Shown here one piece after another: positions 1 to 64,000 of a stretch of 64,000 nucleotides of DNA; the stretch's first letter is position 1; each line of letters starts with the position of its first letter. The position numbers and the translations under genes were made by a program. The stretch is from a virus. The stretch covers positions 1 to 64,000 of IMG/VR virus record IMGVR_UViG_3300025070_000012; one strand, given 5' to 3'. The notes under the pieces are model-generated. The model had not been told where the DNA came from and ran no database searches. It saw nothing but the letters and a program-made list of their open reading frames with translations.

Positions 1-1
1 G

Positions 2-1756
2 TTTGCGTACAAGTACGGTACACAAGAGACGTACAAGTTGGATCACATTGCACACGTTGTGTTGGGTGAGAAGAAACTTGACTACTCTGAGTACGGTAAC
101 CTTACTACTCTTTATGAGCAGAACCCACAACTCTACTTGGACTATAACCTCAAAGACACTTGGTTGATTCAACGTCTTGAAGACGAGGTAGCGTTGATGT
201 CATTGGTTATGACTCTTGCGTACACTGGTGGTGTGAACTGTCGTGATGCATTTGGTACGGTGGGATATTGGGAGACCACTATCTATCGTCGTCTGATCAA
301 AGACAATATTGTTCCCCCACTCAAACACGGGCCTGGCCAACGTGGTGATGAACTGGTTGGTGGTTACGTGAAAGATCCTAAAGTCGGGATGCATCCTTGG
401 GTGGTGTCCTTTGACTTGAACTCTCTATACCCACACCTCATGTTGCAATACAACATGTCACCAGAGACATACATTCCCCAACGTCTCGAATCTATCTCTC
501 AGGAGATGGTTCTGGAAGACAACTATCAAAACAATGATAAGACTGTGTCAGTCGCTGCAAACGGTGTATGTTTCTCAAATGAGAGACGTGGTATCATTCC
601 AGATATCATTGACGAGTACTACAACAAACGTTCTCTGATTAAGAAAGAGATGTTGAAGGTGGAACAGGCTCTGGAAGACGAGACAGATCCACGTAAGAAA
701 GCAAAACTAAAATCCAAGGCAACCCAACTTCACAATGCACAGATGTCTATCAAGATTTCTATGAACTCATTGTATGGTGCGACTGCGAACATCTACTTCC
801 TGTATTACATTATGGAATTCGCAGAGGCGATTACCACCTCTGGTCAATTGTCTATTCGTTATGCACAGAAGTCTGTGAATGGGTACTTGAACAAACTATT
901 GAAGACAGAAGGTGAAGACTATATCGTGTATATCGATACTGACTCCATCTATGTAAACTTTGGCCCACTGATCGAAGAAGTATTCGGGACTGTTGACATT
1001 ACAAGAGAACAAGGCGAGAAGTTCCTTGATCAGGTGTGTGGTACAAAGATTGAAGGCGTCCTTGAGAAAGGATATGAGGAACTCGCTAAGAAGATGGGTG
1101 CATACCGTCAAGCGATGTTCATGAAACGTGAGAAGATCACAGACAAGTCAGTGTTTATTGCGAAGAAACGTTACATTATGAATACACTGAACTCTGAGGG
1201 TGTCCACTACGAAACTCCCAAGATCAGTGTTACTGGTCTGGAATCCGTACGGTCATCTACTCCTCAGATCTGTCGTGATAAACTCAAGGACGCTTTCAAA
1301 GTTATTATGGAAGGTACTGAAGAAGACACACAAGAATTTATTGCAAAGTTCAAAGACGAGTTCACGTCTCTACCCCCAGAAGATATCGCCAAGAACTCTG
1401 GTACTGACAACATTGAGAAGTACATGGAGAAGGGTGGATACAAGAAGGGTTGTCCTATGCATGTTCGTGGGTGTATTCTCTTCAATCAGTTTCTGAAGAC
1501 TAAGAAGTTGGACAAGAAGTTTGAAGGGATTCAGTCTGGTGACAAGATCAAGTTCCTATATCTCAAACAACCAAACCCTGTGAAAGAGAACATGATCTCA
1601 TTCCCAGGCGTCCTACCAAAAGAGTTCGGACTGGATGATTACATCGATTACCAGAAACAGTTCGAGAAGGTCTTTCTTGGCCCTATCGAACCAATCTTAG
1701 AGGCGCTCGGGTGGGCACCAGAAAAAGTAAACACATTAGAGGATTTCTTTGTATGA
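2..1756 (+). CDS. 43: DNA polymerase gp43, C-terminal part (5' end outside window)
   Basis: Family B replicative DNA polymerase of the T4 gp43 type, open at the left window edge; 584 residues are visible. An exonuclease III-like motif (YNLKD, near nt 140-155) is followed by polymerase motif A (DLNSLYP, first Asp codon at nt 413), motif B (KISMNSLYG, from nt 752) and motif C (YIDTDS, catalytic Asp pair from nt 935). All palm catalytic residues are present, so the visible part looks active. The N-terminal domain and most of the 3'-5' exonuclease lie upstream. The stop codon overlaps the next start (ATGA), indicating translational coupling. In T4 this enzyme works with the gp45 clamp and the gp44/62 loader, both encoded downstream here. 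Confidence 0.95.
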   Translation, partial: FAYKYGTQETYKLDHIAHVVLGEKKLDYSEYGNLTTLYEQNPQLYLDYNLKDTWLIQRLEDEVALMSLVMTLAYTGGVNCRDAFGTVGYWETTIYRRLIKDNIVPPLKHGPGQRGDELVGGYVKDPKVGMHPWVVSFDLNSLYPHLMLQYNMSPETYIPQRLESISQEMVLEDNYQNNDKTVSVAANGVCFSNERRGIIPDIIDEYYNKRSLIKKEMLKVEQALEDETDPRKKAKLKSKATQLHNAQMSIKISMNSLYGATANIYFLYYIMEFAEAITTSGQLSIRYAQKSVNGYLNKLLKTEGEDYIVYIDTDSIYVNFGPLIEEVFGTVDITREQGEKFLDQVCGTKIEGVLEKGYEELAKKMGAYRQAMFMKREKITDKSVFIAKKRYIMNTLNSEGVHYETPKISVTGLESVRSSTPQICRDKLKDAFKVIMEGTEEDTQEFIAKFKDEFTSLPPEDIAKNSGTDNIEKYMEKGGYKKGCPMHVRGCILFNQFLKTKKLDKKFEGIQSGDKIKFLYLKQPNPVKENMISFPGVLPKEFGLDDYIDYQKQFEKVFLGPIEPILEALGWAPEKVNTLEDFFV

Positions 1757-1932
1757 CCGATAAGATAGAACGCCGACTGAAACATCTTGAAGATGCACAC
1801 AAACATCAACATGCCATCGTAGAAGCGTTGATTGCTGAGAAAGCACCAGATCAACACATCAGTAAGGCAAAGAAAGAAAAACTTAGAATTAAAGATATGA
1901 TAACAACTTTGAAGGAGACTGTCAATGTATGA
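1753..1932 (+). CDS. small DUF465 (YdcH)-like helical protein
   Basis: A 59-residue protein starting at the ATG that overlaps the gp43 stop codon by four bases; a longer in-frame reading would start inside gp43 and is unlikely. The sequence is highly charged and helical, and the C-terminal half carries the pattern KKEKLRIKDMI, very close to the LKKEKLRLKDEI signature of the DUF465/YdcH family. The family function is not established. It overlaps the following gene by eight bases, so the run from gp43 onward reads as one operon. Confidence 0.65.
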   Translation: MTDKIERRLKHLEDAHKHQHAIVEALIAEKAPDQHISKAKKEKLRIKDMITTLKETVNV

Positions 1933-2218
1933 TTTTGACTTACTAAAGGAACAACTTGCAACTGAAGTTGTTGATATTGAATTTGTGAAAGCAGATGGTA
2001 CTGTACGCCAGATGAAAGCGACACTGGATCCGTCCGTTCTCCCAACACCAGTGGCAACTGATGAAGAGATCAATCGCAATCGCAAAAAGAGTGAGGAAGT
2101 CGTTGTCGTTTGGGATGTTGAGTCCAATGGTTGGCGCAGTTTCCGTAAGGATCGACTTCGTTCGGTTAACTCACAATATATCATGACAACGAAAGGTGTA
2201 TATAATGTCACTGTTTGA
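1925..2218 (+). CDS. SH3 beta-barrel protein (WYL_2 / DUF2693-like)
   Basis: A 97-residue protein whose N-terminal FVKADGTVRQMKATL and C-terminal WDVESNGWRSFRKDRL segments match the pattern of the small phage SH3-like family called WYL_2 or DUF2693. Members are widespread in T4-like phages and their role is unknown; the WYL connection suggests ligand or nucleic acid binding, but that is inference. Its start overlaps the end of the upstream gene and its end overlaps the next start, consistent with co-translation. Confidence 0.6.
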   Translation: MYDFDLLKEQLATEVVDIEFVKADGTVRQMKATLDPSVLPTPVATDEEINRNRKKSEEVVVVWDVESNGWRSFRKDRLRSVNSQYIMTTKGVYNVTV

Positions 2219-2561
2219 TGATATCAATAAGTTTGGTAATGCGTGTGACCAAGAACCCTCACCAGAAAACTATGCACTGTATCTTGATCTGATCGAAGAA
2301 GAATTCGGTGAACTTAAAGACGCAGTAATGTTAAACGATAGGGTTGAACAACTAGATGCATTGATTGACATTCTTGTTGTCACTATCGGTGCAATTCGTG
2401 CAGCTGGTATGGATGGACAAGGTGCGTGGGATGAAGTTATGAAAACAAATTTTGCGAAGATTGATCCAGATACTGGTAAGGTTCGCAAACGTGAAGATGG
2501 AAAAGTTCTAAAACCAGAAGGGTGGGAACCACCAAGGCTTGACAAATTCTTAGGAGAGTGA
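2205..2561 (+). CDS. MazG-type nucleotide pyrophosphohydrolase (first copy)
   Basis: A 118-residue all-alpha NTP pyrophosphohydrolase candidate. Helices carry the acidic metal-binding pattern of the MazG/PRA-PH superfamily: EEEFGELKDA, then EQLDALIDILVV about fifteen residues later. The ATG at 2205 was preferred over an in-frame GTG nine bases upstream because AAAGG at 2192-2196 is correctly spaced for it. MazG-type enzymes hydrolyse nucleoside triphosphates to monophosphates and are common in T4-like phages, where roles in nucleotide pool shaping or alarmone control have been proposed. The C-terminal tail (DPDTGKVRKREDGKVLKPEGW) resembles phage members that act on phosphoribosyl-ATP-like substrates, but the substrate cannot be read from sequence. 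Confidence 0.75.
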   Translation: MSLFDDINKFGNACDQEPSPENYALYLDLIEEEFGELKDAVMLNDRVEQLDALIDILVVTIGAIRAAGMDGQGAWDEVMKTNFAKIDPDTGKVRKREDGKVLKPEGWEPPRLDKFLGE

Positions 2562-2565
2562 TATA

Positions 2566-2826
2566 ATGGGTAATGATAAAATTTCAGAGCGTGATGAACT
2601 GATGGTTATTCTTATGGAAGAATGTTCAGAGGTTGCAATCGAAGCTGCAAAGATGATCCGATTTGGATATGACAACAATCAGAAGTTGGAGTCAGAAGTC
2701 GGTGATCTTATGTGTATGTTGAACTTACTACACGAATGGGATTTGATTAGTTGGAATAATGTGGATGCATGTGCAGACGCAAAACGTGAGAAACTTAAAA
2801 AATGGAGCAACTTGACTCTTGACTAA
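2566..2826 (+). CDS. MazG-like pyrophosphohydrolase (second, divergent copy)
   Basis: An 86-residue helical protein with the motif EECSEVAIEAAKMIRFG followed by LESEVGDLMCML, which matches the ExxE...ExxD metal-binding scheme of small MazG-like enzymes. It lies four bases after the first MazG-type gene and has its own good ribosome binding site (AGGAG before ATAATG). The two neighbours differ too much to be a recent duplication and probably act on different nucleotides. Catalytic acidic residues appear intact, so loss of function is not indicated. Confidence 0.7.
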   Translation: MGNDKISERDELMVILMEECSEVAIEAAKMIRFGYDNNQKLESEVGDLMCMLNLLHEWDLISWNNVDACADAKREKLKKWSNLTLD

Positions 2827-3925
2827 CAATCTAAACAATGATCAGGCATTGCACTGTGCAAACATCTTCAATAATTACTTTGGTCAGTTCGAAAGGATTG
2901 ACCAATATATGCGTGATCAGAAGATGGCACAGATTCGTTCACTACCTCAAACTTTGCCTGGCTTTGGTTTTGATACAGACATGTTTGATGACTTCTCCAT
3001 TTCCCCACAGGACATGGATCTAGAGGTCATCGAACTTGACAATATGACTTGGGATACCTGTTTGAATATGATTAGTAGTCATAGTAATATGGTTTCAATC
3101 CCAGGCAAGGCCCTTAAACTGGCAGTGCGTGAGAAAAACACTGGACAGTTTGTGGGGTTCATGCGATTTGGTTCGCCAGTGATCAACTGTGCGCCTCGCA
3201 ATCAACTCCTTGGTAACGTACCAGAACTCTCTACGTTTAACAGAACTGCGATTATGGGATTTGTTATTGTCCCATGTCAACCATTTGGTTACAACTACCT
3301 TGGTGGTAAACTACTGGCATCATTGTGTTGTTCACACGAAGTCAGAGAAAAACTCAACAAGAAATACGGTATGAACCTCGTAATGTTCGAGACCACATCC
3401 TTGTATGGAAATACAAAAGGTGCGTCGATGTACGATGGTATGAAACCATTACTGCGTTACAAAGGTAACACAATGTCAGACTTCATTCCTATGATGCATG
3501 GTAAACCATTCTTGGATTTAGTTGCATATGTGGAAAACATTGTTGGTAGGGGTGTGCTTGTAAAAGAGGGTGCTTCAAGTCGTAAGTTGAAATACACAAA
3601 TGCGATTATTGGTTTGATAAAGAAATCACTGAAAGGTGATGAACTCAACAGGTTCAAGAAAACTATTGAAGATGCCAAGGCATTGACAGAACAGAAACGT
3701 TACTATGTCTCAAACTACGGTGTAGAAAACTTTGTTGACATTGTAAACGGTAAGACTGATCAAATTGTTAAGGCTCCAAACTGGGATAAATACTATCAGA
3801 AAAATGTGATCGAATGGTGGCGTAAACTCGCAACCAAAAGATACAATAAACTAAACGAAGAGGATCGTCTAAGAAACGATCTGGAAATTTGGACTGAAGA
3901 TAGTAATATCGATATTATCAGATAA
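2819..3925 (+). CDS. DUF4338/DruA-like protein of unknown function
   Basis: A 368-residue protein beginning at TTG 2819, with GGAG at 2804-2807; no in-frame ATG occurs for the next thirty codons. It overlaps the preceding gene by eight bases. Residues about 100-225 follow the general pattern of DUF4338: QFVGFMRFGSP, an RNQLLGN turn, a hydrophobic MGFVIVPCQP strand, YNYLGGKLLASL, KYGMNLVMFETT, then LYGNTKGASMYDGMKPL. In characterised DUF4338 proteins (DruA of the Druantia defence system) the matching strands lead to an ETF...GTxYxAxxW motif. The resemblance is by eye only and a GNAT-like or Mom-like DNA-modification fold is an alternative. The C-terminal 130 residues are basic and helical. Confidence 0.45.
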   Translation: MTNNLNNDQALHCANIFNNYFGQFERIDQYMRDQKMAQIRSLPQTLPGFGFDTDMFDDFSISPQDMDLEVIELDNMTWDTCLNMISSHSNMVSIPGKALKLAVREKNTGQFVGFMRFGSPVINCAPRNQLLGNVPELSTFNRTAIMGFVIVPCQPFGYNYLGGKLLASLCCSHEVREKLNKKYGMNLVMFETTSLYGNTKGASMYDGMKPLLRYKGNTMSDFIPMMHGKPFLDLVAYVENIVGRGVLVKEGASSRKLKYTNAIIGLIKKSLKGDELNRFKKTIEDAKALTEQKRYYVSNYGVENFVDIVNGKTDQIVKAPNWDKYYQKNVIEWWRKLATKRYNKLNEEDRLRNDLEIWTEDSNIDIIR

Positions 3926-3935
3926 TGGAGTTGAG

Positions 3936-4709
3936 ATGGTCAATACAGTTTGTGTACTAACGAACTTTCGTGCAGGTAGTACTGCTTTCACCCTTTTAAA
4001 ATCAAAAGAATATGATCTTCCTTACATGGGAGAATTATTCAGTCACGAACGTCCTTGGGCGTATGGTGGACATTTAGCATTTTGGCAAGAACTAGAGATG
4101 GGACGTGATGATCCAGACAATCCCCTCATCCCTACTTTTGTACAGGGACGCCCATTTCGTGAGGACTATATCAAGGCCTTGAAGAATGGGGAACAGACAT
4201 GTTTTAAGTTGATGCCTGATCATGTCATCGAACCTTGGAGACGTAAACCTTGGCCGCATGGAGAGGTTGATTTAGAAATTGTTAAGTCTGTAGATAAAGT
4301 AATCTTACTCTATCGTCGTGACTGGAAGGCGCAGGTCTTGTCTTGGGTTGCACTAAGAACTAACGGTGAGTTTGGTAGGAATGGTCTAAGACATAGTCGT
4401 AAGAGTGGTAATCCTCGACTGGTTGATTTTCATTGGAACATGCATGTCGCAGAAGATTACTATGATGAAGCGGTAGTGAGAAAGTTGGATGTGGAACCAG
4501 AAAGTCAATATGTTGAAAACCTTGCAGGTCAGTTGAAGCTGAACTATCTAAGGATGGCAGAATTATACAAACAACTTGATAATGTTGAGGTGGTGTGCAT
4601 GGAAGACTTCTTTGCAACACAACCCTATAAGAAATACAATCATGTGTTCGACTGGAAGAAGGGCGAACCTGTAGTAGAAGATTTTGATGTGGAAGGTTTA
4701 TTTACATGA
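3936..4709 (+). CDS. sulfotransferase family protein
   Basis: A 257-residue P-loop-like sulfotransferase candidate. The N-terminal strand-loop TNFRAGSTAFT (residues 9-19) matches the 5'-phosphosulfate loop that binds PAPS, with R12, G14, S15 and T16 in place. KVILLYRRDWKAQVLSW (residues 121-137) matches the 3'-phosphate loop, with R128 and S136 as the expected ligands. Such enzymes transfer sulfate from PAPS to a sugar, lipid or protein hydroxyl; the acceptor is unknown. The gene is followed by a four-base overlap with a HAD-like gene and lies upstream of other sugar-nucleotide genes, which makes a glycan acceptor plausible. Confidence 0.75.
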   Translation: MVNTVCVLTNFRAGSTAFTLLKSKEYDLPYMGELFSHERPWAYGGHLAFWQELEMGRDDPDNPLIPTFVQGRPFREDYIKALKNGEQTCFKLMPDHVIEPWRRKPWPHGEVDLEIVKSVDKVILLYRRDWKAQVLSWVALRTNGEFGRNGLRHSRKSGNPRLVDFHWNMHVAEDYYDEAVVRKLDVEPESQYVENLAGQLKLNYLRMAELYKQLDNVEVVCMEDFFATQPYKKYNHVFDWKKGEPVVEDFDVEGLFT

Positions 4710-4960
4710 ATGTAGTGAAAGTACAACTTGATGATGTGGCATTTAAAGCAGAACATGCACAAGAACAATATGGAATTTATGACGCACAACCAGCGGTGTT
4801 TATGATAGAAAAGTTGAACGCTTGGAAACAAGATGGTCATAAAATTATTATAGAAACAAATCGTGACATCAACACAGACATGGATGTAACCTTAGAATGG
4901 TTGAAACATTATGAAGTTCCATATGATGAACTTCAGTGGTCTCAGCATCGTTACAAATAA
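4706..4960 (+). CDS. small HAD-like protein, probably degenerate
   Basis: An 84-residue protein overlapping the sulfotransferase by ATGA. The central segment LNAWKQDGHKIIIETNRD and the C-terminal TLEWLKHYEVPYDEL match the second conserved region of small HAD phosphatases. In those the motif is lrxlkeeGhxIvixTaR, followed by a WLxxxxipyd segment. The N-terminal strand VVKVQLDDVAF occupies the place of the DxD nucleophile motif, but the first aspartate is glutamine, so phosphatase activity is doubtful. It may bind a phosphorylated ligand or be a decaying enzyme. Confidence 0.5.
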   Translation: MNVVKVQLDDVAFKAEHAQEQYGIYDAQPAVFMIEKLNAWKQDGHKIIIETNRDINTDMDVTLEWLKHYEVPYDELQWSQHRYK

Positions 4961-4971
4961 AAAACGTTTTT
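4960..4971. repeat. 12-bp perfect palindrome upstream of promoter
   Basis: AAAAACGTTTTT lies directly after the HAD-like stop codon and 14 bases before the -35 box of the next promoter. It is a perfect inverted repeat without a loop. It could be an operator or a weak transcription end; the A/T-only arms make a terminator unconvincing. Confidence 0.35.
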
Positions 4972-4985
4972 ATTTCAAAAAGGGC

Positions 4986-5014
4986 TTGACATTTCGTTGT
5001 AGATGTATTATATT
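4986..5014 (+). promoter_or_regulatory. strong sigma70-type promoter
   Basis: A perfect -35 box TTGACA (4986-4991), an optimal 17-base spacer and a TATATT -10 box (5009-5014), in the only sizeable intergenic gap of the first 9 kb. It should fire early with host RNA polymerase and drive the DUF262-HNH gene and the genes after it. Confidence 0.85.
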
Positions 5015-5042
5015 GTATCTGTAACTAATGAGAGATTATATT

Positions 5043-6398
5043 ATGAATTACTTCCGTCAAATGTCCTACAAAGATGCGGTCTTCACAATGAATGCTTATC
5101 GTGATCAAATCGGTAAGTTCCAAGAAGCAGACCTTGCATTCCAAGCAAACAAGTATTCTCGTTGGGAATGGTGGCAGAAGTCTGCATATATCGGATCTGT
5201 CATCTTAGGTAAAGCACCTTCCAAGTTTATCTTTGCAGACGCAGACGAATGTCTTGCAGCTGCAGTTGAACGTGGCGACAAGGGCGATATCAAATACTTC
5301 CAAGAGAAAGTAGATCGTGGTATCAAGTATATCAACGTCGACTCTAACAACCGTAACAATGTTATCGTAGATTTCATGAACAACAAGATACGTCTTGTTC
5401 ATGGTAAGTATGATATCCAAGGTGCAACTGTGACGGTTGATGAAGATAACGATACTTACGAGACTCTTGATCCTGTACTTGCAGATGCATTCCACGAAGC
5501 TATTGTTACCATCTCTGTTTATACAGATGCGACACGTGAAGAACTATCTGAATTGTTCCGTAACGTGAACGATGGTAAACCTTTGATGCACCCTGAGATT
5601 CTTAACTCTTACACCACTACAGTTGCAAATACTGTACGTGAACTGGCAGACAAACATGGTGATTACTTTGTAACACAAGGCAAGTGGTTTTCAAACTCTA
5701 ACATCAATCGTCGTGGTATTGATCAGTTCATTGCAAACTTGGCATTCCTATTTTGTTATGATATCAAGAAATCTATTTCCAAAACAAATATGGAAAACTT
5801 CTATCGTGATGGTTCTGATGGTGAAGTTCAGATCAACAAATTCCGTACAACATTCAACGCCTTCATGAAAGATGTGATGTCTGAGGATGCATATGCAATT
5901 GCAAATCGTAACTCAGTCTTTGACTTGTTTGTTATCTACTGTGCAATGAAAGACAAGAAGATGAAGATTGATGACAATCGTTCATTCCTTCAACAGTACA
6001 TGACTGCAGTTGTTACACTTCTAACAAATGGTCAATATTACGAACACGCTGATTTCAAAGATCCAAAATCATTTGGCACGATGGTTGGTGGATTACAGAA
6101 GACAAATAACGTCCTTCGTAACCAACTGATCATGGAAGTGTTCGACATCGATTCTGTCACAACAAAGTTAGACAAGAAACGTACATACAGTACACAAGAC
6201 AAAATGGTTCTTGCAGTTAACTCTGGTTTCATGACGCCTGAAGGTAAAGAGATAGAAATGTCTGAACTGCATACGAATAAATACCACGGTGGACATGTTG
6301 ATCCACACAAGGATGGTGGAGAGACTACCATCGAAAATGGCGTGATTCAAACTGCAGAAGACAATCTGAAGTTGGGCGGAAACCCTTTAAAAGTATAA
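5043..6398 (+). CDS. DUF262 (GmrSD-like) protein with C-terminal HNH motif
   Basis: A 451-residue protein. ATG 5043 was chosen because GAGAG at about 5030 sits at the right distance; ATG 5028 lacks a Shine-Dalgarno. The N-terminal half resembles the ParB/Srx-fold DUF262 domain of GmrS-type restriction proteins. Residues 96-112 (YINVDSNNRNNVIVDFM) align with the family's DGQQR core, read here as DSNNR. Residues 165-186 (REELSELFRNVNDGKPLMHPE) match the following iFxrlNxGxxLtxxE motif. The C-terminus (415-441) reads HGGHVDPH, GGETTIEN and a final DN, an HNH nuclease pattern with H418, N432 and N441. Family members are often modification-dependent endonucleases; target and activity here are inferred. 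Confidence 0.65.
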   Translation: MNYFRQMSYKDAVFTMNAYRDQIGKFQEADLAFQANKYSRWEWWQKSAYIGSVILGKAPSKFIFADADECLAAAVERGDKGDIKYFQEKVDRGIKYINVDSNNRNNVIVDFMNNKIRLVHGKYDIQGATVTVDEDNDTYETLDPVLADAFHEAIVTISVYTDATREELSELFRNVNDGKPLMHPEILNSYTTTVANTVRELADKHGDYFVTQGKWFSNSNINRRGIDQFIANLAFLFCYDIKKSISKTNMENFYRDGSDGEVQINKFRTTFNAFMKDVMSEDAYAIANRNSVFDLFVIYCAMKDKKMKIDDNRSFLQQYMTAVVTLLTNGQYYEHADFKDPKSFGTMVGGLQKTNNVLRNQLIMEVFDIDSVTTKLDKKRTYSTQDKMVLAVNSGFMTPEGKEIEMSELHTNKYHGGHVDPHKDGGETTIENGVIQTAEDNLKLGGNPLKV

Positions 6399-6408
6399 TG
6401 GAGATATA

Positions 6409-7281
6409 ATGGACATTAAAATTACAACAGAACAACTAAAGGGATATTCGATTTTTGTCGGAACCCCCATGTACGGTGGAAACTGTTCTGGACTTTTCAC
6501 AAAATCTTGTAACGATCTGGCGATGTTGTGTACCCAAGCAGGTATACCAATTCGTTTTTACTATCTCTTCAACGAGAGTTTGGTACAACGTGCACGTAAC
6601 TATGTCGTAGACGAATTCCTTCGATCTGAATGTTCTCACTTGATGTTCATTGACTCTGATATCCACTTCAATGCAAAAGATGTACTTGCGTTGCTTGGTC
6701 TTGCGGTACATGATAAAGAAAAGTATCACATCATGACTGGCCCCTATCCCAAGAAAACTATTGCGTGGGAAAAGGTTGCAGAAGCTGCACGACAAGGTAA
6801 GGGTGACGAAAACCCATTCCAGTTGGAGAACTACACATCAGACTTCGTATTCAACCCAGTTCGGGGAATGAAAGGTCAATTCAAATTGAGTGAACCAATC
6901 GAAGTATCTGAAGCAGGTACTGGATTCATGTTGATTCCACGTGAGGTTCTTGAGAAGTACCGTGATACATATCCAGAATATAGTTACAAACCAGATCATG
7001 TACGTACTGAGAACTTTGATGGTGAACGTAATATCACTGCCTTCTTTGACTGCATCATTGATCCTGTATCAAGACGTTATTTGTCGGAAGATTATTTCTT
7101 CTGTCAACAGGCACGTAAAGCAGATCTTCGTGTATGGATGTGTCCTTGGATGCAACTAAACCACATTGGTATGCATATCTTCAAGGGTAACATGGGTGCA
7201 ATCGGATCTCTTGGTGTATCTGCCACAGCAGACGCAAGGTCTCGCCCAAAGAACTATAAAAAGAAATCTAAAAGAAAATAG
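6409..7281 (+). CDS. GT-A fold glycosyltransferase
   Basis: A 290-residue glycosyltransferase candidate. The N-terminal region (FVGTPMYGG, then RFYYLFNESLVQRARNYVVDEF) leads into HLMFIDSDIHF, where D82-S83-D84 forms the metal-binding DxD motif at the end of a hydrophobic strand. A later SEDYFFCQQARKADLRVWM segment matches the acidic catalytic region and following helix of GT-A enzymes. The lysine- and arginine-rich C-terminus (KKKSKRK) is unusual and may bind nucleic acid or membrane. With the sulfotransferase, nucleotidyltransferase and dehydrogenase nearby it suggests phage-directed glycan synthesis or DNA glycosylation; the acceptor is unknown. Confidence 0.8.
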   Translation: MDIKITTEQLKGYSIFVGTPMYGGNCSGLFTKSCNDLAMLCTQAGIPIRFYYLFNESLVQRARNYVVDEFLRSECSHLMFIDSDIHFNAKDVLALLGLAVHDKEKYHIMTGPYPKKTIAWEKVAEAARQGKGDENPFQLENYTSDFVFNPVRGMKGQFKLSEPIEVSEAGTGFMLIPREVLEKYRDTYPEYSYKPDHVRTENFDGERNITAFFDCIIDPVSRRYLSEDYFFCQQARKADLRVWMCPWMQLNHIGMHIFKGNMGAIGSLGVSATADARSRPKNYKKKSKRK

Positions 7282-7287
7282 TTGCCA

Positions 7288-7545
7288 ATGAGTGAAGAAC
7301 AGCGTATAATCCTTATTAGTGATTTCATCGAACAGAAATTACGTAAAGAACAAGAATTAGAATTCTACCTCAAACAAATCGAGAAACTCGAAACTAAAAT
7401 CGGGTTTCTGAGGCGAGAGGTAGATTTAACGAATACGATCATAGGTATGATTAAGGGTGATATGGTTTACGACATCAAAGAAGGGATGATCCAAAACGAT
7501 AACACCAAACTGTTAAATGAAAAAGACAATGGAGAAAAGAAATGA
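7288..7545 (+). CDS. coiled-coil protein, unknown
   Basis: An 85-residue protein read from ATG 7288, six bases inside a longer TTG reading. The sequence is strongly charged with leucine heptads (EQELEFYLKQIEKLETKIGF) over residues 12-45, so a coiled coil is likely. No family was recognised. It starts just after the glycosyltransferase and overlaps the next start by four bases, so it belongs to the same transcript. Confidence 0.6.
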   Translation: MSEEQRIILISDFIEQKLRKEQELEFYLKQIEKLETKIGFLRREVDLTNTIIGMIKGDMVYDIKEGMIQNDNTKLLNEKDNGEKK

Positions 7546-8009
7546 AACATTTCTGTCTAGCAACCGCCCTAACATTATGTGCAACAACTGCATTTGCAAA
7601 CGATTCGATGTACGCAGTCAAAGTTAAAGGATCAGTGGTTGACCACTATCGCACAGTTACAGAAAGTATCCCCACTACCGTACGAAGATGTATGGATGTA
7701 GATGTTCCTATCTACGGGCGTACGGGCGGGGGCGCCTCCGCAGGCGATGTCCTTGGTGGTTTGATTATCGGTGGTATCCTTGGTAAAGGTGTATCTGGTA
7801 ATGATCAAGGTGCAGCTGCAGGTGCGGTTCTTGGTGGCATGATCGCTGCAGATAACAAACGAGGAAAAGATCAGATCGTTGGTTACAAACAAGAAACTCG
7901 TTGTCGTAATGAAACCACATATGAGAACACAACCAAAGAAGTTTATTCTCATTCTATAATTACCTTTTCTGAAAAGGGTAAGAAGTACAAGGTTCGTTTT
8001 GTGAAGTGA
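7542..8009 (+). CDS. secreted glycine-zipper (17 kDa antigen-like) protein
   Basis: A 155-residue protein with a clear Sec signal peptide (hydrophobic LATALTLCATTAFA, cleavage expected after AFA at about residue 19). The middle has a glycine-zipper double membrane motif (residues about 70-105: DVLGGLIIGGILGKGVSG, then GAAAGAVLGGMIAADN), as in Rickettsia 17 kDa antigen-type outer membrane proteins. Two cysteines flank the zipper (C50 region and C117 region) and could form a disulfide. It should end up in the periplasm or envelope. The phage role is unknown; altering the host surface or superinfection exclusion are possible. Confidence 0.7.
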   Translation: MKHFCLATALTLCATTAFANDSMYAVKVKGSVVDHYRTVTESIPTTVRRCMDVDVPIYGRTGGGASAGDVLGGLIIGGILGKGVSGNDQGAAAGAVLGGMIAADNKRGKDQIVGYKQETRCRNETTYENTTKEVYSHSIITFSEKGKKYKVRFVK

Positions 8010-8200
8010 GACGTAGATCGATTCATCCAATGGGGGAAGTTCTTTCCCCTGCGAACCCTTTGAAGTACTTACAGGTACGCATAAAAATGTTACGTGATGA
8101 ACGTGAGAAAAACGATGATGAAACTGCTCACATGATATTGGATAAATGTATAGACGAGTTATACGTAGTCTATGAATTACTGAAAAGGCAGGTAAAATGA
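8006..8200 (+). CDS. small helical protein, unknown
   Basis: A 64-residue protein. The GTG at 8006 overlaps the previous stop (GTGA), a typical coupled start; the in-frame ATG at 8030 is the alternative and would give 56 residues. Residues 20-64 are helical and charged (LRDEREKNDDETAHMILDKCIDELYVVYELL). No family was recognised. It overlaps the nucleotidyltransferase start by four bases. Confidence 0.5.
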   Translation: MRRRSIHPMGEVLSPANPLKYLQVRIKMLRDEREKNDDETAHMILDKCIDELYVVYELLKRQVK

Positions 8201-8604
8201 AAGTGGGTTTTACTGCATCTGCATTTGATTTGCTTCACGCTGGACACGTTCAGATGTTACGTGAAGCAAAGGATCAATGCGACTATTTGATATGTGGACT
8301 TCAGATTGATCCTATGGTTGATCGTCCGTCCAAGAACTCTCCCATCCAAACCGTTGTTGAGAGATACACGCAACTAAAAGCAATTAGTTACGTAGATGAG
8401 ATCATTCCGTACTTGACAGAGGCGGACTTAGATGATATACTGTCCATGTATCAAATCGACGTAAGAATCCTAGGCGTAGAATACAAAGAGAAAAACTTTA
8501 CTGGTTATGAAACTTGTAAGAAACGTGGGATCGAATTGTACTACAATAAACGTGACCATAGATTCTCTTCGTCCGATTTACGTAAAAGAGTATGTGAGAG
8601 GTAA
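8197..8604 (+). CDS. cytidylyltransferase (TagD/RfaE-like nucleotidyltransferase)
   Basis: A 135-residue HIGH-type nucleotidyltransferase. The N-terminus GFTASAFDLLHAGHVQML contains the HxGH motif (H14, H17) that binds the nucleotide triphosphate, and RFSSSDLRKR (122-131) corresponds to the RTxGxSTT-like C-terminal motif. Length fits glycerol-3-phosphate or sugar-phosphate cytidylyltransferases, which make CDP-activated intermediates. Residues RPSKNSPIQTVVERYTQL match the conserved segment after strand 3. It overlaps the upstream small gene and is two bases before the dehydrogenase, suggesting joint work in activated sugar or polyol metabolism. Confidence 0.85.
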   Translation: MKVGFTASAFDLLHAGHVQMLREAKDQCDYLICGLQIDPMVDRPSKNSPIQTVVERYTQLKAISYVDEIIPYLTEADLDDILSMYQIDVRILGVEYKEKNFTGYETCKKRGIELYYNKRDHRFSSSDLRKRVCER

Positions 8605-8606
8605 AC

Positions 8607-9476
8607 ATGGAACCAGTATTTGAAAAAGGTTACCCTTCTTTTGAAGCGGTAAACCGAAAACCATCCCAAAAGAAAAAGACTACAAACATAACAGTAGCAG
8701 GGTATGGTTACGTGGGTAAGGCAGTTATTAATGCTTTTTCTCAGGTGAAGTCAGTGAAGTATGATATTGTGGATCCACAGTATCGTGAATGGAACTTCCC
8801 TATTAAACAGGATTCAGACGGTGTCATCGTCTGTGTATCTACTCCAAAATCGTCTGATGGTTCTTGTGACATTACCAATGTGGTAAATGTTATTGATGAC
8901 TCACCAGACGTTCCTATCCTTATTAAGTCTACCATTAGTCTTGAGGGTTGGGAACAAATTAAAACCGCTTTTCCAGACAAACAGATTTCATTCAGCCCAG
9001 AGTTCCTTCGTGCGGAAACTGCATTGCATGATTTCGAAAACCAGAAGTATATGATTCTTGGTAATGATACATCAGATTCATTCTGGTCAAATTTGTTTAT
9101 AAAACGTTTTAAACGGATTCGCATCCACCACTGCACGAATGAAGAAGCTATTGCTGTCAAGTATGCAGAGAATGCATTCCTTGCACTGAAGGTAAGTTAC
9201 TTCAACCAACTATATGATTTCTGCAATAAAGCAAACGTTGACTTCAATGAGGTCAGGTATCACTTATGTTTAGATGAACGTATTGGAGATGATCATAGTT
9301 TTGTCACAGATGAACGTGGTTGGGGTGGACACTGTCTCCCCAAAGACACACAAGCCCTATTACATACTGCAAAACAATTCGAATCAAGTTTCTCATTAAT
9401 TGAGGAGGCGATAAAATATAATCAAAGAATTCGCCGAAAAGACTTGACAAAGGATGAGTTTTGGGGTATAGTATAG
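8607..9476 (+). CDS. UDP-glucose/GDP-mannose dehydrogenase-like, short form
   Basis: A 289-residue nucleotide-sugar dehydrogenase. The Rossmann motif is VAGYGYVGKAV (about residues 31-41). The central domain carries SPEFLRAETALHD and KYAENAFLALKVSYFNQ. The catalytic cysteine is C243 in GWGGHCLPKDT. Full-length family enzymes have about 400-450 residues; this one ends about 45 residues after the cysteine and lacks the C-terminal UDP-binding domain. It also has a 28-residue N-terminal extension. The oxidation of a UDP-sugar to a uronic acid is therefore uncertain. The last 35 bases contain a strong promoter for the clamp gene. Confidence 0.8.
   Translation: MEPVFEKGYPSFEAVNRKPSQKKKTTNITVAGYGYVGKAVINAFSQVKSVKYDIVDPQYREWNFPIKQDSDGVIVCVSTPKSSDGSCDITNVVNVIDDSPDVPILIKSTISLEGWEQIKTAFPDKQISFSPEFLRAETALHDFENQKYMILGNDTSDSFWSNLFIKRFKRIRIHHCTNEEAIAVKYAENAFLALKVSYFNQLYDFCNKANVDFNEVRYHLCLDERIGDDHSFVTDERGWGGHCLPKDTQALLHTAKQFESSFSLIEEAIKYNQRIRRKDLTKDEFWGIV
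9444..9472 (+). promoter_or_regulatory. strong sigma70-type promoter for the replication cluster
   Basis: TTGACA (9444-9449), a 17-base spacer and TATAGT (9467-9472), embedded in the last codons of the dehydrogenase gene and 35 bases before the gp45 start. Its box spacing equals that of the promoters at 4986 and 12798, which suggests a common early promoter class. Confidence 0.85.
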
Positions 9477-9506
9477 TTTGAATACTCACAAGGAGATATG
9501 TATATA

Positions 9507-10169
9507 ATGAAATTCAGTGAACGCACTCTTACGATTCTTAAGAGTTTTGCTACAATCAACAAGTCTATCCAGATGAAGGAAGGGAATGTCCTCAAGACAA
9601 TCACTCCCGAACGGACGTTGATTGCTAGCGCAACCATTCCAGATGAGATTCCATCTGACGCCTGTATCTACGATTTATCACGTTTTTTGTCGATTTTATC
9701 GCTTTATGCAGATGCCGATGTGGAGTTTCATGATAAATACTTTATTATTTCTGAAGGCAAACGCAGAACTAAATACCTATTCGCAGACGTTTCTATGATT
9801 CACGCAGCACCTGAGAAGGATGTCAAAATCCCTTCTAAGGATGTAGAAGTCGATGTCTCATGGGATGACATGCAATCTGTATTGAAGGCTGCAGGAGTTC
9901 TTCAGTTCAGTGAGATCGCATTTGTCGGTTCAAACGGCACATGTTATCTCAAAGCAATCGATAGTACTAATGAAGGGGCCGATGACTACGGTGTCGAAAT
10001 TGGTGATACTGCCGATGAGTTTAAGATTATCATCAAGACCGATAATCTTAAGTTACTGCCGCAAGACTATAGAGTTACGCTTTGCTCAAAAGGTATCTCT
10101 AAGTTTGAAGGTGACGATGTCACTTATTTTGTGGCAATTGATTCTAAGTCGACTTATAAAAAGGGGTAA
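9507..10169 (+). CDS. 45: sliding clamp gp45 (DNA polymerase processivity factor)
   Basis: A 220-residue clamp close in length to T4 gp45 (228). MKFSERTLTILKSFATINKSI matches the T4 N-terminus (MKLSKDTTALLKNFATIN), IYDLSRFLSILSLY matches IYDLNGFLGILSL, and the C-terminal FEGDDVTYFVAIDSKS matches FEGEHANYVVALEADS. It forms the ring that tethers gp43 and, in T4, also activates late transcription. ATG 9507 was chosen over ATG 9498 because AAGGAG (about 9490-9495) abuts the upstream codon but is well spaced for 9507. The A/U-rich start region is a plausible RegA target by analogy with T4. Confidence 0.95.
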   Translation: MKFSERTLTILKSFATINKSIQMKEGNVLKTITPERTLIASATIPDEIPSDACIYDLSRFLSILSLYADADVEFHDKYFIISEGKRRTKYLFADVSMIHAAPEKDVKIPSKDVEVDVSWDDMQSVLKAAGVLQFSEIAFVGSNGTCYLKAIDSTNEGADDYGVEIGDTADEFKIIIKTDNLKLLPQDYRVTLCSKGISKFEGDDVTYFVAIDSKSTYKKG

Positions 10170-10177
10170 AAAATACC

Positions 10178-10447
10178 ATGAACGAACAACAGCAAGCAGC
10201 AATGATGGGCACACAACAGCCTGTCGATCTTACACTACAGGACATTTCCACTGTAGTTCAAATTATTGATGCGGTCTCTCGACGAGGCGGTTTCGAGGGT
10301 CAGGAACTGGCGGGAGTTGGCGCTCTCCGCAATAAAATTGTGGCATACGTGAACCAACGTACACCTGTGCCAGACCCAACAGCAGAGGCAGATGTCGTCG
10401 AAGGCGATGTCCCACCAGACGCTCCACTGGCAGATAAAGTCCAGTAA
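10178..10447 (+). CDS. small protein between gp45 and gp44, unknown
   Basis: An 89-residue protein with a glutamine-rich N-terminus, a helical middle (QDISTVVQIIDAVSRRGGF) and an acidic, proline-rich C-terminal tail (VPDPTAEADVVEGDVPPDAPL). No domain was recognised. It has a ribosome binding site (AAGGGG) eight bases after the clamp stop and is the last gene before a strong terminator, so it should be made in step with gp45. Confidence 0.7.
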   Translation: MNEQQQAAMMGTQQPVDLTLQDISTVVQIIDAVSRRGGFEGQELAGVGALRNKIVAYVNQRTPVPDPTAEADVVEGDVPPDAPLADKVQ

Positions 10448-10494
10448 ACAATACCAAGAAGGGTAGAACCACTCAACGATGTTTCACATACCCA

Positions 10495-10533
10495 GAGGGG
10501 CGGGTTTCTAGACCGCCCCTCAAAGTCTTTTTT
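10495..10533 (+). terminator. intrinsic terminator after the clamp operon
   Basis: A nine-pair G+C-rich stem (GAGGGGCGG at 10495-10503 with CCGCCCCTC at 10513-10521), a nine-base loop and a T-rich tail ending TCTTTTTT at 10526-10533. It separates gp45 and its partner from gp44. Confidence 0.9.
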
Positions 10534-10557
10534 ATAATATGAACATGGTGGCGCAAT

Positions 10558-11517
10558 ATGCAAGAAGGTCTTACTACTAAAGTAAACGAAGTATTATGGG
10601 TGGAACGATACCGTCCTCAGTTGATTGAAGATACAATTCTTCCTCAACAAACAAAAGAAATCTTTCAAAAATTTATCAAGGATGAGAACGTACCAAACCT
10701 TCTCTTGACAGGTGGGCCTGGCGTAGGTAAGACTACAGTCGCAAAGGCAATGCTTGAAGAGATGGGTTGTGATTACATCGTAAAGAATGGATCACTCAAC
10801 GTTAACATCGATGCCGTTCGTTACGATATCTCAACATTTGCTTCTGCAGTCAGCTTGACAGGTGGACGCAAATATGTTATATTTGACGAGGCAGACTACC
10901 TACCATCCACTAATGTTCAACCTGCACTTCGTAACTTCATTGAGGAGTACTCTTCGAATTGTGGGTTCATCTTTACTTGTAACTTCAAGAACCGTATCAT
11001 CAGTCCTTTGAGGTCACGTCTCTCTGAGATAGACTTCTCTATTGACAATGAAGAGAAACCTGCACTCGCAGGGGCGTTCTACAAACGTGTTCTTGCAATC
11101 CTTGATCAAGAGGGTGTGTCATACGACAAGAAAGTCATTGCAAAGGTTGTACAGAAATACTTCCCAGACTTTCGTCGTGTACTTACCGAACTTCAATCCT
11201 ATGCTGCATCAGGTTCAATCGACGAAGGTATCTTTGTCAATCTGAAAGCAGAAAGTGTTGATGAACTGTTCTCTTATCTGAAGTCTAAGAACTTCACTGA
11301 GATGCGCAAGTGGGTTGCACGTAATTCTGATCAGGATATGAACGAGATGTTTCGTGCAATCTATGATGCTGCAGATGAACGTGTAGAGTTCCGTAGTATG
11401 CCAGGATTTGTAGTCACTACTGCAGATTACATGTACAAGGCAAACTTCGCCTCTGATAGTGAGATCAACATGGTGGCGTACTTGACAGAAATTATGATTG
11501 AAAGTGAATACAAGTAA
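10558..11517 (+). CDS. 44: clamp loader large subunit gp44 (AAA+ ATPase)
   Basis: A 319-residue AAA+ ATPase, the same size as T4 gp44 (319). Walker A is GGPGVGKTT (52-60), Walker B is VIFDEAD (107-113) and the arginine-finger region reads SPLRSRLSEIDF (149-160), with SRL instead of the usual SRC. The N-terminal WVERYRPQLIEDTILP is the standard clamp-loader opening. With gp62 it opens and loads the gp45 clamp using ATP. It starts just after a terminator with no good promoter in the gap, so expression probably depends on read-through or an unrecognised promoter. Confidence 0.95.
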   Translation: MQEGLTTKVNEVLWVERYRPQLIEDTILPQQTKEIFQKFIKDENVPNLLLTGGPGVGKTTVAKAMLEEMGCDYIVKNGSLNVNIDAVRYDISTFASAVSLTGGRKYVIFDEADYLPSTNVQPALRNFIEEYSSNCGFIFTCNFKNRIISPLRSRLSEIDFSIDNEEKPALAGAFYKRVLAILDQEGVSYDKKVIAKVVQKYFPDFRRVLTELQSYAASGSIDEGIFVNLKAESVDELFSYLKSKNFTEMRKWVARNSDQDMNEMFRAIYDAADERVEFRSMPGFVVTTADYMYKANFASDSEINMVAYLTEIMIESEYK

Positions 11518-11684
11518 TGTCGACAGAATGTTTCTACTGCGTAAAACAATTCGATAAAGAAGAGTCATTCAAGATGACTGTAGAAATGGCAGAAGGACAG
11601 GCAACTTATGATGTCTGTCCTTCATGCGCAAAAGAGTTTGATCTAATCTTACAGGGTATTGAGGAGGCGAAAAATGAAATTTAG
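11517..11684 (+). CDS. 55-residue zinc-ribbon-like protein
   Basis: A short gene whose ATG overlaps the gp44 stop (TAATG) and whose end overlaps the next start by eleven bases. Two CxxC knuckles, CFYC (C5, C8) and CPSC (C34, C37), are placed as in a small zinc ribbon and separated by 25 residues. The tight overlaps on both sides support real translation. Function is unknown; its place inside the replication cluster suggests a nucleic acid or loader-associated role. Confidence 0.75.
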   Translation: MSTECFYCVKQFDKEESFKMTVEMAEGQATYDVCPSCAKEFDLILQGIEEAKNEI

Positions 11685-11898
11685 TCACACCCATAATATT
11701 GATGGTTCATCAATTGAAATGAAATTAAATGAAGATGCAGACCTTGATGAGGTTCTTACTTCATTCACTGACTTCTTACGTGCAGTTGGATATGTAGTTT
11801 CTTATGACGAGGAACTGACATTCGTTGGATCGTATGAACGTGAGAAGATGCAGTATGATGCAATGGTAGATGATGAGGAGCACATGCTTCATGAGTAA
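11674..11898 (+). CDS. small acidic protein, unknown
   Basis: A 74-residue protein with a strong ribosome binding site (GAGGAGG at 11661-11667) directing ATG 11674. It is acidic and helical (residues DADLDEVLTSFTDFLRAVGY), ending in DDEEHMLHE. No family was recognised. It overlaps gp62 by eight bases and is therefore part of the 44-62 transcript; small acidic proteins in this slot are seen in other T4-like phages. Confidence 0.7.
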   Translation: MKFSHTHNIDGSSIEMKLNEDADLDEVLTSFTDFLRAVGYVVSYDEELTFVGSYEREKMQYDAMVDDEEHMLHE

Positions 11899-12301
11899 AG
11901 AGTTCTCGCCCTTTGACTTCATGAATGCTGCATCAGACTCTAAGAAAGATATCATTCGTGAGGCAGAGAACCCAGATCTTGCAGAGAAAGAATACTTATC
12001 GTATTCCTATGTTGTCAATCGTGGGTTCTCTTACTTTGAAGATACCATTCTTCATGCGAATGAGATGAACATCCGTTGGCCTATGTTAGACAACATGGCA
12101 GGCGCACAGTTCGATTATTATCGTGCATCACTACGCAAACGCAAACGGTTCTCCAAGTGGCACAAGGCAGAACCTAATGAAGATCTAGATGCCATCCAGA
12201 AGGTTTATGAATGCAACAGAACAGTTGCAAAACAGTATTACAAGGTTCTAAGTAAAGACCAGATGGAACATGTTTACGATAAGTTATTTGTTGGTGGTTA
12301 A
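11891..12301 (+). CDS. 62: clamp loader small subunit gp62
   Basis: A 136-residue protein, shorter than T4 gp62 (187) but of the compact form seen in marine T4-like phages. The N-terminus MSKEFSPFDFMNAASDSKKDI and the central YSYVVNRGFSYFEDTILHANEMN are typical. ATG 11891 was chosen over upstream in-frame codons lying within the previous gene. It completes the 44/62 loader and, as in T4, precedes regA. Confidence 0.85.
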   Translation: MSKEFSPFDFMNAASDSKKDIIREAENPDLAEKEYLSYSYVVNRGFSYFEDTILHANEMNIRWPMLDNMAGAQFDYYRASLRKRKRFSKWHKAEPNEDLDAIQKVYECNRTVAKQYYKVLSKDQMEHVYDKLFVGG

Positions 12302-12313
12302 AAAACACGTTTT

Positions 12314-12321
12314 GATAAATA
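12314..12321 (+). promoter_or_regulatory. late promoter candidate upstream of regA
   Basis: GATAAATA matches seven of eight bases of the T4 late element TATAAATA and lies 67 bases before the regA start in an 86-base gap. No -35 box is needed for this class. Confidence 0.45.
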
Positions 12322-12334
12322 CTTTCGTTGGTTA

Positions 12335-12346
12335 TGTTGATCAACA
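12335..12346. repeat. 12-bp palindrome in the regA leader
   Basis: TGTTGATCAACA is a perfect palindrome between the late promoter candidate and the regA start. A second pair of arms (GTTATG at 12331-12336 and CATAAC at 12352-12357) could form a wider hairpin around it. It may be an operator or an RNA structure for autogenous control. Confidence 0.4.
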
Positions 12347-12387
12347 CCACCCATAACAATAAATTATAAAAAAGGTGAACATGTATT

Positions 12388-12789
12388 ATGAACGAAGATA
12401 TTTTTAAGGGAGTTGGTGTCGAGATTGAATTACCCTCTGATGATAGTTTTTTAAAAATTAAAGAGACGCTCACAAGAATTGGTATTTCTTCACGAAAAGA
12501 AAAAAGACTGTATCAGTCTTGCCACATCCTACACAAAAAAGGCAGATATGCAATCCTTCATTTTAAGGAACTGTTTATACTAGATGGTAAACAGAATACT
12601 TTCACAGACGAGGACAAAGCACGCCGAAACACTATTGTAAATTTACTAGAAGAGTGGGAACTACTCAAGATCGTTGATAAAGAAAAAACCAAGGATCCAG
12701 TTGCCCCATTAAATCACATTAAGATCATTTCTTATAAAGAAAAAGATCAATGGGATCTTACAGTAAAATATAATATAGGAAGAAAGTAA
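12388..12789 (+). CDS. regA: translational repressor RegA
   Basis: A 133-residue protein clearly homologous to T4 RegA (122): FLKIKETLTRIGISSRKEKRLYQ aligns with FLKVKETLTRMGIANNKDKVLYQ, followed by SCHILHKKGRYAILHFKELF, DEDKARRNTIVNLLEEW and KYNIGRK. RegA binds A/U-rich ribosome binding sites of early mRNAs, including its own and those of clamp and loader genes, and blocks translation. An eleven-residue N-terminal extension (MNEDIFKGVGV) is the main difference. A 12-bp palindrome lies in its leader. Confidence 0.95.
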   Translation: MNEDIFKGVGVEIELPSDDSFLKIKETLTRIGISSRKEKRLYQSCHILHKKGRYAILHFKELFILDGKQNTFTDEDKARRNTIVNLLEEWELLKIVDKEKTKDPVAPLNHIKIISYKEKDQWDLTVKYNIGRK

Positions 12790-12797
12790 TTTTTTGG

Positions 12798-12828
12798 TTG
12801 ACATGACCTTCAATTTGTGATATAAATA
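12798..12828 (+). promoter_or_regulatory. composite early plus late promoter for hsp20
   Basis: TTGACA (12798-12803), a 17-base spacer and TATAAA (12821-12826), a near-ideal sigma70 promoter. The -10 box extends to TATAAATA (12821-12828), which is the exact T4 late promoter element. The same site could thus serve host polymerase early and the phage late factor afterwards. Confidence 0.8.
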
Positions 12829-12887
12829 ACATTGTACGCCGTTATCGGGTACATAACATCAATCTTGCTTAATAAAGGAGATAGCAA

Positions 12888-13337
12888 ATGAATACTCGCA
12901 GAATGACTGCCGACTTACTTAATGATCCATTTTTTATTGGGTTTGACCGTGTACTAGATCGTATGCATCAAACAGGATCAAGTCAACCAAACTACCCACC
13001 CTACAATATACGCAAAGTAGATGACGATAATTACGTCATTGAACTGGCACTTGCCGGATTCAACCAAGATGAACTTGATGTTGAAGTCAAGGACGGTGTA
13101 CTTACTGTAGAGGGTAAGAAAGACGAAAAGTCGGAAGCGCAATATCTACACAGAGGAATCAGTGCACGACAGTTCCGTAGAAAGTTTACTTTGTCGGATA
13201 CAATTGTAGTACGTGGTGCTGAATACCAAAACGGTATCCTTTACGTAGAACTTGAAAATGTGATCCCAGAGGAAAAGAAACCTCGAAAGATCTCTATTGG
13301 TTCAGTTGCTGGGAAGGAAGAACTTCTCACAGAATAA
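12888..13337 (+). CDS. hsp20: small heat shock protein, Hsp20/alpha-crystallin family
   Basis: A 149-residue Hsp20 chaperone. The N-terminal arm contains DPFFIGFDRVLDRM; the alpha-crystallin domain (about 38-130) includes YVIELALAGFNQDELDVEVKDG and VEGKKDE, and the C-terminal RKISIGS supplies the IxI anchor. Such proteins hold unfolding proteins in the cytoplasm and are common in marine T4-like phages, where a role in scaffolding or capsid folding has been proposed. It has a strong ribosome binding site (AAAGGAG) and its own promoter and terminator, so it is a single-gene unit. Confidence 0.95.
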   Translation: MNTRRMTADLLNDPFFIGFDRVLDRMHQTGSSQPNYPPYNIRKVDDDNYVIELALAGFNQDELDVEVKDGVLTVEGKKDEKSEAQYLHRGISARQFRRKFTLSDTIVVRGAEYQNGILYVELENVIPEEKKPRKISIGSVAGKEELLTE

Positions 13338-13348
13338 ATAATAACTCA

Positions 13349-13374
13349 GGGGGGATTTATTCCCCCCATTTTTA
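13349..13374 (+). terminator. intrinsic terminator after hsp20
   Basis: A six-pair all-GC stem (GGGGGG at 13349-13354 with CCCCCC at 13362-13367), a seven-base loop and ATTTTTA. The element AATAAATA at 13333-13340, one mismatch from the late box, lies just upstream and would start transcripts at the hairpin base. Confidence 0.85.
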
Positions 13375-13396
13375 CACACACAAACAGGAGAATAAA

Positions 13397-13603
13397 ATGA
13401 ACGAATACATGTCTAATATGTGGATTGACGCAATCCAGAATGCAAAACGAGGTTGGGTATCAACTTGGGTGAAAGATGAAACACTCAGTAAACCCTTGAA
13501 TGATTTTATCGACACTCAAACCGCATTTACAAAAGCGTCCTTTAAACAAATCAATGAATTTTCTAATGCAACAGGCGAGATGCTCGCTAAGGTGGTGAAG
13601 TGA
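13397..13603 (+). CDS. small phasin-like protein A
   Basis: A 68-residue helical protein with a good ribosome binding site (CAGGAG). The C-terminal KASFKQINEFSNATGEMLAKVVK has the amphipathic helix pattern seen in phasins, proteins that coat polyhydroxyalkanoate granules. The match is weak. It overlaps the next gene at TGATG and the two may act as a pair. Confidence 0.5.
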   Translation: MNEYMSNMWIDAIQNAKRGWVSTWVKDETLSKPLNDFIDTQTAFTKASFKQINEFSNATGEMLAKVVK

Positions 13604-13836
13604 TGTCTAATAAAAATCCATTCGAAATCCGTTCTGAGATGTTGCAACTTGCAAAAGACTACATGGATCAACAGTATCATATGAACGTACAGTTCGCTGA
13701 GAAAATGATGGATCAAGGCAAGATGCAGATGGAAGAGTTTCAGAAAGTAACTGAAATGTATTCTGTACAAGACCTCATGGAGAAGGCAAAAGAGATGTAC
13801 AGTTTCGTTAGTAAACGAGATGATACAAAAGAATAA
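13603..13836 (+). CDS. small phasin-like protein B
   Basis: A 77-residue protein read from the ATG at 13603 that shares a base with the previous stop; a GTG three bases earlier is the alternative. It is rich in methionine and helical (QFAEKMMDQGKMQMEEFQKVTEMY, then DLMEKAKEMYSFV), again resembling phasins. A strong UUCG terminator follows, so it ends the hsp20-distal operon. Function is unknown. Confidence 0.5.
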   Translation: MSNKNPFEIRSEMLQLAKDYMDQQYHMNVQFAEKMMDQGKMQMEEFQKVTEMYSVQDLMEKAKEMYSFVSKRDDTKE

Positions 13837-13840
13837 TTCA

Positions 13841-13866
13841 AAGGTCTCTTCGGAGACCTTTTTTTT
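13841..13866 (+). terminator. intrinsic terminator with UUCG tetraloop
   Basis: An eight-pair stem (AAGGTCTC with GAGACCTT) closed by the very stable C(TTCG)G tetraloop and followed by six more T residues. It ends the small-protein operon. Confidence 0.95.
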
Positions 13867-13942
13867 GCGAACAAGTTGTCACACTTTCCAAATTTGCATA
13901 ACGCCTATTCCAAATTGGTAAGGGTTATTTACCTATTTCTGT

Positions 13943-13950
13943 ACTAAATA
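13943..13950 (+). promoter_or_regulatory. late promoter candidate for the DUF1127 operon
   Basis: ACTAAATA (consensus TATAAATA) in the 163-base gap after the terminator. Its expected start leaves a leader of about 70 bases before ATG 14030. That leader holds AAGGAG followed by ATG-TAG (13972-13977), a start codon directly followed by a stop. The rest of the gap shows only a small hairpin (GGTAA/TTACC, about 13917-13932). Confidence 0.5.
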
Positions 13951-14029
13951 AATGTGTGGAAAAGGAGTAAAATGTAGATCGCCTACGCTCGGATTAACAC
14001 ACACATTTATCATACATTTGGAGAACAAA

Positions 14030-14281
14030 ATGACACAAGCTATACTAGCAGCACATGGTTATACAACCAGATCAATCGAACTGATCATCAACGCCTTCAG
14101 AGACTTTAGAAATTGGAGAATTGAACGTAGAGCAATTCGAGAAACTGAAAAAGCACTCAGCAAACTATCAGATGCAGATCTTATGGATATCGGTATCTCA
14201 AGAGGCGACATTTATTCCATCGCACGTAAAAAAGATACAATCGAACACTGCGTTAATACAAATCTAAGAGGGTGGGTCTAA
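14030..14281 (+). CDS. DUF1127 family small protein
   Basis: An 83-residue protein. The start at ATG 14030 is supported by GGAGAAC; a longer reading from 13952 crosses the leader and is unlikely. FRNWRIERRAIRETEKALSKL followed by DADLMDIGISRGDIYSIA is the hallmark of DUF1127 (YjiS-like), arginine-rich proteins abundant in alphaproteobacteria. Some host members bind RNA and influence phosphate and carbon metabolism. Its presence points to a proteobacterial host and possible host-derived regulation. Confidence 0.8.
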   Translation: MTQAILAAHGYTTRSIELIINAFRDFRNWRIERRAIRETEKALSKLSDADLMDIGISRGDIYSIARKKDTIEHCVNTNLRGWV

Positions 14282-14454
14282 TGACAACATTAGTAGCAAA
14301 CTATGTTTTCTCACCGTTGTCGGGATTGTGGTCTTCCTTAGATCGGTATACCCAGATGATGGGTTACAGCAGAGCGGCTTCGGAACTCGCAAGGATGGGT
14401 ATGCACGAGGAATCGAAAGCGTGTATGATGGAAATCAAAAAACTATATAAATAA
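14281..14454 (+). CDS. small protein downstream of DUF1127 protein
   Basis: A 57-residue protein starting at ATG 14281 (TAATG overlap). It has a hydrophobic N-terminus (TTLVANYVFSPLSGLWSSL) and ends in SRAASELARMGMHEESKACM, a helix pattern seen in small alphaproteobacterial proteins that accompany DUF1127. The function is unknown. Its last codons and stop form an exact late promoter element. Confidence 0.6.
   Translation: MTTLVANYVFSPLSGLWSSLDRYTQMMGYSRAASELARMGMHEESKACMMEIKKLYK
14446..14453 (+). promoter_or_regulatory. exact late promoter element ahead of a leaderless start
   Basis: TATAAATA formed by the last codons of the upstream gene. The usual start site, about six bases downstream, would fall at or next to ATG 14460, and no Shine-Dalgarno precedes that ATG. 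Confidence 0.5.
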
Positions 14455-14459
14455 TTTTC

Positions 14460-14645
14460 ATGACTAAACCCAATGAAAAATTTAAACTAAACGTTCGTGA
14501 CGTAGAGCAGATTGAAACTGCTCTGCGTTTTCGCATGTTTGCAGCAGACCCAAAAGAAAAACAAGTTATCAACGAACTTTTGGCCAAGATGTATCATCAA
14601 AAGAATTGGTATCGTCCAAAGAATAAAACCTATGTGGGTGGTTAA
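14460..14645 (+). CDS. small protein, possibly translated from a leaderless mRNA
   Basis: A 61-residue basic helical protein (VRDVEQIETALRFRMFAADPKEKQVINELLAKMY) of unknown function. No Shine-Dalgarno precedes ATG 14460. It converges on the tape-measure gene; the two stop codons share the centre of a 12-bp perfect palindrome (14638-14649). No intrinsic terminator is visible between the convergent genes. Confidence 0.65.
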   Translation: MTKPNEKFKLNVRDVEQIETALRFRMFAADPKEKQVINELLAKMYHQKNWYRPKNKTYVGG

Positions 14646-14649
14646 CCAC
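14638..14649. repeat. palindrome shared by two convergent stop codons
   Basis: GTGGTTAACCAC is a perfect 12-bp palindrome; its central TTAA supplies TAA stops for the rightward gene (14643-14645) and the leftward gene (14644-14642). Confidence 0.7.
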
Positions 14650-16492
14650 TTAGTTTCATAGGACTCATTGGATTGCCATTCTGGTTGTAGGATTTAACGT
14701 CTGCAATATTTACTGCACCACCTTTAGTGATCTGAGTATTTTGGATCGTATCCCCACCAACTTTTCCAATCACCACGTTTGTACCACTATTCCCCATGGC
14801 GGCATCTGCTAACATCTGTTGTGTAGCGGCACTTCCTGCCAGTGAACTCAGTTTTTGTGCCGCAGGCCCGCCGTTCATTATTTCTTCCAGCGCTTTGAGT
14901 ATTCTCTTTTGATCATCTGTTAGGAATTCGAAGTCTTCAGAAGTAGACGTAATGCCTTGGAACGATCTCAGTATACTATTACGCAATTCGTTGCGCATGG
15001 TTAAGATCGCCGTATCGTTACCAGACAGTTCAACAAACTTATTCAACTCTTCAAGTTGACTAAAGAATTTATTGTACGCCTCATCACCTTCAACTTCACC
15101 TAGATTGTCACCCAACATCGTAAGTTGACCTCTTTGTGCCGCCATCATTGGGCCAAATCTGTCGATGAATCTTTGAATGGTCGCTTGATCTAACATCTTG
15201 ATTACATCATTAACAGCAGCTTTATCCCCTTCTGCAGCCTGTTTAAGTGTTTCATCAAAGTCGTCGTACAAGTTAGCAGCGATTGCCATTTGTTCTGCAT
15301 CAGTTGTTTTGGTAAACTTGTCTGCGCTTGCAGATCCAGCTACGCCTTCTGTATTTGGTCTTTTCATTCTTGCAGCTCTTAATACAGCATCATCATAATT
15401 TTCTAATGATCCAAGATTACCTTCTAGAATATCTGCAAGTGCAAGTCGGTCTGCGAGTTTTTTCTCTGCATCCGCTTGGTTTCTCTTAAACCAATTGTAT
15501 AAGGTCTTCCCTGCAACATACGCAATACCTGCTACTGCACCAACAAGCAACCCTGGCGGCCCAAACATTGCACCAAGTGTGAGTGCTCCAGATATTGCAG
15601 TCGCACTATCAACAGCGAAATCTGCCCATCCTTCTGACATGCCTTGAGTTTGTAACCAATTACTGATATCTTCTCCATAGAAAACAAGTGCACCAGTTAA
15701 CGCACCCAGTGCAGAAACCTTTAATACTTTTCTTAGGTTCAACAACCCTGCAGGCGCACCTTGTCCAGCAGGGCCTCCACCACCGCCAGCACCTAATACA
15801 CCTTGAATAATACCAGCAGTAACACCTTTTGCAAGTGAACCGCCTGCAAATCCAGACATGATACCTGCGGCAGTCAAACCTGCGCCTGCAAGAATCATCC
15901 CTAATGGACTTGAGATAAAATCAGTGATTGCAGTAACTGCTTCTGGAATTTTGGTTGCAAAGGTTACAAAAGAAGTTCCAAGTGCAGACCAGTCAACTTC
16001 TTTGAAGGTCTTGATCATTGAGGTTTCAAAGGCAGTGAATCCACCACCTGTCTTCTCGTCAATAAATCCTTTTGCAAAGTTATATGCAACAAACAAACCT
16101 GCAGAACCAAGAAGAAGTGGTTTCATCATTCCTAGAAGACTTCCACCAAATCCAGAAATCATTTCTATGAGACCTTTTGACTTCTTACCATCACTATCAG
16201 TGATAGTTGTATCTGTTTCAGTCTCTTCGATTTCGGGTTGAACTGGTGGTTGTAACTCGTTGAGGTCGTCTCTTCTCTGTTGTCTTTCGATTGCTTCTTC
16301 TTGAATGCCCATCTGTTTGCGCAACAGTTGTGTCTGTTCCGCAATATTTCCAGAGATGGAATTGAATACACCTTCGAACTTTTCGAGTTGTATTTTGACA
16401 GAGCGAATAGAGTGACTACCGCTATTGCGAGTCAACTGACCTTCTGCTTTTAAACGATCAATGATCGCTTCTGTTTCTGCACTTATTGCCAT
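14642..16492 (-). CDS. 29: tail tape measure / baseplate hub protein gp29-like
   Basis: A 616-residue protein close in length to T4 gp29 (590), which sets tail length. The N-terminal 110 residues are charged and partly coiled (QLLRKQMGIQEEAIERQQRR). Several long hydrophobic stretches follow, including SLLGMMKPLLLGSAGLFVAY, MILAGAGLTAAGIMSGFAGG and GLLVGAVAGIAYVAG, typical of tape measure proteins that insert into the host inner membrane. A glycine-alanine-proline rich linker lies near residues 230-250. The C-terminal third is helical. Its place directly after a chaperone pair with a likely frameshift is the classic tape-measure context. No sequence motif identifies gp29 uniquely. Confidence 0.65.
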   Translation of the reverse strand: MAISAETEAIIDRLKAEGQLTRNSGSHSIRSVKIQLEKFEGVFNSISGNIAEQTQLLRKQMGIQEEAIERQQRRDDLNELQPPVQPEIEETETDTTITDSDGKKSKGLIEMISGFGGSLLGMMKPLLLGSAGLFVAYNFAKGFIDEKTGGGFTAFETSMIKTFKEVDWSALGTSFVTFATKIPEAVTAITDFISSPLGMILAGAGLTAAGIMSGFAGGSLAKGVTAGIIQGVLGAGGGGGPAGQGAPAGLLNLRKVLKVSALGALTGALVFYGEDISNWLQTQGMSEGWADFAVDSATAISGALTLGAMFGPPGLLVGAVAGIAYVAGKTLYNWFKRNQADAEKKLADRLALADILEGNLGSLENYDDAVLRAARMKRPNTEGVAGSASADKFTKTTDAEQMAIAANLYDDFDETLKQAAEGDKAAVNDVIKMLDQATIQRFIDRFGPMMAAQRGQLTMLGDNLGEVEGDEAYNKFFSQLEELNKFVELSGNDTAILTMRNELRNSILRSFQGITSTSEDFEFLTDDQKRILKALEEIMNGGPAAQKLSSLAGSAATQQMLADAAMGNSGTNVVIGKVGGDTIQNTQITKGGAVNIADVKSYNQNGNPMSPMKLSG

Positions 16493-16675
16493 TTACTTTC
16501 CCGACTGCATTCGTTGTTCTTCTTTTTGTTTTTCTAAAAACTGTACTAACATCGCAAAATAAAGGTCACGTTCATAAGGTAATAAATTTTCTACGTCTGA
16601 TATTGAGTATTTATGATGCTGCACCAATGAAAAGACTATTTGATAATATTCTTTCAGACTCATGTGACACAGCAC
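16493..16675 (-). CDS. tail assembly chaperone extension (likely -1 frameshift product)
   Basis: A reading frame of 60 codons from GTG 16675 (alternative ATG 16663 gives 56 residues: MSLKEYYQIVFSLVQHHKY...). Neither start has a Shine-Dalgarno. It is in the -1 frame relative to the upstream gp26-like gene, which carries the heptamer T TTT TTC eight bases before its stop. Slippage there would add about 62 residues (through R-L-V-L-C-H-M) to give a fusion of about 294. YERDLYFAMLVQFLEKQ resembles the helical extension of other phage tail chaperones. Independent translation remains possible. Confidence 0.6.
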   Translation of the reverse strand: MLCHMSLKEYYQIVFSLVQHHKYSISDVENLLPYERDLYFAMLVQFLEKQKEEQRMQSGK

Positions 16676-17376
16676 TAGGCGAAAAAAGATCTCATTCCTT
16701 CTATTACAAATGTCTTTTCAGTACCTTCACTATTGGTATACTTCATTTCATGACGAAGTTTAGGCATTGTTTCAAAGAACTTTTGAATTTCTTTCATCAC
16801 ATCTGCCGTCATATCGTTCATAAAGTCATCAACCTCTTCTTGCGAATAGTCAGAGAACTTGTGCGTTTCTTCTTCAGATGCAATTTGATCCAGCGAAGAT
16901 GTCATAATGTAATAGTTTACAAGAGGGTCAGTTGCATCCATTGTAATGATTTGTGTGAACTGATCGATGGTAGGATACTTTAAAAACAAAGTATATTCAT
17001 CATTAATTCTTACACGTTTGGAATGCTCTTTATCCTTGACAATTTTAACATCGTCAATGTTGATTTCCATCTCAACTCTCTCTTTTGTATCAGGATCTCC
17101 GATAGTAAACTTAATTGCGTTATCTACAGATCTTGAACGTAGCACAAGAAGTACATATTCCAAATCAAACATTGCGAGTTTAGAAATATCTGTTTTAACC
17201 AGACAGTTATTCACAATTTGTTTTGCCGCTAGTAGTTCTTGTTCACGGTCATTTGACTCTTGTGCAACCAAAAGAATCTTTTCTTCTTTGACCGTAAACG
17301 GTCTGTATTTTACTTTTCTACCAGTTGAAGGAAGTTTCAATTCAAAAAGTGGTAGATCAATTTTAGGTAAAGCCAT
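16675..17376 (-). CDS. 26: baseplate hub/chaperone gp26-like protein
   Basis: A 233-residue protein of the T4_baseplate family (T4 gp26 has 208). The N-terminus MALPKIDLPLFELKLPSTG, then VKYRPFTVKEEKILLVAQES, is characteristic. Acidic DINIDDVKIV and a C-terminal EEVDDFMNDMTADVMKEIQKFF region follow. It helps assemble the hub and tape measure. It has a good ribosome binding site (AAGGAG). Its last codons TCT TTT TTC GCC TAG contain a slippery heptamer (positions 16687 down to 16681) linking it to the next frame. It occupies the place of the G protein in the G/G-T chaperone pair. Confidence 0.85.
   Translation of the reverse strand: MALPKIDLPLFELKLPSTGRKVKYRPFTVKEEKILLVAQESNDREQELLAAKQIVNNCLVKTDISKLAMFDLEYVLLVLRSRSVDNAIKFTIGDPDTKERVEMEINIDDVKIVKDKEHSKRVRINDEYTLFLKYPTIDQFTQIITMDATDPLVNYYIMTSSLDQIASEEETHKFSDYSQEEVDDFMNDMTADVMKEIQKFFETMPKLRHEMKYTNSEGTEKTFVIEGMRSFFA
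16681..16687 (-). promoter_or_regulatory. probable -1 ribosomal frameshift site
   Basis: On the minus strand the heptamer TTTTTTC is read in zero frame as T TTT TTC, the X XXY YYZ form of classical slippery sites. The -1 frame continues without a stop through the downstream reading frame. No clear stimulating pseudoknot was recognised. Confidence 0.65.
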
Positions 17377-17391
17377 AATATATTCTCCTTA

Positions 17392-18171
17392 CTATAGACC
17401 TATACTCCGACTCAAATTGTCGAAGGAATTATTAACACGCTGGAACCTGTTCACAGCATCTTGTATACTTGATACATTAGAAAACCCTTGATTAACGGTT
17501 TGTTGTACCACTCCAGCAAAACCTGCAACTGCACCAAGGATATCAAAGAAACCAGAACCACGTCCTAGTCTTGATGTTGGTGAGCCTGGCCTCAAACCAG
17601 AGTATTCGATTCTATCATATGAAAATGCAACTGGAAGTGTGAGGAACTGATCGTTTGTTTCCCATGCCATATCCAGATCACCAATCTGAGAAGGCCATGC
17701 TTTGTCTAGTATTACTTCATAGAATCTACTTGGATCGTGATCCGTTGAGAAGTGACGTATACTTAGACGACATGAATACTCATCTTTGTATCCAATCTCA
17801 TACGGAAGTTTACCATTGTCTTCAGACAGGTTGCCACCTGCGGTTCCGATATTGATTACATTCTGCATCCAAGAGTGGAAGAACTTCAATATCTCATGAT
17901 CACTATCAATCATAAAAATTGTATTGATTTGTGTATTCTGAACAGACATAGGGAACTGTTTAGGAAGACTTGCAACTGCCTCGTAGTTTGCAACATTAAG
18001 ACTTACAGAGGGAATCTGTGCCGTCTTACAGAAGAACGTGAGTTCTTTTGATCCCAACAATGAGTTGACATTGTTTGGGTAACCTGTTATAGTAACTTGA
18101 AACAAGTTCGCATGTGCAGGGCCACCAAACTGATCAAATGTTGATTTGAATTCCGATATGCGAAATGCCAT
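17392..18171 (-). CDS. 54: tail-tube-fold baseplate protein, gp54-like
   Basis: A 259-residue protein of the tail-tube superfamily. MAFRISEFKSTFDQFGGPAHA, then NLFQVTITGYPN and FCKTAQIPSVSL, are features of tail tube and tube-initiator proteins; FMIDSDHEILKFFHSWM is also typical. T4 has gp19, gp48 and gp54 with this fold. Position near the hub genes and length support gp54, which starts tube polymerisation, but gp19 cannot be excluded from sequence alone. The C-terminal 60 residues are glycine and asparagine rich. It overlaps the upstream gene by one base. Confidence 0.6.
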   Translation of the reverse strand: MAFRISEFKSTFDQFGGPAHANLFQVTITGYPNNVNSLLGSKELTFFCKTAQIPSVSLNVANYEAVASLPKQFPMSVQNTQINTIFMIDSDHEILKFFHSWMQNVINIGTAGGNLSEDNGKLPYEIGYKDEYSCRLSIRHFSTDHDPSRFYEVILDKAWPSQIGDLDMAWETNDQFLTLPVAFSYDRIEYSGLRPGSPTSRLGRGSGFFDILGAVAGFAGVVQQTVNQGFSNVSSIQDAVNRFQRVNNSFDNLSRSIGL

Positions 18172-18779
18172 TATCCGTTCCTTATGATTTTACGACTATC
18201 AGCGTATACTTTGTTTTTACTTGCACCAACGAAGTTCGCAGTTGGTAGGAACAATGCAATGTCCCACTCCACAGGATTAACATAAAAAAACCTTGATCTT
18301 GTCTGAGCATTCAGATAGTGTTTGATAGTGGGTTTAAATTCTCTGAACTTAGACGCACTGTTTAAAAGTTTATATGATAAATCTAATTTTGTACTCGTAT
18401 CATACTTATCGTTTGTAATGGTGTCGTAAAGACCATCCATTAACTTTGCACGTAAAATAGGTGGTAAATAGTGCATGTTGATGCCCATGAATCCTTTTGG
18501 TGCAGGGCCAATTGGGAATATCAGAGGGAACTTATCGTAGTAAGGTAATGTCTTTGCATGTTTTGCCTCATACGCAAAGAAGTACATATTACCTACTGCA
18601 GATGTGTTTGCACCTCTGTCTTTTAATTCACGTTCCACTCTACCTGCATTTATCGGGCCATTCTTAACAGACTTCTGCGCAGTATCTCTGTACCACTTAC
18701 GTGCGGCATCAGTACGTGCAGGCACTTGTCCCGAACGAATACCTCTTAAAAGTATATCATTAAATAATGATGCTGCCAT
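18171..18779 (-). CDS. DNA end protector gp2-like protein
   Basis: A 202-residue protein. NMYFFAYEAKHAKTLPYYDKF followed by FPLIFPIGPAPKGFMGINMHYLPPILRAKLMD forms a strongly conserved-looking core, and VNPVEWDIALFLPTANFVGA closes it. In T4, gp2 and gp4 are neighbours and act in head completion; gp4 is two genes upstream here, which supports a gp2-like assignment. The match to T4 gp2 is not obvious by eye, so another head or tail completion role is possible. AAGGAC within the end of the upstream mini-gene serves as ribosome binding site. Confidence 0.45.
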   Translation of the reverse strand: MAASLFNDILLRGIRSGQVPARTDAARKWYRDTAQKSVKNGPINAGRVERELKDRGANTSAVGNMYFFAYEAKHAKTLPYYDKFPLIFPIGPAPKGFMGINMHYLPPILRAKLMDGLYDTITNDKYDTSTKLDLSYKLLNSASKFREFKPTIKHYLNAQTRSRFFYVNPVEWDIALFLPTANFVGASKNKVYADSRKIIRNG

Positions 18780-18781
18780 TT

Positions 18782-18901
18782 CTAGTCCTTACAGTCTTTA
18801 CATTTACATTTAAAACAAACGTCATTTATACAATCGGGACAATCTTTACCACGATGACATGGGTGTCCACAGGTTGTGCAAATGGGTTTATCTGATTGCA
18901 T
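18782..18901 (-). CDS. 39-residue cysteine-rich zinc-binding mini-protein
   Basis: A short leftward gene with nine cysteines in 39 residues: C8, C11, C15, C21, C24, C29, C32, C34 and C37, plus H13 and H16. The pattern has CxxC pairs (CTTC, CPDC) and a CFKCKCKDC tail, suggesting two metal sites. It overlaps the upstream gene by fourteen bases and ends two bases before the gp2-like start, filling the gap exactly, which argues for real translation. Function is unknown. Confidence 0.7.
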   Translation of the reverse strand: MQSDKPICTTCGHPCHRGKDCPDCINDVCFKCKCKDCKD

Positions 18902-19310
18902 GTTCGTCCATTAATTTCTTTATTGTATCTAATGCACGCTTGCCATCTGGGTGTTTCGGGTTTATACTAACCTCAGTACCATTCACAAAGTCTGATATAC
19001 TTGCAGATTTTCCTAAGGCGGTAATTGCACGATGGAGTGGATCCTTTGGATCGTACTTTCTTTCGAATCCAGGCTTTCCTCTCAGTTCAACCCACTTACG
19101 ATCTCCCTTGTTCCACATCTTCAGAACATCCTGATCTTTTCCACGAATGAGTTTTAATTTGACTCCCTCGTCGATAAACTTTGTTAATCTGATCATGTCT
19201 TCTGCCTTTGCGTTTCTTTTCTTGTATTCATTATATATTTCTTTGTATGTGGTAATTAACACAACTTTATCGTTATCGTCATATAGTGTGTACCTTGGCC
19301 ACCTGTTCAT
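18888..19310 (-). CDS. unknown protein between gp4 and the mini-protein
   Basis: A 140-residue protein starting at MNRWPRYTLYDD; a longer in-frame reading would overlap gp4 and is unlikely. It is lysine and aspartate rich, with a helical middle (RNAKAEDMIRLTKFIDEGVKL) and C-terminus (GKRALDTIKKLMDEHAI). No domain was recognised. It lies eight bases after gp4 in the leftward late operon, so a head-completion or tail-assembly role is plausible. Confidence 0.65.
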   Translation of the reverse strand: MNRWPRYTLYDDNDKVVLITTYKEIYNEYKKRNAKAEDMIRLTKFIDEGVKLKLIRGKDQDVLKMWNKGDRKWVELRGKPGFERKYDPKDPLHRAITALGKSASISDFVNGTEVSINPKHPDGKRALDTIKKLMDEHAIR

Positions 19311-19318
19311 GGTCGTTC

Positions 19319-19780
19319 CTAATACTTGATGTTGAGTTCTTTCTCCGTCATTATTACAAATTCCCATCCACGTTGGTGACAGAACCTTCTCGCTGCCTTC
19401 CACTTCGCATCATTTACACCCCAAGTCTTAACCTCGTTAAGATATCTACGAGAGACACGTCCAGTAGGGGTTGCATTCTTTTTCCTTGGATCTGGTGGTC
19501 TCGTTTGTTTGTATGGTTTTATTTCAACCATGATCGTCTTTGGTGCACCCTCACGTTGTTTCATTTTTACAATTACATCTGGAAAGTATCGATGCATCTT
19601 ATTGTCTAATGGAGACATGTAAGGAACCATCAATTCCTCAGATTGCCACCAAATTGTATCAGGATGTTCGTCACACCACTTAAAGAATTTTACTTCCCAC
19701 ATACTACGATAAATAATCTTAGATGGGTCGCCTTTGTACTTGCTAGGGTTCTTCGGGCGGAATCTTCCACTATATGCCAT
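19319..19780 (-). CDS. 4: head completion nuclease-fold protein gp4
   Basis: A 153-residue protein matching T4 gp4 (150): MAYSGRFRPKNPSKYKG, then KIIYRSMWEVKFFKWCDEHPD, MHRYFPDVIVKM and a final KAARRFCHQRGWEFVIMTE. The order E in MWEVKFF, D in YFPDVIV, and ExK in MVEIKPY is a PD-(D/E)xK-like nuclease pattern, intact here. gp4 (also called gp50/65) acts when DNA-filled heads are completed before tail joining. ATG 19780 is preferred over an upstream in-frame codon that lies in the promoter region. Confidence 0.9.
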   Translation of the reverse strand: MAYSGRFRPKNPSKYKGDPSKIIYRSMWEVKFFKWCDEHPDTIWWQSEELMVPYMSPLDNKMHRYFPDVIVKMKQREGAPKTIMVEIKPYKQTRPPDPRKKNATPTGRVSRRYLNEVKTWGVNDAKWKAARRFCHQRGWEFVIMTEKELNIKY

Positions 19781-19800
19781 TTTCAATTTCACATTTTGGT

Positions 19801-19808
19801 TATAAATA
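19801..19808 (+). promoter_or_regulatory. late promoter for the rightward gp48 operon
   Basis: Exact TATAAATA, 35 bases before gp48. It forms one arm of an inverted repeat with the leftward promoter at 19822-19829. Confidence 0.85.
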
Positions 19809-19821
19809 GGTTTACACAGTG

Positions 19822-19829
19822 TATTTATA
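19822..19829 (-). promoter_or_regulatory. late promoter for the leftward gp4-tape measure operon
   Basis: Exact TATAAATA on the minus strand, 42 bases before gp4. Both predicted start sites fall between the two elements, so the promoters face each other. Confidence 0.85.
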
Positions 19830-19842
19830 AGGTTTAAACAAA

Positions 19843-20943
19843 ATGGCAGGAAGTTACAGACCAGAGGTTGCACGTCTTAAAGATGCGTACAGACGTAACC
19901 CTACTCTATTCTCGTTTCCAGAAAATAAAACGGCGCATTCTATCATGTTCGTTTTCAAGGAATACGACTATAGTGGGTATACAAGACAAAACAATAATGC
20001 ATCATATTTTGAGACACGACAACGTGGAGTCGGTAGATCTATTGCAGATCGAAACCGAGCAATCAGTACGTCCATTAGTTCTTTTGGTTCTGTCGAGTTG
20101 CCTTTTCCAAAACAGTTACAAGACAATACATCCGTGAGACTCAATGCATTTGAAAGAGAAGCAATCACTGAAGCGGTTACCAATGCAATATACAAAGGTA
20201 CAGGTGGTGGTATGGGTGATGGAACTCTGGGGTCAATAGGATCAGGACTCGCAGGCGCCGCAGGCGATATTGCAGGTGCGATACAAACGGCAGGGGCTAG
20301 TATGGCGACTGCGGAAGGTCGTAAAAATGCAATGGGTACTTTCACCAATGCAGTAAGTGATGTATTAGGTAAAGTAGCAGGTATCGAAGGTACAGCGGCA
20401 ACATCTGCGGCTGCATACTTAATGAGAGGTATAGTTAGTAAACTTGGTGGAGACGTTGCAAGAACTATTGATCTCGTCCAAGGTAATGTTGTCAACCCTA
20501 AAGAAGCACTTGCGTTTGAAGGTGTTGATATGAAGAACTATAGTTTTTCATGGGAACTCTATCCTTCTAATGCAACTGAAACACAAACAATCGATCAGAT
20601 TATCAAGACATGTAAACGTAATGCCCTACCAGAAGTTCAGGATCTTGTGCCAGGCGTATTTGAACGTACATTCTTGAGGTATCCATCTGTCGTAGAAATT
20701 AAACTAATCGGAACTAACAACCAGTACTTTCCTAAATTCAAACCATGTATGATTAAAGCAGTAAACGTAAGTTATGAAAATGCAGCAGGTACTGTTCCTA
20801 TCATGCAGGGTGGTGCGCCTGGTTCTGTAACATTGAATATGGAATTCTCAGAAATGTCTGCACACACAAGAGAAGATGTAGATCAAAGTCTTGATCGTGC
20901 AGCAATCAACGCACAAGCGAATCAGTTGCCTGATAGTTTCTAA
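19843..20943 (+). CDS. 48: baseplate tail tube cap gp48
   Basis: A 366-residue protein almost identical in length to T4 gp48 (364). The segment SSFGSVELPFPKQLQDNTSVRL and the C-terminal YSFSWELYPSNATETQTIDQI and VNVSYENAAG are typical tube-cap features. Residues 125-185 are rich in glycine and alanine and may be a flexible insertion. gp48 caps the baseplate and starts the tail tube with gp54. It is the first gene of the rightward late operon. Confidence 0.85.
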   Translation: MAGSYRPEVARLKDAYRRNPTLFSFPENKTAHSIMFVFKEYDYSGYTRQNNNASYFETRQRGVGRSIADRNRAISTSISSFGSVELPFPKQLQDNTSVRLNAFEREAITEAVTNAIYKGTGGGMGDGTLGSIGSGLAGAAGDIAGAIQTAGASMATAEGRKNAMGTFTNAVSDVLGKVAGIEGTAATSAAAYLMRGIVSKLGGDVARTIDLVQGNVVNPKEALAFEGVDMKNYSFSWELYPSNATETQTIDQIIKTCKRNALPEVQDLVPGVFERTFLRYPSVVEIKLIGTNNQYFPKFKPCMIKAVNVSYENAAGTVPIMQGGAPGSVTLNMEFSEMSAHTREDVDQSLDRAAINAQANQLPDSF

Positions 20944-20958
20944 ACAAAAGGTAAAGAC

Positions 20959-21336
20959 ATGGCAAAATATTTTGAAAACTTTCCAATCGTTGAATACAAC
21001 GGTAAAGTTATGCGTGACATCACAAGACGTAATCAACTCGTCAAAACGCTCACGACTAACCCAATGTTGTTTCTTCCATATACAGTAAAACAAAATGAAC
21101 GTGCAGAAGATATTGCGCAGTTCTATTATGGTTCTGTAGATTATAGTTGGTTGGTGTACATGGCGAATCAAATTGTTGATCCGTACTATGAATGGCCAAT
21201 GGACGAAGAAACCTTTAATAACTATCTTATCGCCAAGTATGAAGAACTATCTGGTGAAACAGGCGACGATGTTGTTGACTGGACTAAAGATGATACTATC
21301 ACTGATAATATCGTTTATTATTATAAAGAGGTATAA
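20959..21336 (+). CDS. 53: baseplate wedge gp53
   Basis: A 125-residue protein whose middle (ERAEDIAQFYYGSVDYSWLVYMANQI) matches the LysM-like fold of gp53; T4 gp53 is somewhat longer (about 196). Flanking motifs are YFENFPIVEYNG and DPYYEWPMDEETFNNYL. It joins neighbouring wedges around the hub. It follows gp48 by fifteen bases. Confidence 0.9.
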   Translation: MAKYFENFPIVEYNGKVMRDITRRNQLVKTLTTNPMLFLPYTVKQNERAEDIAQFYYGSVDYSWLVYMANQIVDPYYEWPMDEETFNNYLIAKYEELSGETGDDVVDWTKDDTITDNIVYYYKEV

Positions 21337-21339
21337 CAG

Positions 21340-21603
21340 ATGGCAGTTGATCAGGTAATTCTTGCACCAGAATCGTTCAGAACGATTTACTTGCGTAGAG
21401 AAGACAGAGTTATTCTCCTAACAGAACAGGGTCGTAAGATCATTATTAAACGTATCATTCCAGAAGAATGGATTGAATACCGTATCTACGATTACGAAAA
21501 AGACAGAAACGAATCCAAGAAAGAAATATTTCTTTTTGATAACAGATTTCTCCCTCAGATTACGAGAGAGTTCAAAGAAACTATACGTGCTGACGAAACC
21601 TAA
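21340..21603 (+). CDS. small late protein, unknown
   Basis: An 87-residue protein with alternating strands (VILLTEQGRKIIIKRIIPEEW) and charged turns, ending IRADET. No family was recognised. Its ribosome binding site is GAGGT and its stop overlaps the next start by one base; between gp53 and the hub it is likely a baseplate accessory. Confidence 0.65.
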   Translation: MAVDQVILAPESFRTIYLRREDRVILLTEQGRKIIIKRIIPEEWIEYRIYDYEKDRNESKKEIFLFDNRFLPQITREFKETIRADET

Positions 21604-23003
21604 TGGCAGACTTTAACCCCTCATATGCAATCGCAAAGGTGGAGATTGAATCCTTTAATGGGGATCAACTCCTTGACCTTACTGGTATTACTACTCAGTT
21701 TGAATTGAGTCAGAGTATCAATTCGGATTCGTGGTCGGGGTCAATCAAGTGTGTCGACTCCACAGGCATGTTGGAAAATAATACTTTTAAATTAAGAGGT
21801 GAGGAAACCTTAACACTGACGTTAGAAACATATGATTTAAAGTTGGAAGAACCAATCGAACTTAAATGTCATGTGTTGTCAGTCACTGATGTTGTTCCCA
21901 CACAAAACTTGACAGGTTTGGCCTTTCAACTTAATTTCATTTCAAAACTAAGTTACGAAGCTGGTAAGAGAAGGGTGCGTGAGTCATTCAAAGACATGAA
22001 AGCATCTGAGTGTGCACGAACGGTATTTCAAAAATACTATTCGAAGTTATCTGCCTCTGGTTCATCCACGATCAAAAGAAGAGAAGAACTTCCTTTCGAT
22101 GCCAAAAAGTTTGAGATTCGAAACTCAAAAGGAAGACACTTCTACTTACAACCATCAGAAGGCAGAATGCGAGCGGTGATGCCGTCTTTGACACCTAGTG
22201 ATGCAATGAACTTTCTTTCTCAGAGATCTTTCAGTAAAAACTCGCCTTCATGTTCATATCGATTCTTTGAAACTATCAATGGTTTTTTCTATGTGACTGA
22301 TGAGTTTCTTGTTAAACGTGGTATGGATAACACTAGGGATGTAGAAGTATTTGCATTCAACGCAATGAACAGTCAAGATCCTAATGATGGTACAGAAATA
22401 CAGACAAACACTCTTACTTCATTCACACAGGGACAACGTGTTGATACAGCGGGTGATCTAGTGGGTGGTGCATATCGAAACAAAGTATATGAAGTGGACT
22501 TTACAAGAAGAAGAGTTAATGTCACTAACTACGACTATGTTAAAGATGTAGACTACATTGATATGTCTGGTAAGAAAGCAACGGTCAGAACAAGTCCACA
22601 TACAGAAGAATTTATTAATGAGACATTCACTGAAGAAAATGCAAGACGTTTCTTGGTGTTTAAAGATTACTATGATGAAGATGGTGAGACGTTACGTGCA
22701 GACCAACACTTCAAAGAGATCTTGGTAAATAGAACCGTGTATGGCGCACACCTTGGAAGAACGGTTGTCCAAGCGAGTCTAGTAGGTAGATTAGATATTA
22801 CGCCTGGCAAGATTATTTCTGTGAAGGTTCCAAAGTTTACAATCGAACAGTCACCAGAAGATCCATATAATCAACAGTTGTCTGGTAATTATTTGGTGCT
22901 GTCTACAAGTCATCAATTGAAAAATGATATTATGAATACAAATATAGTTCTCGCAAAGTACGACTGGAGCGGGGATTTTCGTGAATTGGAGGTCGCACCG
23001 TAA
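21603..23003 (+). CDS. 27: baseplate hub gp27-like protein
   Basis: A 466-residue protein. The N-terminal VEIESFNGDQLLDLTGITTQF, SGSIKCVDSTGML and GEETLTLTLETYDL form the beta-rich opening of gp27-type hub proteins (T4 gp27 has 391). The middle (RRVRESFKDMKASECARTVF) and C-terminal LDITPGKIISVKVPKF, then LSGNYLVLSTSHQL, fit hub proteins that bind the gp5 spike. It overlaps gp5 by one base, consistent with a gp27-gp5 complex. The match is by pattern, not by a diagnostic motif. Confidence 0.65.
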   Translation: MADFNPSYAIAKVEIESFNGDQLLDLTGITTQFELSQSINSDSWSGSIKCVDSTGMLENNTFKLRGEETLTLTLETYDLKLEEPIELKCHVLSVTDVVPTQNLTGLAFQLNFISKLSYEAGKRRVRESFKDMKASECARTVFQKYYSKLSASGSSTIKRREELPFDAKKFEIRNSKGRHFYLQPSEGRMRAVMPSLTPSDAMNFLSQRSFSKNSPSCSYRFFETINGFFYVTDEFLVKRGMDNTRDVEVFAFNAMNSQDPNDGTEIQTNTLTSFTQGQRVDTAGDLVGGAYRNKVYEVDFTRRRVNVTNYDYVKDVDYIDMSGKKATVRTSPHTEEFINETFTEENARRFLVFKDYYDEDGETLRADQHFKEILVNRTVYGAHLGRTVVQASLVGRLDITPGKIISVKVPKFTIEQSPEDPYNQQLSGNYLVLSTSHQLKNDIMNTNIVLAKYDWSGDFRELEVAP

Positions 23004-24412
23004 TGGAATCAGGTATTGGTATAACCAACCCACTATTTTTTGTGGGAGTAGTGGAGAACAACATCGATCCTCAACTAGAGGGACGAGTGCAGGTTCGTGC
23101 ATTCTCTATACATGGAGACAACAAAGAAGTACCCACACCAGATCTACCTTGGGCAACAGTTGTAAAGGGTGACTATGATCCAAATGGTCTGCCACCACCC
23201 TTGAACTCTTTTGTCTATGGAATGTTCTTAGATGGTAGAACTGCACAACACCCTATGTTGCTTGGTTTGATACCTTCACCATACATGGAACCAATCGATC
23301 CAGAGAAGAATGGGTGGGGAGTATATCCTCAGTTTCATGGTCATATTAATGCAAGAGGAACTGCACCAAAAGATTTTGGTCAACCACAGAACTCTCGACT
23401 TGCACGTGGTGAGAACTTAGAAGAAACATATGTTCTACAACAAGAGATGAATCGTGTTGAAGATGTGTACATTGCAGGTCAGGCAGATGTGCCTGAAGAC
23501 GAAAGAATAACGTGGAGTGAACCCAACCCTGCATATGGTACAAAGTATCCATACAACCGTGTCATAGAGACTGCGACACATAGTATTGAACTTGACGATA
23601 CGCCAGGCGCAGAACGTATTATGGTTAAACATAAAGAAGGTTCTTACATCCAAATTGACTCAAGGGGAACGACAACTCATAAGTCTGTTGGTGACAAATA
23701 TGAAATAAATGATAGACAACACCATGTTTATATTAAAGGCCCTAGTATAGTTACCATAGATAATGATGCATATGTTTATGTGAAAGGTAATAAGACTGAA
23801 GAGATCGAAGGCGATTACAACATGATTGTTCGTGGTAATGCGCAGTTTGGTGTTGGTGGATCGTTCTTTGTAAACGCAAGTGACCAGTTACAGATGCGTG
23901 GTGCAGATGTAATGTTAGACGCAAACGTGTCTACGATGGAACTGTTCGCAAAGAAAGAACTTAACATTAGATCTGATATCGATATTAACGTATCGTCTAA
24001 GAAAATGTTTACTCAACAGTCTCAAGTCCACAGTATGAAAGCTGGTGGAGTTATTCGTTTTGAAAGTGAAGGTGGTTTATTCCAAGAAGCAAAAGGCGAT
24101 GTTGGAATGAACTTCAAAGGTACGGATACAATTAGATTCCAAAGTGATGCAGATATATCAATGAAAGCGGGTGATAATATCTTTGCAGATCCTGGCAGTG
24201 GTATCATCGATCTTGCAAATGGTGCGAGTGAAGATGTAGATCCAGCGGAAGCGACTGATGCAGTTGTTGCAAATCAGACAGAAATGCCTGAACCACCTGC
24301 GAAGTCTACATCGATTGTAAATGGAGAAATTGCATCTATGAACGGTATAGGAACGATGGCGACTGACGACTCATCGGATCCTTCTAAAGACGCAGGCGGA
24401 GGCCCACGATGA
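23003..24412 (+). CDS. 5: baseplate hub spike gp5, without lysozyme domain
   Basis: A 469-residue spike protein. The N-terminal OB-like domain contains GRVQVRAFSIHGDNK and LPWATVV, as in gp5/VgrG. A beta-helical region (about 205-395) has the VKGNKTEEIEGDYNMIVRGNA and FFVNASDQLQMRGAD repeats of the spike needle. The lysozyme domain found in the middle of T4 gp5 is missing. The C-terminus is acidic and low in complexity. A separate M15 peptidase gene follows with a four-base overlap and may replace the lysozyme. RBS GGAGG precedes the start. Confidence 0.85.
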   Translation: MESGIGITNPLFFVGVVENNIDPQLEGRVQVRAFSIHGDNKEVPTPDLPWATVVKGDYDPNGLPPPLNSFVYGMFLDGRTAQHPMLLGLIPSPYMEPIDPEKNGWGVYPQFHGHINARGTAPKDFGQPQNSRLARGENLEETYVLQQEMNRVEDVYIAGQADVPEDERITWSEPNPAYGTKYPYNRVIETATHSIELDDTPGAERIMVKHKEGSYIQIDSRGTTTHKSVGDKYEINDRQHHVYIKGPSIVTIDNDAYVYVKGNKTEEIEGDYNMIVRGNAQFGVGGSFFVNASDQLQMRGADVMLDANVSTMELFAKKELNIRSDIDINVSSKKMFTQQSQVHSMKAGGVIRFESEGGLFQEAKGDVGMNFKGTDTIRFQSDADISMKAGDNIFADPGSGIIDLANGASEDVDPAEATDAVVANQTEMPEPPAKSTSIVNGEIASMNGIGTMATDDSSDPSKDAGGGPR

Positions 24413-26190
24413 GTAGTAAGTGTATAGACTTAAGTAATCAATTAGTACAGACAAGGTCTAAACTGACTCCTGCCCCTATTGTGAAACCCAATGGGGAATT
24501 AAACATATATGCAGTCGATCAATATAAGAATGATTTCCTTGAAGGTATTCAAGAAGATTCTATTTTCGATCCTGTGCAGACTGCAGTTGGATTGTATGGG
24601 GATGAATTCTATAATTCACTAGAATCCTTGAATAAACTTTTGAATAGTTCTCAGTTATCCGATTATCCAGAATTAAATCAAAGATATCAATCAGGGCCAA
24701 TATCTGCAATTGAATATGCAGATTTTATTGGTTCTTATAATTACACTCCACCTAAAATTAAAAAAGGTGGTGGTGCAGTTCTTCCTAATTTGAATAGTTA
24801 CTACAGAGATTCAAATGGAAGTATTCTTGGTGGGTTCTGTAAAATGATGCCTCAGGCATTTGCAGCGATTGGTGGGTTCTTTACAATTATTGGTAGCGTT
24901 GCAGGTTTGATTAACGATGCATTATCATTCCTCACTAAACTAAAAAACCTTGAAGATCCTATCAAAGCAATTATTGAAAAGGTTACAGTTACATCACTTA
25001 TAAAGGCAATCAAAGAAAAGATGACTGCAGTTGTTGAAGAGACTTGGGAGAGTGTAAAGTCTGCAGTACAAAATTTTGATTTAGAACAAACAATTGGTGA
25101 TATTGCAACATACATCGATCAGCATGTGGTTCAAAAGGCACTAAAGATCAAAGACGAAGTGACCAGTATTCTTAACGACGAGAATAAGAAGGGTCTCACT
25201 GACAAGATCAAGGCGTTGTTTGATTATGCAGTGGGTCTCTTTGCAAATCCCTCATTAGAAGAAATTCAATTCTTGATTGCACGTTTCTGTGCATTGACCT
25301 CAAACATTGAAGCGTTAATTAAAGATGTTAAGAGACCAATGGACAACTATGCATACAAGTATCAAACCATTGTTGGTCGACTAGAAAGAATCTCAAAACT
25401 ATCAACTGCACGTGCGGTTTCTGCAGGTGCAGTTCGCATCGAACCAGAGAAACGTAAAGAGCAAATAAATAAGCAAGTTAAACAGTGGACAGGCCCGATT
25501 GAAACCACATATTTGGACGATAGAGGGAACAACACAGGAATTAAAAGGATACTGGGAGATTTTGAAACAGATAAACAATTAAACGATTTACTTTCAGGTA
25601 CACAGGACGATCAGGTAACACCTACACCAAGACCACGTCCAGAACTGCCTGATACTGTGAGTGTTAGAGAAGGTGTTGTGGAATCAAACCCAACAAAACA
25701 TCACACACCCACAGGTAAACCGCCAAACAACCCACCAGCTGCCACACCCAAAGAAGTTGGCGACTTTCCTACGTGGGATGAAATCAAAGATGGTAATCAT
25801 CCAAGATTTAAGTTTACATCTGGTATGGGTCAAAGAGGTTGGACGGATCTGTCTCCCGATACAAAGGCCGCTTTGAATAAATTGCAAAAGAAGGTCGGTA
25901 AAAAGTTTACAGTGAATAGTGGATTTAGAAGTGAACAGTATCAGAATAGGTTGAGAGAAAGATACAAACGTGAGGGCAGATCCAAAGGCACGTTTGTAAA
26001 GGGAAGAGGATGGAACTACGGAGTTGCATTTTCATCTCAACACATGTTAGGTAATGCGGTAGACGTGGTTTACCCATCAGGTGTTAGTAGGGCACAATTC
26101 CAAAAGGATGCTCTTGCATCTGGATTCAATTGGACTAAACATTATAATTCACGTGGTTTTATGCACATGGATTTATTAGAGAGAAATTAA
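24409..26190 (+). CDS. baseplate-associated M15 peptidoglycan peptidase
   Basis: A 593-residue two-part protein. The N-terminal 340 residues hold a hydrophobic hairpin (FAAIGGFFTIIGSVAGLIN) and long helices. A proline-rich linker (about 400-450) leads to a peptidase M15-type domain: SGFRSEQYQN (about 504-513), SSQHMLGNAVDVV with H545 and D552, and MHMD with H586, the expected zinc ligands. M15 enzymes cut peptidoglycan peptide stems (D,D- or L,D-carboxypeptidase or endopeptidase). The overlap with gp5 and neighbouring wedge genes suggests a virion enzyme that opens the cell wall during injection. Confidence 0.75.
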   Translation: MSSKCIDLSNQLVQTRSKLTPAPIVKPNGELNIYAVDQYKNDFLEGIQEDSIFDPVQTAVGLYGDEFYNSLESLNKLLNSSQLSDYPELNQRYQSGPISAIEYADFIGSYNYTPPKIKKGGGAVLPNLNSYYRDSNGSILGGFCKMMPQAFAAIGGFFTIIGSVAGLINDALSFLTKLKNLEDPIKAIIEKVTVTSLIKAIKEKMTAVVEETWESVKSAVQNFDLEQTIGDIATYIDQHVVQKALKIKDEVTSILNDENKKGLTDKIKALFDYAVGLFANPSLEEIQFLIARFCALTSNIEALIKDVKRPMDNYAYKYQTIVGRLERISKLSTARAVSAGAVRIEPEKRKEQINKQVKQWTGPIETTYLDDRGNNTGIKRILGDFETDKQLNDLLSGTQDDQVTPTPRPRPELPDTVSVREGVVESNPTKHHTPTGKPPNNPPAATPKEVGDFPTWDEIKDGNHPRFKFTSGMGQRGWTDLSPDTKAALNKLQKKVGKKFTVNSGFRSEQYQNRLRERYKREGRSKGTFVKGRGWNYGVAFSSQHMLGNAVDVVYPSGVSRAQFQKDALASGFNWTKHYNSRGFMHMDLLERN

Positions 26191-26607
26191 ATGTCGTTAA
26201 ACGTCTTTACACCAACACAAAAAAAGATCAGTCTTTATTCTGATTTTAGAAAAGATCTGGAATTGAATCTTTTGACAGATGACCTTGCAATATCAAGGGA
26301 CGAAGATTCTGTCAAGGAAGCAATGTACAATCTTATCATGACCGCTCGTGGTGAACGTTTAATGCAACCAAACCTTGGGGCAGGACTCAGAGAACTACTC
26401 TTTGAAAACTTAACGCCTGCTACACTAGAATTAATTAAAGACCGTGTTAAAACAACACTAGAACTCTACGAACCTCGTGCAGAAATCATTGATGTAGTCG
26501 CTGCAGGTTCTTTAGACGAAAACGAAGTTTATGTTACTGTGAGATTTTACATCAGTAATAGAGAACAGCCAGTCACGTTAGATGTGATACTAGAGAGGAC
26601 AAGATAA
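26191..26607 (+). CDS. 25: baseplate wedge gp25
   Basis: A 138-residue gp25/lysozyme-like wedge protein (T4: 132). SVKEAMYNLIMTARGERLMQP, GAGLRELLFENL and the conserved EPR motif in LELYEPRAEIIDV are all present. It nucleates sheath polymerisation at the baseplate. It starts immediately after the peptidase stop and shares one base with gp6. Confidence 0.95.
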   Translation: MSLNVFTPTQKKISLYSDFRKDLELNLLTDDLAISRDEDSVKEAMYNLIMTARGERLMQPNLGAGLRELLFENLTPATLELIKDRVKTTLELYEPRAEIIDVVAAGSLDENEVYVTVRFYISNREQPVTLDVILERTR

Positions 26608-28562
26608 TGGCAACGCCAACCCCAATCGTAGAACTGGATTTTGAGGCAGTCAAAACTCAGTTAAAATCATACCTAAGATCTCAAACCCAATTCAAAGACT
26701 ACAACTTTGAAGGTTCGAACATGAGTGTCATGTTGGATGTCCTTGCATACAACACGTATCATAATAACTTCTACACCAACATGGCAGTCAACGAGATGTT
26801 CCTTGACACTGCAATGTTGCGTAACTCTGTCATCTCTCATTCAAAAGAACTTAATTATCTTCCTCGTTCTCGTAAATCTGCAAAGGCTGTTGTCAGACTA
26901 CGCATAGACGATCCCCAACAAACTATCGAAGATCAAACTGTTGTTATTCCAACATACACCGAATTCACTTCCTCTTATTTGGGACAGTCTTTTAACTTCG
27001 TAACAGATCAAACATATATCGCTAAGAAAGTTGATGTTGGGGTATTCGAAACTGATAGTATAGAAATCTTTGAAGGTGAGATGTTGCAATCATTTGAACG
27101 TGAAGGTTTCTTGATTGACGACAAAGGTGTCCTACGTGTCGCACTATCAAACGCAGAAGTCGACACAGACTCCATCGTTTGTTTCGTAGATGCAGAGGCG
27201 ACAGAAGATCAAAACGTATTTACATATAGAACAAATATCTTTGGAGTGGGTGCACTGGATAAAGTGTTTTATCTAGAACCATACTTCGATAATCGATATA
27301 ATATTTATTTTGGAAACAACATTTTTGGTTTGCAACCAACTGCATTCGAAGATGTTAAAGTCCGTTATAGAATTTGTTCTGCAGAAGAACCAAATGGTGC
27401 GAACGCATTTACGACATCGTTTATACCAGATACTCAAATCACTGTAACAACTATTCAACCTGCAGCGGGTGGTGCGGAAAGAGAAGGCATTGAGTCCATT
27501 CGTTTCAATGCGCCAAGAGCATTGCAGATTCAGGATCGTGCGATTACAACCAAAGATTATGAGATTCTTCTTAAACAACAGTTCCCAGAGATCTCTGCAG
27601 TTTCTGCATATGGTGGTGATCAGTTAGATCCGCCACAGTTTGGTAAGGTTGCAATCTCTGTATACTTAAACGACAATGCACAGTTGATTTCTCAAACACT
27701 TGCAAACTCATATATTTCTTTCCTAAAAGAAAGAACACCATTGACGATTGAACCATTCTTTGTGAAGACTGATTTCATCTATGCAGACATTGGCATTAAT
27801 GTTTACTATGTGACTACTGAAACAGAAAAGTCTGCAGATCAAATTGAATCATTGGTTCGTGATAAAATCAAACTTCATTCCTCAACTAACTTGAATAAGT
27901 TTAATGCAATACTAAGACTATCTAAGTTGTCATCTGAAATAGATTCTATCGATACTTCAATTCAATCGAATGCGATTATTGCTAAACCTATTATTGAGTT
28001 CTCTCCTACTATTAATATCGTTACTAATCCACGTTTCGTATTTGGAACTGAACTTATTAAACCATACGCATATTCAACAACAGAAGGGTTTACTAACTAC
28101 AAACCTGCAATCGTAAGTTCTATCTTTGATCAAAACGGTATCTGTGTATTCTTCCAAGACGATGGTAAAGGCAAAATTCAGATTGTCACTGATGATATTG
28201 CAAACCCACAAGTTGTAAATCCTTCCGCTGGTACAGTGAACTACGAAACTGGTGAGGTAAAACTAATTAACTTTGAAACAGAGAGTTACCCAGGCGCCTC
28301 TATTAAAATATTTGCAAATACAAGACCAGATGATATTCGTGCACCAAACGGAAGAGTCTTCATACTTAAAGATGAAGATGTTCGTGTGAACGTTTATGTC
28401 GATGGGGTAAAAGCAAACTTGACCACTACAACAACGAACTCCATCACACCAACAGTTCCAGCAGGAGTTGATGTCCTTATTACAGGGACAGGTGCAGGTA
28501 CAGGTAGATCAGGTGGCGCTGGTGGTGGGTATACCGATTATGGCGGAGGTTCGGGTTACTAA
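26607..28562 (+). CDS. 6: baseplate wedge gp6
   Basis: A 651-residue protein of the gp6/J family (T4: 660). NMSVMLDVLAYNTYHNNFYTN and MLRNSVISHSKELNYLPRSRKS are the typical N-terminal helices; RALQIQDRAITTKDYEILLKQQFPEI is the conserved J-like segment. gp6 forms the inner ring of the baseplate. It ends in a glycine-rich tail (GAGTGRSGGAGGG). Confidence 0.9.
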   Translation: MATPTPIVELDFEAVKTQLKSYLRSQTQFKDYNFEGSNMSVMLDVLAYNTYHNNFYTNMAVNEMFLDTAMLRNSVISHSKELNYLPRSRKSAKAVVRLRIDDPQQTIEDQTVVIPTYTEFTSSYLGQSFNFVTDQTYIAKKVDVGVFETDSIEIFEGEMLQSFEREGFLIDDKGVLRVALSNAEVDTDSIVCFVDAEATEDQNVFTYRTNIFGVGALDKVFYLEPYFDNRYNIYFGNNIFGLQPTAFEDVKVRYRICSAEEPNGANAFTTSFIPDTQITVTTIQPAAGGAEREGIESIRFNAPRALQIQDRAITTKDYEILLKQQFPEISAVSAYGGDQLDPPQFGKVAISVYLNDNAQLISQTLANSYISFLKERTPLTIEPFFVKTDFIYADIGINVYYVTTETEKSADQIESLVRDKIKLHSSTNLNKFNAILRLSKLSSEIDSIDTSIQSNAIIAKPIIEFSPTINIVTNPRFVFGTELIKPYAYSTTEGFTNYKPAIVSSIFDQNGICVFFQDDGKGKIQIVTDDIANPQVVNPSAGTVNYETGEVKLINFETESYPGASIKIFANTRPDDIRAPNGRVFILKDEDVRVNVYVDGVKANLTTTTTNSITPTVPAGVDVLITGTGAGTGRSGGAGGGYTDYGGGSGY

Positions 28563-31516
28563 TGGCCGATTACAATCAAGCAGAAATTCTTAAGAAAGTT
28601 TCTTTCTTCGTAGATGCTCAGTTCCCCGCTCTCTATAAAGAGTTCGGGCCTGAGTTGATTCAGCTTGTGCGAGACTATTATGAGTTCATGGAAACAGACA
28701 CAAATCAGTCTGTTTACAATATAAGACGTATCTTCGAATATCGTGATGTATCTACTACGATCTCTAGTATGATAATTCACTTTCAAAGAATGTTCATGGC
28801 AGATCTTCCATACAAGGAAGACCAAATTGTTTTTGTAATAAAAAACATCATGGACTTGTATCGTGCAAAGGGTACAGAACAAGGTATTGAACTCTTCTTC
28901 AGACTCTTCTACAAAGAAGATATTGAAGTGTATTATCCCGCTCAAAAAATGTTTAAACCTTCGTCATCTAAATGGCGAACTGGTAACTTCTTGCAGATGT
29001 TCCCAACAACCAATGAGTTTTTCTCAAAGACAGGTGTCAAGTACACATATCTTGATCTGTTAGGTAGAAACATTACTGGTTCCACTTCTGGTGCGAAGTC
29101 ATCCGTTAACAAGATTAACTTTATTCTTCTCAACGGTATTATCACACCTATTATATACATCGATAACTTACAAGGCAACTACATTAAGTACGATGATGTT
29201 CTCACACAGATTTCTGGTGAGACTGTTTCTTTTGGTAAGATCAACGGTTCACTTGTAGATCTTGATATCGATGACAAGTGGCCTCTTGCAACCACAGGAA
29301 ACCAAGTCGGTGACATATTCGATGTGCAAGGCACATTTGGTGTCGGTGGACGTGCAATCGTCACAGAAGTATCTGATGAAATTACTGGTACAATTGCATA
29401 CGAATATATCGATGGTGGTTTTGGTTACACAGTAGAAAACGCAAGACTTCTTGTCAGTGATCAAGTGGTCATTCTTGACGCAGGGTCACGTGACACTGAA
29501 TGGGATCTCGGCGAAACAATCGGTGATAGATTCGGTAACGAAGGTGTACTCACAGGTTTCAGTGAAATCGCCATTGGTGTAAAGATGAATGCAGGTCAGG
29601 ATTTTGATGAAACTCAATCTCCTCAACTTCGTCGTAGAAACTTTGCAAACTCAGATATTTTCTGGACTGATATTACGAACAAGAACTCAAGTTCGCCAGG
29701 CCCTCTATACCCAGATGGTACACCACCAGATGCAACCACACAGGTTGTGGCGGTAATTAACAATATTGAAAACATCTCGTTAATCACAGATCCTATTGCA
29801 CCATTCCTCGCTGTCACACTCGACTCATCAAACTATAATGATGTTCCACCTGCAGGTCAACCAATGTCTGGTAGTGCAAACCCAGTGACGATTGCAACAC
29901 CATTGAATCAAGCGTTTGACTTAACACCATTCAATATTGGTGCAATTGATATCTTTAAGAATATCGATCCAGGCGTTAACTACACGAACGATGTGTTTGC
30001 ATTTCCACTTGATAGTCAAATGTTACAGTTTGATCGTAAAGATCAAATCATTCAATTGTCGAACCCTGCGGCTGCAGGTTCATTCAACATTGGTGAAAGA
30101 GTTATCGAAGCGAATACTGGAGTCGTCGGTAAGGTTCGTGGATCTAATACTCAGGTTGGATCTATTACTGTTACACCATATGCATATTATGGATTTTCAG
30201 GTAGAAACAATGTTACCAGAGAAAACACAGACGTTTTCACAATCTTGGGCGTTGAAACAGATTACAACTCTCAGTCATTTGGTGAGAACGCAGTCATTGA
30301 TACAGAGGTTGAATTTGCAACAGGTAAGATTAAGACTGCAAGGATCTTTAACTCTGGTCTAGGTTATTCTACTGGAGAAACAGGATACCTCGCAAACAAT
30401 AACATCCTATATGCAAAGGGTACAATCACGGCAGACTCGCAGGGTGTAACTGAAGGTTATTGGGCGGACTTCAACTCACACTTGAATGGATATCGTGTTG
30501 ATACCGCTAACAACTATAACTACTTCGACTCTTCTATGAAGGTTCAAGACAGTGATTACTTCCAAGAGTATTCATACGAAATTCGTAGTATGCTTGGAAA
30601 ACCAGTTTACGAAGACTTCCTTAGAGATACCATGCACACTGCAGGTACTAAGATGTTTGGTAAGTTTGCGTATAACCGTAAGTTCGAAGTTGGGCCAACG
30701 GATACTGGTGTCAAACAGAGATTTATCCGTATCTTTAATGATGACGGTGAATCAACATCACCATTGGATATTGGTAACACTACAAACCTCACATCCGACT
30801 TCACTAACATCTATGTTGATACAGAACTAGTCACTTCAGACAATGATTCGTCATTTGCTGGTGGTGGTACAATCTCTTACCAACTAGAAGTACAGGGTGG
30901 TGCAACGAGTGTGGATGAAGGTAGTTCACTTACGTTTATCGTCACCACAACAAACTTCCCGAATGGGCCTCTATATTGGTCTATTCCAAATACTGGAGAC
31001 TTCCAGTTCCAGAGTGGTAATGTCAACATGACGAACAACTCAGGTGCATTCCAGTTGACTCCTCTTGCAGATGGGGTGACAGAAGGTGCAGAAACATTTA
31101 CCGTCACATTACATACTGGATCTGGAGTAGGCCCAGTGGTGACAAGTGTTGGCCCTATCACAATTAATGATACAAGTCAAGGTACATTTACACCCGATTA
31201 CACTATCAACGTAACTACACCAATCTTTGATTATGTGTTTAACGGAACGCATGGTGGTGGTACTCTATCATCTGCAGCACAACCTGCACTAACATTTAGT
31301 GTCGGTGATAAAGTTCAATTTAATATCGATTCAAGTACACAAACAAGTCACCCATTCTATCTGAAAACTGTCCAAGGAAGTGGAACTGGAAATCAAATTT
31401 CTGGTGTTGTAGGTCAAGGTGGCGCAACACTTCAGTGGATTGTAGGTGGAACTGGAGTCTACTATTATCAGTGTGGAGTACATGGATCAATGAATAACAC
31501 AATTACAGTAACATAA
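28562..31516 (+). CDS. 7: baseplate wedge gp7-like protein with Calx-beta and cupredoxin-like domains
   Basis: A 984-residue protein in the position and size range of gp7 (T4: 1032). The N-terminus (FVDAQFPALYKEFGPELIQL, then KGTEQGIELFFRLFYKEDIEV) is typical of marine T4-like gp7. The C-terminus adds a Calx-beta-like domain (about 775-875, SVDEGSSLTFIVTTT and VTEGAETFTVTL) and a cupredoxin-like domain (about 880-984). The latter has a blue-copper ligand set: H930 in SHPFYLKT and C971, H974, M977 in CGVHGSM. gp7 ties gp10, gp8 and gp6 together; the added domains are probably exposed. Confidence 0.6.
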   Translation: MADYNQAEILKKVSFFVDAQFPALYKEFGPELIQLVRDYYEFMETDTNQSVYNIRRIFEYRDVSTTISSMIIHFQRMFMADLPYKEDQIVFVIKNIMDLYRAKGTEQGIELFFRLFYKEDIEVYYPAQKMFKPSSSKWRTGNFLQMFPTTNEFFSKTGVKYTYLDLLGRNITGSTSGAKSSVNKINFILLNGIITPIIYIDNLQGNYIKYDDVLTQISGETVSFGKINGSLVDLDIDDKWPLATTGNQVGDIFDVQGTFGVGGRAIVTEVSDEITGTIAYEYIDGGFGYTVENARLLVSDQVVILDAGSRDTEWDLGETIGDRFGNEGVLTGFSEIAIGVKMNAGQDFDETQSPQLRRRNFANSDIFWTDITNKNSSSPGPLYPDGTPPDATTQVVAVINNIENISLITDPIAPFLAVTLDSSNYNDVPPAGQPMSGSANPVTIATPLNQAFDLTPFNIGAIDIFKNIDPGVNYTNDVFAFPLDSQMLQFDRKDQIIQLSNPAAAGSFNIGERVIEANTGVVGKVRGSNTQVGSITVTPYAYYGFSGRNNVTRENTDVFTILGVETDYNSQSFGENAVIDTEVEFATGKIKTARIFNSGLGYSTGETGYLANNNILYAKGTITADSQGVTEGYWADFNSHLNGYRVDTANNYNYFDSSMKVQDSDYFQEYSYEIRSMLGKPVYEDFLRDTMHTAGTKMFGKFAYNRKFEVGPTDTGVKQRFIRIFNDDGESTSPLDIGNTTNLTSDFTNIYVDTELVTSDNDSSFAGGGTISYQLEVQGGATSVDEGSSLTFIVTTTNFPNGPLYWSIPNTGDFQFQSGNVNMTNNSGAFQLTPLADGVTEGAETFTVTLHTGSGVGPVVTSVGPITINDTSQGTFTPDYTINVTTPIFDYVFNGTHGGGTLSSAAQPALTFSVGDKVQFNIDSSTQTSHPFYLKTVQGSGTGNQISGVVGQGGATLQWIVGGTGVYYYQCGVHGSMNNTITVT

Positions 31517-31519
31517 ATA
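31512..31519 (+). promoter_or_regulatory. late promoter candidate
   Basis: CATAAATA (seven of eight bases of the late element) overlaps the gp7-like stop codon and lies 28 bases before the next start. AGGAAGG serves as ribosome binding site. Confidence 0.6.
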
Positions 31520-31546
31520 ATTTAAAAACACTTAGGAAGGTTTAAA

Positions 31547-32584
31547 ATGGCAAAGCAAGTTGTTGACATAGGTCAAGCGCCAAACGATGGTACTGGTGAT
31601 CCGATACGTGTCGCCATGGACAAACTTAATGATAACTTCAATGAAGTTTATCGTGCAGTCGGTGGTGTCGGTTCACAGACTCTACTTAATATGGTTTCTA
31701 ACAACGCCATTCAAGTATTGAACACTTGGAACCCCATCTCATTTAAGATTGACACTCTCGCTGAACTCAATAATCTGAGCGCAAGTACGTATCATGGGTG
31801 CATTGCTCATGTGCACGAAACAGGTGCATTGTATTACGCTCACGTCAATTGGAATAGACTCCTTTCAGACGCAAACACATCAATCTCTGCATATGTAGAT
31901 CCTTTGACTGATATGGTCTATGCAAATAATCATACAAATACAGAAGTAGCGGATTATGTTCTCGCAACAAATGCAGATGGAACGTACACTTGGGTAGAAC
32001 AATCTGCAGGTGGTGGTGGTTCATCAAACACATTTAGTTCTTTCGCTGTATCTGGTCAGACCTCTGTTGTTGCAGATTCGATCACTGATACATTGACTTT
32101 GGTTGCAGGTAGTAACATGACAATTACTACAGATGCGACTAATGACAGAATCACGTTTGCATCTACAGGTGGTGGTAGTGGTGGTAACTCAAGTCCTGGC
32201 TTTACACCAACACGTGTTAGTCAAGCTGTTACAACTTCATCCTTGCCAGATGGTTTCGATACTGATATTTCATTTGCAGACCTTGGTGCATCTTTCGCAC
32301 TTTATAGTGTGACAGTAGACAGAGCTGCAAGAGTAAGAGTTTATAAAGATGTTGCATCTCGTACTGCAGACGCAAGTCGTGCACAGGGTATAGACCCTGC
32401 AGAAGGTACAGGTGTAATTTTAGAATACGTTTCAAACAGTGCAAACACTATCGTGTTATCCCCTGCAGTGTTTGGTTTCATTGATAGCGGTGAAAGTACA
32501 ATGCCTGTAAGAGTAACTAACATATCAGGTTCAACGTCAACTGTCGTGGTAACACTTACTGGACTTAAATTAGAGAACTTCTAA
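31547..32584 (+). CDS. small tail fibre/baseplate peripheral protein
   Basis: A 345-residue protein with the opening GQAPNDGTGDPIRVAMDKLNDNF, widespread at the N-terminus of phage tail and baseplate fibre proteins. Glycine-serine linkers (SAGGGGSSN, TGGGSGGNSS) separate beta-rich segments, and the C-terminal domain (VDRAARVRVYKDVASRT) looks like an adhesin or carbohydrate-binding module. Specific T4 equivalents (gp9, gp10, gp11) could not be assigned. It shares one base with the protease gene. Confidence 0.55.
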   Translation: MAKQVVDIGQAPNDGTGDPIRVAMDKLNDNFNEVYRAVGGVGSQTLLNMVSNNAIQVLNTWNPISFKIDTLAELNNLSASTYHGCIAHVHETGALYYAHVNWNRLLSDANTSISAYVDPLTDMVYANNHTNTEVADYVLATNADGTYTWVEQSAGGGGSSNTFSSFAVSGQTSVVADSITDTLTLVAGSNMTITTDATNDRITFASTGGGSGGNSSPGFTPTRVSQAVTTSSLPDGFDTDISFADLGASFALYSVTVDRAARVRVYKDVASRTADASRAQGIDPAEGTGVILEYVSNSANTIVLSPAVFGFIDSGESTMPVRVTNISGSTSTVVVTLTGLKLENF

Positions 32585-34452
32585 TGAAACAAAGATATAA
32601 CATCGTATTATCAGACTCGTCATTACAGGATCAAGTCCTGTCGGATGATTGTTGTGATATGGAAGTATATGATACACTTGATAATCTAGACGGTGTTGTA
32701 ACACTAATGTTGACTCCAGAAGAAGCGGAGAAACTTGAAGCATGTGTTCATATAACGGCAGTAGAACTAGAACTGCCAGTGGAAGACATGGCATATACTC
32801 CACGTACTGTTACAAAAGAGATGCGTACAAAATACCAACCAAGTACTGGTGGTAATGGTGCTGACTATCATTCGACTATGTTTCACTTCAGTAGTAATCA
32901 GGTTATAAATGCAAACAGTGGCCCTGTCGGTTGGTTTGATGGTTCACCAAGTTTTGAAGACAACACTATTTTCAATCAACCTGTAGCGCAACATTATGCA
33001 GGTGAGTTTGTAGATATCGTTGCAATCGAAGCAGGTACGCCTGTTTCTTCTAATGATTCACACGATCAACATCCAGACTTCTTAGACGATCAAGGTAATT
33101 CAAGATTCGTAAAGATGGATTGGGATAACCACAATGGTAGTATATCATCTGATCGTAATAGACAAGTAACAAACGACACAGAATACTTTTCATCACATGC
33201 AATTGGTGTTCTGTCTGCAGCTGGTGGACTTGTTTGTGGATTTGCAAAAGTTTCTTCTTTAAGAGTCATCTATCTTTCTGATGGTGTCACTACTGCGTAT
33301 GATGCCGTAAGAAGTTGGCATATTTCAAAACCAGTCAACCCAGTCACTGGTGTACGTAATGCAACAATCACTACTGGTGCATGGGGATATTCTGGTGTAG
33401 ACTTTACGGATGCATATCCAGTTGACTCAATAACTGAAATACGTTCTTACGATAGTAACGGCAACGAGACTACCACTCCACGTCCAGTTGGTGGATGGTT
33501 GTCAGACTTATCTCCATTTGTCGATGCGAATATGGCTCCTCGTGTAATCGAAGATCCAGATGATAACACAAGAAAGTGGATGATCAGCGTGCCAAACGGA
33601 TTTCGTGCAACTTCTTTTGATATCGCTCTTGGTAACTATGCAAGTACGCCAGGCATATATCATTTTAAGAGTGCAGGTAATTCTTCATACGTGGGCGCAG
33701 GCCCGACTGATCCGCAATATAATAATAGAATAACTATTGAAGCAGGAACTACGTATACAGAAATCAATTACAACAGTACATTCGGAACATATAGTTTTAG
33801 TTCTGAAACACAGATTGTCCAAACGAACAAATACCCCTTACGTTCTTATGAAAACGGTGGAGACAATTATTACACCATCGGTGCATGTCAACACTCAGAA
33901 GCAAATCCATTAGGAGATGATTATTCTGCACGAGGCCCAATGATTGATCTTTGGGCAAATGGTGCATATACTTGGACTTCATATCCCACTAGCACATATC
34001 AAGACGGTAAATGGGGATACTTCTCAGGCACATCTTGTGCAGGGCCAGTAGCTGCAGGTGTTGCCACTATGCATGTTTGTTGGTTCTTTGACGTTTATGG
34101 CGAGTACCCATCCCACGATCAGTTGTTAGATATTTTAAGAAGAACTGCACAACCTGCCTTGGAATCAGAAGGTTTGATTGATTGGGACAACAGTCCACCA
34201 GCTGCAAACTATCCATCTAGTAGACTTTATTCATCTTCAAATGTGAATAGTATTGTCTCTGGTGATTCTGCGAATGGTGGAGTAGATGTTTCAGATCTTT
34301 TCGGATCTACAACCAGACGTATTCATGTACCATCCTACATGTTATATAACACAAGTAATCAAGTGTCAAGCGAATTAAAAAGAAATTATCAGTATGTAAG
34401 TAGAGAACCTACTAGAGTGCAATATCCTCGCAGAAAAATAGCTGTTGGATAA
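32584..34452 (+). CDS. virion subtilisin-like serine protease (S8 family)
   Basis: A 622-residue S8-type protease in the tail gene cluster. The nucleophile motif GTSCAGPVAAGV contains S484. The histidine motif SSHAIGVLSAAGG contains H205. SAGNS supplies the oxyanion asparagine N366. The aspartate motif VDIVAIEAG has glutamate E149 where aspartate is usual. The N-terminal 75 residues resemble a propeptide-like domain. Such proteases may process virion proteins or cut host surface protein. Loss or slowing of activity is possible because of the Asp to Glu change. Confidence 0.8.
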   Translation: MKQRYNIVLSDSSLQDQVLSDDCCDMEVYDTLDNLDGVVTLMLTPEEAEKLEACVHITAVELELPVEDMAYTPRTVTKEMRTKYQPSTGGNGADYHSTMFHFSSNQVINANSGPVGWFDGSPSFEDNTIFNQPVAQHYAGEFVDIVAIEAGTPVSSNDSHDQHPDFLDDQGNSRFVKMDWDNHNGSISSDRNRQVTNDTEYFSSHAIGVLSAAGGLVCGFAKVSSLRVIYLSDGVTTAYDAVRSWHISKPVNPVTGVRNATITTGAWGYSGVDFTDAYPVDSITEIRSYDSNGNETTTPRPVGGWLSDLSPFVDANMAPRVIEDPDDNTRKWMISVPNGFRATSFDIALGNYASTPGIYHFKSAGNSSYVGAGPTDPQYNNRITIEAGTTYTEINYNSTFGTYSFSSETQIVQTNKYPLRSYENGGDNYYTIGACQHSEANPLGDDYSARGPMIDLWANGAYTWTSYPTSTYQDGKWGYFSGTSCAGPVAAGVATMHVCWFFDVYGEYPSHDQLLDILRRTAQPALESEGLIDWDNSPPAANYPSSRLYSSSNVNSIVSGDSANGGVDVSDLFGSTTRRIHVPSYMLYNTSNQVSSELKRNYQYVSREPTRVQYPRRKIAVG

Positions 34453-34455
34453 CAC

Positions 34456-34463
34456 CATAAATA
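34456..34463 (+). promoter_or_regulatory. late promoter candidate ahead of gp8
   Basis: CATAAATA, the same variant as at 31512, placed 26 bases before the gp8-like start in a 36-base gap. Confidence 0.6.
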
Positions 34464-34488
34464 TATTAGAAATGAGCAGAGAGAAATA

Positions 34489-36120
34489 ATGCCAGAGATC
34501 TTAACCACAAATTTTAAATCGGATTCCACAAGGTTGTTCGTAGAGGACATCCTCACCAATGACTATTATCTAATGGCATCTGGTATAGATCGTCTCGATT
34601 CTGAGAACTCAAGATATGCAAAGAATGAGTTCTTAGAAAAAGTTTTGTTCGGCAAGAAAATATTCAACGATGATGTCCATTTCATGATCAAGTATTATCC
34701 TTGGCAAAGAGATGAAGTATATACTCAGTACGATGACAGAATCGATTTAGAAGAAAAGAACTTCTATGCAGTTGTTTCACCAAACAACAACGATACTGGT
34801 GACTACAGAGTATTCAAATGTCTTTACAATAATGAAGATGCAAAAGTTCAAGCGCCACCTGCATGGAATGCGAACAACGCCACTCAAATATACCAGACTG
34901 CAGATGGTTACCTATGGAAATTCATATACTCTATGACTGCATTGGAGTTTGATGCGTATAACTCTTTGGGTTATGTTCCACTGATAGGTGACTTCGACAC
35001 AGACCCAGTATCAAATACTGGTGGGTGTGAAGTTTCTGATATCTTTGTAGAGAATGCTATCGCAAACAGAGGATACACAAAGAAAGAGGGTTCTCTTTCC
35101 CAGTCTCCATATGGTAACGGACAAATCTTTGGTAGACCAGACGATGATACTATCGCTCAGATCTTCTTCTACTATTACGGACAAACACTTTACGTGACAA
35201 ACCAAAACAATGGTGTGTCATTCCTATTTGATATCGAATACTATAACTACAACACAACAACAGGTGAAGTAGAGTTTCGTGTTGACAGGAACCCAGTACT
35301 TGCAGGTGTTTCCGCAAATGCAAGATGGCAGATCCTTCCAAAAATTAAAATCGAAGGTGATGGACAGGACGCTGAAGCAGTTCCAGTCCTCAACTCAGAT
35401 GGTCAGATCACATCCGTTACTCTATTGGATCGTGGTACAGGATATAATAATCTTCTCGCACGTGTTGTCGATCCTTTGTATGACTTCAATCCAAATGATC
35501 CAACTCGTACAGATGAACGTGCAGAACTTCGTGCTGTTCTTTCACCCCCAGACGGGCATGGTACGAACTTGATCGATGAGTTCTATTGTAGACACTTTGG
35601 AATATATGCATATATAACAGGAGAAGACAATCTTTTAATTGGTGCAAATAACACCTACTCATCTGTTGGGGTCGTAAAAAATCCAGAATTCGTCTACCCT
35701 AACAATAGTATTATTGATGCAAACAATACACCGTCAATATTTGACAATCGTATTGCGGTTACGACAGATGACATTGAATATGCTGCAATAAATGGAATTG
35801 TTACACAGGTTGACGGTGCAAACGAAACCACATTTTCTGCAAAAGTACATGATATTGATTACTCAAGTAATACAATGTTCCTCGCAGAATATATGGGGCC
35901 ATACCAGAATAAAGCTAACTCAAGTAACTCACTAGATTTAAATCTGAACTTTAGAAATTCTACAGGACAGATAATTAGGATAAATACACCTATAGCGAAC
36001 AACGTAGTAATTCCATCTTACTCACAAAGGTCGGGAAAAATGTATTTCTTAGAGGACTTCTTTGCACTACCAAGAACAGAGAACTCCAGAGAAGAATTCA
36101 AATTTGTGATGGAATTTTAA
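34489..36120 (+). CDS. 8: baseplate wedge gp8-like protein
   Basis: A 543-residue protein longer than T4 gp8 (334). The N-terminal half follows the gp8 order: IKYYPWQRDEVY, DYRVFKCLYNNEDAKVQAPP, YQTADGYLWKFIYSM. The C-terminal half is an extra beta-rich domain (ARWQILPKIKIEGDGQDAEAV, GQITSVTLLDRGTGYNN). gp8 links gp7 and gp10 in the wedge. Assignment rests on pattern and gene position. Confidence 0.65.
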   Translation: MPEILTTNFKSDSTRLFVEDILTNDYYLMASGIDRLDSENSRYAKNEFLEKVLFGKKIFNDDVHFMIKYYPWQRDEVYTQYDDRIDLEEKNFYAVVSPNNNDTGDYRVFKCLYNNEDAKVQAPPAWNANNATQIYQTADGYLWKFIYSMTALEFDAYNSLGYVPLIGDFDTDPVSNTGGCEVSDIFVENAIANRGYTKKEGSLSQSPYGNGQIFGRPDDDTIAQIFFYYYGQTLYVTNQNNGVSFLFDIEYYNYNTTTGEVEFRVDRNPVLAGVSANARWQILPKIKIEGDGQDAEAVPVLNSDGQITSVTLLDRGTGYNNLLARVVDPLYDFNPNDPTRTDERAELRAVLSPPDGHGTNLIDEFYCRHFGIYAYITGEDNLLIGANNTYSSVGVVKNPEFVYPNNSIIDANNTPSIFDNRIAVTTDDIEYAAINGIVTQVDGANETTFSAKVHDIDYSSNTMFLAEYMGPYQNKANSSNSLDLNLNFRNSTGQIIRINTPIANNVVIPSYSQRSGKMYFLEDFFALPRTENSREEFKFVMEF

Positions 36121-36131
36121 GGAAAAGATAG

Positions 36132-39100
36132 ATGCCCATTAATACAGACTTAAATGTTGCCCCATACTTCGACGATTATCAACTGGAGAACCAGTACTAT
36201 CGGGTGTTGTTCAAACCTGGCTATGCAGTACAGGCAAGAGAACTCACTCAGTTGCAAACCATGTTGCAGAACCAAGTCGAACAGTTTGGTGACAACCTAT
36301 TTAAAGAAGGTAGTATTATTAAAGGTTGTACTTTTACAGACCTTAATGATTTAAGGTTCGTGAAGGTTGAAAACCGTGAGGCACAATCAGACGGAACAAC
36401 ATATTTCGATCCAGAGGCATATGTCAGTACTCGTATCACTACGACTGAGACTACAGGGGGGATTGAAACAGAAGTGGACGTGGTGTATGTCCTTGTGGGT
36501 CAGTCATCTGGTGTTAGCGCACAGGTGATCTCGGCATCACGTGGGTTTGTTACTCGTCCACCTAATCTGAATACTTTCTTTATTCGTTACTTGAACACAA
36601 CTGGATCTGCAAAAGAATTCGAAGCGGGTGAAACAATCCGTGTTGACAAGTATCAGTATAAGGCAGGTACAATTGAACCACTCACATCGGTGGAAGAAGG
36701 TATTGATGAGATTAACGTTGTCGCAGAGTCTCTCATCCCTACAGGTAAATCGTTTGGTATCAGTTCTGCGCCAGGCATTGTGTTCCAGAAGGGACACTTC
36801 ATTTACGCAGATGAACAAATCCTTGTTGTAGAAAAGTATTCTGCAGAACCATCAGATCTTTCAGTTGGTTATCGTATTCAAGAAGACAATGTTTCATACT
36901 TGCAAGACACAAGTTTGTATGACAATGCTAACGGATCAACAAACGAGAATGCGCCTGGCGCAGATCGTCTAAGACTCGTACCAGTTTTAACTAAACTAAC
37001 ACCTTCAGAAGCAGAAGATGATTCCACGTTCTTCGCATTAATTCGTTATCAAAACGGAAATGCGGTTAGACAACGTGACGTTTCTGCCTATAATGTCCTT
37101 GGTGACGTTACTGCAAGACGCACATACGAAGAGTCAGGTAACTATATCCTTCGTGATTTCCCTGTCTCTGTAGAAAGAAACTATCCAGTATACACTTCAT
37201 TTGGTTCAATTGCAGATGTAAATGTAATTGGAGATCCTCAAGCAACACTAAATGCTCAATACCCTGTGGCAGTAGCAGGTCTGGCGATTACAGACACTGC
37301 GACTGGTGATATCTGGTATTACGATGGTGCATACTGGCACAAGATTGCTCTTGAAATACTTGTAGATCCAGGCGTTGCATACGTAAAGGGATATCGTGCA
37401 GAGAGTATTGGTACACAATCTTTTGAGGTCGAACCAACAACCAACACAGAAATTCAGACATCAAACCCAATCAGTTTCAACTACGGTAACTATGTTGATG
37501 TAACAGGATTCACAGGACATATTAATATTGATCTTTCTTCCACTCAGGATCTCCTTGATGGAGGAAATGCAAAGATCGGTGAATGTTTTGTCTCTAACTT
37601 GACAGAAACTCGTGCATACATTTGGGGCGTTGATCTTAACGCAGGTAAAGACTTCTCTGATGTTGCAAAGATTGATGGTGCAACGACTGGTGAAATCTCA
37701 GTAGGAAACGTTCTAAAAGGAACAGACAAGAGATCCTTCATCTTTGACACAGGGATGGATTACCTCAAAGAAGTTTTGGAAACAGATTTAAATGTTCCTA
37801 TTCGTGGACAATCTACTCGTACAGTAAACAACGATGAGTTCCAGATCACCGCTGCGCCCGGCACAGACTTTGGTGTTACACAACATAACATTCTAGTTAT
37901 TGCTTCCACTGGTGCAAAAGTAACAGTGACAGGTACATCGACTCAGTTAAACAATGGTCAATTGACTGTTGCACTTCAGCCAGGCGCAATTGCAAATGGT
38001 CAGAGTGTAATCTGTTACTATGACTACCGACACATCGACTCAGTGGTTCGTGAGAAAGCTGCAAGAGAAGTTTGGTTGAGACTTGATCACGTGGGAACTC
38101 GTGACAGGTTCTCTTTGGGTTTCCCAGATGTATTTGAGATTCTTGCCCTAGAAGATGCAAACGGTAAAGACTATAAAAATAGTTTCCGTCTGAATAAAAA
38201 CCAGAAAGATCAGTTCTATGATCTGTCTTCTATTGAGTATATTCAAGGAAGACCAAGGCCAGGCAACGAACAACTTAGAATTCAAATCAAAGTATTTGAA
38301 ACTAATGTGCCTGTTGGATCAGAAAGTTTTTACACTGTTAACTCTTATGTCGGTGTTGACGAAAAAGACATTCCAGTATATGTTTCTGAATCAGGTAGAA
38401 AGTTCAATCTACGTGACTGTTTCGACTTTAGACCACAGGTCGTTAAAGAGTCAACGATGAGTTACACATCTACGAATAAAGCAACTGCTCCAGTTATGAC
38501 AATATCGATTCAGAATAATATCGATGCAGCTGCACCTTCATTCTCTGGTACATATACGTTACCATCTACAGATCAATTTGCGTCTGCAGATATCGAATAC
38601 TATCTTCCACGTTATGACGTTGTTTCTATTGACTCGTATGGTAAATTCAACTATATCAAGGGTCAGGAAGAACGTGATCCACGTCCACCAATGTTGGGAA
38701 CAGATCAACTTATCATTTCAGAGATCTTTGTCCCAGGCGCTCCTATCCTCTCTCCTAAAGAGGCATCTGCGCAAGGTAAACGTGAGTATGCAGTTCGTGC
38801 AAAACCAAAAGGCACTAAACGTTATACAATGAAAGATATCCAATCCATCGAAAATAAAATCGATAGACTTGTATATTACACTTCATTGAATCAGTTGGAA
38901 CAAGAAGTAAATAATTTAACTGTTCTTGACGAAAATGGCTTGACAAGATTCAAGAATGGGTTTATAGTAGATCCATTCAATGACATGTCTCTTGCAAACA
39001 CGAGAGATCCAAAGTTTAACGCAGCGGTACACTTTAATAAAAAAGTGATGACGCCTTCTGTTTCGACATTTGATCTTGACCTCATTTATCGTACATCTAC

Positions 39101-41711
39101 TGGTGCGACTGCATTCCCTGCCCCTGCAGTGGGTGTCATACCAGAAGTTGGAACTTTGTCAAGAAATGCACATGTTTCATTAATCAGTCAAAAGTATGCA
39201 ACAGGATACAGAAATGCTGTAAGTAACTTCTATTCTTATAGAGGTACTCCAGACATCTCTCCACCATATGATGCGACTTATGACACAACTACAAATCCAG
39301 TAGAGATTGATTTCGAACAACCCTTCGTGGACTTTGCGGAAGCAATTCAAAAGTTTCTTCCTTTAACAGATGCTCAGATCAGCACAAATCAATTTACTGC
39401 AGATATCCAAGCGCAGTTAAGACGTGCACGATCAAACGGTGGTACAGTAACGTTTACAGATACGTTCGGAACCTTGAATATTGATAAGGGTAACTCTACA
39501 AATCAAGTTGGTGATTTTGTTACTAACTTCCAGTTCCAACCGTACATGTCTCCACGTGATATTGGTATTTACGTAACTGGACTGAGACCAAATACAAATC
39601 ACTACTTCTTCTTTGACAGAGCATCTATTCAGTCTAACGTCTGTCAGGGTACACTGGTCAACAAAGCGAAGAATGTAGAACGCAATGGCCCATTTAATGG
39701 ACAACCTATCGCCACAGATGAAAACGGTACTCTACGTGCAGTATTCAGACTACCTGCAGATACATTCTTTGTAGGTGAACGCATGTTGGAGATTGTCGAT
39801 ACAGATTTATATAATCAAATCGATTCCGCTGCAACATCACGTGCGAAGATTGCATATCGTGCATATAACTTTAGTGTCGAGAAGGCAAGTATGTCTACTC
39901 GTATGCCAACTTCGTCTATGACACAAACTACATCAAACCGTAGTGTGACATTCCGTCCACCACCCCCACCAGATCCTGGCGATAACAATGGTGATCCTCT
40001 CGCACAGACTTTCTTCCTCAAGAAAGGTATGGGACGTGGTAGTAACACAGTTGCGGCATCTAAGTTGGATCTGTATTTCAAACGTAAGTCATCATCACAA
40101 CTTTCAGGTGGTGGTGGTATTAACGGTGTTACTGTTATGTTGCGTGAAGTGGTTAATGGTTATCCATCAAGTGAAACTATCCCATTCTCGAAAGTACACT
40201 TGCAACCTTCAGAAGTCAACATCTCAGATGATGCAAGTGTTGCAACGACTATTGAGTTTGAAGCACCAGTTATCCTTGAAGTAGAAAAAGAGTACGCATT
40301 TGTAATTCAACCAGATGCGAACGATCCTGGCTATTTGGTATTCACATCGAAAGTTGGTCAGAATGATTTGACGCCTGGCGATACGCAAGGTAAACCAATC
40401 GTTCAAGACTGGGGTGATGGAGTTCTATTCACATCTACAAACAACTCTGCATGGAAATCATACCAAGACGAAGACGTTAAGTTTAATCTTTACCGTCATG
40501 ATTATAATGCATCTCAGGGTTCTATTACTCTGACAAACAATAATCATGAATTCTTTACAGTAACTGATATCACTGGTCAATTTAGAAAAGGTGAGAAAGT
40601 TTGGCAGACTGCAGGTACTGATCAAGTTGTCGGTATGGCAAATGCAAACAATACAATCACCAGAACAAGTGGTGCGAATTTTGATACTGTATATGCGATT
40701 GGTGACTTTATGAAGATTGCGGAGGCTGCAAACACTTCCAACTATGATATCTTTAAAGTAACCGCCGTTAGTGCAGATTCAATTACTGCAAACAAGAACT
40801 CAAATCAAACGTTCTCTAACGCTGTAGGTACTCCTATTGTTGTGGGTGACTTGTGTCTCTATGACGTAATCGATCCAACAACCATGTATCTTGAAAAGTC
40901 TACTGCAAGATCTGGAAAGGTTTTCGCAGTGGGAAGTGATATCGTTGGTGAAGATAGTGCTGCAACTGCAGAGATCTCTTCAATTGATAACATCACATTA
41001 AGTTATGTACAACCATTTATTCAACGTGTCAACGACTCAGTGACGAAAACTCAATTGTCAGGTACATTTATTCCACCTGCTGCAGTTGGTACAACATATG
41101 ACATGCCAATGAAGTTCAATGACAACAACTACTTTAATGCAAAGGGTGCGTTGATTTACAGTAGAACAAACAACTTGTCGGGTAATTTGAAATTCGAAAT
41201 CAAAGTTGGTATGGAAAATGGTGGTAACTCAACCTCGTCTCCATTTATTGATATGGAAACATGTAAGTTACTTGCCTATAAATACGATATAACAAATACT
41301 CCAGATGCAACTGCAAGTTTTGTTTCTAAGGTTGTAGAACTCGCAGAGGACTTCGATGCAGAAGACTTTAATTTGATTTTATCTGCGTACAGACCATCTG
41401 GTAGTGATATTAAATGTTACATCAGAGCGCAGAATACTTTTGATAGTATTGCATTTGATGAAGTGGATTGGGTTGAATTGGAAATGTTTGAAGGTATTGA
41501 GAACTTCTCTTCACAAACAAACATGGAAGATTATCGTGAATTTAGATATAGACTACCTACCAGTTCCCTTAACGCTGGTGTCTATCAATACATTAGTCGT
41601 GCAGGTACTTTTAAAACTTATAGAAAGTTTGCGGTTAGAATTGACTTATTGTCGCCAAACATTCACACTGCACCTATCATAAAAGATTATAGAGGCATTG
41701 CTTTGACATGA
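36132..41711 (+). CDS. large DUF4815 virion protein (baseplate/fibre connector)
   Basis: A 1859-residue protein whose N-terminus (YYRVLFKPGYAVQARELTQL, QTMLQNQVEQFGDNLFKEGS) is a clear DUF4815 domain, found in baseplate proteins of T4-like phages. Long beta-rich repeats follow; a proline cluster (FRPPPPPDPGDNNGDPLAQTFFL, about 1275-1297) marks the start of a C-terminal adhesin-like region. It probably plays the part of gp10 or a fibre connector. No enzyme motif was seen. It follows gp8 by eleven bases and overlaps the next gene by four. Confidence 0.75.
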   Translation: MPINTDLNVAPYFDDYQLENQYYRVLFKPGYAVQARELTQLQTMLQNQVEQFGDNLFKEGSIIKGCTFTDLNDLRFVKVENREAQSDGTTYFDPEAYVSTRITTTETTGGIETEVDVVYVLVGQSSGVSAQVISASRGFVTRPPNLNTFFIRYLNTTGSAKEFEAGETIRVDKYQYKAGTIEPLTSVEEGIDEINVVAESLIPTGKSFGISSAPGIVFQKGHFIYADEQILVVEKYSAEPSDLSVGYRIQEDNVSYLQDTSLYDNANGSTNENAPGADRLRLVPVLTKLTPSEAEDDSTFFALIRYQNGNAVRQRDVSAYNVLGDVTARRTYEESGNYILRDFPVSVERNYPVYTSFGSIADVNVIGDPQATLNAQYPVAVAGLAITDTATGDIWYYDGAYWHKIALEILVDPGVAYVKGYRAESIGTQSFEVEPTTNTEIQTSNPISFNYGNYVDVTGFTGHINIDLSSTQDLLDGGNAKIGECFVSNLTETRAYIWGVDLNAGKDFSDVAKIDGATTGEISVGNVLKGTDKRSFIFDTGMDYLKEVLETDLNVPIRGQSTRTVNNDEFQITAAPGTDFGVTQHNILVIASTGAKVTVTGTSTQLNNGQLTVALQPGAIANGQSVICYYDYRHIDSVVREKAAREVWLRLDHVGTRDRFSLGFPDVFEILALEDANGKDYKNSFRLNKNQKDQFYDLSSIEYIQGRPRPGNEQLRIQIKVFETNVPVGSESFYTVNSYVGVDEKDIPVYVSESGRKFNLRDCFDFRPQVVKESTMSYTSTNKATAPVMTISIQNNIDAAAPSFSGTYTLPSTDQFASADIEYYLPRYDVVSIDSYGKFNYIKGQEERDPRPPMLGTDQLIISEIFVPGAPILSPKEASAQGKREYAVRAKPKGTKRYTMKDIQSIENKIDRLVYYTSLNQLEQEVNNLTVLDENGLTRFKNGFIVDPFNDMSLANTRDPKFNAAVHFNKKVMTPSVSTFDLDLIYRTSTGATAFPAPAVGVIPEVGTLSRNAHVSLISQKYATGYRNAVSNFYSYRGTPDISPPYDATYDTTTNPVEIDFEQPFVDFAEAIQKFLPLTDAQISTNQFTADIQAQLRRARSNGGTVTFTDTFGTLNIDKGNSTNQVGDFVTNFQFQPYMSPRDIGIYVTGLRPNTNHYFFFDRASIQSNVCQGTLVNKAKNVERNGPFNGQPIATDENGTLRAVFRLPADTFFVGERMLEIVDTDLYNQIDSAATSRAKIAYRAYNFSVEKASMSTRMPTSSMTQTTSNRSVTFRPPPPPDPGDNNGDPLAQTFFLKKGMGRGSNTVAASKLDLYFKRKSSSQLSGGGGINGVTVMLREVVNGYPSSETIPFSKVHLQPSEVNISDDASVATTIEFEAPVILEVEKEYAFVIQPDANDPGYLVFTSKVGQNDLTPGDTQGKPIVQDWGDGVLFTSTNNSAWKSYQDEDVKFNLYRHDYNASQGSITLTNNNHEFFTVTDITGQFRKGEKVWQTAGTDQVVGMANANNTITRTSGANFDTVYAIGDFMKIAEAANTSNYDIFKVTAVSADSITANKNSNQTFSNAVGTPIVVGDLCLYDVIDPTTMYLEKSTARSGKVFAVGSDIVGEDSAATAEISSIDNITLSYVQPFIQRVNDSVTKTQLSGTFIPPAAVGTTYDMPMKFNDNNYFNAKGALIYSRTNNLSGNLKFEIKVGMENGGNSTSSPFIDMETCKLLAYKYDITNTPDATASFVSKVVELAEDFDAEDFNLILSAYRPSGSDIKCYIRAQNTFDSIAFDEVDWVELEMFEGIENFSSQTNMEDYREFRYRLPTSSLNAGVYQYISRAGTFKTYRKFAVRIDLLSPNIHTAPIIKDYRGIALT

Positions 41712-41902
41712 GTTCTCCAGCATCTATCAGAAGGGACAAACACTCGAATGCGATTTTGAATACGGATGCGCAGGCCCTGCATAAATATAAAATGGAAAGA
41801 CTTTATTATCGCAAGATTGATAAACTTCAGACAGATGTATTAGAAATACAAGAAACTCTTGTACGTATGTGCGAAAAAATAGAAAAATTGGAAAATAAGT
41901 AA
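41708..41902 (+). CDS. small coiled-coil late protein
   Basis: A 64-residue protein beginning in the ATGA overlap with the DUF4815 gene and ending one base into the S74 fibre gene. Residues 25-63 (KYKMERLYYRKIDKLQTDVLEIQETLVRMCEKIEKLENK in part) have leucine/isoleucine heptads, so a trimeric or dimeric coil is likely. It may be an assembly chaperone or a fibre neck. No family was recognised. Confidence 0.6.
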   Translation: MSSPASIRRDKHSNAILNTDAQALHKYKMERLYYRKIDKLQTDVLEIQETLVRMCEKIEKLENK

Positions 41903-42822
41903 TGGCAAAACCATCGATAGCCGATATTACGGTAACCCAAACCTTCCAGAACTGGTTTGATAAGACAAATGAATTAACTGGTATCATTCGTTCTGAAGCG
42001 ATGACTGCCTCGGCGGGTGGTGACACAACGACTGGTAATGCAACTCTCTTGGGTAACTTCACTGCAGGGATAGTAACTGCAAATGTCGCAACTGATTATA
42101 TTGAGTCAGATACAAACGGTGGAAGTATTACTCTTGGTTCTCCTTCTATTCACAACGCACTAGCAGATGCAATTTGTTCAACCTTCACATTCGGTGCAGG
42201 CGGTGGTAGAACAAGATATACTGATGGAAATATTTCTTGGGATATCGGGATGGAAGATTCATCCCAAGCGCATTTCATTATAGATACTGGTACTGGTGAC
42301 AGAAAGTTTAAGATCTCTCCATCAGGTACTGTTACTGCACCAGACTATGCAGGTAACAATGCAATATTTCAAAATGATGTAACCACAGACGATTTATACG
42401 CAAACAACATATCATACTCAGGAACATTCAGTGGGCCAGGCGGAGCTCTTGTGTTCGATGGGGATACAGAAATAGACGGTAACTTAACGGTGCTTGGTGA
42501 TGGTTACTTCACTGGTGATGTTGTTACCGCATACAATGCTTCAGACATTCGACTCAAGGATAACATTGAAGTAATCGATGGTGCAATAGATAAAGTAGAA
42601 CAGATTAATGGTTATACTTTTAACTACATCAACAAACCAGAGGAAAGAGTTGCAGGGGTCATTGCCCAAGAGGTAGAGAAGGTTCTACCTAATGTCACCT
42701 TCCCAATGGATGAACAAGGTCATTTGGCGGTTCGTTATGATAACATTATTCCATTGCTTATTCAAGCAATTAAAGAATTAAATGATAAGGTGGAAGCTCT
42801 GGAAGAAAAATCCAAAGATTGA
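41902..42822 (+). CDS. tail fibre with self-cleaving S74 chaperone domain
   Basis: A 306-residue fibre protein. The C-terminal domain (about 212-306) is an intramolecular chaperone of peptidase family S74: SDIRLKDNIEVIDGAIDKV with the cleavage serine S214, then AGVIAQEVEKVLPNV and YDNIIPLLIQAIKELND. After trimer folding the chaperone cuts itself off at S214. The remaining N-terminal fibre is short (213 residues) and beta-rich. All chaperone key residues are present. Confidence 0.85.
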   Translation: MAKPSIADITVTQTFQNWFDKTNELTGIIRSEAMTASAGGDTTTGNATLLGNFTAGIVTANVATDYIESDTNGGSITLGSPSIHNALADAICSTFTFGAGGGRTRYTDGNISWDIGMEDSSQAHFIIDTGTGDRKFKISPSGTVTAPDYAGNNAIFQNDVTTDDLYANNISYSGTFSGPGGALVFDGDTEIDGNLTVLGDGYFTGDVVTAYNASDIRLKDNIEVIDGAIDKVEQINGYTFNYINKPEERVAGVIAQEVEKVLPNVTFPMDEQGHLAVRYDNIIPLLIQAIKELNDKVEALEEKSKD

Positions 42823-42835
42823 TATGATGGTCTTT

Positions 42836-42843
42836 AATAAATA
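42836..42843 (+). promoter_or_regulatory. late promoter candidate for the giant protein
   Basis: AATAAATA (seven of eight bases) 31 bases before the 3763-codon gene, in a 52-base gap; AAAGGTAG serves as ribosome binding site. Confidence 0.55.
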
Positions 42844-42874
42844 AAAAGAAAACAAATTCTAAAGGTAGACTATA

Positions 42875-45800
42875 ATGTCAAAAATTTCTGAATTAGGTTC
42901 GATTACCGGCGCCAATACGAGGACGGAAGACTTATTCGTCATCGTTAACCTCGTACAAGGTGATGACGGTACAAAGAATATAACCAGAAAAGAACTGGTT
43001 CAGGCGATCCAGTACGAAATATTTGACCGAATCACCATTACTGGTGGTAAGATCTCTGGTACAACTATATTCGAAAACGTGATGAACAACAACATCATGA
43101 ACGATAACGAATATAATCGTGGTACAATCAATGATACAGATGTAAATCGTGTTGACATTGATGACTCCCTGTTCCATGATGGTGATCTACGTGACTCAAA
43201 CGCCAACAACCTAACAATCACATTCTCTAGTTTCGATAACGGTACAATGGATACCGTCTTCGGTAATAATGTTACTCTCGTAAACTCTACGATTGATGAT
43301 TCAACTATTACTGATTCAACGGCGAACAATGTAGAAATCACTGAGTCAACATTTTCTAATGGTGCACTATTTGATTCTACTGCAAACAATATCTCGATTA
43401 CCGACTCTTCTTTTGAGAACGGTACTCTCGCAGACAGCACTGGTAATAACATTGTCCTAGACAACTCTGAGTTTAATCAGGGTATCATTAGAGATTCGGT
43501 TGCCAACAATATTGCAATCACATCGTCTACATTCACAGACGGTGGTATATTCGATAGTACTGCAAACAACGTTGCAATGACGAACTCAACTTTCACTACT
43601 GGTGAAATTTCTGACTCCACTGCGAATAACGTTGACATTGACTCTTCTACCTTTGTCAATGGTGCACTTGCAAACTCTACTGCGAATACCATGACCATTA
43701 TCGACTCTGATTTCTCAGACGGTACTGGTAACAATAACGTATTTACAAACACGACACTTGAAGATAGTCTTATCAAAGACTCAGTGATTGCCAACTCTAC
43801 CTTCACTGGTGAGTTGTCAGACATCTCGTTGGTTGATGCAACCATCGAATCTTCTTCAATGTCAAACACAGGTATCTCCGAATCCACTATGACTGGTGGT
43901 AAGATTGAAGATACTGCAATCAATGATGCGACAATCAACCGTCCAGATCTTGTCGACTTCGATATGGATCTCGACAACCAGTTCGAACCAAAGATTGATG
44001 AAAACTCTTGGTTCGCTCTTAAGAACGTTAAGACTGGTGAGACAGAACGTATCACATATCGTCAGTTCTTTGATGAGATTTCTAAGACTACTGCAAAGGC
44101 ACTTAAGGTACACGTTGAAGCGTCTTCTGGTGATGACAGAAATCCTGGCACAGTCCTTCAACCAGTTCGTACACTAGAACGTGCTGCAGAACTCGCATTG
44201 GAAAAAGCGGGTGGGGTTTATTCACGTAACGATGTAAACAATGCGGTTCACATCTCATGTGGGCCTGGCACATACTACACAAAAGGTGGTATCGCCCTTC
44301 CAGATGACTGTTCGTTGACATCTACTTCTGGTCAGTATGCAACAGTGATCGAAGCGTTGCCTGGCTATGAATTCGAAAACGCAGTTCTCGTAGGTTCTGG
44401 TTGTTATGTACAAGGTTTCTCATACACAAACTGGAAAGTTGATAACTTCGATTTCCCAGAAGGTGGATTTGCGATTGCATATCGTCCTGGCGCTAAACTA
44501 AGAAGATCTCCATACATTCGTGACTCCTCTCAGTTGTCAAACTTCCTTCGTGCAGATGTTGAACCACCACTACAACCATTTAACTCTAAAGGTACTCTCG
44601 CAGACCTTGGACGTGAAATCTATATGGAAGTTGGTCACTCAGGCACATTCTCTGAAGGTGATGAGATTGTATTTGGTTCAGGTGCAGTTGGTTTTGTGTC
44701 TTGGGATGCAGACGTTGCAACAGATGATCGTATCTACGTTCGTAACCTAAAAGGTGAAATCAACGTAGGTGATACAATCATCTCAGAATCAGGTGGTACA
44801 GGTAACATTGCAGTCATCGGTATCGACGACTTCCCGAACCCACTCGTGGGACGTGGTGGTGGTTGTGTGCTTGCAGACAGACGTGTTCTTGATCCAGACT
44901 CACTCTACACTTACCTATTGACATTTGGTTTTACACCTCGTACACAGAACGGTATCGGTTACGTTGCACGTGATGGTGCTGGTGTTAACGGTATTGGTTC
45001 ATTGTCAATCTTCACACGTTGTGCGTTCTACGCATTGAACGGTGGACAGGTTACACTCAACAACTCAGGTACACAGTTTGGTGACATCTCTATGAGGGCA
45101 AAAGGAACTACACAGTTCTATGCACCAAGAGACACTACTGTACAGATTGATTTAAACGCAGGTGGTAATACTGCCTTCGGTGATTCAATTCTTCAGAACG
45201 CTAATAACATCATTGATGACATGGTCGATTACCTTACATCCAACACCTCTTCTGGTGGACTTGGATATCAAGGTTATGACGCAGAGAAATGTTATCGTGA
45301 TACTGGTATCATTCTTGACAAACTGTCACAAGACATTCAGACTGGTTCAAACTATTGGGGTCGTTTGTCTGGTATCACTTATCGTTCACCAATTTCTTAT
45401 GTTGTGCCTGGCGAACAGTTGGAAGAAACTGCTGGTGCAAACAGATATCTGCAAGGTCGTCTAGGAACTATCTTTGCAAATGCGAATACTGAAATTCTAG
45501 AACGTGCAAATACTTCTTATGACGAACTCTTGAACATTCTTGAGAACGGTGAAGAGTATGCATCTCCTATTGTATTCACAGAAGTTGGAAACAACGAAAC
45601 TGCAACTGCATATACCAATGCACGTAAACAGATTCAAGACAACCGTAAATTTATTGAAAACGAATTAATCGATTGGATCGAAGATAACGACGAGTTCTTC
45701 GCATACAATTCTATTGCGTGTCGTCGTGATACACAAGATTACATCTTGCCTGCAGTAGCACAAGATCTAATGTTGGATACGAACTACAACTCTGTCACTG

Positions 45801-48800
45801 CAGGTAATGCGTACTATATGAACGCTGCTGCAAAGGTTATCAACAACCAACGTGACGAAACAGTCGCTGCATATAAGAGACTAAAAGAACAAACAAATGA
45901 AATCATCGATGCGAACTCGTTCATTGGTGCAATTCGTTCTGACTCTGCATTCGATAATATCATTGATGCATTGGAAGAAAAACGTAAAACATATACACCT
46001 ACATTCGTAGAGTATGATCCAATTTCTGGTATCATGGAAGTTGAAATCGGTCAACACCGTCTTCATGTAGATCAGAAGATCATCCTCGAAAAAGAATCAA
46101 TCACATTTGAGTGTGGATTGTCTGGTAAAGATGGTGAGATCACTCATCCACGTGCTACAGACCCTGCATTCATGAAACCGATTCCAATCCTTGAAGTAAC
46201 AGAGACAACTATCGTCCTTCAAGTTGGTAATGCTGGTGGATACACAAACATCCATTACTTCAAGTCTGCAGATGCAGATTGTATTCGTCTTGCAGAAAAC
46301 TGCTACACTCCAGTTGGATCTACATATGATCCTGCTACAGGTGTGACTGTTGTAACATTCGATGATATCCACAGAATCGAAGCGGGTGACTTAATTGAGA
46401 TTGCTCCAGGCGGTTTGACATATGAGTGTGCGAATACTACTACACTTCAGTTGGTGTCTATTTCACATCCACGTCCTGCCGACAAATGGTTTAAGAATGC
46501 TCTACAGGTAACATCTATTACTCCATATACCATCACATTCAACTCAGGTGATGCAGGTGGTTATACTGGAGCGCATAGTTTCACAGGTGCACTTGAAAAC
46601 GCTGTACAAGTTATCGGTAAGGGAATTCTATTCTCTGACGATGTTGGTATTGATGCGAACAAGAAAAATGCACGTAAACAATTACAGGCTAACAAGAAGT
46701 ACATCCAAGACTATATGATGGGTTGGATTGACAACAACTTCTTCATCTACGATAGTGCAAAATGTGAGAGAGATGTTCAACAGTACATCTTGCCTGCAGT
46801 ACAACAAGACATGATGTTGGGAACCAACTGGAACTCTGTACAGACAGGTGTTGGTTACTACGCAGGTACTGCATCTGAAGTAGTCGGAGATCAGTTGCCT
46901 GAAACAGTCGGTGCGGTGTCGGAACTTAAAGGTCTTGTTGCAGATATGACACAGGCGAAGTATACGCCTACTGATGCAACATACGATCCACTAAGTGGTA
47001 TTACTACACTTACACTTGGTACACATGATATCGAAGTAGGTGACTCTATCAAACTTGCACCAGAAGCGATTACATTCTCATGTGCAAATACCAGTACTGG
47101 TGTCATTGGTACGGACTCACATCCAAACCCAGCGGATCCAAACTATAACAAACCATTCGTTGTCACTGCAGCGGATGCGACATCTATCACATTCCAAAGT
47201 GGTGATGCAAATGGTTATACTGGTGTTCACACATTCGTATCTGCACAGGTAGATTCAGTACATCACTTGGTACATGATAACTTTGCAATCGGAACTGCAG
47301 GGAACGCATTCGACGAAATCATTCATATCATGAAAGGTTCTGGTCGTTCTTATACTCCAACGAATGCTACATACGATCCTTTGACAGGTGAAATGGTTGT
47401 CACTATCGGTACTCACAGTCTGACAACTGATGATCAAGTTATGTTTGCGCCTGAGTCTATTAGTTTCTATTGTGATGCCAATAACGTTGTCATCTCACAT
47501 CCAAGACGTAGTGACACAGACAATTACAAGAAACCACTTGACATTACTGCAGTTGGTCTTACTACAATCACAGTTAATGCTGGTGATGCAGGTGGATACA
47601 CTGGTGTCCATACATTCTATAAGGCAGATCCAAACTCAGTTTCTGTATACAACGAAACACGTAAAAAGACTTATACTCCAACCACTGCAACTTATGACAC
47701 TGCAACTGGTGACATGGTCGTTACAGTCGGTGTCCATAACCTACAAGTAGGTCAGTACATTGCACTGGAACAAGAAAGTATCGTCTTCACATGTGCATTA
47801 GATGGTAATCAGACTGAACATGCATATCCTCGTCTGAGTGATCCGTGGAACAAGAAACCAATTAAGATCAAGGCTGCAACTGAAACCACATTCACTATTA
47901 ATGTGGGTGGTTATGCAAATGGTACTGCACACACATTCGTACGTGCAACAGAAGGTGCGGTACGTGATGACGTAGTAACATTCTCAGATCCAGCGATGAT
48001 CGAAGAATTCAAGACTCCAACTGGTGTTGCATACACCGTAGGAACTGGTGTATTTACTCTGACTATTCCAAATCATGGTTTGAGTGCAGGGGATCGTGTA
48101 GAACTGATGCCAGGATCGTTCACATTCACATGTGGTTCTGACAACAACCTATCAGAGATCTCTCATCCACGTCCATCAGATCCACCATACAGAAAACCGT
48201 TGACAATTACTGCAACGCCTGATATTAATACAATCCAAGTAAATGTGGGTGTTGGTACTGGTGGTGCACATACATTCGTACGTGTCGCAGATAATGCGGT
48301 TGCGGTACTTCGTGCAAACGCAGATGAAGTAAACGCATTCGAAACACTTCAAGCGAACCGTGACTTCCTTGCAAATGAAGTTGTCGGATATCTTGCAAAC
48401 ACTTACTTCACTTATGACAGTGCGAAGTGTGAAAGAGATACAGGGTTCCTTATCGATGCAGTAAAACGTGACGTTCTTACTGGTTCTAACTACAACGCTG
48501 TTTACATGGGTAAAGGTTATCGTATCGGTACTCAAGGTGCAGACACAGTTGTCAATGATCAGTTAACTGAAACAGTTGGTGCATTCACATGGTTGAAACA
48601 ACAGGTATCTGCGAAAATATCAGGTACTGCACAGACACGTGCTGAAGCTGCATTTGATGAAGTTATCGATATCGTAACAAACGGTACAAGTGCCGCAGAT
48701 GTAATCAACTTCGGTGACTCATATGTGTCTAACGATGCATTGAACACTCGTGGTATCATTCAATCTAACAAAGCATTCCTACAAGCAGAAATCACTGCAT

Positions 48801-51800
48801 GGTTGGCAGTTGAGTATCCATCGTTCACATACGATGTTGCAAAATGCGAAAGAGATGTCGGAATTCTAGTTGACGCTGCATCTTATGATATCCAACATGG
48901 TTCAAACGTTGCATCTATCAACGTTGCAAGACTTTATTTTGAAAACGCAGTTTCTGTTCTTCCAGTAGAACAAAGACATATTACTGCAGAATCGTTCCAG
49001 CATATTGCAAACGTTGCCAAGAAACTTGCACGTAACGAAACTGTTACTCCTACAACTGGTAATGCTGTTACTCCTACATCTTGGACTAATGTAGAATACA
49101 CACCAACTGATGTGACATACAATCCAATTTCTGGTATCATGGTTATCGATCTTGGTGAAGCGCACAACTTTGTACAAGATGATTACATGATCTTTGATCC
49201 AGAGTCAATCACATTGTCTTGTGGTTCACCAGTTCAAGAGATTGTACATCCACGTCCAACTGATCCAGTATACGAAAAACCAGTTCGTGTTCTTGCGACT
49301 ACTGCAAATACTATCACACTAGATGTGGGTGATGCAGGTGGTTATGAAGAAGAGCATGGGTTTGTATCTGCAACAACTGGTGCAATCAAGAAATACTTCT
49401 CTGACTTTATGGGTCAACGAGTAGAAGATCTTGTCAATATTGTTTCTGACTCTATTGAAGAAGATACACTACTACGTCTCCCTGCAGAGATTGAACCAAA
49501 CGATATTGGAACTGCATTCTATCAGACTGCTGCAAAAGGTACAATTGTCGGTGGTGGTTCTACTGCACTTGAAGCAGTTGTTAAAGGTGGTTCTGGTGGT
49601 ATCGATGGTGCACAAGGTGGTCTCATCTCTTACAACGTTGGTGGCCCACAACAGGCATACAGAACTTCGAAGTTCTCACCATTCGAGTTTGGGCCAGGCA
49701 ACACTGGATATGCAGAAGAGTTCCAAACTGCAACTAAACTTATCAATGGTCTAACAGAGAAACTACAGACAGAAGTAACTGAGTATATTAACGAAACATA
49801 TAACGGTGTTGGTTTCCAACAGTCTAAATGTACTCGTGACACTGGTTACTTGGTCGATGCGGTTTCTGAAGATATACTCTACGGTGGTAACGCTGCAACA
49901 GTCAAGGCTGCAGAAGCGTACTTCATTAACTCTATCAACTTGTTACCAGAATATCAGTACGATGCAACACAGGCGGCATTTACCCACCTCGCAGATCGTG
50001 CAGAGAAAGTTGTTTTGGAAACAGTTATTGAACCACACTTCGAAGGTGCATACACTCCAACTGATGTCGACTATGATCCAGTAGAAGGATCTATGGTACT
50101 GACTCTTGGTGCGCATGATATCTTAGAAGGTGATTTCATCTGGTTCGAAACTGAAGGTATCACATTCGAGTGTGTAAACACTGCTACTTCATCTACTGTT
50201 CAGATTTCACATCCACGTGCAGTCGCAGGGGATGGTTATCCAGATCCAGCATACTTGACTCCATGGCCTGTTAAATCAGTTGATGCAACTACTGTTACTT
50301 TGACTGGATTCAACGCAGGTGGTTACGCTGGTGCACATACATTCGTAAGTGCAACTGCAGACGCAATCAAACATGTACAGTATCAAACTGTTGCACAGAA
50401 CTTCTCTGGTACTGCAACATCTACACAGGTTGCTCAGAGAGTTCAGGATCTGATGTTAGTAATTGCAAATATTGTGGATGATCGTACAAACGAAAACATC
50501 CCTGCAGTTGCAGATGCTCCAACATACACTCCACTTAGAACATTTGCACGTGATCAAATTCAGTCAAACCGTAAGTTCTTGATTGAAGAAACTGTTGCCT
50601 TCTTGAATGATTCATACTATACTTACGATGGTGATAAGTGTTTCAGAGACACAGGTTTCCTAATCGATGCGGTCAAGTGGACTTCACCGAATACACCATT
50701 TACTGGTCAGGAGTATCCACTCGTTCAGGCTGCAACTTCTTACTTGACAGGAACTGCAGGTGCAACTCGTACTCGTGAAACTCAGATCAGTGAGTTGGTA
50801 GGTGGTCTAAGATTTGTTAAAGATAAACTGAGAGGCATCATCCGCAAAGAAGAGAAAGTACTATCTAAGTACGATGATACGTATCTTCTTGAAGAACAAC
50901 TTGATCAAGGGTTCGAATCAATCATTGATATGATGACAAATCCAAATGCAAACACCACACCAATCTGGTCTGCAGAAGGATATATAAACGGTATTCGTGC
51001 AAGAGAAAACCTGCAAGCAAACAAAGCATTCTTACAGGCAGAAACAACTGCATATATCGCAATCGTTCATCCATCTCTAACATATGATGTTGCGAAGTGT
51101 GAAAGAGATATCTCTCACATCCTTGATGCAGTATCTTGGGATATGCAATACGGTGCTGAAGAAAATGGCACAAACGTGATGACAGTAAACAACGCTAGAC
51201 TGTATTTCGAAAATGCAGTAAGTGTTCTACCTGTTGATCAACGTGGCCCAACTGCAGATGTATTCCAACATATCGCAACAATGGCAGATAACATTGTAAG
51301 ACTTATCGGTGTATCTAAAACTGCAGGTAACGCACTTGATCCAGTAACTTCTGGTCTGACTGCAACATCCACTGCACATGGTACTAAGGTTGAAGAACTT
51401 ATCGAAATCATTGCCAATGCAGTTCTTGCAGATGATGGTATCGACGGTCTACCTGCAATGGTTGACAACAGTGTCTTCCTCAAGTCAACATATCCTGCTG
51501 GTGGTGTCATGTATGACATTATCGAAAGAGAAAAAGGAACAATGCAGTCTGCAATCAACACTTATATTGCAGATAACTACAATGGTCTTGCATACAGTGA
51601 GTCTAAGTGTCGTCGTGATTTGGGTTATATTATCGATGGTATTTCGCACGATCTTCAGTACGATGGTAACTGGGCAACTCACAAGAATGCAGAAATCTAT
51701 TTTGAAAATGCAATCAATACACTTCCTAAAGATCAACGTGATCCTACTCGTCGTGCATTCATGCATCTTGGTAAAACAATGGAGACAGTCTTACAACGTC

Positions 51801-54166
51801 TTCCAGTTGAACCAACTATATCTAACAGATTTGGTGCACGTTTCACTCCAACCACTGCCACATATGATCCATTAACTGGTATCTTTACTGCAGAAGTTGG
51901 CCCACACGCACTAAAAGTTGGTGATGCAATCTGGATGGCAGATGAAAGTATCGTAATGTCATGCGACATGGGTAGTGGTGCAGTAAACCACTCCTCACCC
52001 GCTGCACATCATCCTTACTTCAGAAAACCATGTCCGATTACTGGTGTAACACGTACATCGATCACAATGAATGTTGGTACTGGTGGTACTGGTAATTATC
52101 CTCACACATTTGTGAGTGCTGAAGTTGACGCTCTTGTTCAAGTAATTGGTAATCATATACCACAAGACTTCCGTCATCTACCTGCAGTATATCCAGAACG
52201 TACTGATCTTAAGGGTGAAGCAATGAAACTTGCAAACATGATTGCAGATGCTGCACTTGCAGAGGATCCATCAGGAATTCCTGCCCGTGTATCACCAGAC
52301 ACTTCATGGGTTCCAAGTAACATCATTGCATCTAAGAACTTGATTTCAGATATCTCTGATGAACTCGCAACGAAGGTTGTGGACTATGTATCTCGTGAGT
52401 GGGATGGACTATCATTCCCACGTGGTAAGTGTCGTCGTGATATGGGCTTCTTGGTTGATGCTGCATCACATGATGTTCAGTACGAAACAAACTATGCATC
52501 TCGTATCTCTGCACAGATCTACTTCGAAAACGGTGTATCTGTACTACCAGAAGATACTCGCAGACAAACTGCAGATGTATATCGTACAATGAAACTTCTG
52601 ATGTCTGACATCGTTCAAGAGATCGATACAACAAACACATCTATCACTACGACTGCACAAGACATCTCTGGTGATCCAGCAACTCCAACTGAGGGTACAG
52701 AAGTTGTTAACTTGATTGGTATCGTAGAAGACGTGATTCGTGAAGATAGTGTCGCTGCAATTCCTGCCCTACAGGAAGCGAATACTGCATGGGTATCAAG
52801 TGACTTGGTTGGTGCGAACAAACTTATCGAAGACAATAAAGTAGAACTCGCAGACAAGTTAATCGAATTCATCAACACTGAGTTCAACGTACTTGACTAT
52901 AACAAGTCTAAGTGTCGTCGTGATGTAGGATACCTACTAGATGCATTCTCATATGACTTGAACTACGGTGGTAACAGTGCATCTCGTTGGAACGCAGACT
53001 TCTACTTCTGGAACTCAGTATATCGTATCCCAGAAGATCAACGTGAAGCGACTGCGAAGTCCTATCGTGAACTAGGTAGAATTTGTAAGAAGATCGTTAC
53101 AGGTGATTACAAAGGTCAGTCACTCAAGTATGATACTGCAACTGAAATAGAGGCCAATAAAGTTGAAGGTCTCGCCAATATGTTCTATCTAACTCAGATA
53201 AATAAAGATACAAAAGAACTACAAACACTTATTGAACCAAATTATGATTGGGTTGAAAAACCATTTAGAGATGCAAAAGAAGTAATTCTGAAGAAACGTG
53301 GGCCTCTGCAGTATGATGTTGTAAGATTTGTTAACGCAACTTATAACTTTGTTGATATTAACTTGACAAGACGTGATGCAGGTAACTTGTTGCAGACTAT
53401 CGTCAACGACATCAAGTTTACTAACCCGAATACAGGACAACAAGGTTCGACTAAAGCGACAAGAACTTTCTCACAATCGTTCTTCGATCAAAAAGGTCAA
53501 CAGGTATTCCCAGTATTCAATGCAACAACGCCTGGGTTGAGATTCATGGGTACAGTGGCGGATATCTCTGCACGTAATGCGTTGCAGTCAGATCCAAACC
53601 TTACTCTGAAACCAAATATGGCGTGGATCGTTTCTGATGATGCAAATATAAACTTCTACCAAGGAACTATATACTATTGGAACGGTGGAGCATGGGTTAA
53701 TGACGGTCAAAATAATACTGATCTTCTATATGCGTTCTATAAAACATGGGATCGTATGAGAGACTTTATTATTGCGAACTATTCACCAGATGGAGCACAC
53801 AGTGCATTTATCACTGCTCTGTTTGATGATTGTTTGAAAGGTAACGTCCTAAGACCAGACGTGTTAACATTCGGTTCACTTGTTGAATCAATTGCTCACC
53901 AGTTTAACGGTGGTGCTGCAGGTGTTAACAGAACTGCGTTGCCACTGAACTTTAGAAACCTTGGGCCTGCAACGTCTGCGATTTCTTCGGTTCTCTCTGA
54001 AGATGGTGGTCGTGTAAGATGGTCTGGTGCAGACGAATTGAACAACCAGTACTTCGCAAGAGGTTTGAGAATTAACGGTAGAACAGGTCGAATCGAAGGA
54101 AGACCATTTACCTCATCTGTTCGTAAACTCGCAAGACGTGCATCGAACAGTAGAGCTGTAGTATAA
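42875..54166 (+). CDS. giant repeat-rich virion protein, 3763 residues
   Basis: The largest gene of the window. Residues about 50-360 form a pentapeptide-type helix in an exact 20-residue register (DSTANNVEITESTFSNGALF). Residues about 410-720 look like a right-handed beta-helix (HVEASSGDDRNPGTVLQPV, then SCGPGTYYTKGGIALPD). From about 790 to 3500 two repeat types alternate: nine copies of a beta module (YTPTxxxYDPxTG ... ISHPR ... GGYTGxHTF) and about twelve of a helical module (YDxAKCERDxGxLxDAxxxD). The C-terminus (GRVRWSGADELNNQYFARGL) resembles marine phage tail proteins. It is probably a long tail or whisker fibre, with no enzyme motif. Confidence 0.8.
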   Translation: MSKISELGSITGANTRTEDLFVIVNLVQGDDGTKNITRKELVQAIQYEIFDRITITGGKISGTTIFENVMNNNIMNDNEYNRGTINDTDVNRVDIDDSLFHDGDLRDSNANNLTITFSSFDNGTMDTVFGNNVTLVNSTIDDSTITDSTANNVEITESTFSNGALFDSTANNISITDSSFENGTLADSTGNNIVLDNSEFNQGIIRDSVANNIAITSSTFTDGGIFDSTANNVAMTNSTFTTGEISDSTANNVDIDSSTFVNGALANSTANTMTIIDSDFSDGTGNNNVFTNTTLEDSLIKDSVIANSTFTGELSDISLVDATIESSSMSNTGISESTMTGGKIEDTAINDATINRPDLVDFDMDLDNQFEPKIDENSWFALKNVKTGETERITYRQFFDEISKTTAKALKVHVEASSGDDRNPGTVLQPVRTLERAAELALEKAGGVYSRNDVNNAVHISCGPGTYYTKGGIALPDDCSLTSTSGQYATVIEALPGYEFENAVLVGSGCYVQGFSYTNWKVDNFDFPEGGFAIAYRPGAKLRRSPYIRDSSQLSNFLRADVEPPLQPFNSKGTLADLGREIYMEVGHSGTFSEGDEIVFGSGAVGFVSWDADVATDDRIYVRNLKGEINVGDTIISESGGTGNIAVIGIDDFPNPLVGRGGGCVLADRRVLDPDSLYTYLLTFGFTPRTQNGIGYVARDGAGVNGIGSLSIFTRCAFYALNGGQVTLNNSGTQFGDISMRAKGTTQFYAPRDTTVQIDLNAGGNTAFGDSILQNANNIIDDMVDYLTSNTSSGGLGYQGYDAEKCYRDTGIILDKLSQDIQTGSNYWGRLSGITYRSPISYVVPGEQLEETAGANRYLQGRLGTIFANANTEILERANTSYDELLNILENGEEYASPIVFTEVGNNETATAYTNARKQIQDNRKFIENELIDWIEDNDEFFAYNSIACRRDTQDYILPAVAQDLMLDTNYNSVTAGNAYYMNAAAKVINNQRDETVAAYKRLKEQTNEIIDANSFIGAIRSDSAFDNIIDALEEKRKTYTPTFVEYDPISGIMEVEIGQHRLHVDQKIILEKESITFECGLSGKDGEITHPRATDPAFMKPIPILEVTETTIVLQVGNAGGYTNIHYFKSADADCIRLAENCYTPVGSTYDPATGVTVVTFDDIHRIEAGDLIEIAPGGLTYECANTTTLQLVSISHPRPADKWFKNALQVTSITPYTITFNSGDAGGYTGAHSFTGALENAVQVIGKGILFSDDVGIDANKKNARKQLQANKKYIQDYMMGWIDNNFFIYDSAKCERDVQQYILPAVQQDMMLGTNWNSVQTGVGYYAGTASEVVGDQLPETVGAVSELKGLVADMTQAKYTPTDATYDPLSGITTLTLGTHDIEVGDSIKLAPEAITFSCANTSTGVIGTDSHPNPADPNYNKPFVVTAADATSITFQSGDANGYTGVHTFVSAQVDSVHHLVHDNFAIGTAGNAFDEIIHIMKGSGRSYTPTNATYDPLTGEMVVTIGTHSLTTDDQVMFAPESISFYCDANNVVISHPRRSDTDNYKKPLDITAVGLTTITVNAGDAGGYTGVHTFYKADPNSVSVYNETRKKTYTPTTATYDTATGDMVVTVGVHNLQVGQYIALEQESIVFTCALDGNQTEHAYPRLSDPWNKKPIKIKAATETTFTINVGGYANGTAHTFVRATEGAVRDDVVTFSDPAMIEEFKTPTGVAYTVGTGVFTLTIPNHGLSAGDRVELMPGSFTFTCGSDNNLSEISHPRPSDPPYRKPLTITATPDINTIQVNVGVGTGGAHTFVRVADNAVAVLRANADEVNAFETLQANRDFLANEVVGYLANTYFTYDSAKCERDTGFLIDAVKRDVLTGSNYNAVYMGKGYRIGTQGADTVVNDQLTETVGAFTWLKQQVSAKISGTAQTRAEAAFDEVIDIVTNGTSAADVINFGDSYVSNDALNTRGIIQSNKAFLQAEITAWLAVEYPSFTYDVAKCERDVGILVDAASYDIQHGSNVASINVARLYFENAVSVLPVEQRHITAESFQHIANVAKKLARNETVTPTTGNAVTPTSWTNVEYTPTDVTYNPISGIMVIDLGEAHNFVQDDYMIFDPESITLSCGSPVQEIVHPRPTDPVYEKPVRVLATTANTITLDVGDAGGYEEEHGFVSATTGAIKKYFSDFMGQRVEDLVNIVSDSIEEDTLLRLPAEIEPNDIGTAFYQTAAKGTIVGGGSTALEAVVKGGSGGIDGAQGGLISYNVGGPQQAYRTSKFSPFEFGPGNTGYAEEFQTATKLINGLTEKLQTEVTEYINETYNGVGFQQSKCTRDTGYLVDAVSEDILYGGNAATVKAAEAYFINSINLLPEYQYDATQAAFTHLADRAEKVVLETVIEPHFEGAYTPTDVDYDPVEGSMVLTLGAHDILEGDFIWFETEGITFECVNTATSSTVQISHPRAVAGDGYPDPAYLTPWPVKSVDATTVTLTGFNAGGYAGAHTFVSATADAIKHVQYQTVAQNFSGTATSTQVAQRVQDLMLVIANIVDDRTNENIPAVADAPTYTPLRTFARDQIQSNRKFLIEETVAFLNDSYYTYDGDKCFRDTGFLIDAVKWTSPNTPFTGQEYPLVQAATSYLTGTAGATRTRETQISELVGGLRFVKDKLRGIIRKEEKVLSKYDDTYLLEEQLDQGFESIIDMMTNPNANTTPIWSAEGYINGIRARENLQANKAFLQAETTAYIAIVHPSLTYDVAKCERDISHILDAVSWDMQYGAEENGTNVMTVNNARLYFENAVSVLPVDQRGPTADVFQHIATMADNIVRLIGVSKTAGNALDPVTSGLTATSTAHGTKVEELIEIIANAVLADDGIDGLPAMVDNSVFLKSTYPAGGVMYDIIEREKGTMQSAINTYIADNYNGLAYSESKCRRDLGYIIDGISHDLQYDGNWATHKNAEIYFENAINTLPKDQRDPTRRAFMHLGKTMETVLQRLPVEPTISNRFGARFTPTTATYDPLTGIFTAEVGPHALKVGDAIWMADESIVMSCDMGSGAVNHSSPAAHHPYFRKPCPITGVTRTSITMNVGTGGTGNYPHTFVSAEVDALVQVIGNHIPQDFRHLPAVYPERTDLKGEAMKLANMIADAALAEDPSGIPARVSPDTSWVPSNIIASKNLISDISDELATKVVDYVSREWDGLSFPRGKCRRDMGFLVDAASHDVQYETNYASRISAQIYFENGVSVLPEDTRRQTADVYRTMKLLMSDIVQEIDTTNTSITTTAQDISGDPATPTEGTEVVNLIGIVEDVIREDSVAAIPALQEANTAWVSSDLVGANKLIEDNKVELADKLIEFINTEFNVLDYNKSKCRRDVGYLLDAFSYDLNYGGNSASRWNADFYFWNSVYRIPEDQREATAKSYRELGRICKKIVTGDYKGQSLKYDTATEIEANKVEGLANMFYLTQINKDTKELQTLIEPNYDWVEKPFRDAKEVILKKRGPLQYDVVRFVNATYNFVDINLTRRDAGNLLQTIVNDIKFTNPNTGQQGSTKATRTFSQSFFDQKGQQVFPVFNATTPGLRFMGTVADISARNALQSDPNLTLKPNMAWIVSDDANINFYQGTIYYWNGGAWVNDGQNNTDLLYAFYKTWDRMRDFIIANYSPDGAHSAFITALFDDCLKGNVLRPDVLTFGSLVESIAHQFNGGAAGVNRTALPLNFRNLGPATSAISSVLSEDGGRVRWSGADELNNQYFARGLRINGRTGRIEGRPFTSSVRKLARRASNSRAVV
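43280..43730 (+). repeat. 60-bp tandem coding repeats (pentapeptide helix)
   Basis: About seven units of 20 codons with consensus DSTANN(V/I)xITxSTFxNGxLx. Four pentapeptide coils make each unit. The register is kept with no insertions, while the DNA has diverged at third positions. Confidence 0.8.
45255..53410 (+). repeat. two interleaved protein repeat families in the giant gene
   Basis: Family A (nine copies, first near 45990, last near 51840-52140) is a beta module ending in xHTFVxA. Family B (about twelve copies, first near 45260, last near 53340) starts with a CxRD motif and is helical. The last B copy has lost its cysteine. In several places B follows A in alternation; later B copies stand in pairs. 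Confidence 0.8.
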
Positions 54167-54178
54167 AAGGAAAGAAAC

Positions 54179-54634
54179 ATGGCATACTCACAATATGAAG
54201 ATGGAAACACAGGGATAACGGTCATTGTGACCTCCCAAGCACCAGATGCTTTGCCAATTGGATTTAACGCTGTATTAACTACAGAGTTTGATGAAGTTAT
54301 TACTGTCCCCCAGTTTAGAGTTCCCGAACTTGTTTTCGGGGGTAGTGAAACAATTGAGCCTGGCATCGGGGAAGTTATTTCACCACTCATTTTATGCAAC
54401 ACCACAAACGCTACTGCGACAGTTGATGTTAACATTTATAGATTCAGTAATTCGATAACTTATGATTTAATTAAAAATTTACCTGTACCTGCTTATGACA
54501 CAATCCCAATTCCAATTAACGGACAGTTCTTCGCTTCTGGTGATATCATGCAAGCACGTTGTAGTGCAAACCTTGCAATTACTGCAACGTTGTCATATAC
54601 GGTAGGCCAGGCGGAGGAATACGATGTCGACTAG
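54179..54634 (+). CDS. late structural beta-sandwich protein
   Basis: A 151-residue beta-rich protein (GFNAVLTTEFDEVITVPQF, TNATATVDVNIYRFSNSI, SANLAITATLSYTVGQAE). No family was recognised with confidence. It sits between the giant protein and the collagen-like fibre, overlapping the latter by eleven bases, so it may cap or join those fibres. Confidence 0.65.
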   Translation: MAYSQYEDGNTGITVIVTSQAPDALPIGFNAVLTTEFDEVITVPQFRVPELVFGGSETIEPGIGEVISPLILCNTTNATATVDVNIYRFSNSITYDLIKNLPVPAYDTIPIPINGQFFASGDIMQARCSANLAITATLSYTVGQAEEYDVD

Positions 54635-57600
54635 GTTTCGCACTTTTACTAATCGTGGATTTTCGATTGGTAATGGTATCCCACAAGATCCAGCGCAGTT
54701 AGATCCTGCTGCGTTTAAAGGTTCGGTAATTTACACGATTACCGACGAAATCCGTTATTCGGATGGAACGTCATGGATACCAGTTTCAGGTGCTCAAGGA
54801 ACCACAGGTTTTCAAGGCCCAGATGGACTCCAAGGTATTCAAGGTGAATATGGGCCAGGATTTACAATCATTGGTTCTGTACCAGATGTAGATTCGGGTG
54901 GAGATCCACAGGCAACTCTTAATGCTGCGTTTGGATCTGCAAGTGTCGGTGACGGTGTCATTGATGACGCAGACGAAGAACTATGGATTTATGACGGTGT
55001 AAACTGGATTAACATTGGTACGTTTAGAGGTGTCCAAGGTTTCCAAGGCGTACAAGGCACACAGGGTGTGCAAGGTGATCTTGGCGCAAAAGGTGTCCAA
55101 GGTTTCAGAGGATTTAGAGGTTTCCAAGGTGTGCAGGGCGCACAAGGTACTCAGGGTTTCCAAGGTATTCAAGGAGATCGTGGTTATCAGGGCGTACAAG
55201 GTATGCAGGGAACCCAAGGATTACAGGGTGATCAGGGTACTCAAGGATTGCAAGGCCCACAAGGCCCGCAAGGAACGCAGGGCGTTCAAGGTACACAAGG
55301 CCCACAGGGAACTCAAGGGTTCCAAGGTGTTCAGGGTACAGACGGTGCATTCGCAGGTCAGGGTGTGCAAGGGCCTCAAGGCCCTCAAGGTACTCAGGGA
55401 CTTCAAGGTGTACAGGGTACACAAGGCCCACAGGCATTCCAAGGTGTACAAGGTACGCAAGGTTGGCAAGGTGAGGCGATTCAAGGTATCCAAGGTCAAC
55501 AAGGCCCGCAGGGAGTACAAGGTACTCAAGGTCTGCAAGGTGATCAGGGTACTCAAGGCGTACAAGGCCCACAAGGCACAAAAGGTTTTCAAGGAAATCA
55601 AGGCGTTCAAGGTACACAAGGTGGAACTGGTGACACTGGTTTGCAGGGTCTTCAAGGGCCTCAAGGAACACAGGGTGTACAAGGCCTTGAAGGTTATTAC
55701 GGTGGTCTAACATTCGAGTGGATCAACAACTCAACATCTGGGGATATATTCCCTGGCGTTGGGTATTTTGCGTTGGTCTCTGGAAGTACAAACTCTTCTA
55801 CAGATGTTTACGCTGTTGACAAAATCTGGTTCGACGATAAACCATCTGATAGTAATAGACGTATTGACGATCTATTCAATTACATAGATTCAAATCCAGG
55901 CGTTCCAAAAGGTCAGATGATGATCAGAACGCCTCGTGATACAACTAACAATGACTTTGAATTCCTACTCTATCAAATCGATGATTGGACATGGGCAGGT
56001 AGTGGTGGTCAAGAAGACAACGGTTGGTTTGATGTTACATTTATTGAAAAATCTCTTTTAGGTTCTGGTGGTGCAAACACAGTTTCTTGGGATGATGCAA
56101 CTGCCCGTTATGGTGACACTGCAATCATTTCATTCATGCCTTCTGGCCCAGTTGGCCCAACAGGTATTCAAGGTGTTCAAGGTGATCTTGGTTTCCAAGG
56201 TACACAAGGATCTCAAGGATTCCAAGGATCTCAAGGCGCTCAGGGTATTCAGGGGTTCCAAGGATTCCAAGGTATTCAAGGGGAAGCCATTCAAGGTGTT
56301 CAAGGCCCACAGGGTACACTTGGTATTCAAGGTTTCCAAGGCATTCAAGGTATCCAAGGTCAAGAGGGATCTCGTGTATTTGAAGTAACCAATAACGGTA
56401 ACATTGCATACACGATTGATGGACAAGACAACCCAACACTACAGTTGTTGAGAGGTTTCACATATACATTTGATGTGAATGCGTCTGGACATCCATTCTT
56501 TCTTAAGACTTCACGTACACTTGGTACAGGTAACCAGTATACGCAAGGTGTCACGAATAACGGTGCTGCAGTTGGTCTAGTAACAATTAGGGTTGCGTAT
56601 AACGCACCAGATCAGATCTTCTACCAGTGTTCTCTCCATTCTGGTATGGGTGGAACAATTAATATTTCTGATCTTGGCCCTCAAGGTGTTCAAGGCCCAC
56701 AAGGTGTACAGGGTGATCTTGGTTTCCAAGGTGATTCGGGTTCCTTCGGTGGTGCAACATTTGACTACACATTCGATGGCGCAGGTACGACTGAGATTAA
56801 CACTGCAGTCGGTGATATTCGTTTCAATAGTTCAACATTCTCTAATGTTACAGAAATTTATATCGACGAACGTGATGATAACTTCGTAAATTTAGACACT
56901 TACTATGCATCACTTGATACGGTAACTGGACTTGTCAAAGGTTCTTTGGTTGTTAAATCAAAGGCAGATCCTACTAACTTCTTTGTCTTCGATTATGAAG
57001 ACATTACAGATGGTGGTGGATACTGGAAGTTCGAAGTTAATTATCTGACTGGTGCAGGTGCAAACTTTGCAGACAACGCAGACATCGTTGTCACATTTGC
57101 TCGTGCAGGTTCTACAGGTGCAGGCGTACAGGGTGCGCAAGGTACTGGTGGATTCCAAGGAACTGCAGGTAATCAGGGTATCCAAGGTGTTCAAGGTATC
57201 GGAAACCAAGGTACGCAGGGTATTCAAGGTATACAAGGTGACTTAGGTACACAGGGTTCAACAGGAACTGGAGCACAGGGTATTCAAGGCCCACAGGGTG
57301 CTGACGGTTTCCAAGGTGGATCAGGTTTCCAAGGTGCATCTGGTGCAGGTTCTCAGGGTGTACAAGGTATCCAAGGCGTTCAAGGTAATCAGGGTATTGC
57401 TGGTGAAGGCGCACAAGGTATTCAAGGTGGATTTGGTACACAAGGTGTCCAAGGTATGCAGGGTGCTCAAGGCCCAACTGCGCAAGGTTCAGGTGGTTTG
57501 CCTGGCCCGCCCGGCGCACAGGGTTTCCAAGGTATCCAAGGTTCTCAGGGTATTCAAGGTGGAACTGGATTTGGTAACGTTGGTAACCAAGGTGTACAAG

Positions 57601-58523
57601 GCCCTCAAGGCCCTCAAGGATTCCAAGGTACTGCTGGATTTATCGGTGGTTCTGGTGTACAGGGTGTACAGGGTGTTCAAGGCCCACAGGGTGCTGATGG
57701 TTCGGATAGTACTGCACAAGGTGCACAAGGCCCACAAGGTATGCAAGGCCCGCCAGGCATTGGTGAAGAAGGTCTTCAAGGTAATCAGGGTGTCCAAGGT
57801 TTCCGTGGATTCCAAGGTGAAGCGATTACTGGTGGAGGCGGTGTCCAAGGCCCTAGAGGTTTCCAAGGCCCACAAGGTGAAGGTGGTGTTCAAGGTGTGC
57901 CAGGATCTGGTGCAGATGGTGTGCAAGGTTTCAGAGGATTCCAAGGTGAGGCTGGTGAACCAGTTCAAGGCCCTGCAGGTGCAGGGGCGCAAGGTGCACA
58001 GGGTTATCAAGGTGTCCAAGGTGGGCCTGGCGTTCAAGGTGGAATCGGTGTAGGTGATGATGGTGCTCAGGGTGTCCAAGGTATTCAAGGCCCACAAGGT
58101 GATCTTGGTATACAGGGTATCCAAGGTGATTTCATACAGGGTGAACAGGGGATCCAAGGTGAACAAGGTCTCCTCGGTCTTCAAGGTTCAGACGGTCTGC
58201 AAGGCCCTGCTGGGCCAGGCAACTCTGCTGCAACTATTGATGTTCAGAACATCTATGGTAGTGGACTGGAAGCGTCTAACATGTTTGTCACGTTTGTGGC
58301 GGGTGGTTCTGGACAGAGAGATCTGTATGGTACACTTGGCCCGAACTCTGGTGGACAACAGAACTTCTTCTATAATACTAATGCCGATCAGATGTATATC
58401 GAAAATATCTCTGCAGATGGTAATGTATATGCAGCGGGTGCACTCATTGGTTCCCATCAGGATCCATCAAACAGAACATTGATTATCAGAGATGCCGCAG
58501 GGACTGTTGTGTGGGGTACTTAA
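54624..58523 (+). CDS. collagen-like tail fibre with cupredoxin-like domain
   Basis: A 1299-residue fibre. Three blocks of Gly-X-Y triplets (about residues 50-350, 510-570 and 830-1200) are strongly biased to glutamine at Y (GVQGTQGPQG type). Globular domains interrupt them. One, at about 580-685, is cupredoxin-like with H623 in GHPFFLKT and C669, H672, M675 in CSLHSGM. Two other domains (about 355-505 and 705-825) are beta-rich and unknown. The triplets should form a collagen triple helix; without prolyl hydroxylation stability would come from charged and glutamine contacts. It likely binds a receptor. The C-terminal 110 residues form a head domain. Confidence 0.85.
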   Translation: MSTRFRTFTNRGFSIGNGIPQDPAQLDPAAFKGSVIYTITDEIRYSDGTSWIPVSGAQGTTGFQGPDGLQGIQGEYGPGFTIIGSVPDVDSGGDPQATLNAAFGSASVGDGVIDDADEELWIYDGVNWINIGTFRGVQGFQGVQGTQGVQGDLGAKGVQGFRGFRGFQGVQGAQGTQGFQGIQGDRGYQGVQGMQGTQGLQGDQGTQGLQGPQGPQGTQGVQGTQGPQGTQGFQGVQGTDGAFAGQGVQGPQGPQGTQGLQGVQGTQGPQAFQGVQGTQGWQGEAIQGIQGQQGPQGVQGTQGLQGDQGTQGVQGPQGTKGFQGNQGVQGTQGGTGDTGLQGLQGPQGTQGVQGLEGYYGGLTFEWINNSTSGDIFPGVGYFALVSGSTNSSTDVYAVDKIWFDDKPSDSNRRIDDLFNYIDSNPGVPKGQMMIRTPRDTTNNDFEFLLYQIDDWTWAGSGGQEDNGWFDVTFIEKSLLGSGGANTVSWDDATARYGDTAIISFMPSGPVGPTGIQGVQGDLGFQGTQGSQGFQGSQGAQGIQGFQGFQGIQGEAIQGVQGPQGTLGIQGFQGIQGIQGQEGSRVFEVTNNGNIAYTIDGQDNPTLQLLRGFTYTFDVNASGHPFFLKTSRTLGTGNQYTQGVTNNGAAVGLVTIRVAYNAPDQIFYQCSLHSGMGGTINISDLGPQGVQGPQGVQGDLGFQGDSGSFGGATFDYTFDGAGTTEINTAVGDIRFNSSTFSNVTEIYIDERDDNFVNLDTYYASLDTVTGLVKGSLVVKSKADPTNFFVFDYEDITDGGGYWKFEVNYLTGAGANFADNADIVVTFARAGSTGAGVQGAQGTGGFQGTAGNQGIQGVQGIGNQGTQGIQGIQGDLGTQGSTGTGAQGIQGPQGADGFQGGSGFQGASGAGSQGVQGIQGVQGNQGIAGEGAQGIQGGFGTQGVQGMQGAQGPTAQGSGGLPGPPGAQGFQGIQGSQGIQGGTGFGNVGNQGVQGPQGPQGFQGTAGFIGGSGVQGVQGVQGPQGADGSDSTAQGAQGPQGMQGPPGIGEEGLQGNQGVQGFRGFQGEAITGGGGVQGPRGFQGPQGEGGVQGVPGSGADGVQGFRGFQGEAGEPVQGPAGAGAQGAQGYQGVQGGPGVQGGIGVGDDGAQGVQGIQGPQGDLGIQGIQGDFIQGEQGIQGEQGLLGLQGSDGLQGPAGPGNSAATIDVQNIYGSGLEASNMFVTFVAGGSGQRDLYGTLGPNSGGQQNFFYNTNADQMYIENISADGNVYAAGALIGSHQDPSNRTLIIRDAAGTVVWGT
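54780..58210 (+). repeat. collagen-like triplet coding repeats (three blocks)
   Basis: Nine-base and 18-base periodic DNA dominated by GGT(N)xxCAAGG-type units encoding Gly-X-Gln triplets, broken by non-repetitive domains near 55700-56140, 56360-56680 and 56740-57110. Such repeats can recombine and change fibre length. Confidence 0.85.
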
Positions 58524-58539
58524 TGTTTTGAGTGCGTTA

Positions 58540-58547
58540 TATAAATA
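58540..58547 (+). promoter_or_regulatory. late promoter ahead of the last two genes
   Basis: Exact TATAAATA, 21 bases before the start of the next gene, in the 45-base gap after the collagen-like fibre. Confidence 0.8.
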
Positions 58548-58568
58548 AAAGAAAAAAAGAGAACGTAG

Positions 58569-58904
58569 ATGGCCACTCAAGCAAACATTTATATAGACCA
58601 AGGTACAGATTTTCGTGTCGACTTAAACTTGTTTGACGGCGACGACGATCCGTTAGCGATATCTGTACTCGATTTCTTCGCTGACATTAAAAAAATATAC
58701 ACGACAGGCAGCCCGCTTACTAGTTTTACTATCGAAAAGGATCTGGCGACAGCAACAATAACGCTCGTCCTTACTGATGTTCAAACGCAATCTTTGAAGC
58801 CAGGGAAATACCAATATGATGTACTAATGCGAAAACAATCTGGAGAAATGTCGAAGATACTTGAGGGACTTGCCTTTATCGTAGATACAATTACAGAGGT
58901 CTAA
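58569..58904 (+). CDS. small virion beta-sandwich protein
   Basis: A 111-residue protein (NIYIDQGTDFRVDLNLFDGDD, LADIKKIY region, LKPGKYQYDVLMRKQSGE, GLAFIVDTITEV). The pattern of a dyad of strands closed by KYQYDVLM recurs in small phage structural proteins encoded next to tail fibres. Function is unknown; it is likely a fibre adaptor. It ends one base before the start of the following fibre gene. Confidence 0.65.
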   Translation: MATQANIYIDQGTDFRVDLNLFDGDDDPLAISVLDFFADIKKIYTTGSPLTSFTIEKDLATATITLVLTDVQTQSLKPGKYQYDVLMRKQSGEMSKILEGLAFIVDTITEV

Positions 58905-58905
58905 G

Positions 58906-61900
58906 ATGGCAATTAAAGTCGTAGTCGGTTCATCACCACAAAGATCTGTTACGACAGTTCTAGAAGGCGAAAAGAAACCCCTCATAACTCCAGATTCAGT
59001 TACGCTCGGTGTTGATACCGTTGGCGAATACGTTGCCACGCTCGGTATATCAGGAAATGGTCTTATTATTACGCCTGAGGATGCGAATACTCGCAACCTT
59101 GAAACTTCTAATATCATTCTTGCTCACGCAAACACATCTTCAGAACTTAGTACAAATAACGATATACTAGGGTTCGTTCAGAACGTTGGTATTGATGAGT
59201 TTGGTCACGTAGATCTATTAAGTAGTCTATCATTCGATCCTCAGAACTTTACAAATTCTAATGGAGTAATTACCGCCAATCCAATTCAGATTGGTGATCT
59301 TATTCTTCAGAACAGTGATAACACTGCCGTCCTTAGTGGATTGACAGAGATTGGTGTTGGTGATCTTACGATTGCAAACACAACAATTGCATCCCCATCA
59401 AATCTACTTCTTGATGTTGCATCGAATGGTTTCATTACCTTCGGAGGCAATGAAGTTGTTGATCTTCCAACTCCGACATCTAACTCTGCGCCAACGACAA
59501 AAGAATATGTAGACTTGGAAATCCTTGCATTGGAAACAGGTCTTCTCTTTGTTGGAGATCCAATCGATCCAAATGATGGAGCTAACAAACGGTACGTTGA
59601 TGCGGTTGCAGAGATTGTATCTCGTTCGAAGTCTGTCAAGGCTGCAACAACTGCAGATCTTGGTGGGACGTTTGATTCGGGTAACACCACCTATGGTGCG
59701 ACAATCACACTGGATCCTGCCACACAACTCAATATCGATGATGTTGTAATCTGGTCTAAAGGAGATAGTCTACTTGTAAAAGATCAGACTAATCCATTAG
59801 AAAATGGTACATATGATATTCTAACAGTTGGTAATCAATTTGTCAACTGGGTAATTCAAAGAAATATTTTTGAAGACGATAGTAATGAGTTGCCAGGCTC
59901 GTTTGAATTTGTTACAGATGGTACAACAAACAGAGATAAAGGTTTCGTTGCAACTGTTGTTGATGCAGAAACTTTTGTTATTGACCAAGACGATGTTGTA
60001 TATCAACAGTTCTTTGGTGGCGGTAACCTCTCTGCAGGTAAAGATCTCACACTGATTGATGATAGAGAATTTGCTTTAAATTCAAATGTCACATTAGAGT
60101 CTATCACTTCTTTAGATCTTGAAGATCTTGTCATTACATCTAACACTGTTACGATTGACTCCACTGGTGGATTTGTCATCCCTGCTGGTACAACAGATCA
60201 AAGAACCACTCCACAACAAGGTATGATTCGTTACAATATTACGGACTCAAGATTTGAGGCGTATAATGGTAATGTGTGGACTGGACTTGGTGGAACAGTT
60301 GATGCTGATCAGGATACATTTGTTCGTGCAGAATCTTCTTCTGGTGCAGACAATGATGAACTAGAATTCGTTACTGCTGGTACACTAAGGTTAAACCTCG
60401 CCAATACTGGTAACCTTACCTTTGGTCACGCTCAGAATAAATTTACTGTTGACTATGATAACGGTAACACTATAATTGGTGGTTCCTTAACTATCAACAC
60501 TGATACTATTCTTGGTGCAGGGGAAGTTTCTTACTTCAATCAACTTGGTGCGATAAAACTACCAAACGGTGCGACTTATCAGAGACCATCTCCACCTGCG
60601 CCTGGCATGATCAGGTTCAATACAACTGATTCACGTTTCGAAGGTTATGATGGTAGTATCTGGTCAGGACTAGCAGGTTCTGTTATTGACGTTGACCAAG
60701 ATACAAAGATTATTGCGGAATCATCTCCAAACGCAGATAACGATCAGATCCAGTTCTTCACTCAGAATGCGAACAGACTGACTATCGAAGCGAATGGTAT
60801 GATCACAACGCCTGGCGCTGATACTGATTTAGAGATAGTACCTAGTGGTAATCTTTTAGTGGGTAACACTATTATATCGCAAGTTGCTGACCCTGTCAAC
60901 CCCCAAGATGCAGTTACTTTAAATTATTTGGAGAATGGTGGTTTTGCATCCACACTAACAATCATCGATGGTGCAAACTCATCTAACTTTGCAATCCTTG
61001 AAGATCCTCAGATTACTCTTGGACAAGGTCTTGAACTTAAAGGCGTTGATGAAATTGGAAATGAGATGGAACTGGCAGTTGCAAACACTGGTGTCCAAGC
61101 AGGTATGTACGGTAACGATGGGTTCTCACCTCGTATTCGTGTCACACCAGATGGACGTGTTGACTTTGCGACAGAGATTCCAGTAGAACTACAAGCGAAC
61201 GCTATTCCAGACTTTACAGAGACCTCTCGTGACATCATCGGTTTGATGTTCACAGATGGTTTCAATGCAGGTCTTCACAACGGTGTTGTAATTACTCACA
61301 ACGATGGTGGCGACTTGTTCGAAGTCGATCTTGTTGCGAATACAGTTTCACGTGTAATTGCAGGTAACGATGGTGTCCTTGTTGACAATGGTCAGACAGG
61401 TAATAACGCACCAACTCCTTTGGCGACTGCAAGAATTTATCACAACGATACATCTACTGTTGCGAACACTGCGAACTTTGGTGGCAACTTTATTCAGAAC
61501 ATGTCCTTCGATCAATACGGACACGTTGCAGATCTTGCGACTGCGAACACAGATAACCTTTACTATAGGTTAGATGGTGCAGTTGAGGGTACAGGAGTTC
61601 TGGTTGCGGCATCATTTGCAGACTCTGCGAACACAGATTATTATCTTAACCCATTCGAAACTTCTCGTATCAAAAACCTTATTCTTGGTTATGGTGCACC
61701 CAACTCATTCCTTGAGATGTCAGATGGGCCTCTGGAAACAGATAAGTCTTTCATCTATGCGTCTGGTGGTGAAATCGGATTTGTTGACAATTCCTTAAAT
61801 TACTTTGCGAAGGCAAACCGTTCAACTGGTGACTTCACAATCACTGGTGCGTTGATTGCTGGTGGTTTTGCAGATACGCAAGACACATCATTCGTAATCA

Positions 61901-64000
61901 ACCCTGCTGCAAACTCAAACGTTTACAACTTCTTTGTTGAAAATGCAATGTATCTCAAAGACAATGTCAATGAGATGGTATGGGATAGTACATCAGTTTC
62001 TTCAAATAATGGTATTCTTGAATTTAACGGAACTATTCTACGTAACATTGGTGCGGCAGAACTCGACAACGATGCGGTTACACTTGGTTATCTGAATGCC
62101 CAGTTGTTGGGTGGTGAAGGTATTAGTCTTTCTAATACATTTACTGTTGATGCCAACGTTGACGATAGTACACTTACTATTATTAATGACGTAATCCAAG
62201 TCAAAGATCAGGGTATCACAAACCAACAAATCTTTGAACCATTTATCAAACTGACTGGTGAAACAAATCCAGTCATTCCAGAAAGTTTTGTCACTGCAAA
62301 CTTGACTTTGTTTGATGGTTCAAACTGGTTGGTGAATGGTTCTCTACGTGATGAAACTTATTCTGCACAATCAGAACCAGAACTAACAATATACATTGGT
62401 GACACAGTCAACTTCTCTGTTTCTGGTGCAAACACTATTGCGTTATACATCAAAACCTCAGAAACTGCAGGTAGTGGAGATCAGGCATCTGGTGTAACAA
62501 ACCAAGGTGCGACTGGTGGAGAAACACTTACATTCGTTCCAGACACTGTCGGTACATTCTATTACATTGATGGTGCAGACACAAACCGTTCTGGTGTAAT
62601 TAATGTTCTACAACAATACACACCAGACGAAAACGTTTATCTTGGTGAGACAATTAACTTTGTCGCTGGTGAGGGTATTAACACAGTAGTATCCAATAAC
62701 ACCATTACGATATCTGCAGAACTCGCTACAGAATTTGCATCAAATGATAACAGGGGTGTCGCCGCATTTGTCGATACTGACTTCGTTGTTTCGAATGGTG
62801 TTGTTGAACTGGCGAATACTGGTGTGACTGCAGGGACTTATGGTTCTGCCTCTCAAATTCCAGTTCTAGAAATAGATGAACATGGTCTCATTCGTGTTGC
62901 AAACACATCTGCAGTTGCAGGCGTGGACAACATGCAGTGGAATACTGCGAACAACACACTTACCACTGAAACTGGTGACGGCTCATCATTCCACACATTC
63001 ATTAATACCTTCGGTGCAAATACATTCTTCTCAGACAATGTTGGGATTACAGGTAGTCTATTTATAGGTGGATTGGTCGACGGACGTGACATTGCACTGG
63101 ATGGTGCAAAACTAGATCTTCTTGAAGATGGTCTTGAACTAACACTTGACGGTAAGGTAACAGGAACTGCCACTTCTAACACAGGAGTGATGACACTTAC
63201 AACTGAACTTGCCAACACTGGTGTGGTTGCAGACACTTATGGTTCATCTACTGAGATTCCAATTATTACAATTGACGAAGACGGTAGAATTACTCTTGCA
63301 AACACTGCTGCTGTTGCAGGGGTTGACTCGTTCTCATACGAACCTGCAAACAATACAATCACTCTGGTTACTGGTGATGGATCTGAATTCCATCTTCAAA
63401 CACAGACAACTGTAACACTTGGTGGTGATGTAACTGGTACTGCAACGTCTTCGAATGGTAGTGTAGAAATTACTACAGACATATCGACTACTGGTGTTGT
63501 TGCAGGGGTTTACGGTACTGCATCTCAGATTCCTGTGGTTACAGTCGCTGCGGATGGTCGTATCACATCTATGTCCAACACTGCAGTGGCGGGTGTTGAA
63601 GACTTCTTCTATTCATCTGGAAACAATACTCTACACTTGGAGACAGGTGATGGTTCTGAGTTCCTCGCAAGAATTGATCTGTTCGGTGAAACAATCGACG
63701 GTGATGTATCATTCAATGGTGACATGTCTGTTAATGGCGACATTACTGCTACAGGAAATGTTTCGGTTGGAGAGACACTCACAGTTAATGGAACTGAAGT
63801 ACTCGTAACAAATACAGAAATCCTAGAGGGTATTAAAACAGTTGATGGTGCAGGTTCATCACTTGATGCAGACTTACTTGACGGACTTCATGCATCAGAC
63901 ATCTTGGCACAGGCTGCAAACACTGCAACTGGAAGTATCGGTAACGGTACAATTGATATTGATACTGGTGATGGTCTGGATGGTAGTGGTACATTTAACC
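58906..64000 (+). CDS. large tail fibre, 3' end outside window
   Basis: An open reading frame from ATG 58906 with no stop to the window end (about 1698 residues visible). Residues about 425-470 and 565-610 repeat a module (GMIRYNITDSRFEAYNGNVW, then DADQDTFVRAES). Residues about 1305-1570 hold three copies of GVVAGxYGxxxxIPxxxxDxxGRI. DADLLDGLHASD near residue 1653 is a common fibre motif. Residues about 1140-1235 look like the cupredoxin-like domain of the two fibres upstream, but the ligands are replaced (I1178, D1222, D1225, R1228). It may be the long tail fibre. Confidence 0.75.
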   Translation, partial: MAIKVVVGSSPQRSVTTVLEGEKKPLITPDSVTLGVDTVGEYVATLGISGNGLIITPEDANTRNLETSNIILAHANTSSELSTNNDILGFVQNVGIDEFGHVDLLSSLSFDPQNFTNSNGVITANPIQIGDLILQNSDNTAVLSGLTEIGVGDLTIANTTIASPSNLLLDVASNGFITFGGNEVVDLPTPTSNSAPTTKEYVDLEILALETGLLFVGDPIDPNDGANKRYVDAVAEIVSRSKSVKAATTADLGGTFDSGNTTYGATITLDPATQLNIDDVVIWSKGDSLLVKDQTNPLENGTYDILTVGNQFVNWVIQRNIFEDDSNELPGSFEFVTDGTTNRDKGFVATVVDAETFVIDQDDVVYQQFFGGGNLSAGKDLTLIDDREFALNSNVTLESITSLDLEDLVITSNTVTIDSTGGFVIPAGTTDQRTTPQQGMIRYNITDSRFEAYNGNVWTGLGGTVDADQDTFVRAESSSGADNDELEFVTAGTLRLNLANTGNLTFGHAQNKFTVDYDNGNTIIGGSLTINTDTILGAGEVSYFNQLGAIKLPNGATYQRPSPPAPGMIRFNTTDSRFEGYDGSIWSGLAGSVIDVDQDTKIIAESSPNADNDQIQFFTQNANRLTIEANGMITTPGADTDLEIVPSGNLLVGNTIISQVADPVNPQDAVTLNYLENGGFASTLTIIDGANSSNFAILEDPQITLGQGLELKGVDEIGNEMELAVANTGVQAGMYGNDGFSPRIRVTPDGRVDFATEIPVELQANAIPDFTETSRDIIGLMFTDGFNAGLHNGVVITHNDGGDLFEVDLVANTVSRVIAGNDGVLVDNGQTGNNAPTPLATARIYHNDTSTVANTANFGGNFIQNMSFDQYGHVADLATANTDNLYYRLDGAVEGTGVLVAASFADSANTDYYLNPFETSRIKNLILGYGAPNSFLEMSDGPLETDKSFIYASGGEIGFVDNSLNYFAKANRSTGDFTITGALIAGGFADTQDTSFVINPAANSNVYNFFVENAMYLKDNVNEMVWDSTSVSSNNGILEFNGTILRNIGAAELDNDAVTLGYLNAQLLGGEGISLSNTFTVDANVDDSTLTIINDVIQVKDQGITNQQIFEPFIKLTGETNPVIPESFVTANLTLFDGSNWLVNGSLRDETYSAQSEPELTIYIGDTVNFSVSGANTIALYIKTSETAGSGDQASGVTNQGATGGETLTFVPDTVGTFYYIDGADTNRSGVINVLQQYTPDENVYLGETINFVAGEGINTVVSNNTITISAELATEFASNDNRGVAAFVDTDFVVSNGVVELANTGVTAGTYGSASQIPVLEIDEHGLIRVANTSAVAGVDNMQWNTANNTLTTETGDGSSFHTFINTFGANTFFSDNVGITGSLFIGGLVDGRDIALDGAKLDLLEDGLELTLDGKVTGTATSNTGVMTLTTELANTGVVADTYGSSTEIPIITIDEDGRITLANTAAVAGVDSFSYEPANNTITLVTGDGSEFHLQTQTTVTLGGDVTGTATSSNGSVEITTDISTTGVVAGVYGTASQIPVVTVAADGRITSMSNTAVAGVEDFFYSSGNNTLHLETGDGSEFLARIDLFGETIDGDVSFNGDMSVNGDITATGNVSVGETLTVNGTEVLVTNTEILEGIKTVDGAGSSLDADLLDGLHASDILAQAANTATGSIGNGTIDIDTGDGLDGSGTFN

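Follow-up and report, generated by a model that had tools for sequence, protein, structure and literature searches.

A repeated phycobiliprotein-like module, predicted from structure models, in a giant tail-fibre protein of a marine T4-like phage

Introduction

In many phycobiliproteins the chromophore cysteine sits in a CXRD attachment motif, and the same motif occurs in BBAG-1/3 of other bacteria; these bilin biosynthesis-associated globins (BBAGs) are loaded with bilin without lyases (PMC10151467). Bilin genes are also found in phages, and the literature leaves open why phages carry them. The role of phage cpeT 'remains unresolved' (PMC3037559); for phages that infect Prochlorococcus, a host without standard phycobilisomes, the benefit of such genes is called 'unclear' (PMC2984593); and for the heme oxygenase/bilin reductase cassettes described in phages with a proposed alphaproteobacterial host, where they have no known use, the authors 'can only speculate' (PMC11480375). 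In the literature that we searched, which excluded subscription papers and preprints, we found no report of phycobiliprotein-like or bilin domains in virion proteins.

Marine T4-like phages encode giant fibre proteins (phrog_5342, 701, 4527 and 18802; T4-GC 734 of S-PM2 and Syn1). Here we analyse a related protein encoded in a window of 64,000 nucleotides, taken from a 119,238-base IMG/VR virus contig (IMGVR_UViG_3300025070_000012), and we consider what the helical module repeated along it may do.

Organization of the giant fibre protein

The features of the locus are listed below in window coordinates, where A is a beta module (with the approximate residue at which each copy starts) and B a helical module (with its CxRD cysteine). 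The open reading frame (ORF) is uninterrupted.

41902–42822, plus strand: upstream neighbour, fibre protein with S74 intramolecular chaperone
42875–54166, plus strand: giant tail-fibre-type virion protein, 3763 aa (ORF and PHROG match)
43055–43714, plus strand: N-terminal region, exact 20-residue period (aa 61–280), pentapeptide-like
45134–45508, plus strand: B module 1 (Cys806, CYRD)
45563–45937, plus strand: B module 2 (Cys949, CRRD)
45980–46309, plus strand: A module 1 (aa ~1040)
46301–46630, plus strand: A module 2 (aa ~1147)
46607–46981, plus strand: B module 3 (Cys1297, CERD)
46949–47278, plus strand: A module 3 (aa ~1363)
47339–47668, plus strand: A module 4 (aa ~1493)
47660–47989, plus strand: A module 5 (aa ~1600)
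47999–48328, plus strand: A module 6 (aa ~1713; AlphaFold: 10 strands, endosialidase beta-barrel-like)
48272–48646, plus strand: B module 4 (Cys1852, CERD; AlphaFold: 7 helices; weak Pfam Phycobilisome match)
48689–49063, plus strand: B module 5 (Cys1991, CERD)
49085–49414, plus strand: A module 7 (aa ~2075)
49673–50047, plus strand: B module 6 (Cys2319, CTRD)
50039–50368, plus strand: A module 8 (aa ~2393)
50483–50857, plus strand: B module 7 (Cys2589, CFRD)
50942–51316, plus strand: B module 8 (Cys2742, CERD)
51452–51826, plus strand: B module 9 (Cys2912, CRRD)
51830–52159, plus strand: A module 9 (aa ~2990)
52274–52648, plus strand: B module 10 (Cys3186, CRRD)
52757–53131, plus strand: B module 11 (Cys3347, CRRD; AlphaFold pLDDT 86)
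53210–53584, plus strand: degenerate twelfth B module (T3498-x-R-D, Thr replacing Cys)
54624–58523, plus strand: downstream neighbour, collagen-like fibre protein

An earlier note on this DNA, made from the sequence alone, had claimed nine copies of the beta module, about twelve of the CxRD helical module and an N-terminal 20-residue period. Nine A modules were indeed located, eleven B modules were found together with one degenerate copy, and the exact period extends over aa ~61–280, a region in which Pfam Pentapeptide_4 scores just below its cut-off (E 4e-9; 36.8 bits versus 38). That the two modules 'alternate' was loose wording, since their order along the protein is BBAABAAAABBABABBBABBb (b being the degenerate copy) and strict alternation does not hold. 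The repeats are not a product of chance: when profiles made from the copies in the window were searched against viral proteins, as had been proposed, 76 viral loci yielded 703 B modules of nearly full length and 454 A modules.

The suggestion that the product forms a long virion fibre has fared well. PHROG tail-fibre and virion-structural families match the protein (E to 4e-124), and the neighbouring genes include baseplate/tail genes, with the S74-chaperone fibre and the collagen-like fibre on either side; a giant tail-fibre or baseplate-attached virion protein is thus the well-supported, sequence-based prediction. GxQG repeats are numerous in the collagen-like protein (Pfam Collagen E 2e-70), and another giant ORF (3283 aa) lies at 65014–74865 of the same contig. 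Elsewhere in the window are a protein similar to DruA of the Druantia defence system (2819–3925; Pfam E 1e-7) and a phage-borne UDP-glucose/GDP-mannose dehydrogenase gene (8607–9476).

As a whole the protein is not new, since it belongs to the giant tail-fibre/virion families of marine T4-like phages, with which it has module families, size class and tail/baseplate context in common. Relatives were found in 345 phage records, all of them Synechococcus, Prochlorococcus or cyanophage by organism name except seven named 'Marine', and megablast of the gene against phages gave no match. With less than 60% identity to every one of these relatives, isolates included, and with nine A and eleven B copies, the window protein is a divergent new member among the known giant fibre proteins of this group.

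The A module

In an AlphaFold model of an A–B segment the A module has ten strands, and its best PDB matches are phage endosialidases, those of phi92 (4hiz, E 4.6e-4, prob 1.00) and K1F/NF (K1F 1v0e), over ~100 columns. On this predicted model the endosialidase-type beta-barrel is the closest fold, at a sequence identity of 15–17%. The corresponding Pfam family (PF12195) gave weak matches in 3 of 52 A modules (best E 0.006), an A-module profile searched against PDB sequences returned two weak matches only, both unrelated, and a Pfam scan of the window protein found no endosialidase domain. To the sequence signatures previously noted for A must be added a set of invariant residues of its own, His, Cys and Pro (H26, C45 and P55 of alignment A2). 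We infer that the module may act as a spacer or in glycan contact.

Predicted fold of the B module

AlphaFold prediction from an alignment of 85 diverse B modules (pLDDT 86) gave five helices in a 125-residue core. When the model of B module 11 was compared with the PDB by Foldseek, 220 matches were returned (E<=10), and every one of the 50 listed is a phycobiliprotein or an engineered relative; E values are 0.1–0.9, prob is mostly >0.9 and up to 1.00, and TM (query) reaches 0.72. For a second paralogue (B module 4; 47 orthologues only) seven helices were predicted (112–123, 125–139, 145–165, 169–177, 183–191, 193–208 and 213–232), which follow the expected order A, B, E, F', F, G, H, with CxRD opening the third; its match list is dominated by A-module and chance matches and includes a phycobiliprotein (prob 0.96). 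A globin-like helix fold is present in the predicted models of both paralogues.

Sequence searches also led to phycobiliproteins. When all PDB chains were searched with a B profile, 19 of the 23 matches with E up to 10 were to alpha-phycocyanin (best E 0.06), and in the PDB alignments listed the CxRD of B falls on C84-x-R86-D87 of alpha-phycocyanin. Among 146 cyanobacterial genomes the top matches were mostly ORFs of phycocyanin size, and nine of the 11 checked were phycobiliproteins. Pfam Phycobilisome (PF00502) scored 15.0 and 12.7 bits on the window, below the cut-off of 22.2; in scans of single modules it was matched by 4 of the 85 B modules (best E 0.06) and was the sole family matched by more than one. 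We consider it highly probable, on the strength of these models, that B has the phycobiliprotein, or bilin-binding globin, fold. The earlier note's statement that the modules are not explained by any family is therefore overturned at the level of fold, B being phycobiliprotein-like and A endosialidase barrel-like in prediction, and stands at the level of sequence, where both modules appear new, no match to either having been seen to pass a curated Pfam threshold in these scans.

With phycobiliproteins (alpha-phycocyanin, phycoerythrin) B thus shares the predicted order of helices and the position of CxRD, and a Lys precedes the Cys as in alpha-phycocyanin. It differs from them in that the predicted module has no N-terminal X–Y helices, the loop preceding CxRD is ~9 residues shorter, and the copies are arrayed in tandem inside a fibre. 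The BBAGs, as described, resemble it too, being bilin-globins with CxRD whose genes are associated with those of heme oxygenase and bilin reductase (PMC10151467); they are, however, separate cellular proteins in gene clusters, whereas B is a repeated domain of a virion protein.

Distribution of B modules, lyase genes and bilin genes

Of 50,697 phage records, 349 matched the B consensus; their names mark them all as picocyanobacterial phages except for one uncultured 'Marine' record, and a tandem B segment searched against plasmids gave no match. When 16 chosen phages were searched with a profile, B turned up in ten cyanophages, and not in HTVC008M (of the same family, with a SAR11 host), KVP40, T4, P-SSP7, P-SSM2 or S-SM2. 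A match to bilin reductase or CpeT was seen in each of the ten B-bearing phages; a bilin reductase is also encoded by P-SSM2, which has no B modules.

A full-length cpeT, a phycobiliprotein lyase gene, is found a short way upstream of the giant B-module ORF in seven of seven cyanophages examined (S-PM2, Syn1, S-WAM2, S-RSM4, S-H9-2, ACG-2014e and Sf-FR1), with a short-tail-fibre or tail-collar gene downstream. Because these phages are related, this should be read as one conserved layout, not as seven independent events; S-SCSM2R, whose CpcT gene is shorter, does not conform to it. A general rule by which a lyase implies the module was rejected, as S-CREM2 and S-B68 carry an S-type lyase and no B modules. 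In cyanobacteria, T-type lyases act on Cys-153, not Cys-84 (PMC10452541). Two further observations concern these genomes: a 2OG-Fe(II) oxygenase gene, the product of which possibly modifies fibre residues, lies between cpeT and the giant ORF in S-PM2, Syn1 and S-H9-2, and the RefSeq record of S-PM2 (NC_006820) has sixteen tRNAs annotated inside the giant fibre ORF (locus 8057–12884), probably a coordinate error.

The window phage was at first assumed to be a cyanophage. This assumption was dropped, since no psbA was found in 17 contigs of the window clade (two of them 156 and 170 kb; S-PM2 scores as expected) and the capsid protein of its own contig is nearest to those of Sinorhizobium and Methylophilales phages and P-SSM2. 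The window-clade phages are not typical cyanophages, and their host may be non-cyanobacterial. Nor was cpeT found in the 13 window-clade contigs searched, for which reason a cpeT-linked account was rejected for this clade; the marine T4-like isolates differ from it on both points, psbA and an adjacent cpeT.

The window's own partial contig yielded no bilin reductase, heme oxygenase or CpeT. A cassette of heme oxygenase and bilin reductase was present in two of the 13 window-clade contigs, G156 and G154, both with B-module ORFs (11 and 10 modules, respectively). The two genes are adjacent in both contigs; in G156 they lie at 37857–39236 on the minus strand (Pfam E 5e-19 and 3e-18), and in G154 they were identified by similarity; in each case the cassette lies in the same genome as the B ORF and not next to it. 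Absence of the cassette from the other contigs carries little weight because most of them are fragments.

Bilin binding and its alternatives

Across the 85 diverse B modules, which are often only 20–35% identical, the sole invariant columns are C, R and D. In cyanophage isolates 31 modules read CRD, nine CDD and one CLD, and the C-x-D-D subclass is often the last recognised B copy of its protein. The claim that the cysteine is lost only in the last copy proved broadly true across the window's relatives: among 1545 modules, 1482 have C-R-D, four C-A-D and 59 T-R-D, the last group being consistent with the last, degenerate copy.

A covalently bound bilin would be the simplest reason for an invariant C, R and D in a phycobiliprotein-like fold, and it would fit the bilin genes as well. 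We regard it as the single most likely function of the B family, at somewhat less than an even chance. Each B module would hold a linear tetrapyrrole, joined to the Cys by a thioether bond and kept in place by the Arg and Asp, with the bilin supplied by the host or by phage-encoded heme oxygenase and bilin reductase. Loading might be carried out by CpeT in many cyanophages, or proceed by self-assembly as in BBAGs, and the A modules would be spacers or glycan-facing domains. The limitation of B to cyanophages among isolates and the nearby cpeT in seven of them speak for this reading. Several findings weigh against it: Phycobilisome scores under the cut-off, the shortened loop, the C-x-D-D copies that have no Arg, the bilin reductase of P-SSM2 and the S-type lyases of S-CREM2 and S-B68 in phages devoid of B modules, the action of T-type lyases on Cys-153, and a window clade in whose searched contigs neither psbA nor cpeT was found and whose host may be non-cyanobacterial.

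Almost as likely, B keeps a phycobiliprotein-like fold captured from a bilin-globin and has become a purely structural helical spacer, bilin-free, in which C-R-D packs the start of the helix. A spacer would suit the tandem arrangement with beta-barrels inside a fibre and would account for the near-invariant Asp+14 and Asn+20, which are particular to B, and for a Tyr and a Thr that are nearly as conserved as CxRD, as in a structural core; the existence of CxDD and TRD copies, the loss of Arg+9 and Tyr+13, which are invariant in phycobiliproteins, and the failure to find a lyase gene in the 13 window-clade contigs searched point the same way. However, the residues that B has retained are the chromophore residues, whereas the two that changed belong to the alpha–beta interface, and bilin genes co-occur with B modules in several phages; both observations argue against a purely structural role.

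It is rather unlikely that the resemblance is convergent, that is, that B is a helical bundle of other origin in which a CxRD turn arose by chance, with AlphaFold drawn to a remembered phycobiliprotein. Alignment of B with 38 phycobiliproteins from cyanobacterial genomes by hhalign gave a probability of 85 (pairwise E 6.5e-6) and a score of 37.6, against 11.4 for reversed columns and <=16.4 for 100 column shuffles. With C, R and D masked the score falls to 16.7, near the shuffles, so the sequence similarity lies mainly in one helix, that of CxRD, within ~20 residues; this, and Foldseek E values that are never below 0.1 for the phycobiliprotein matches listed, are what convergence would predict. 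Yet when eight motif columns were masked (score 17.4) the best alignment kept its register, the helices agree between predictions from different paralogues and alignments, phycocyanins make up most of the best matches among whole genomes and PDB chains alike, and the distribution of B tracks the cyanophages. The wider case for a relationship between B and phycobiliproteins is structural and predicted.

Least probable by far is a role of B in binding a host receptor or glycan, with C-R-D and the additional invariant residues making up a site for a non-bilin ligand, as might be imagined for a fibre whose A modules resemble an endosialidase beta-barrel, since such a site would be expected to diversify and CxRD has not done so.

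Implications

The predicted fold, taken with CxRD, suggests that some marine phages may carry bilin pigments on their virions. The more specific proposal, that virion fibres of marine phages bear arrays of covalently bound bilin loaded by phage heme oxygenase, bilin reductase and CpeT, we hold to be doubtful. As to what a pigmented fibre might be for, one can speculate about light sensing or signalling at adsorption, photoprotection or stabilization.

A repeated bilin-globin-like domain in a virion protein is a concrete candidate acceptor for the bilins that phages make. If the fibres are pigmented, the B modules would be the acceptor that has been missing; should they bind no bilin, a light-harvesting fold would still have been reused as a module of a tail fibre.
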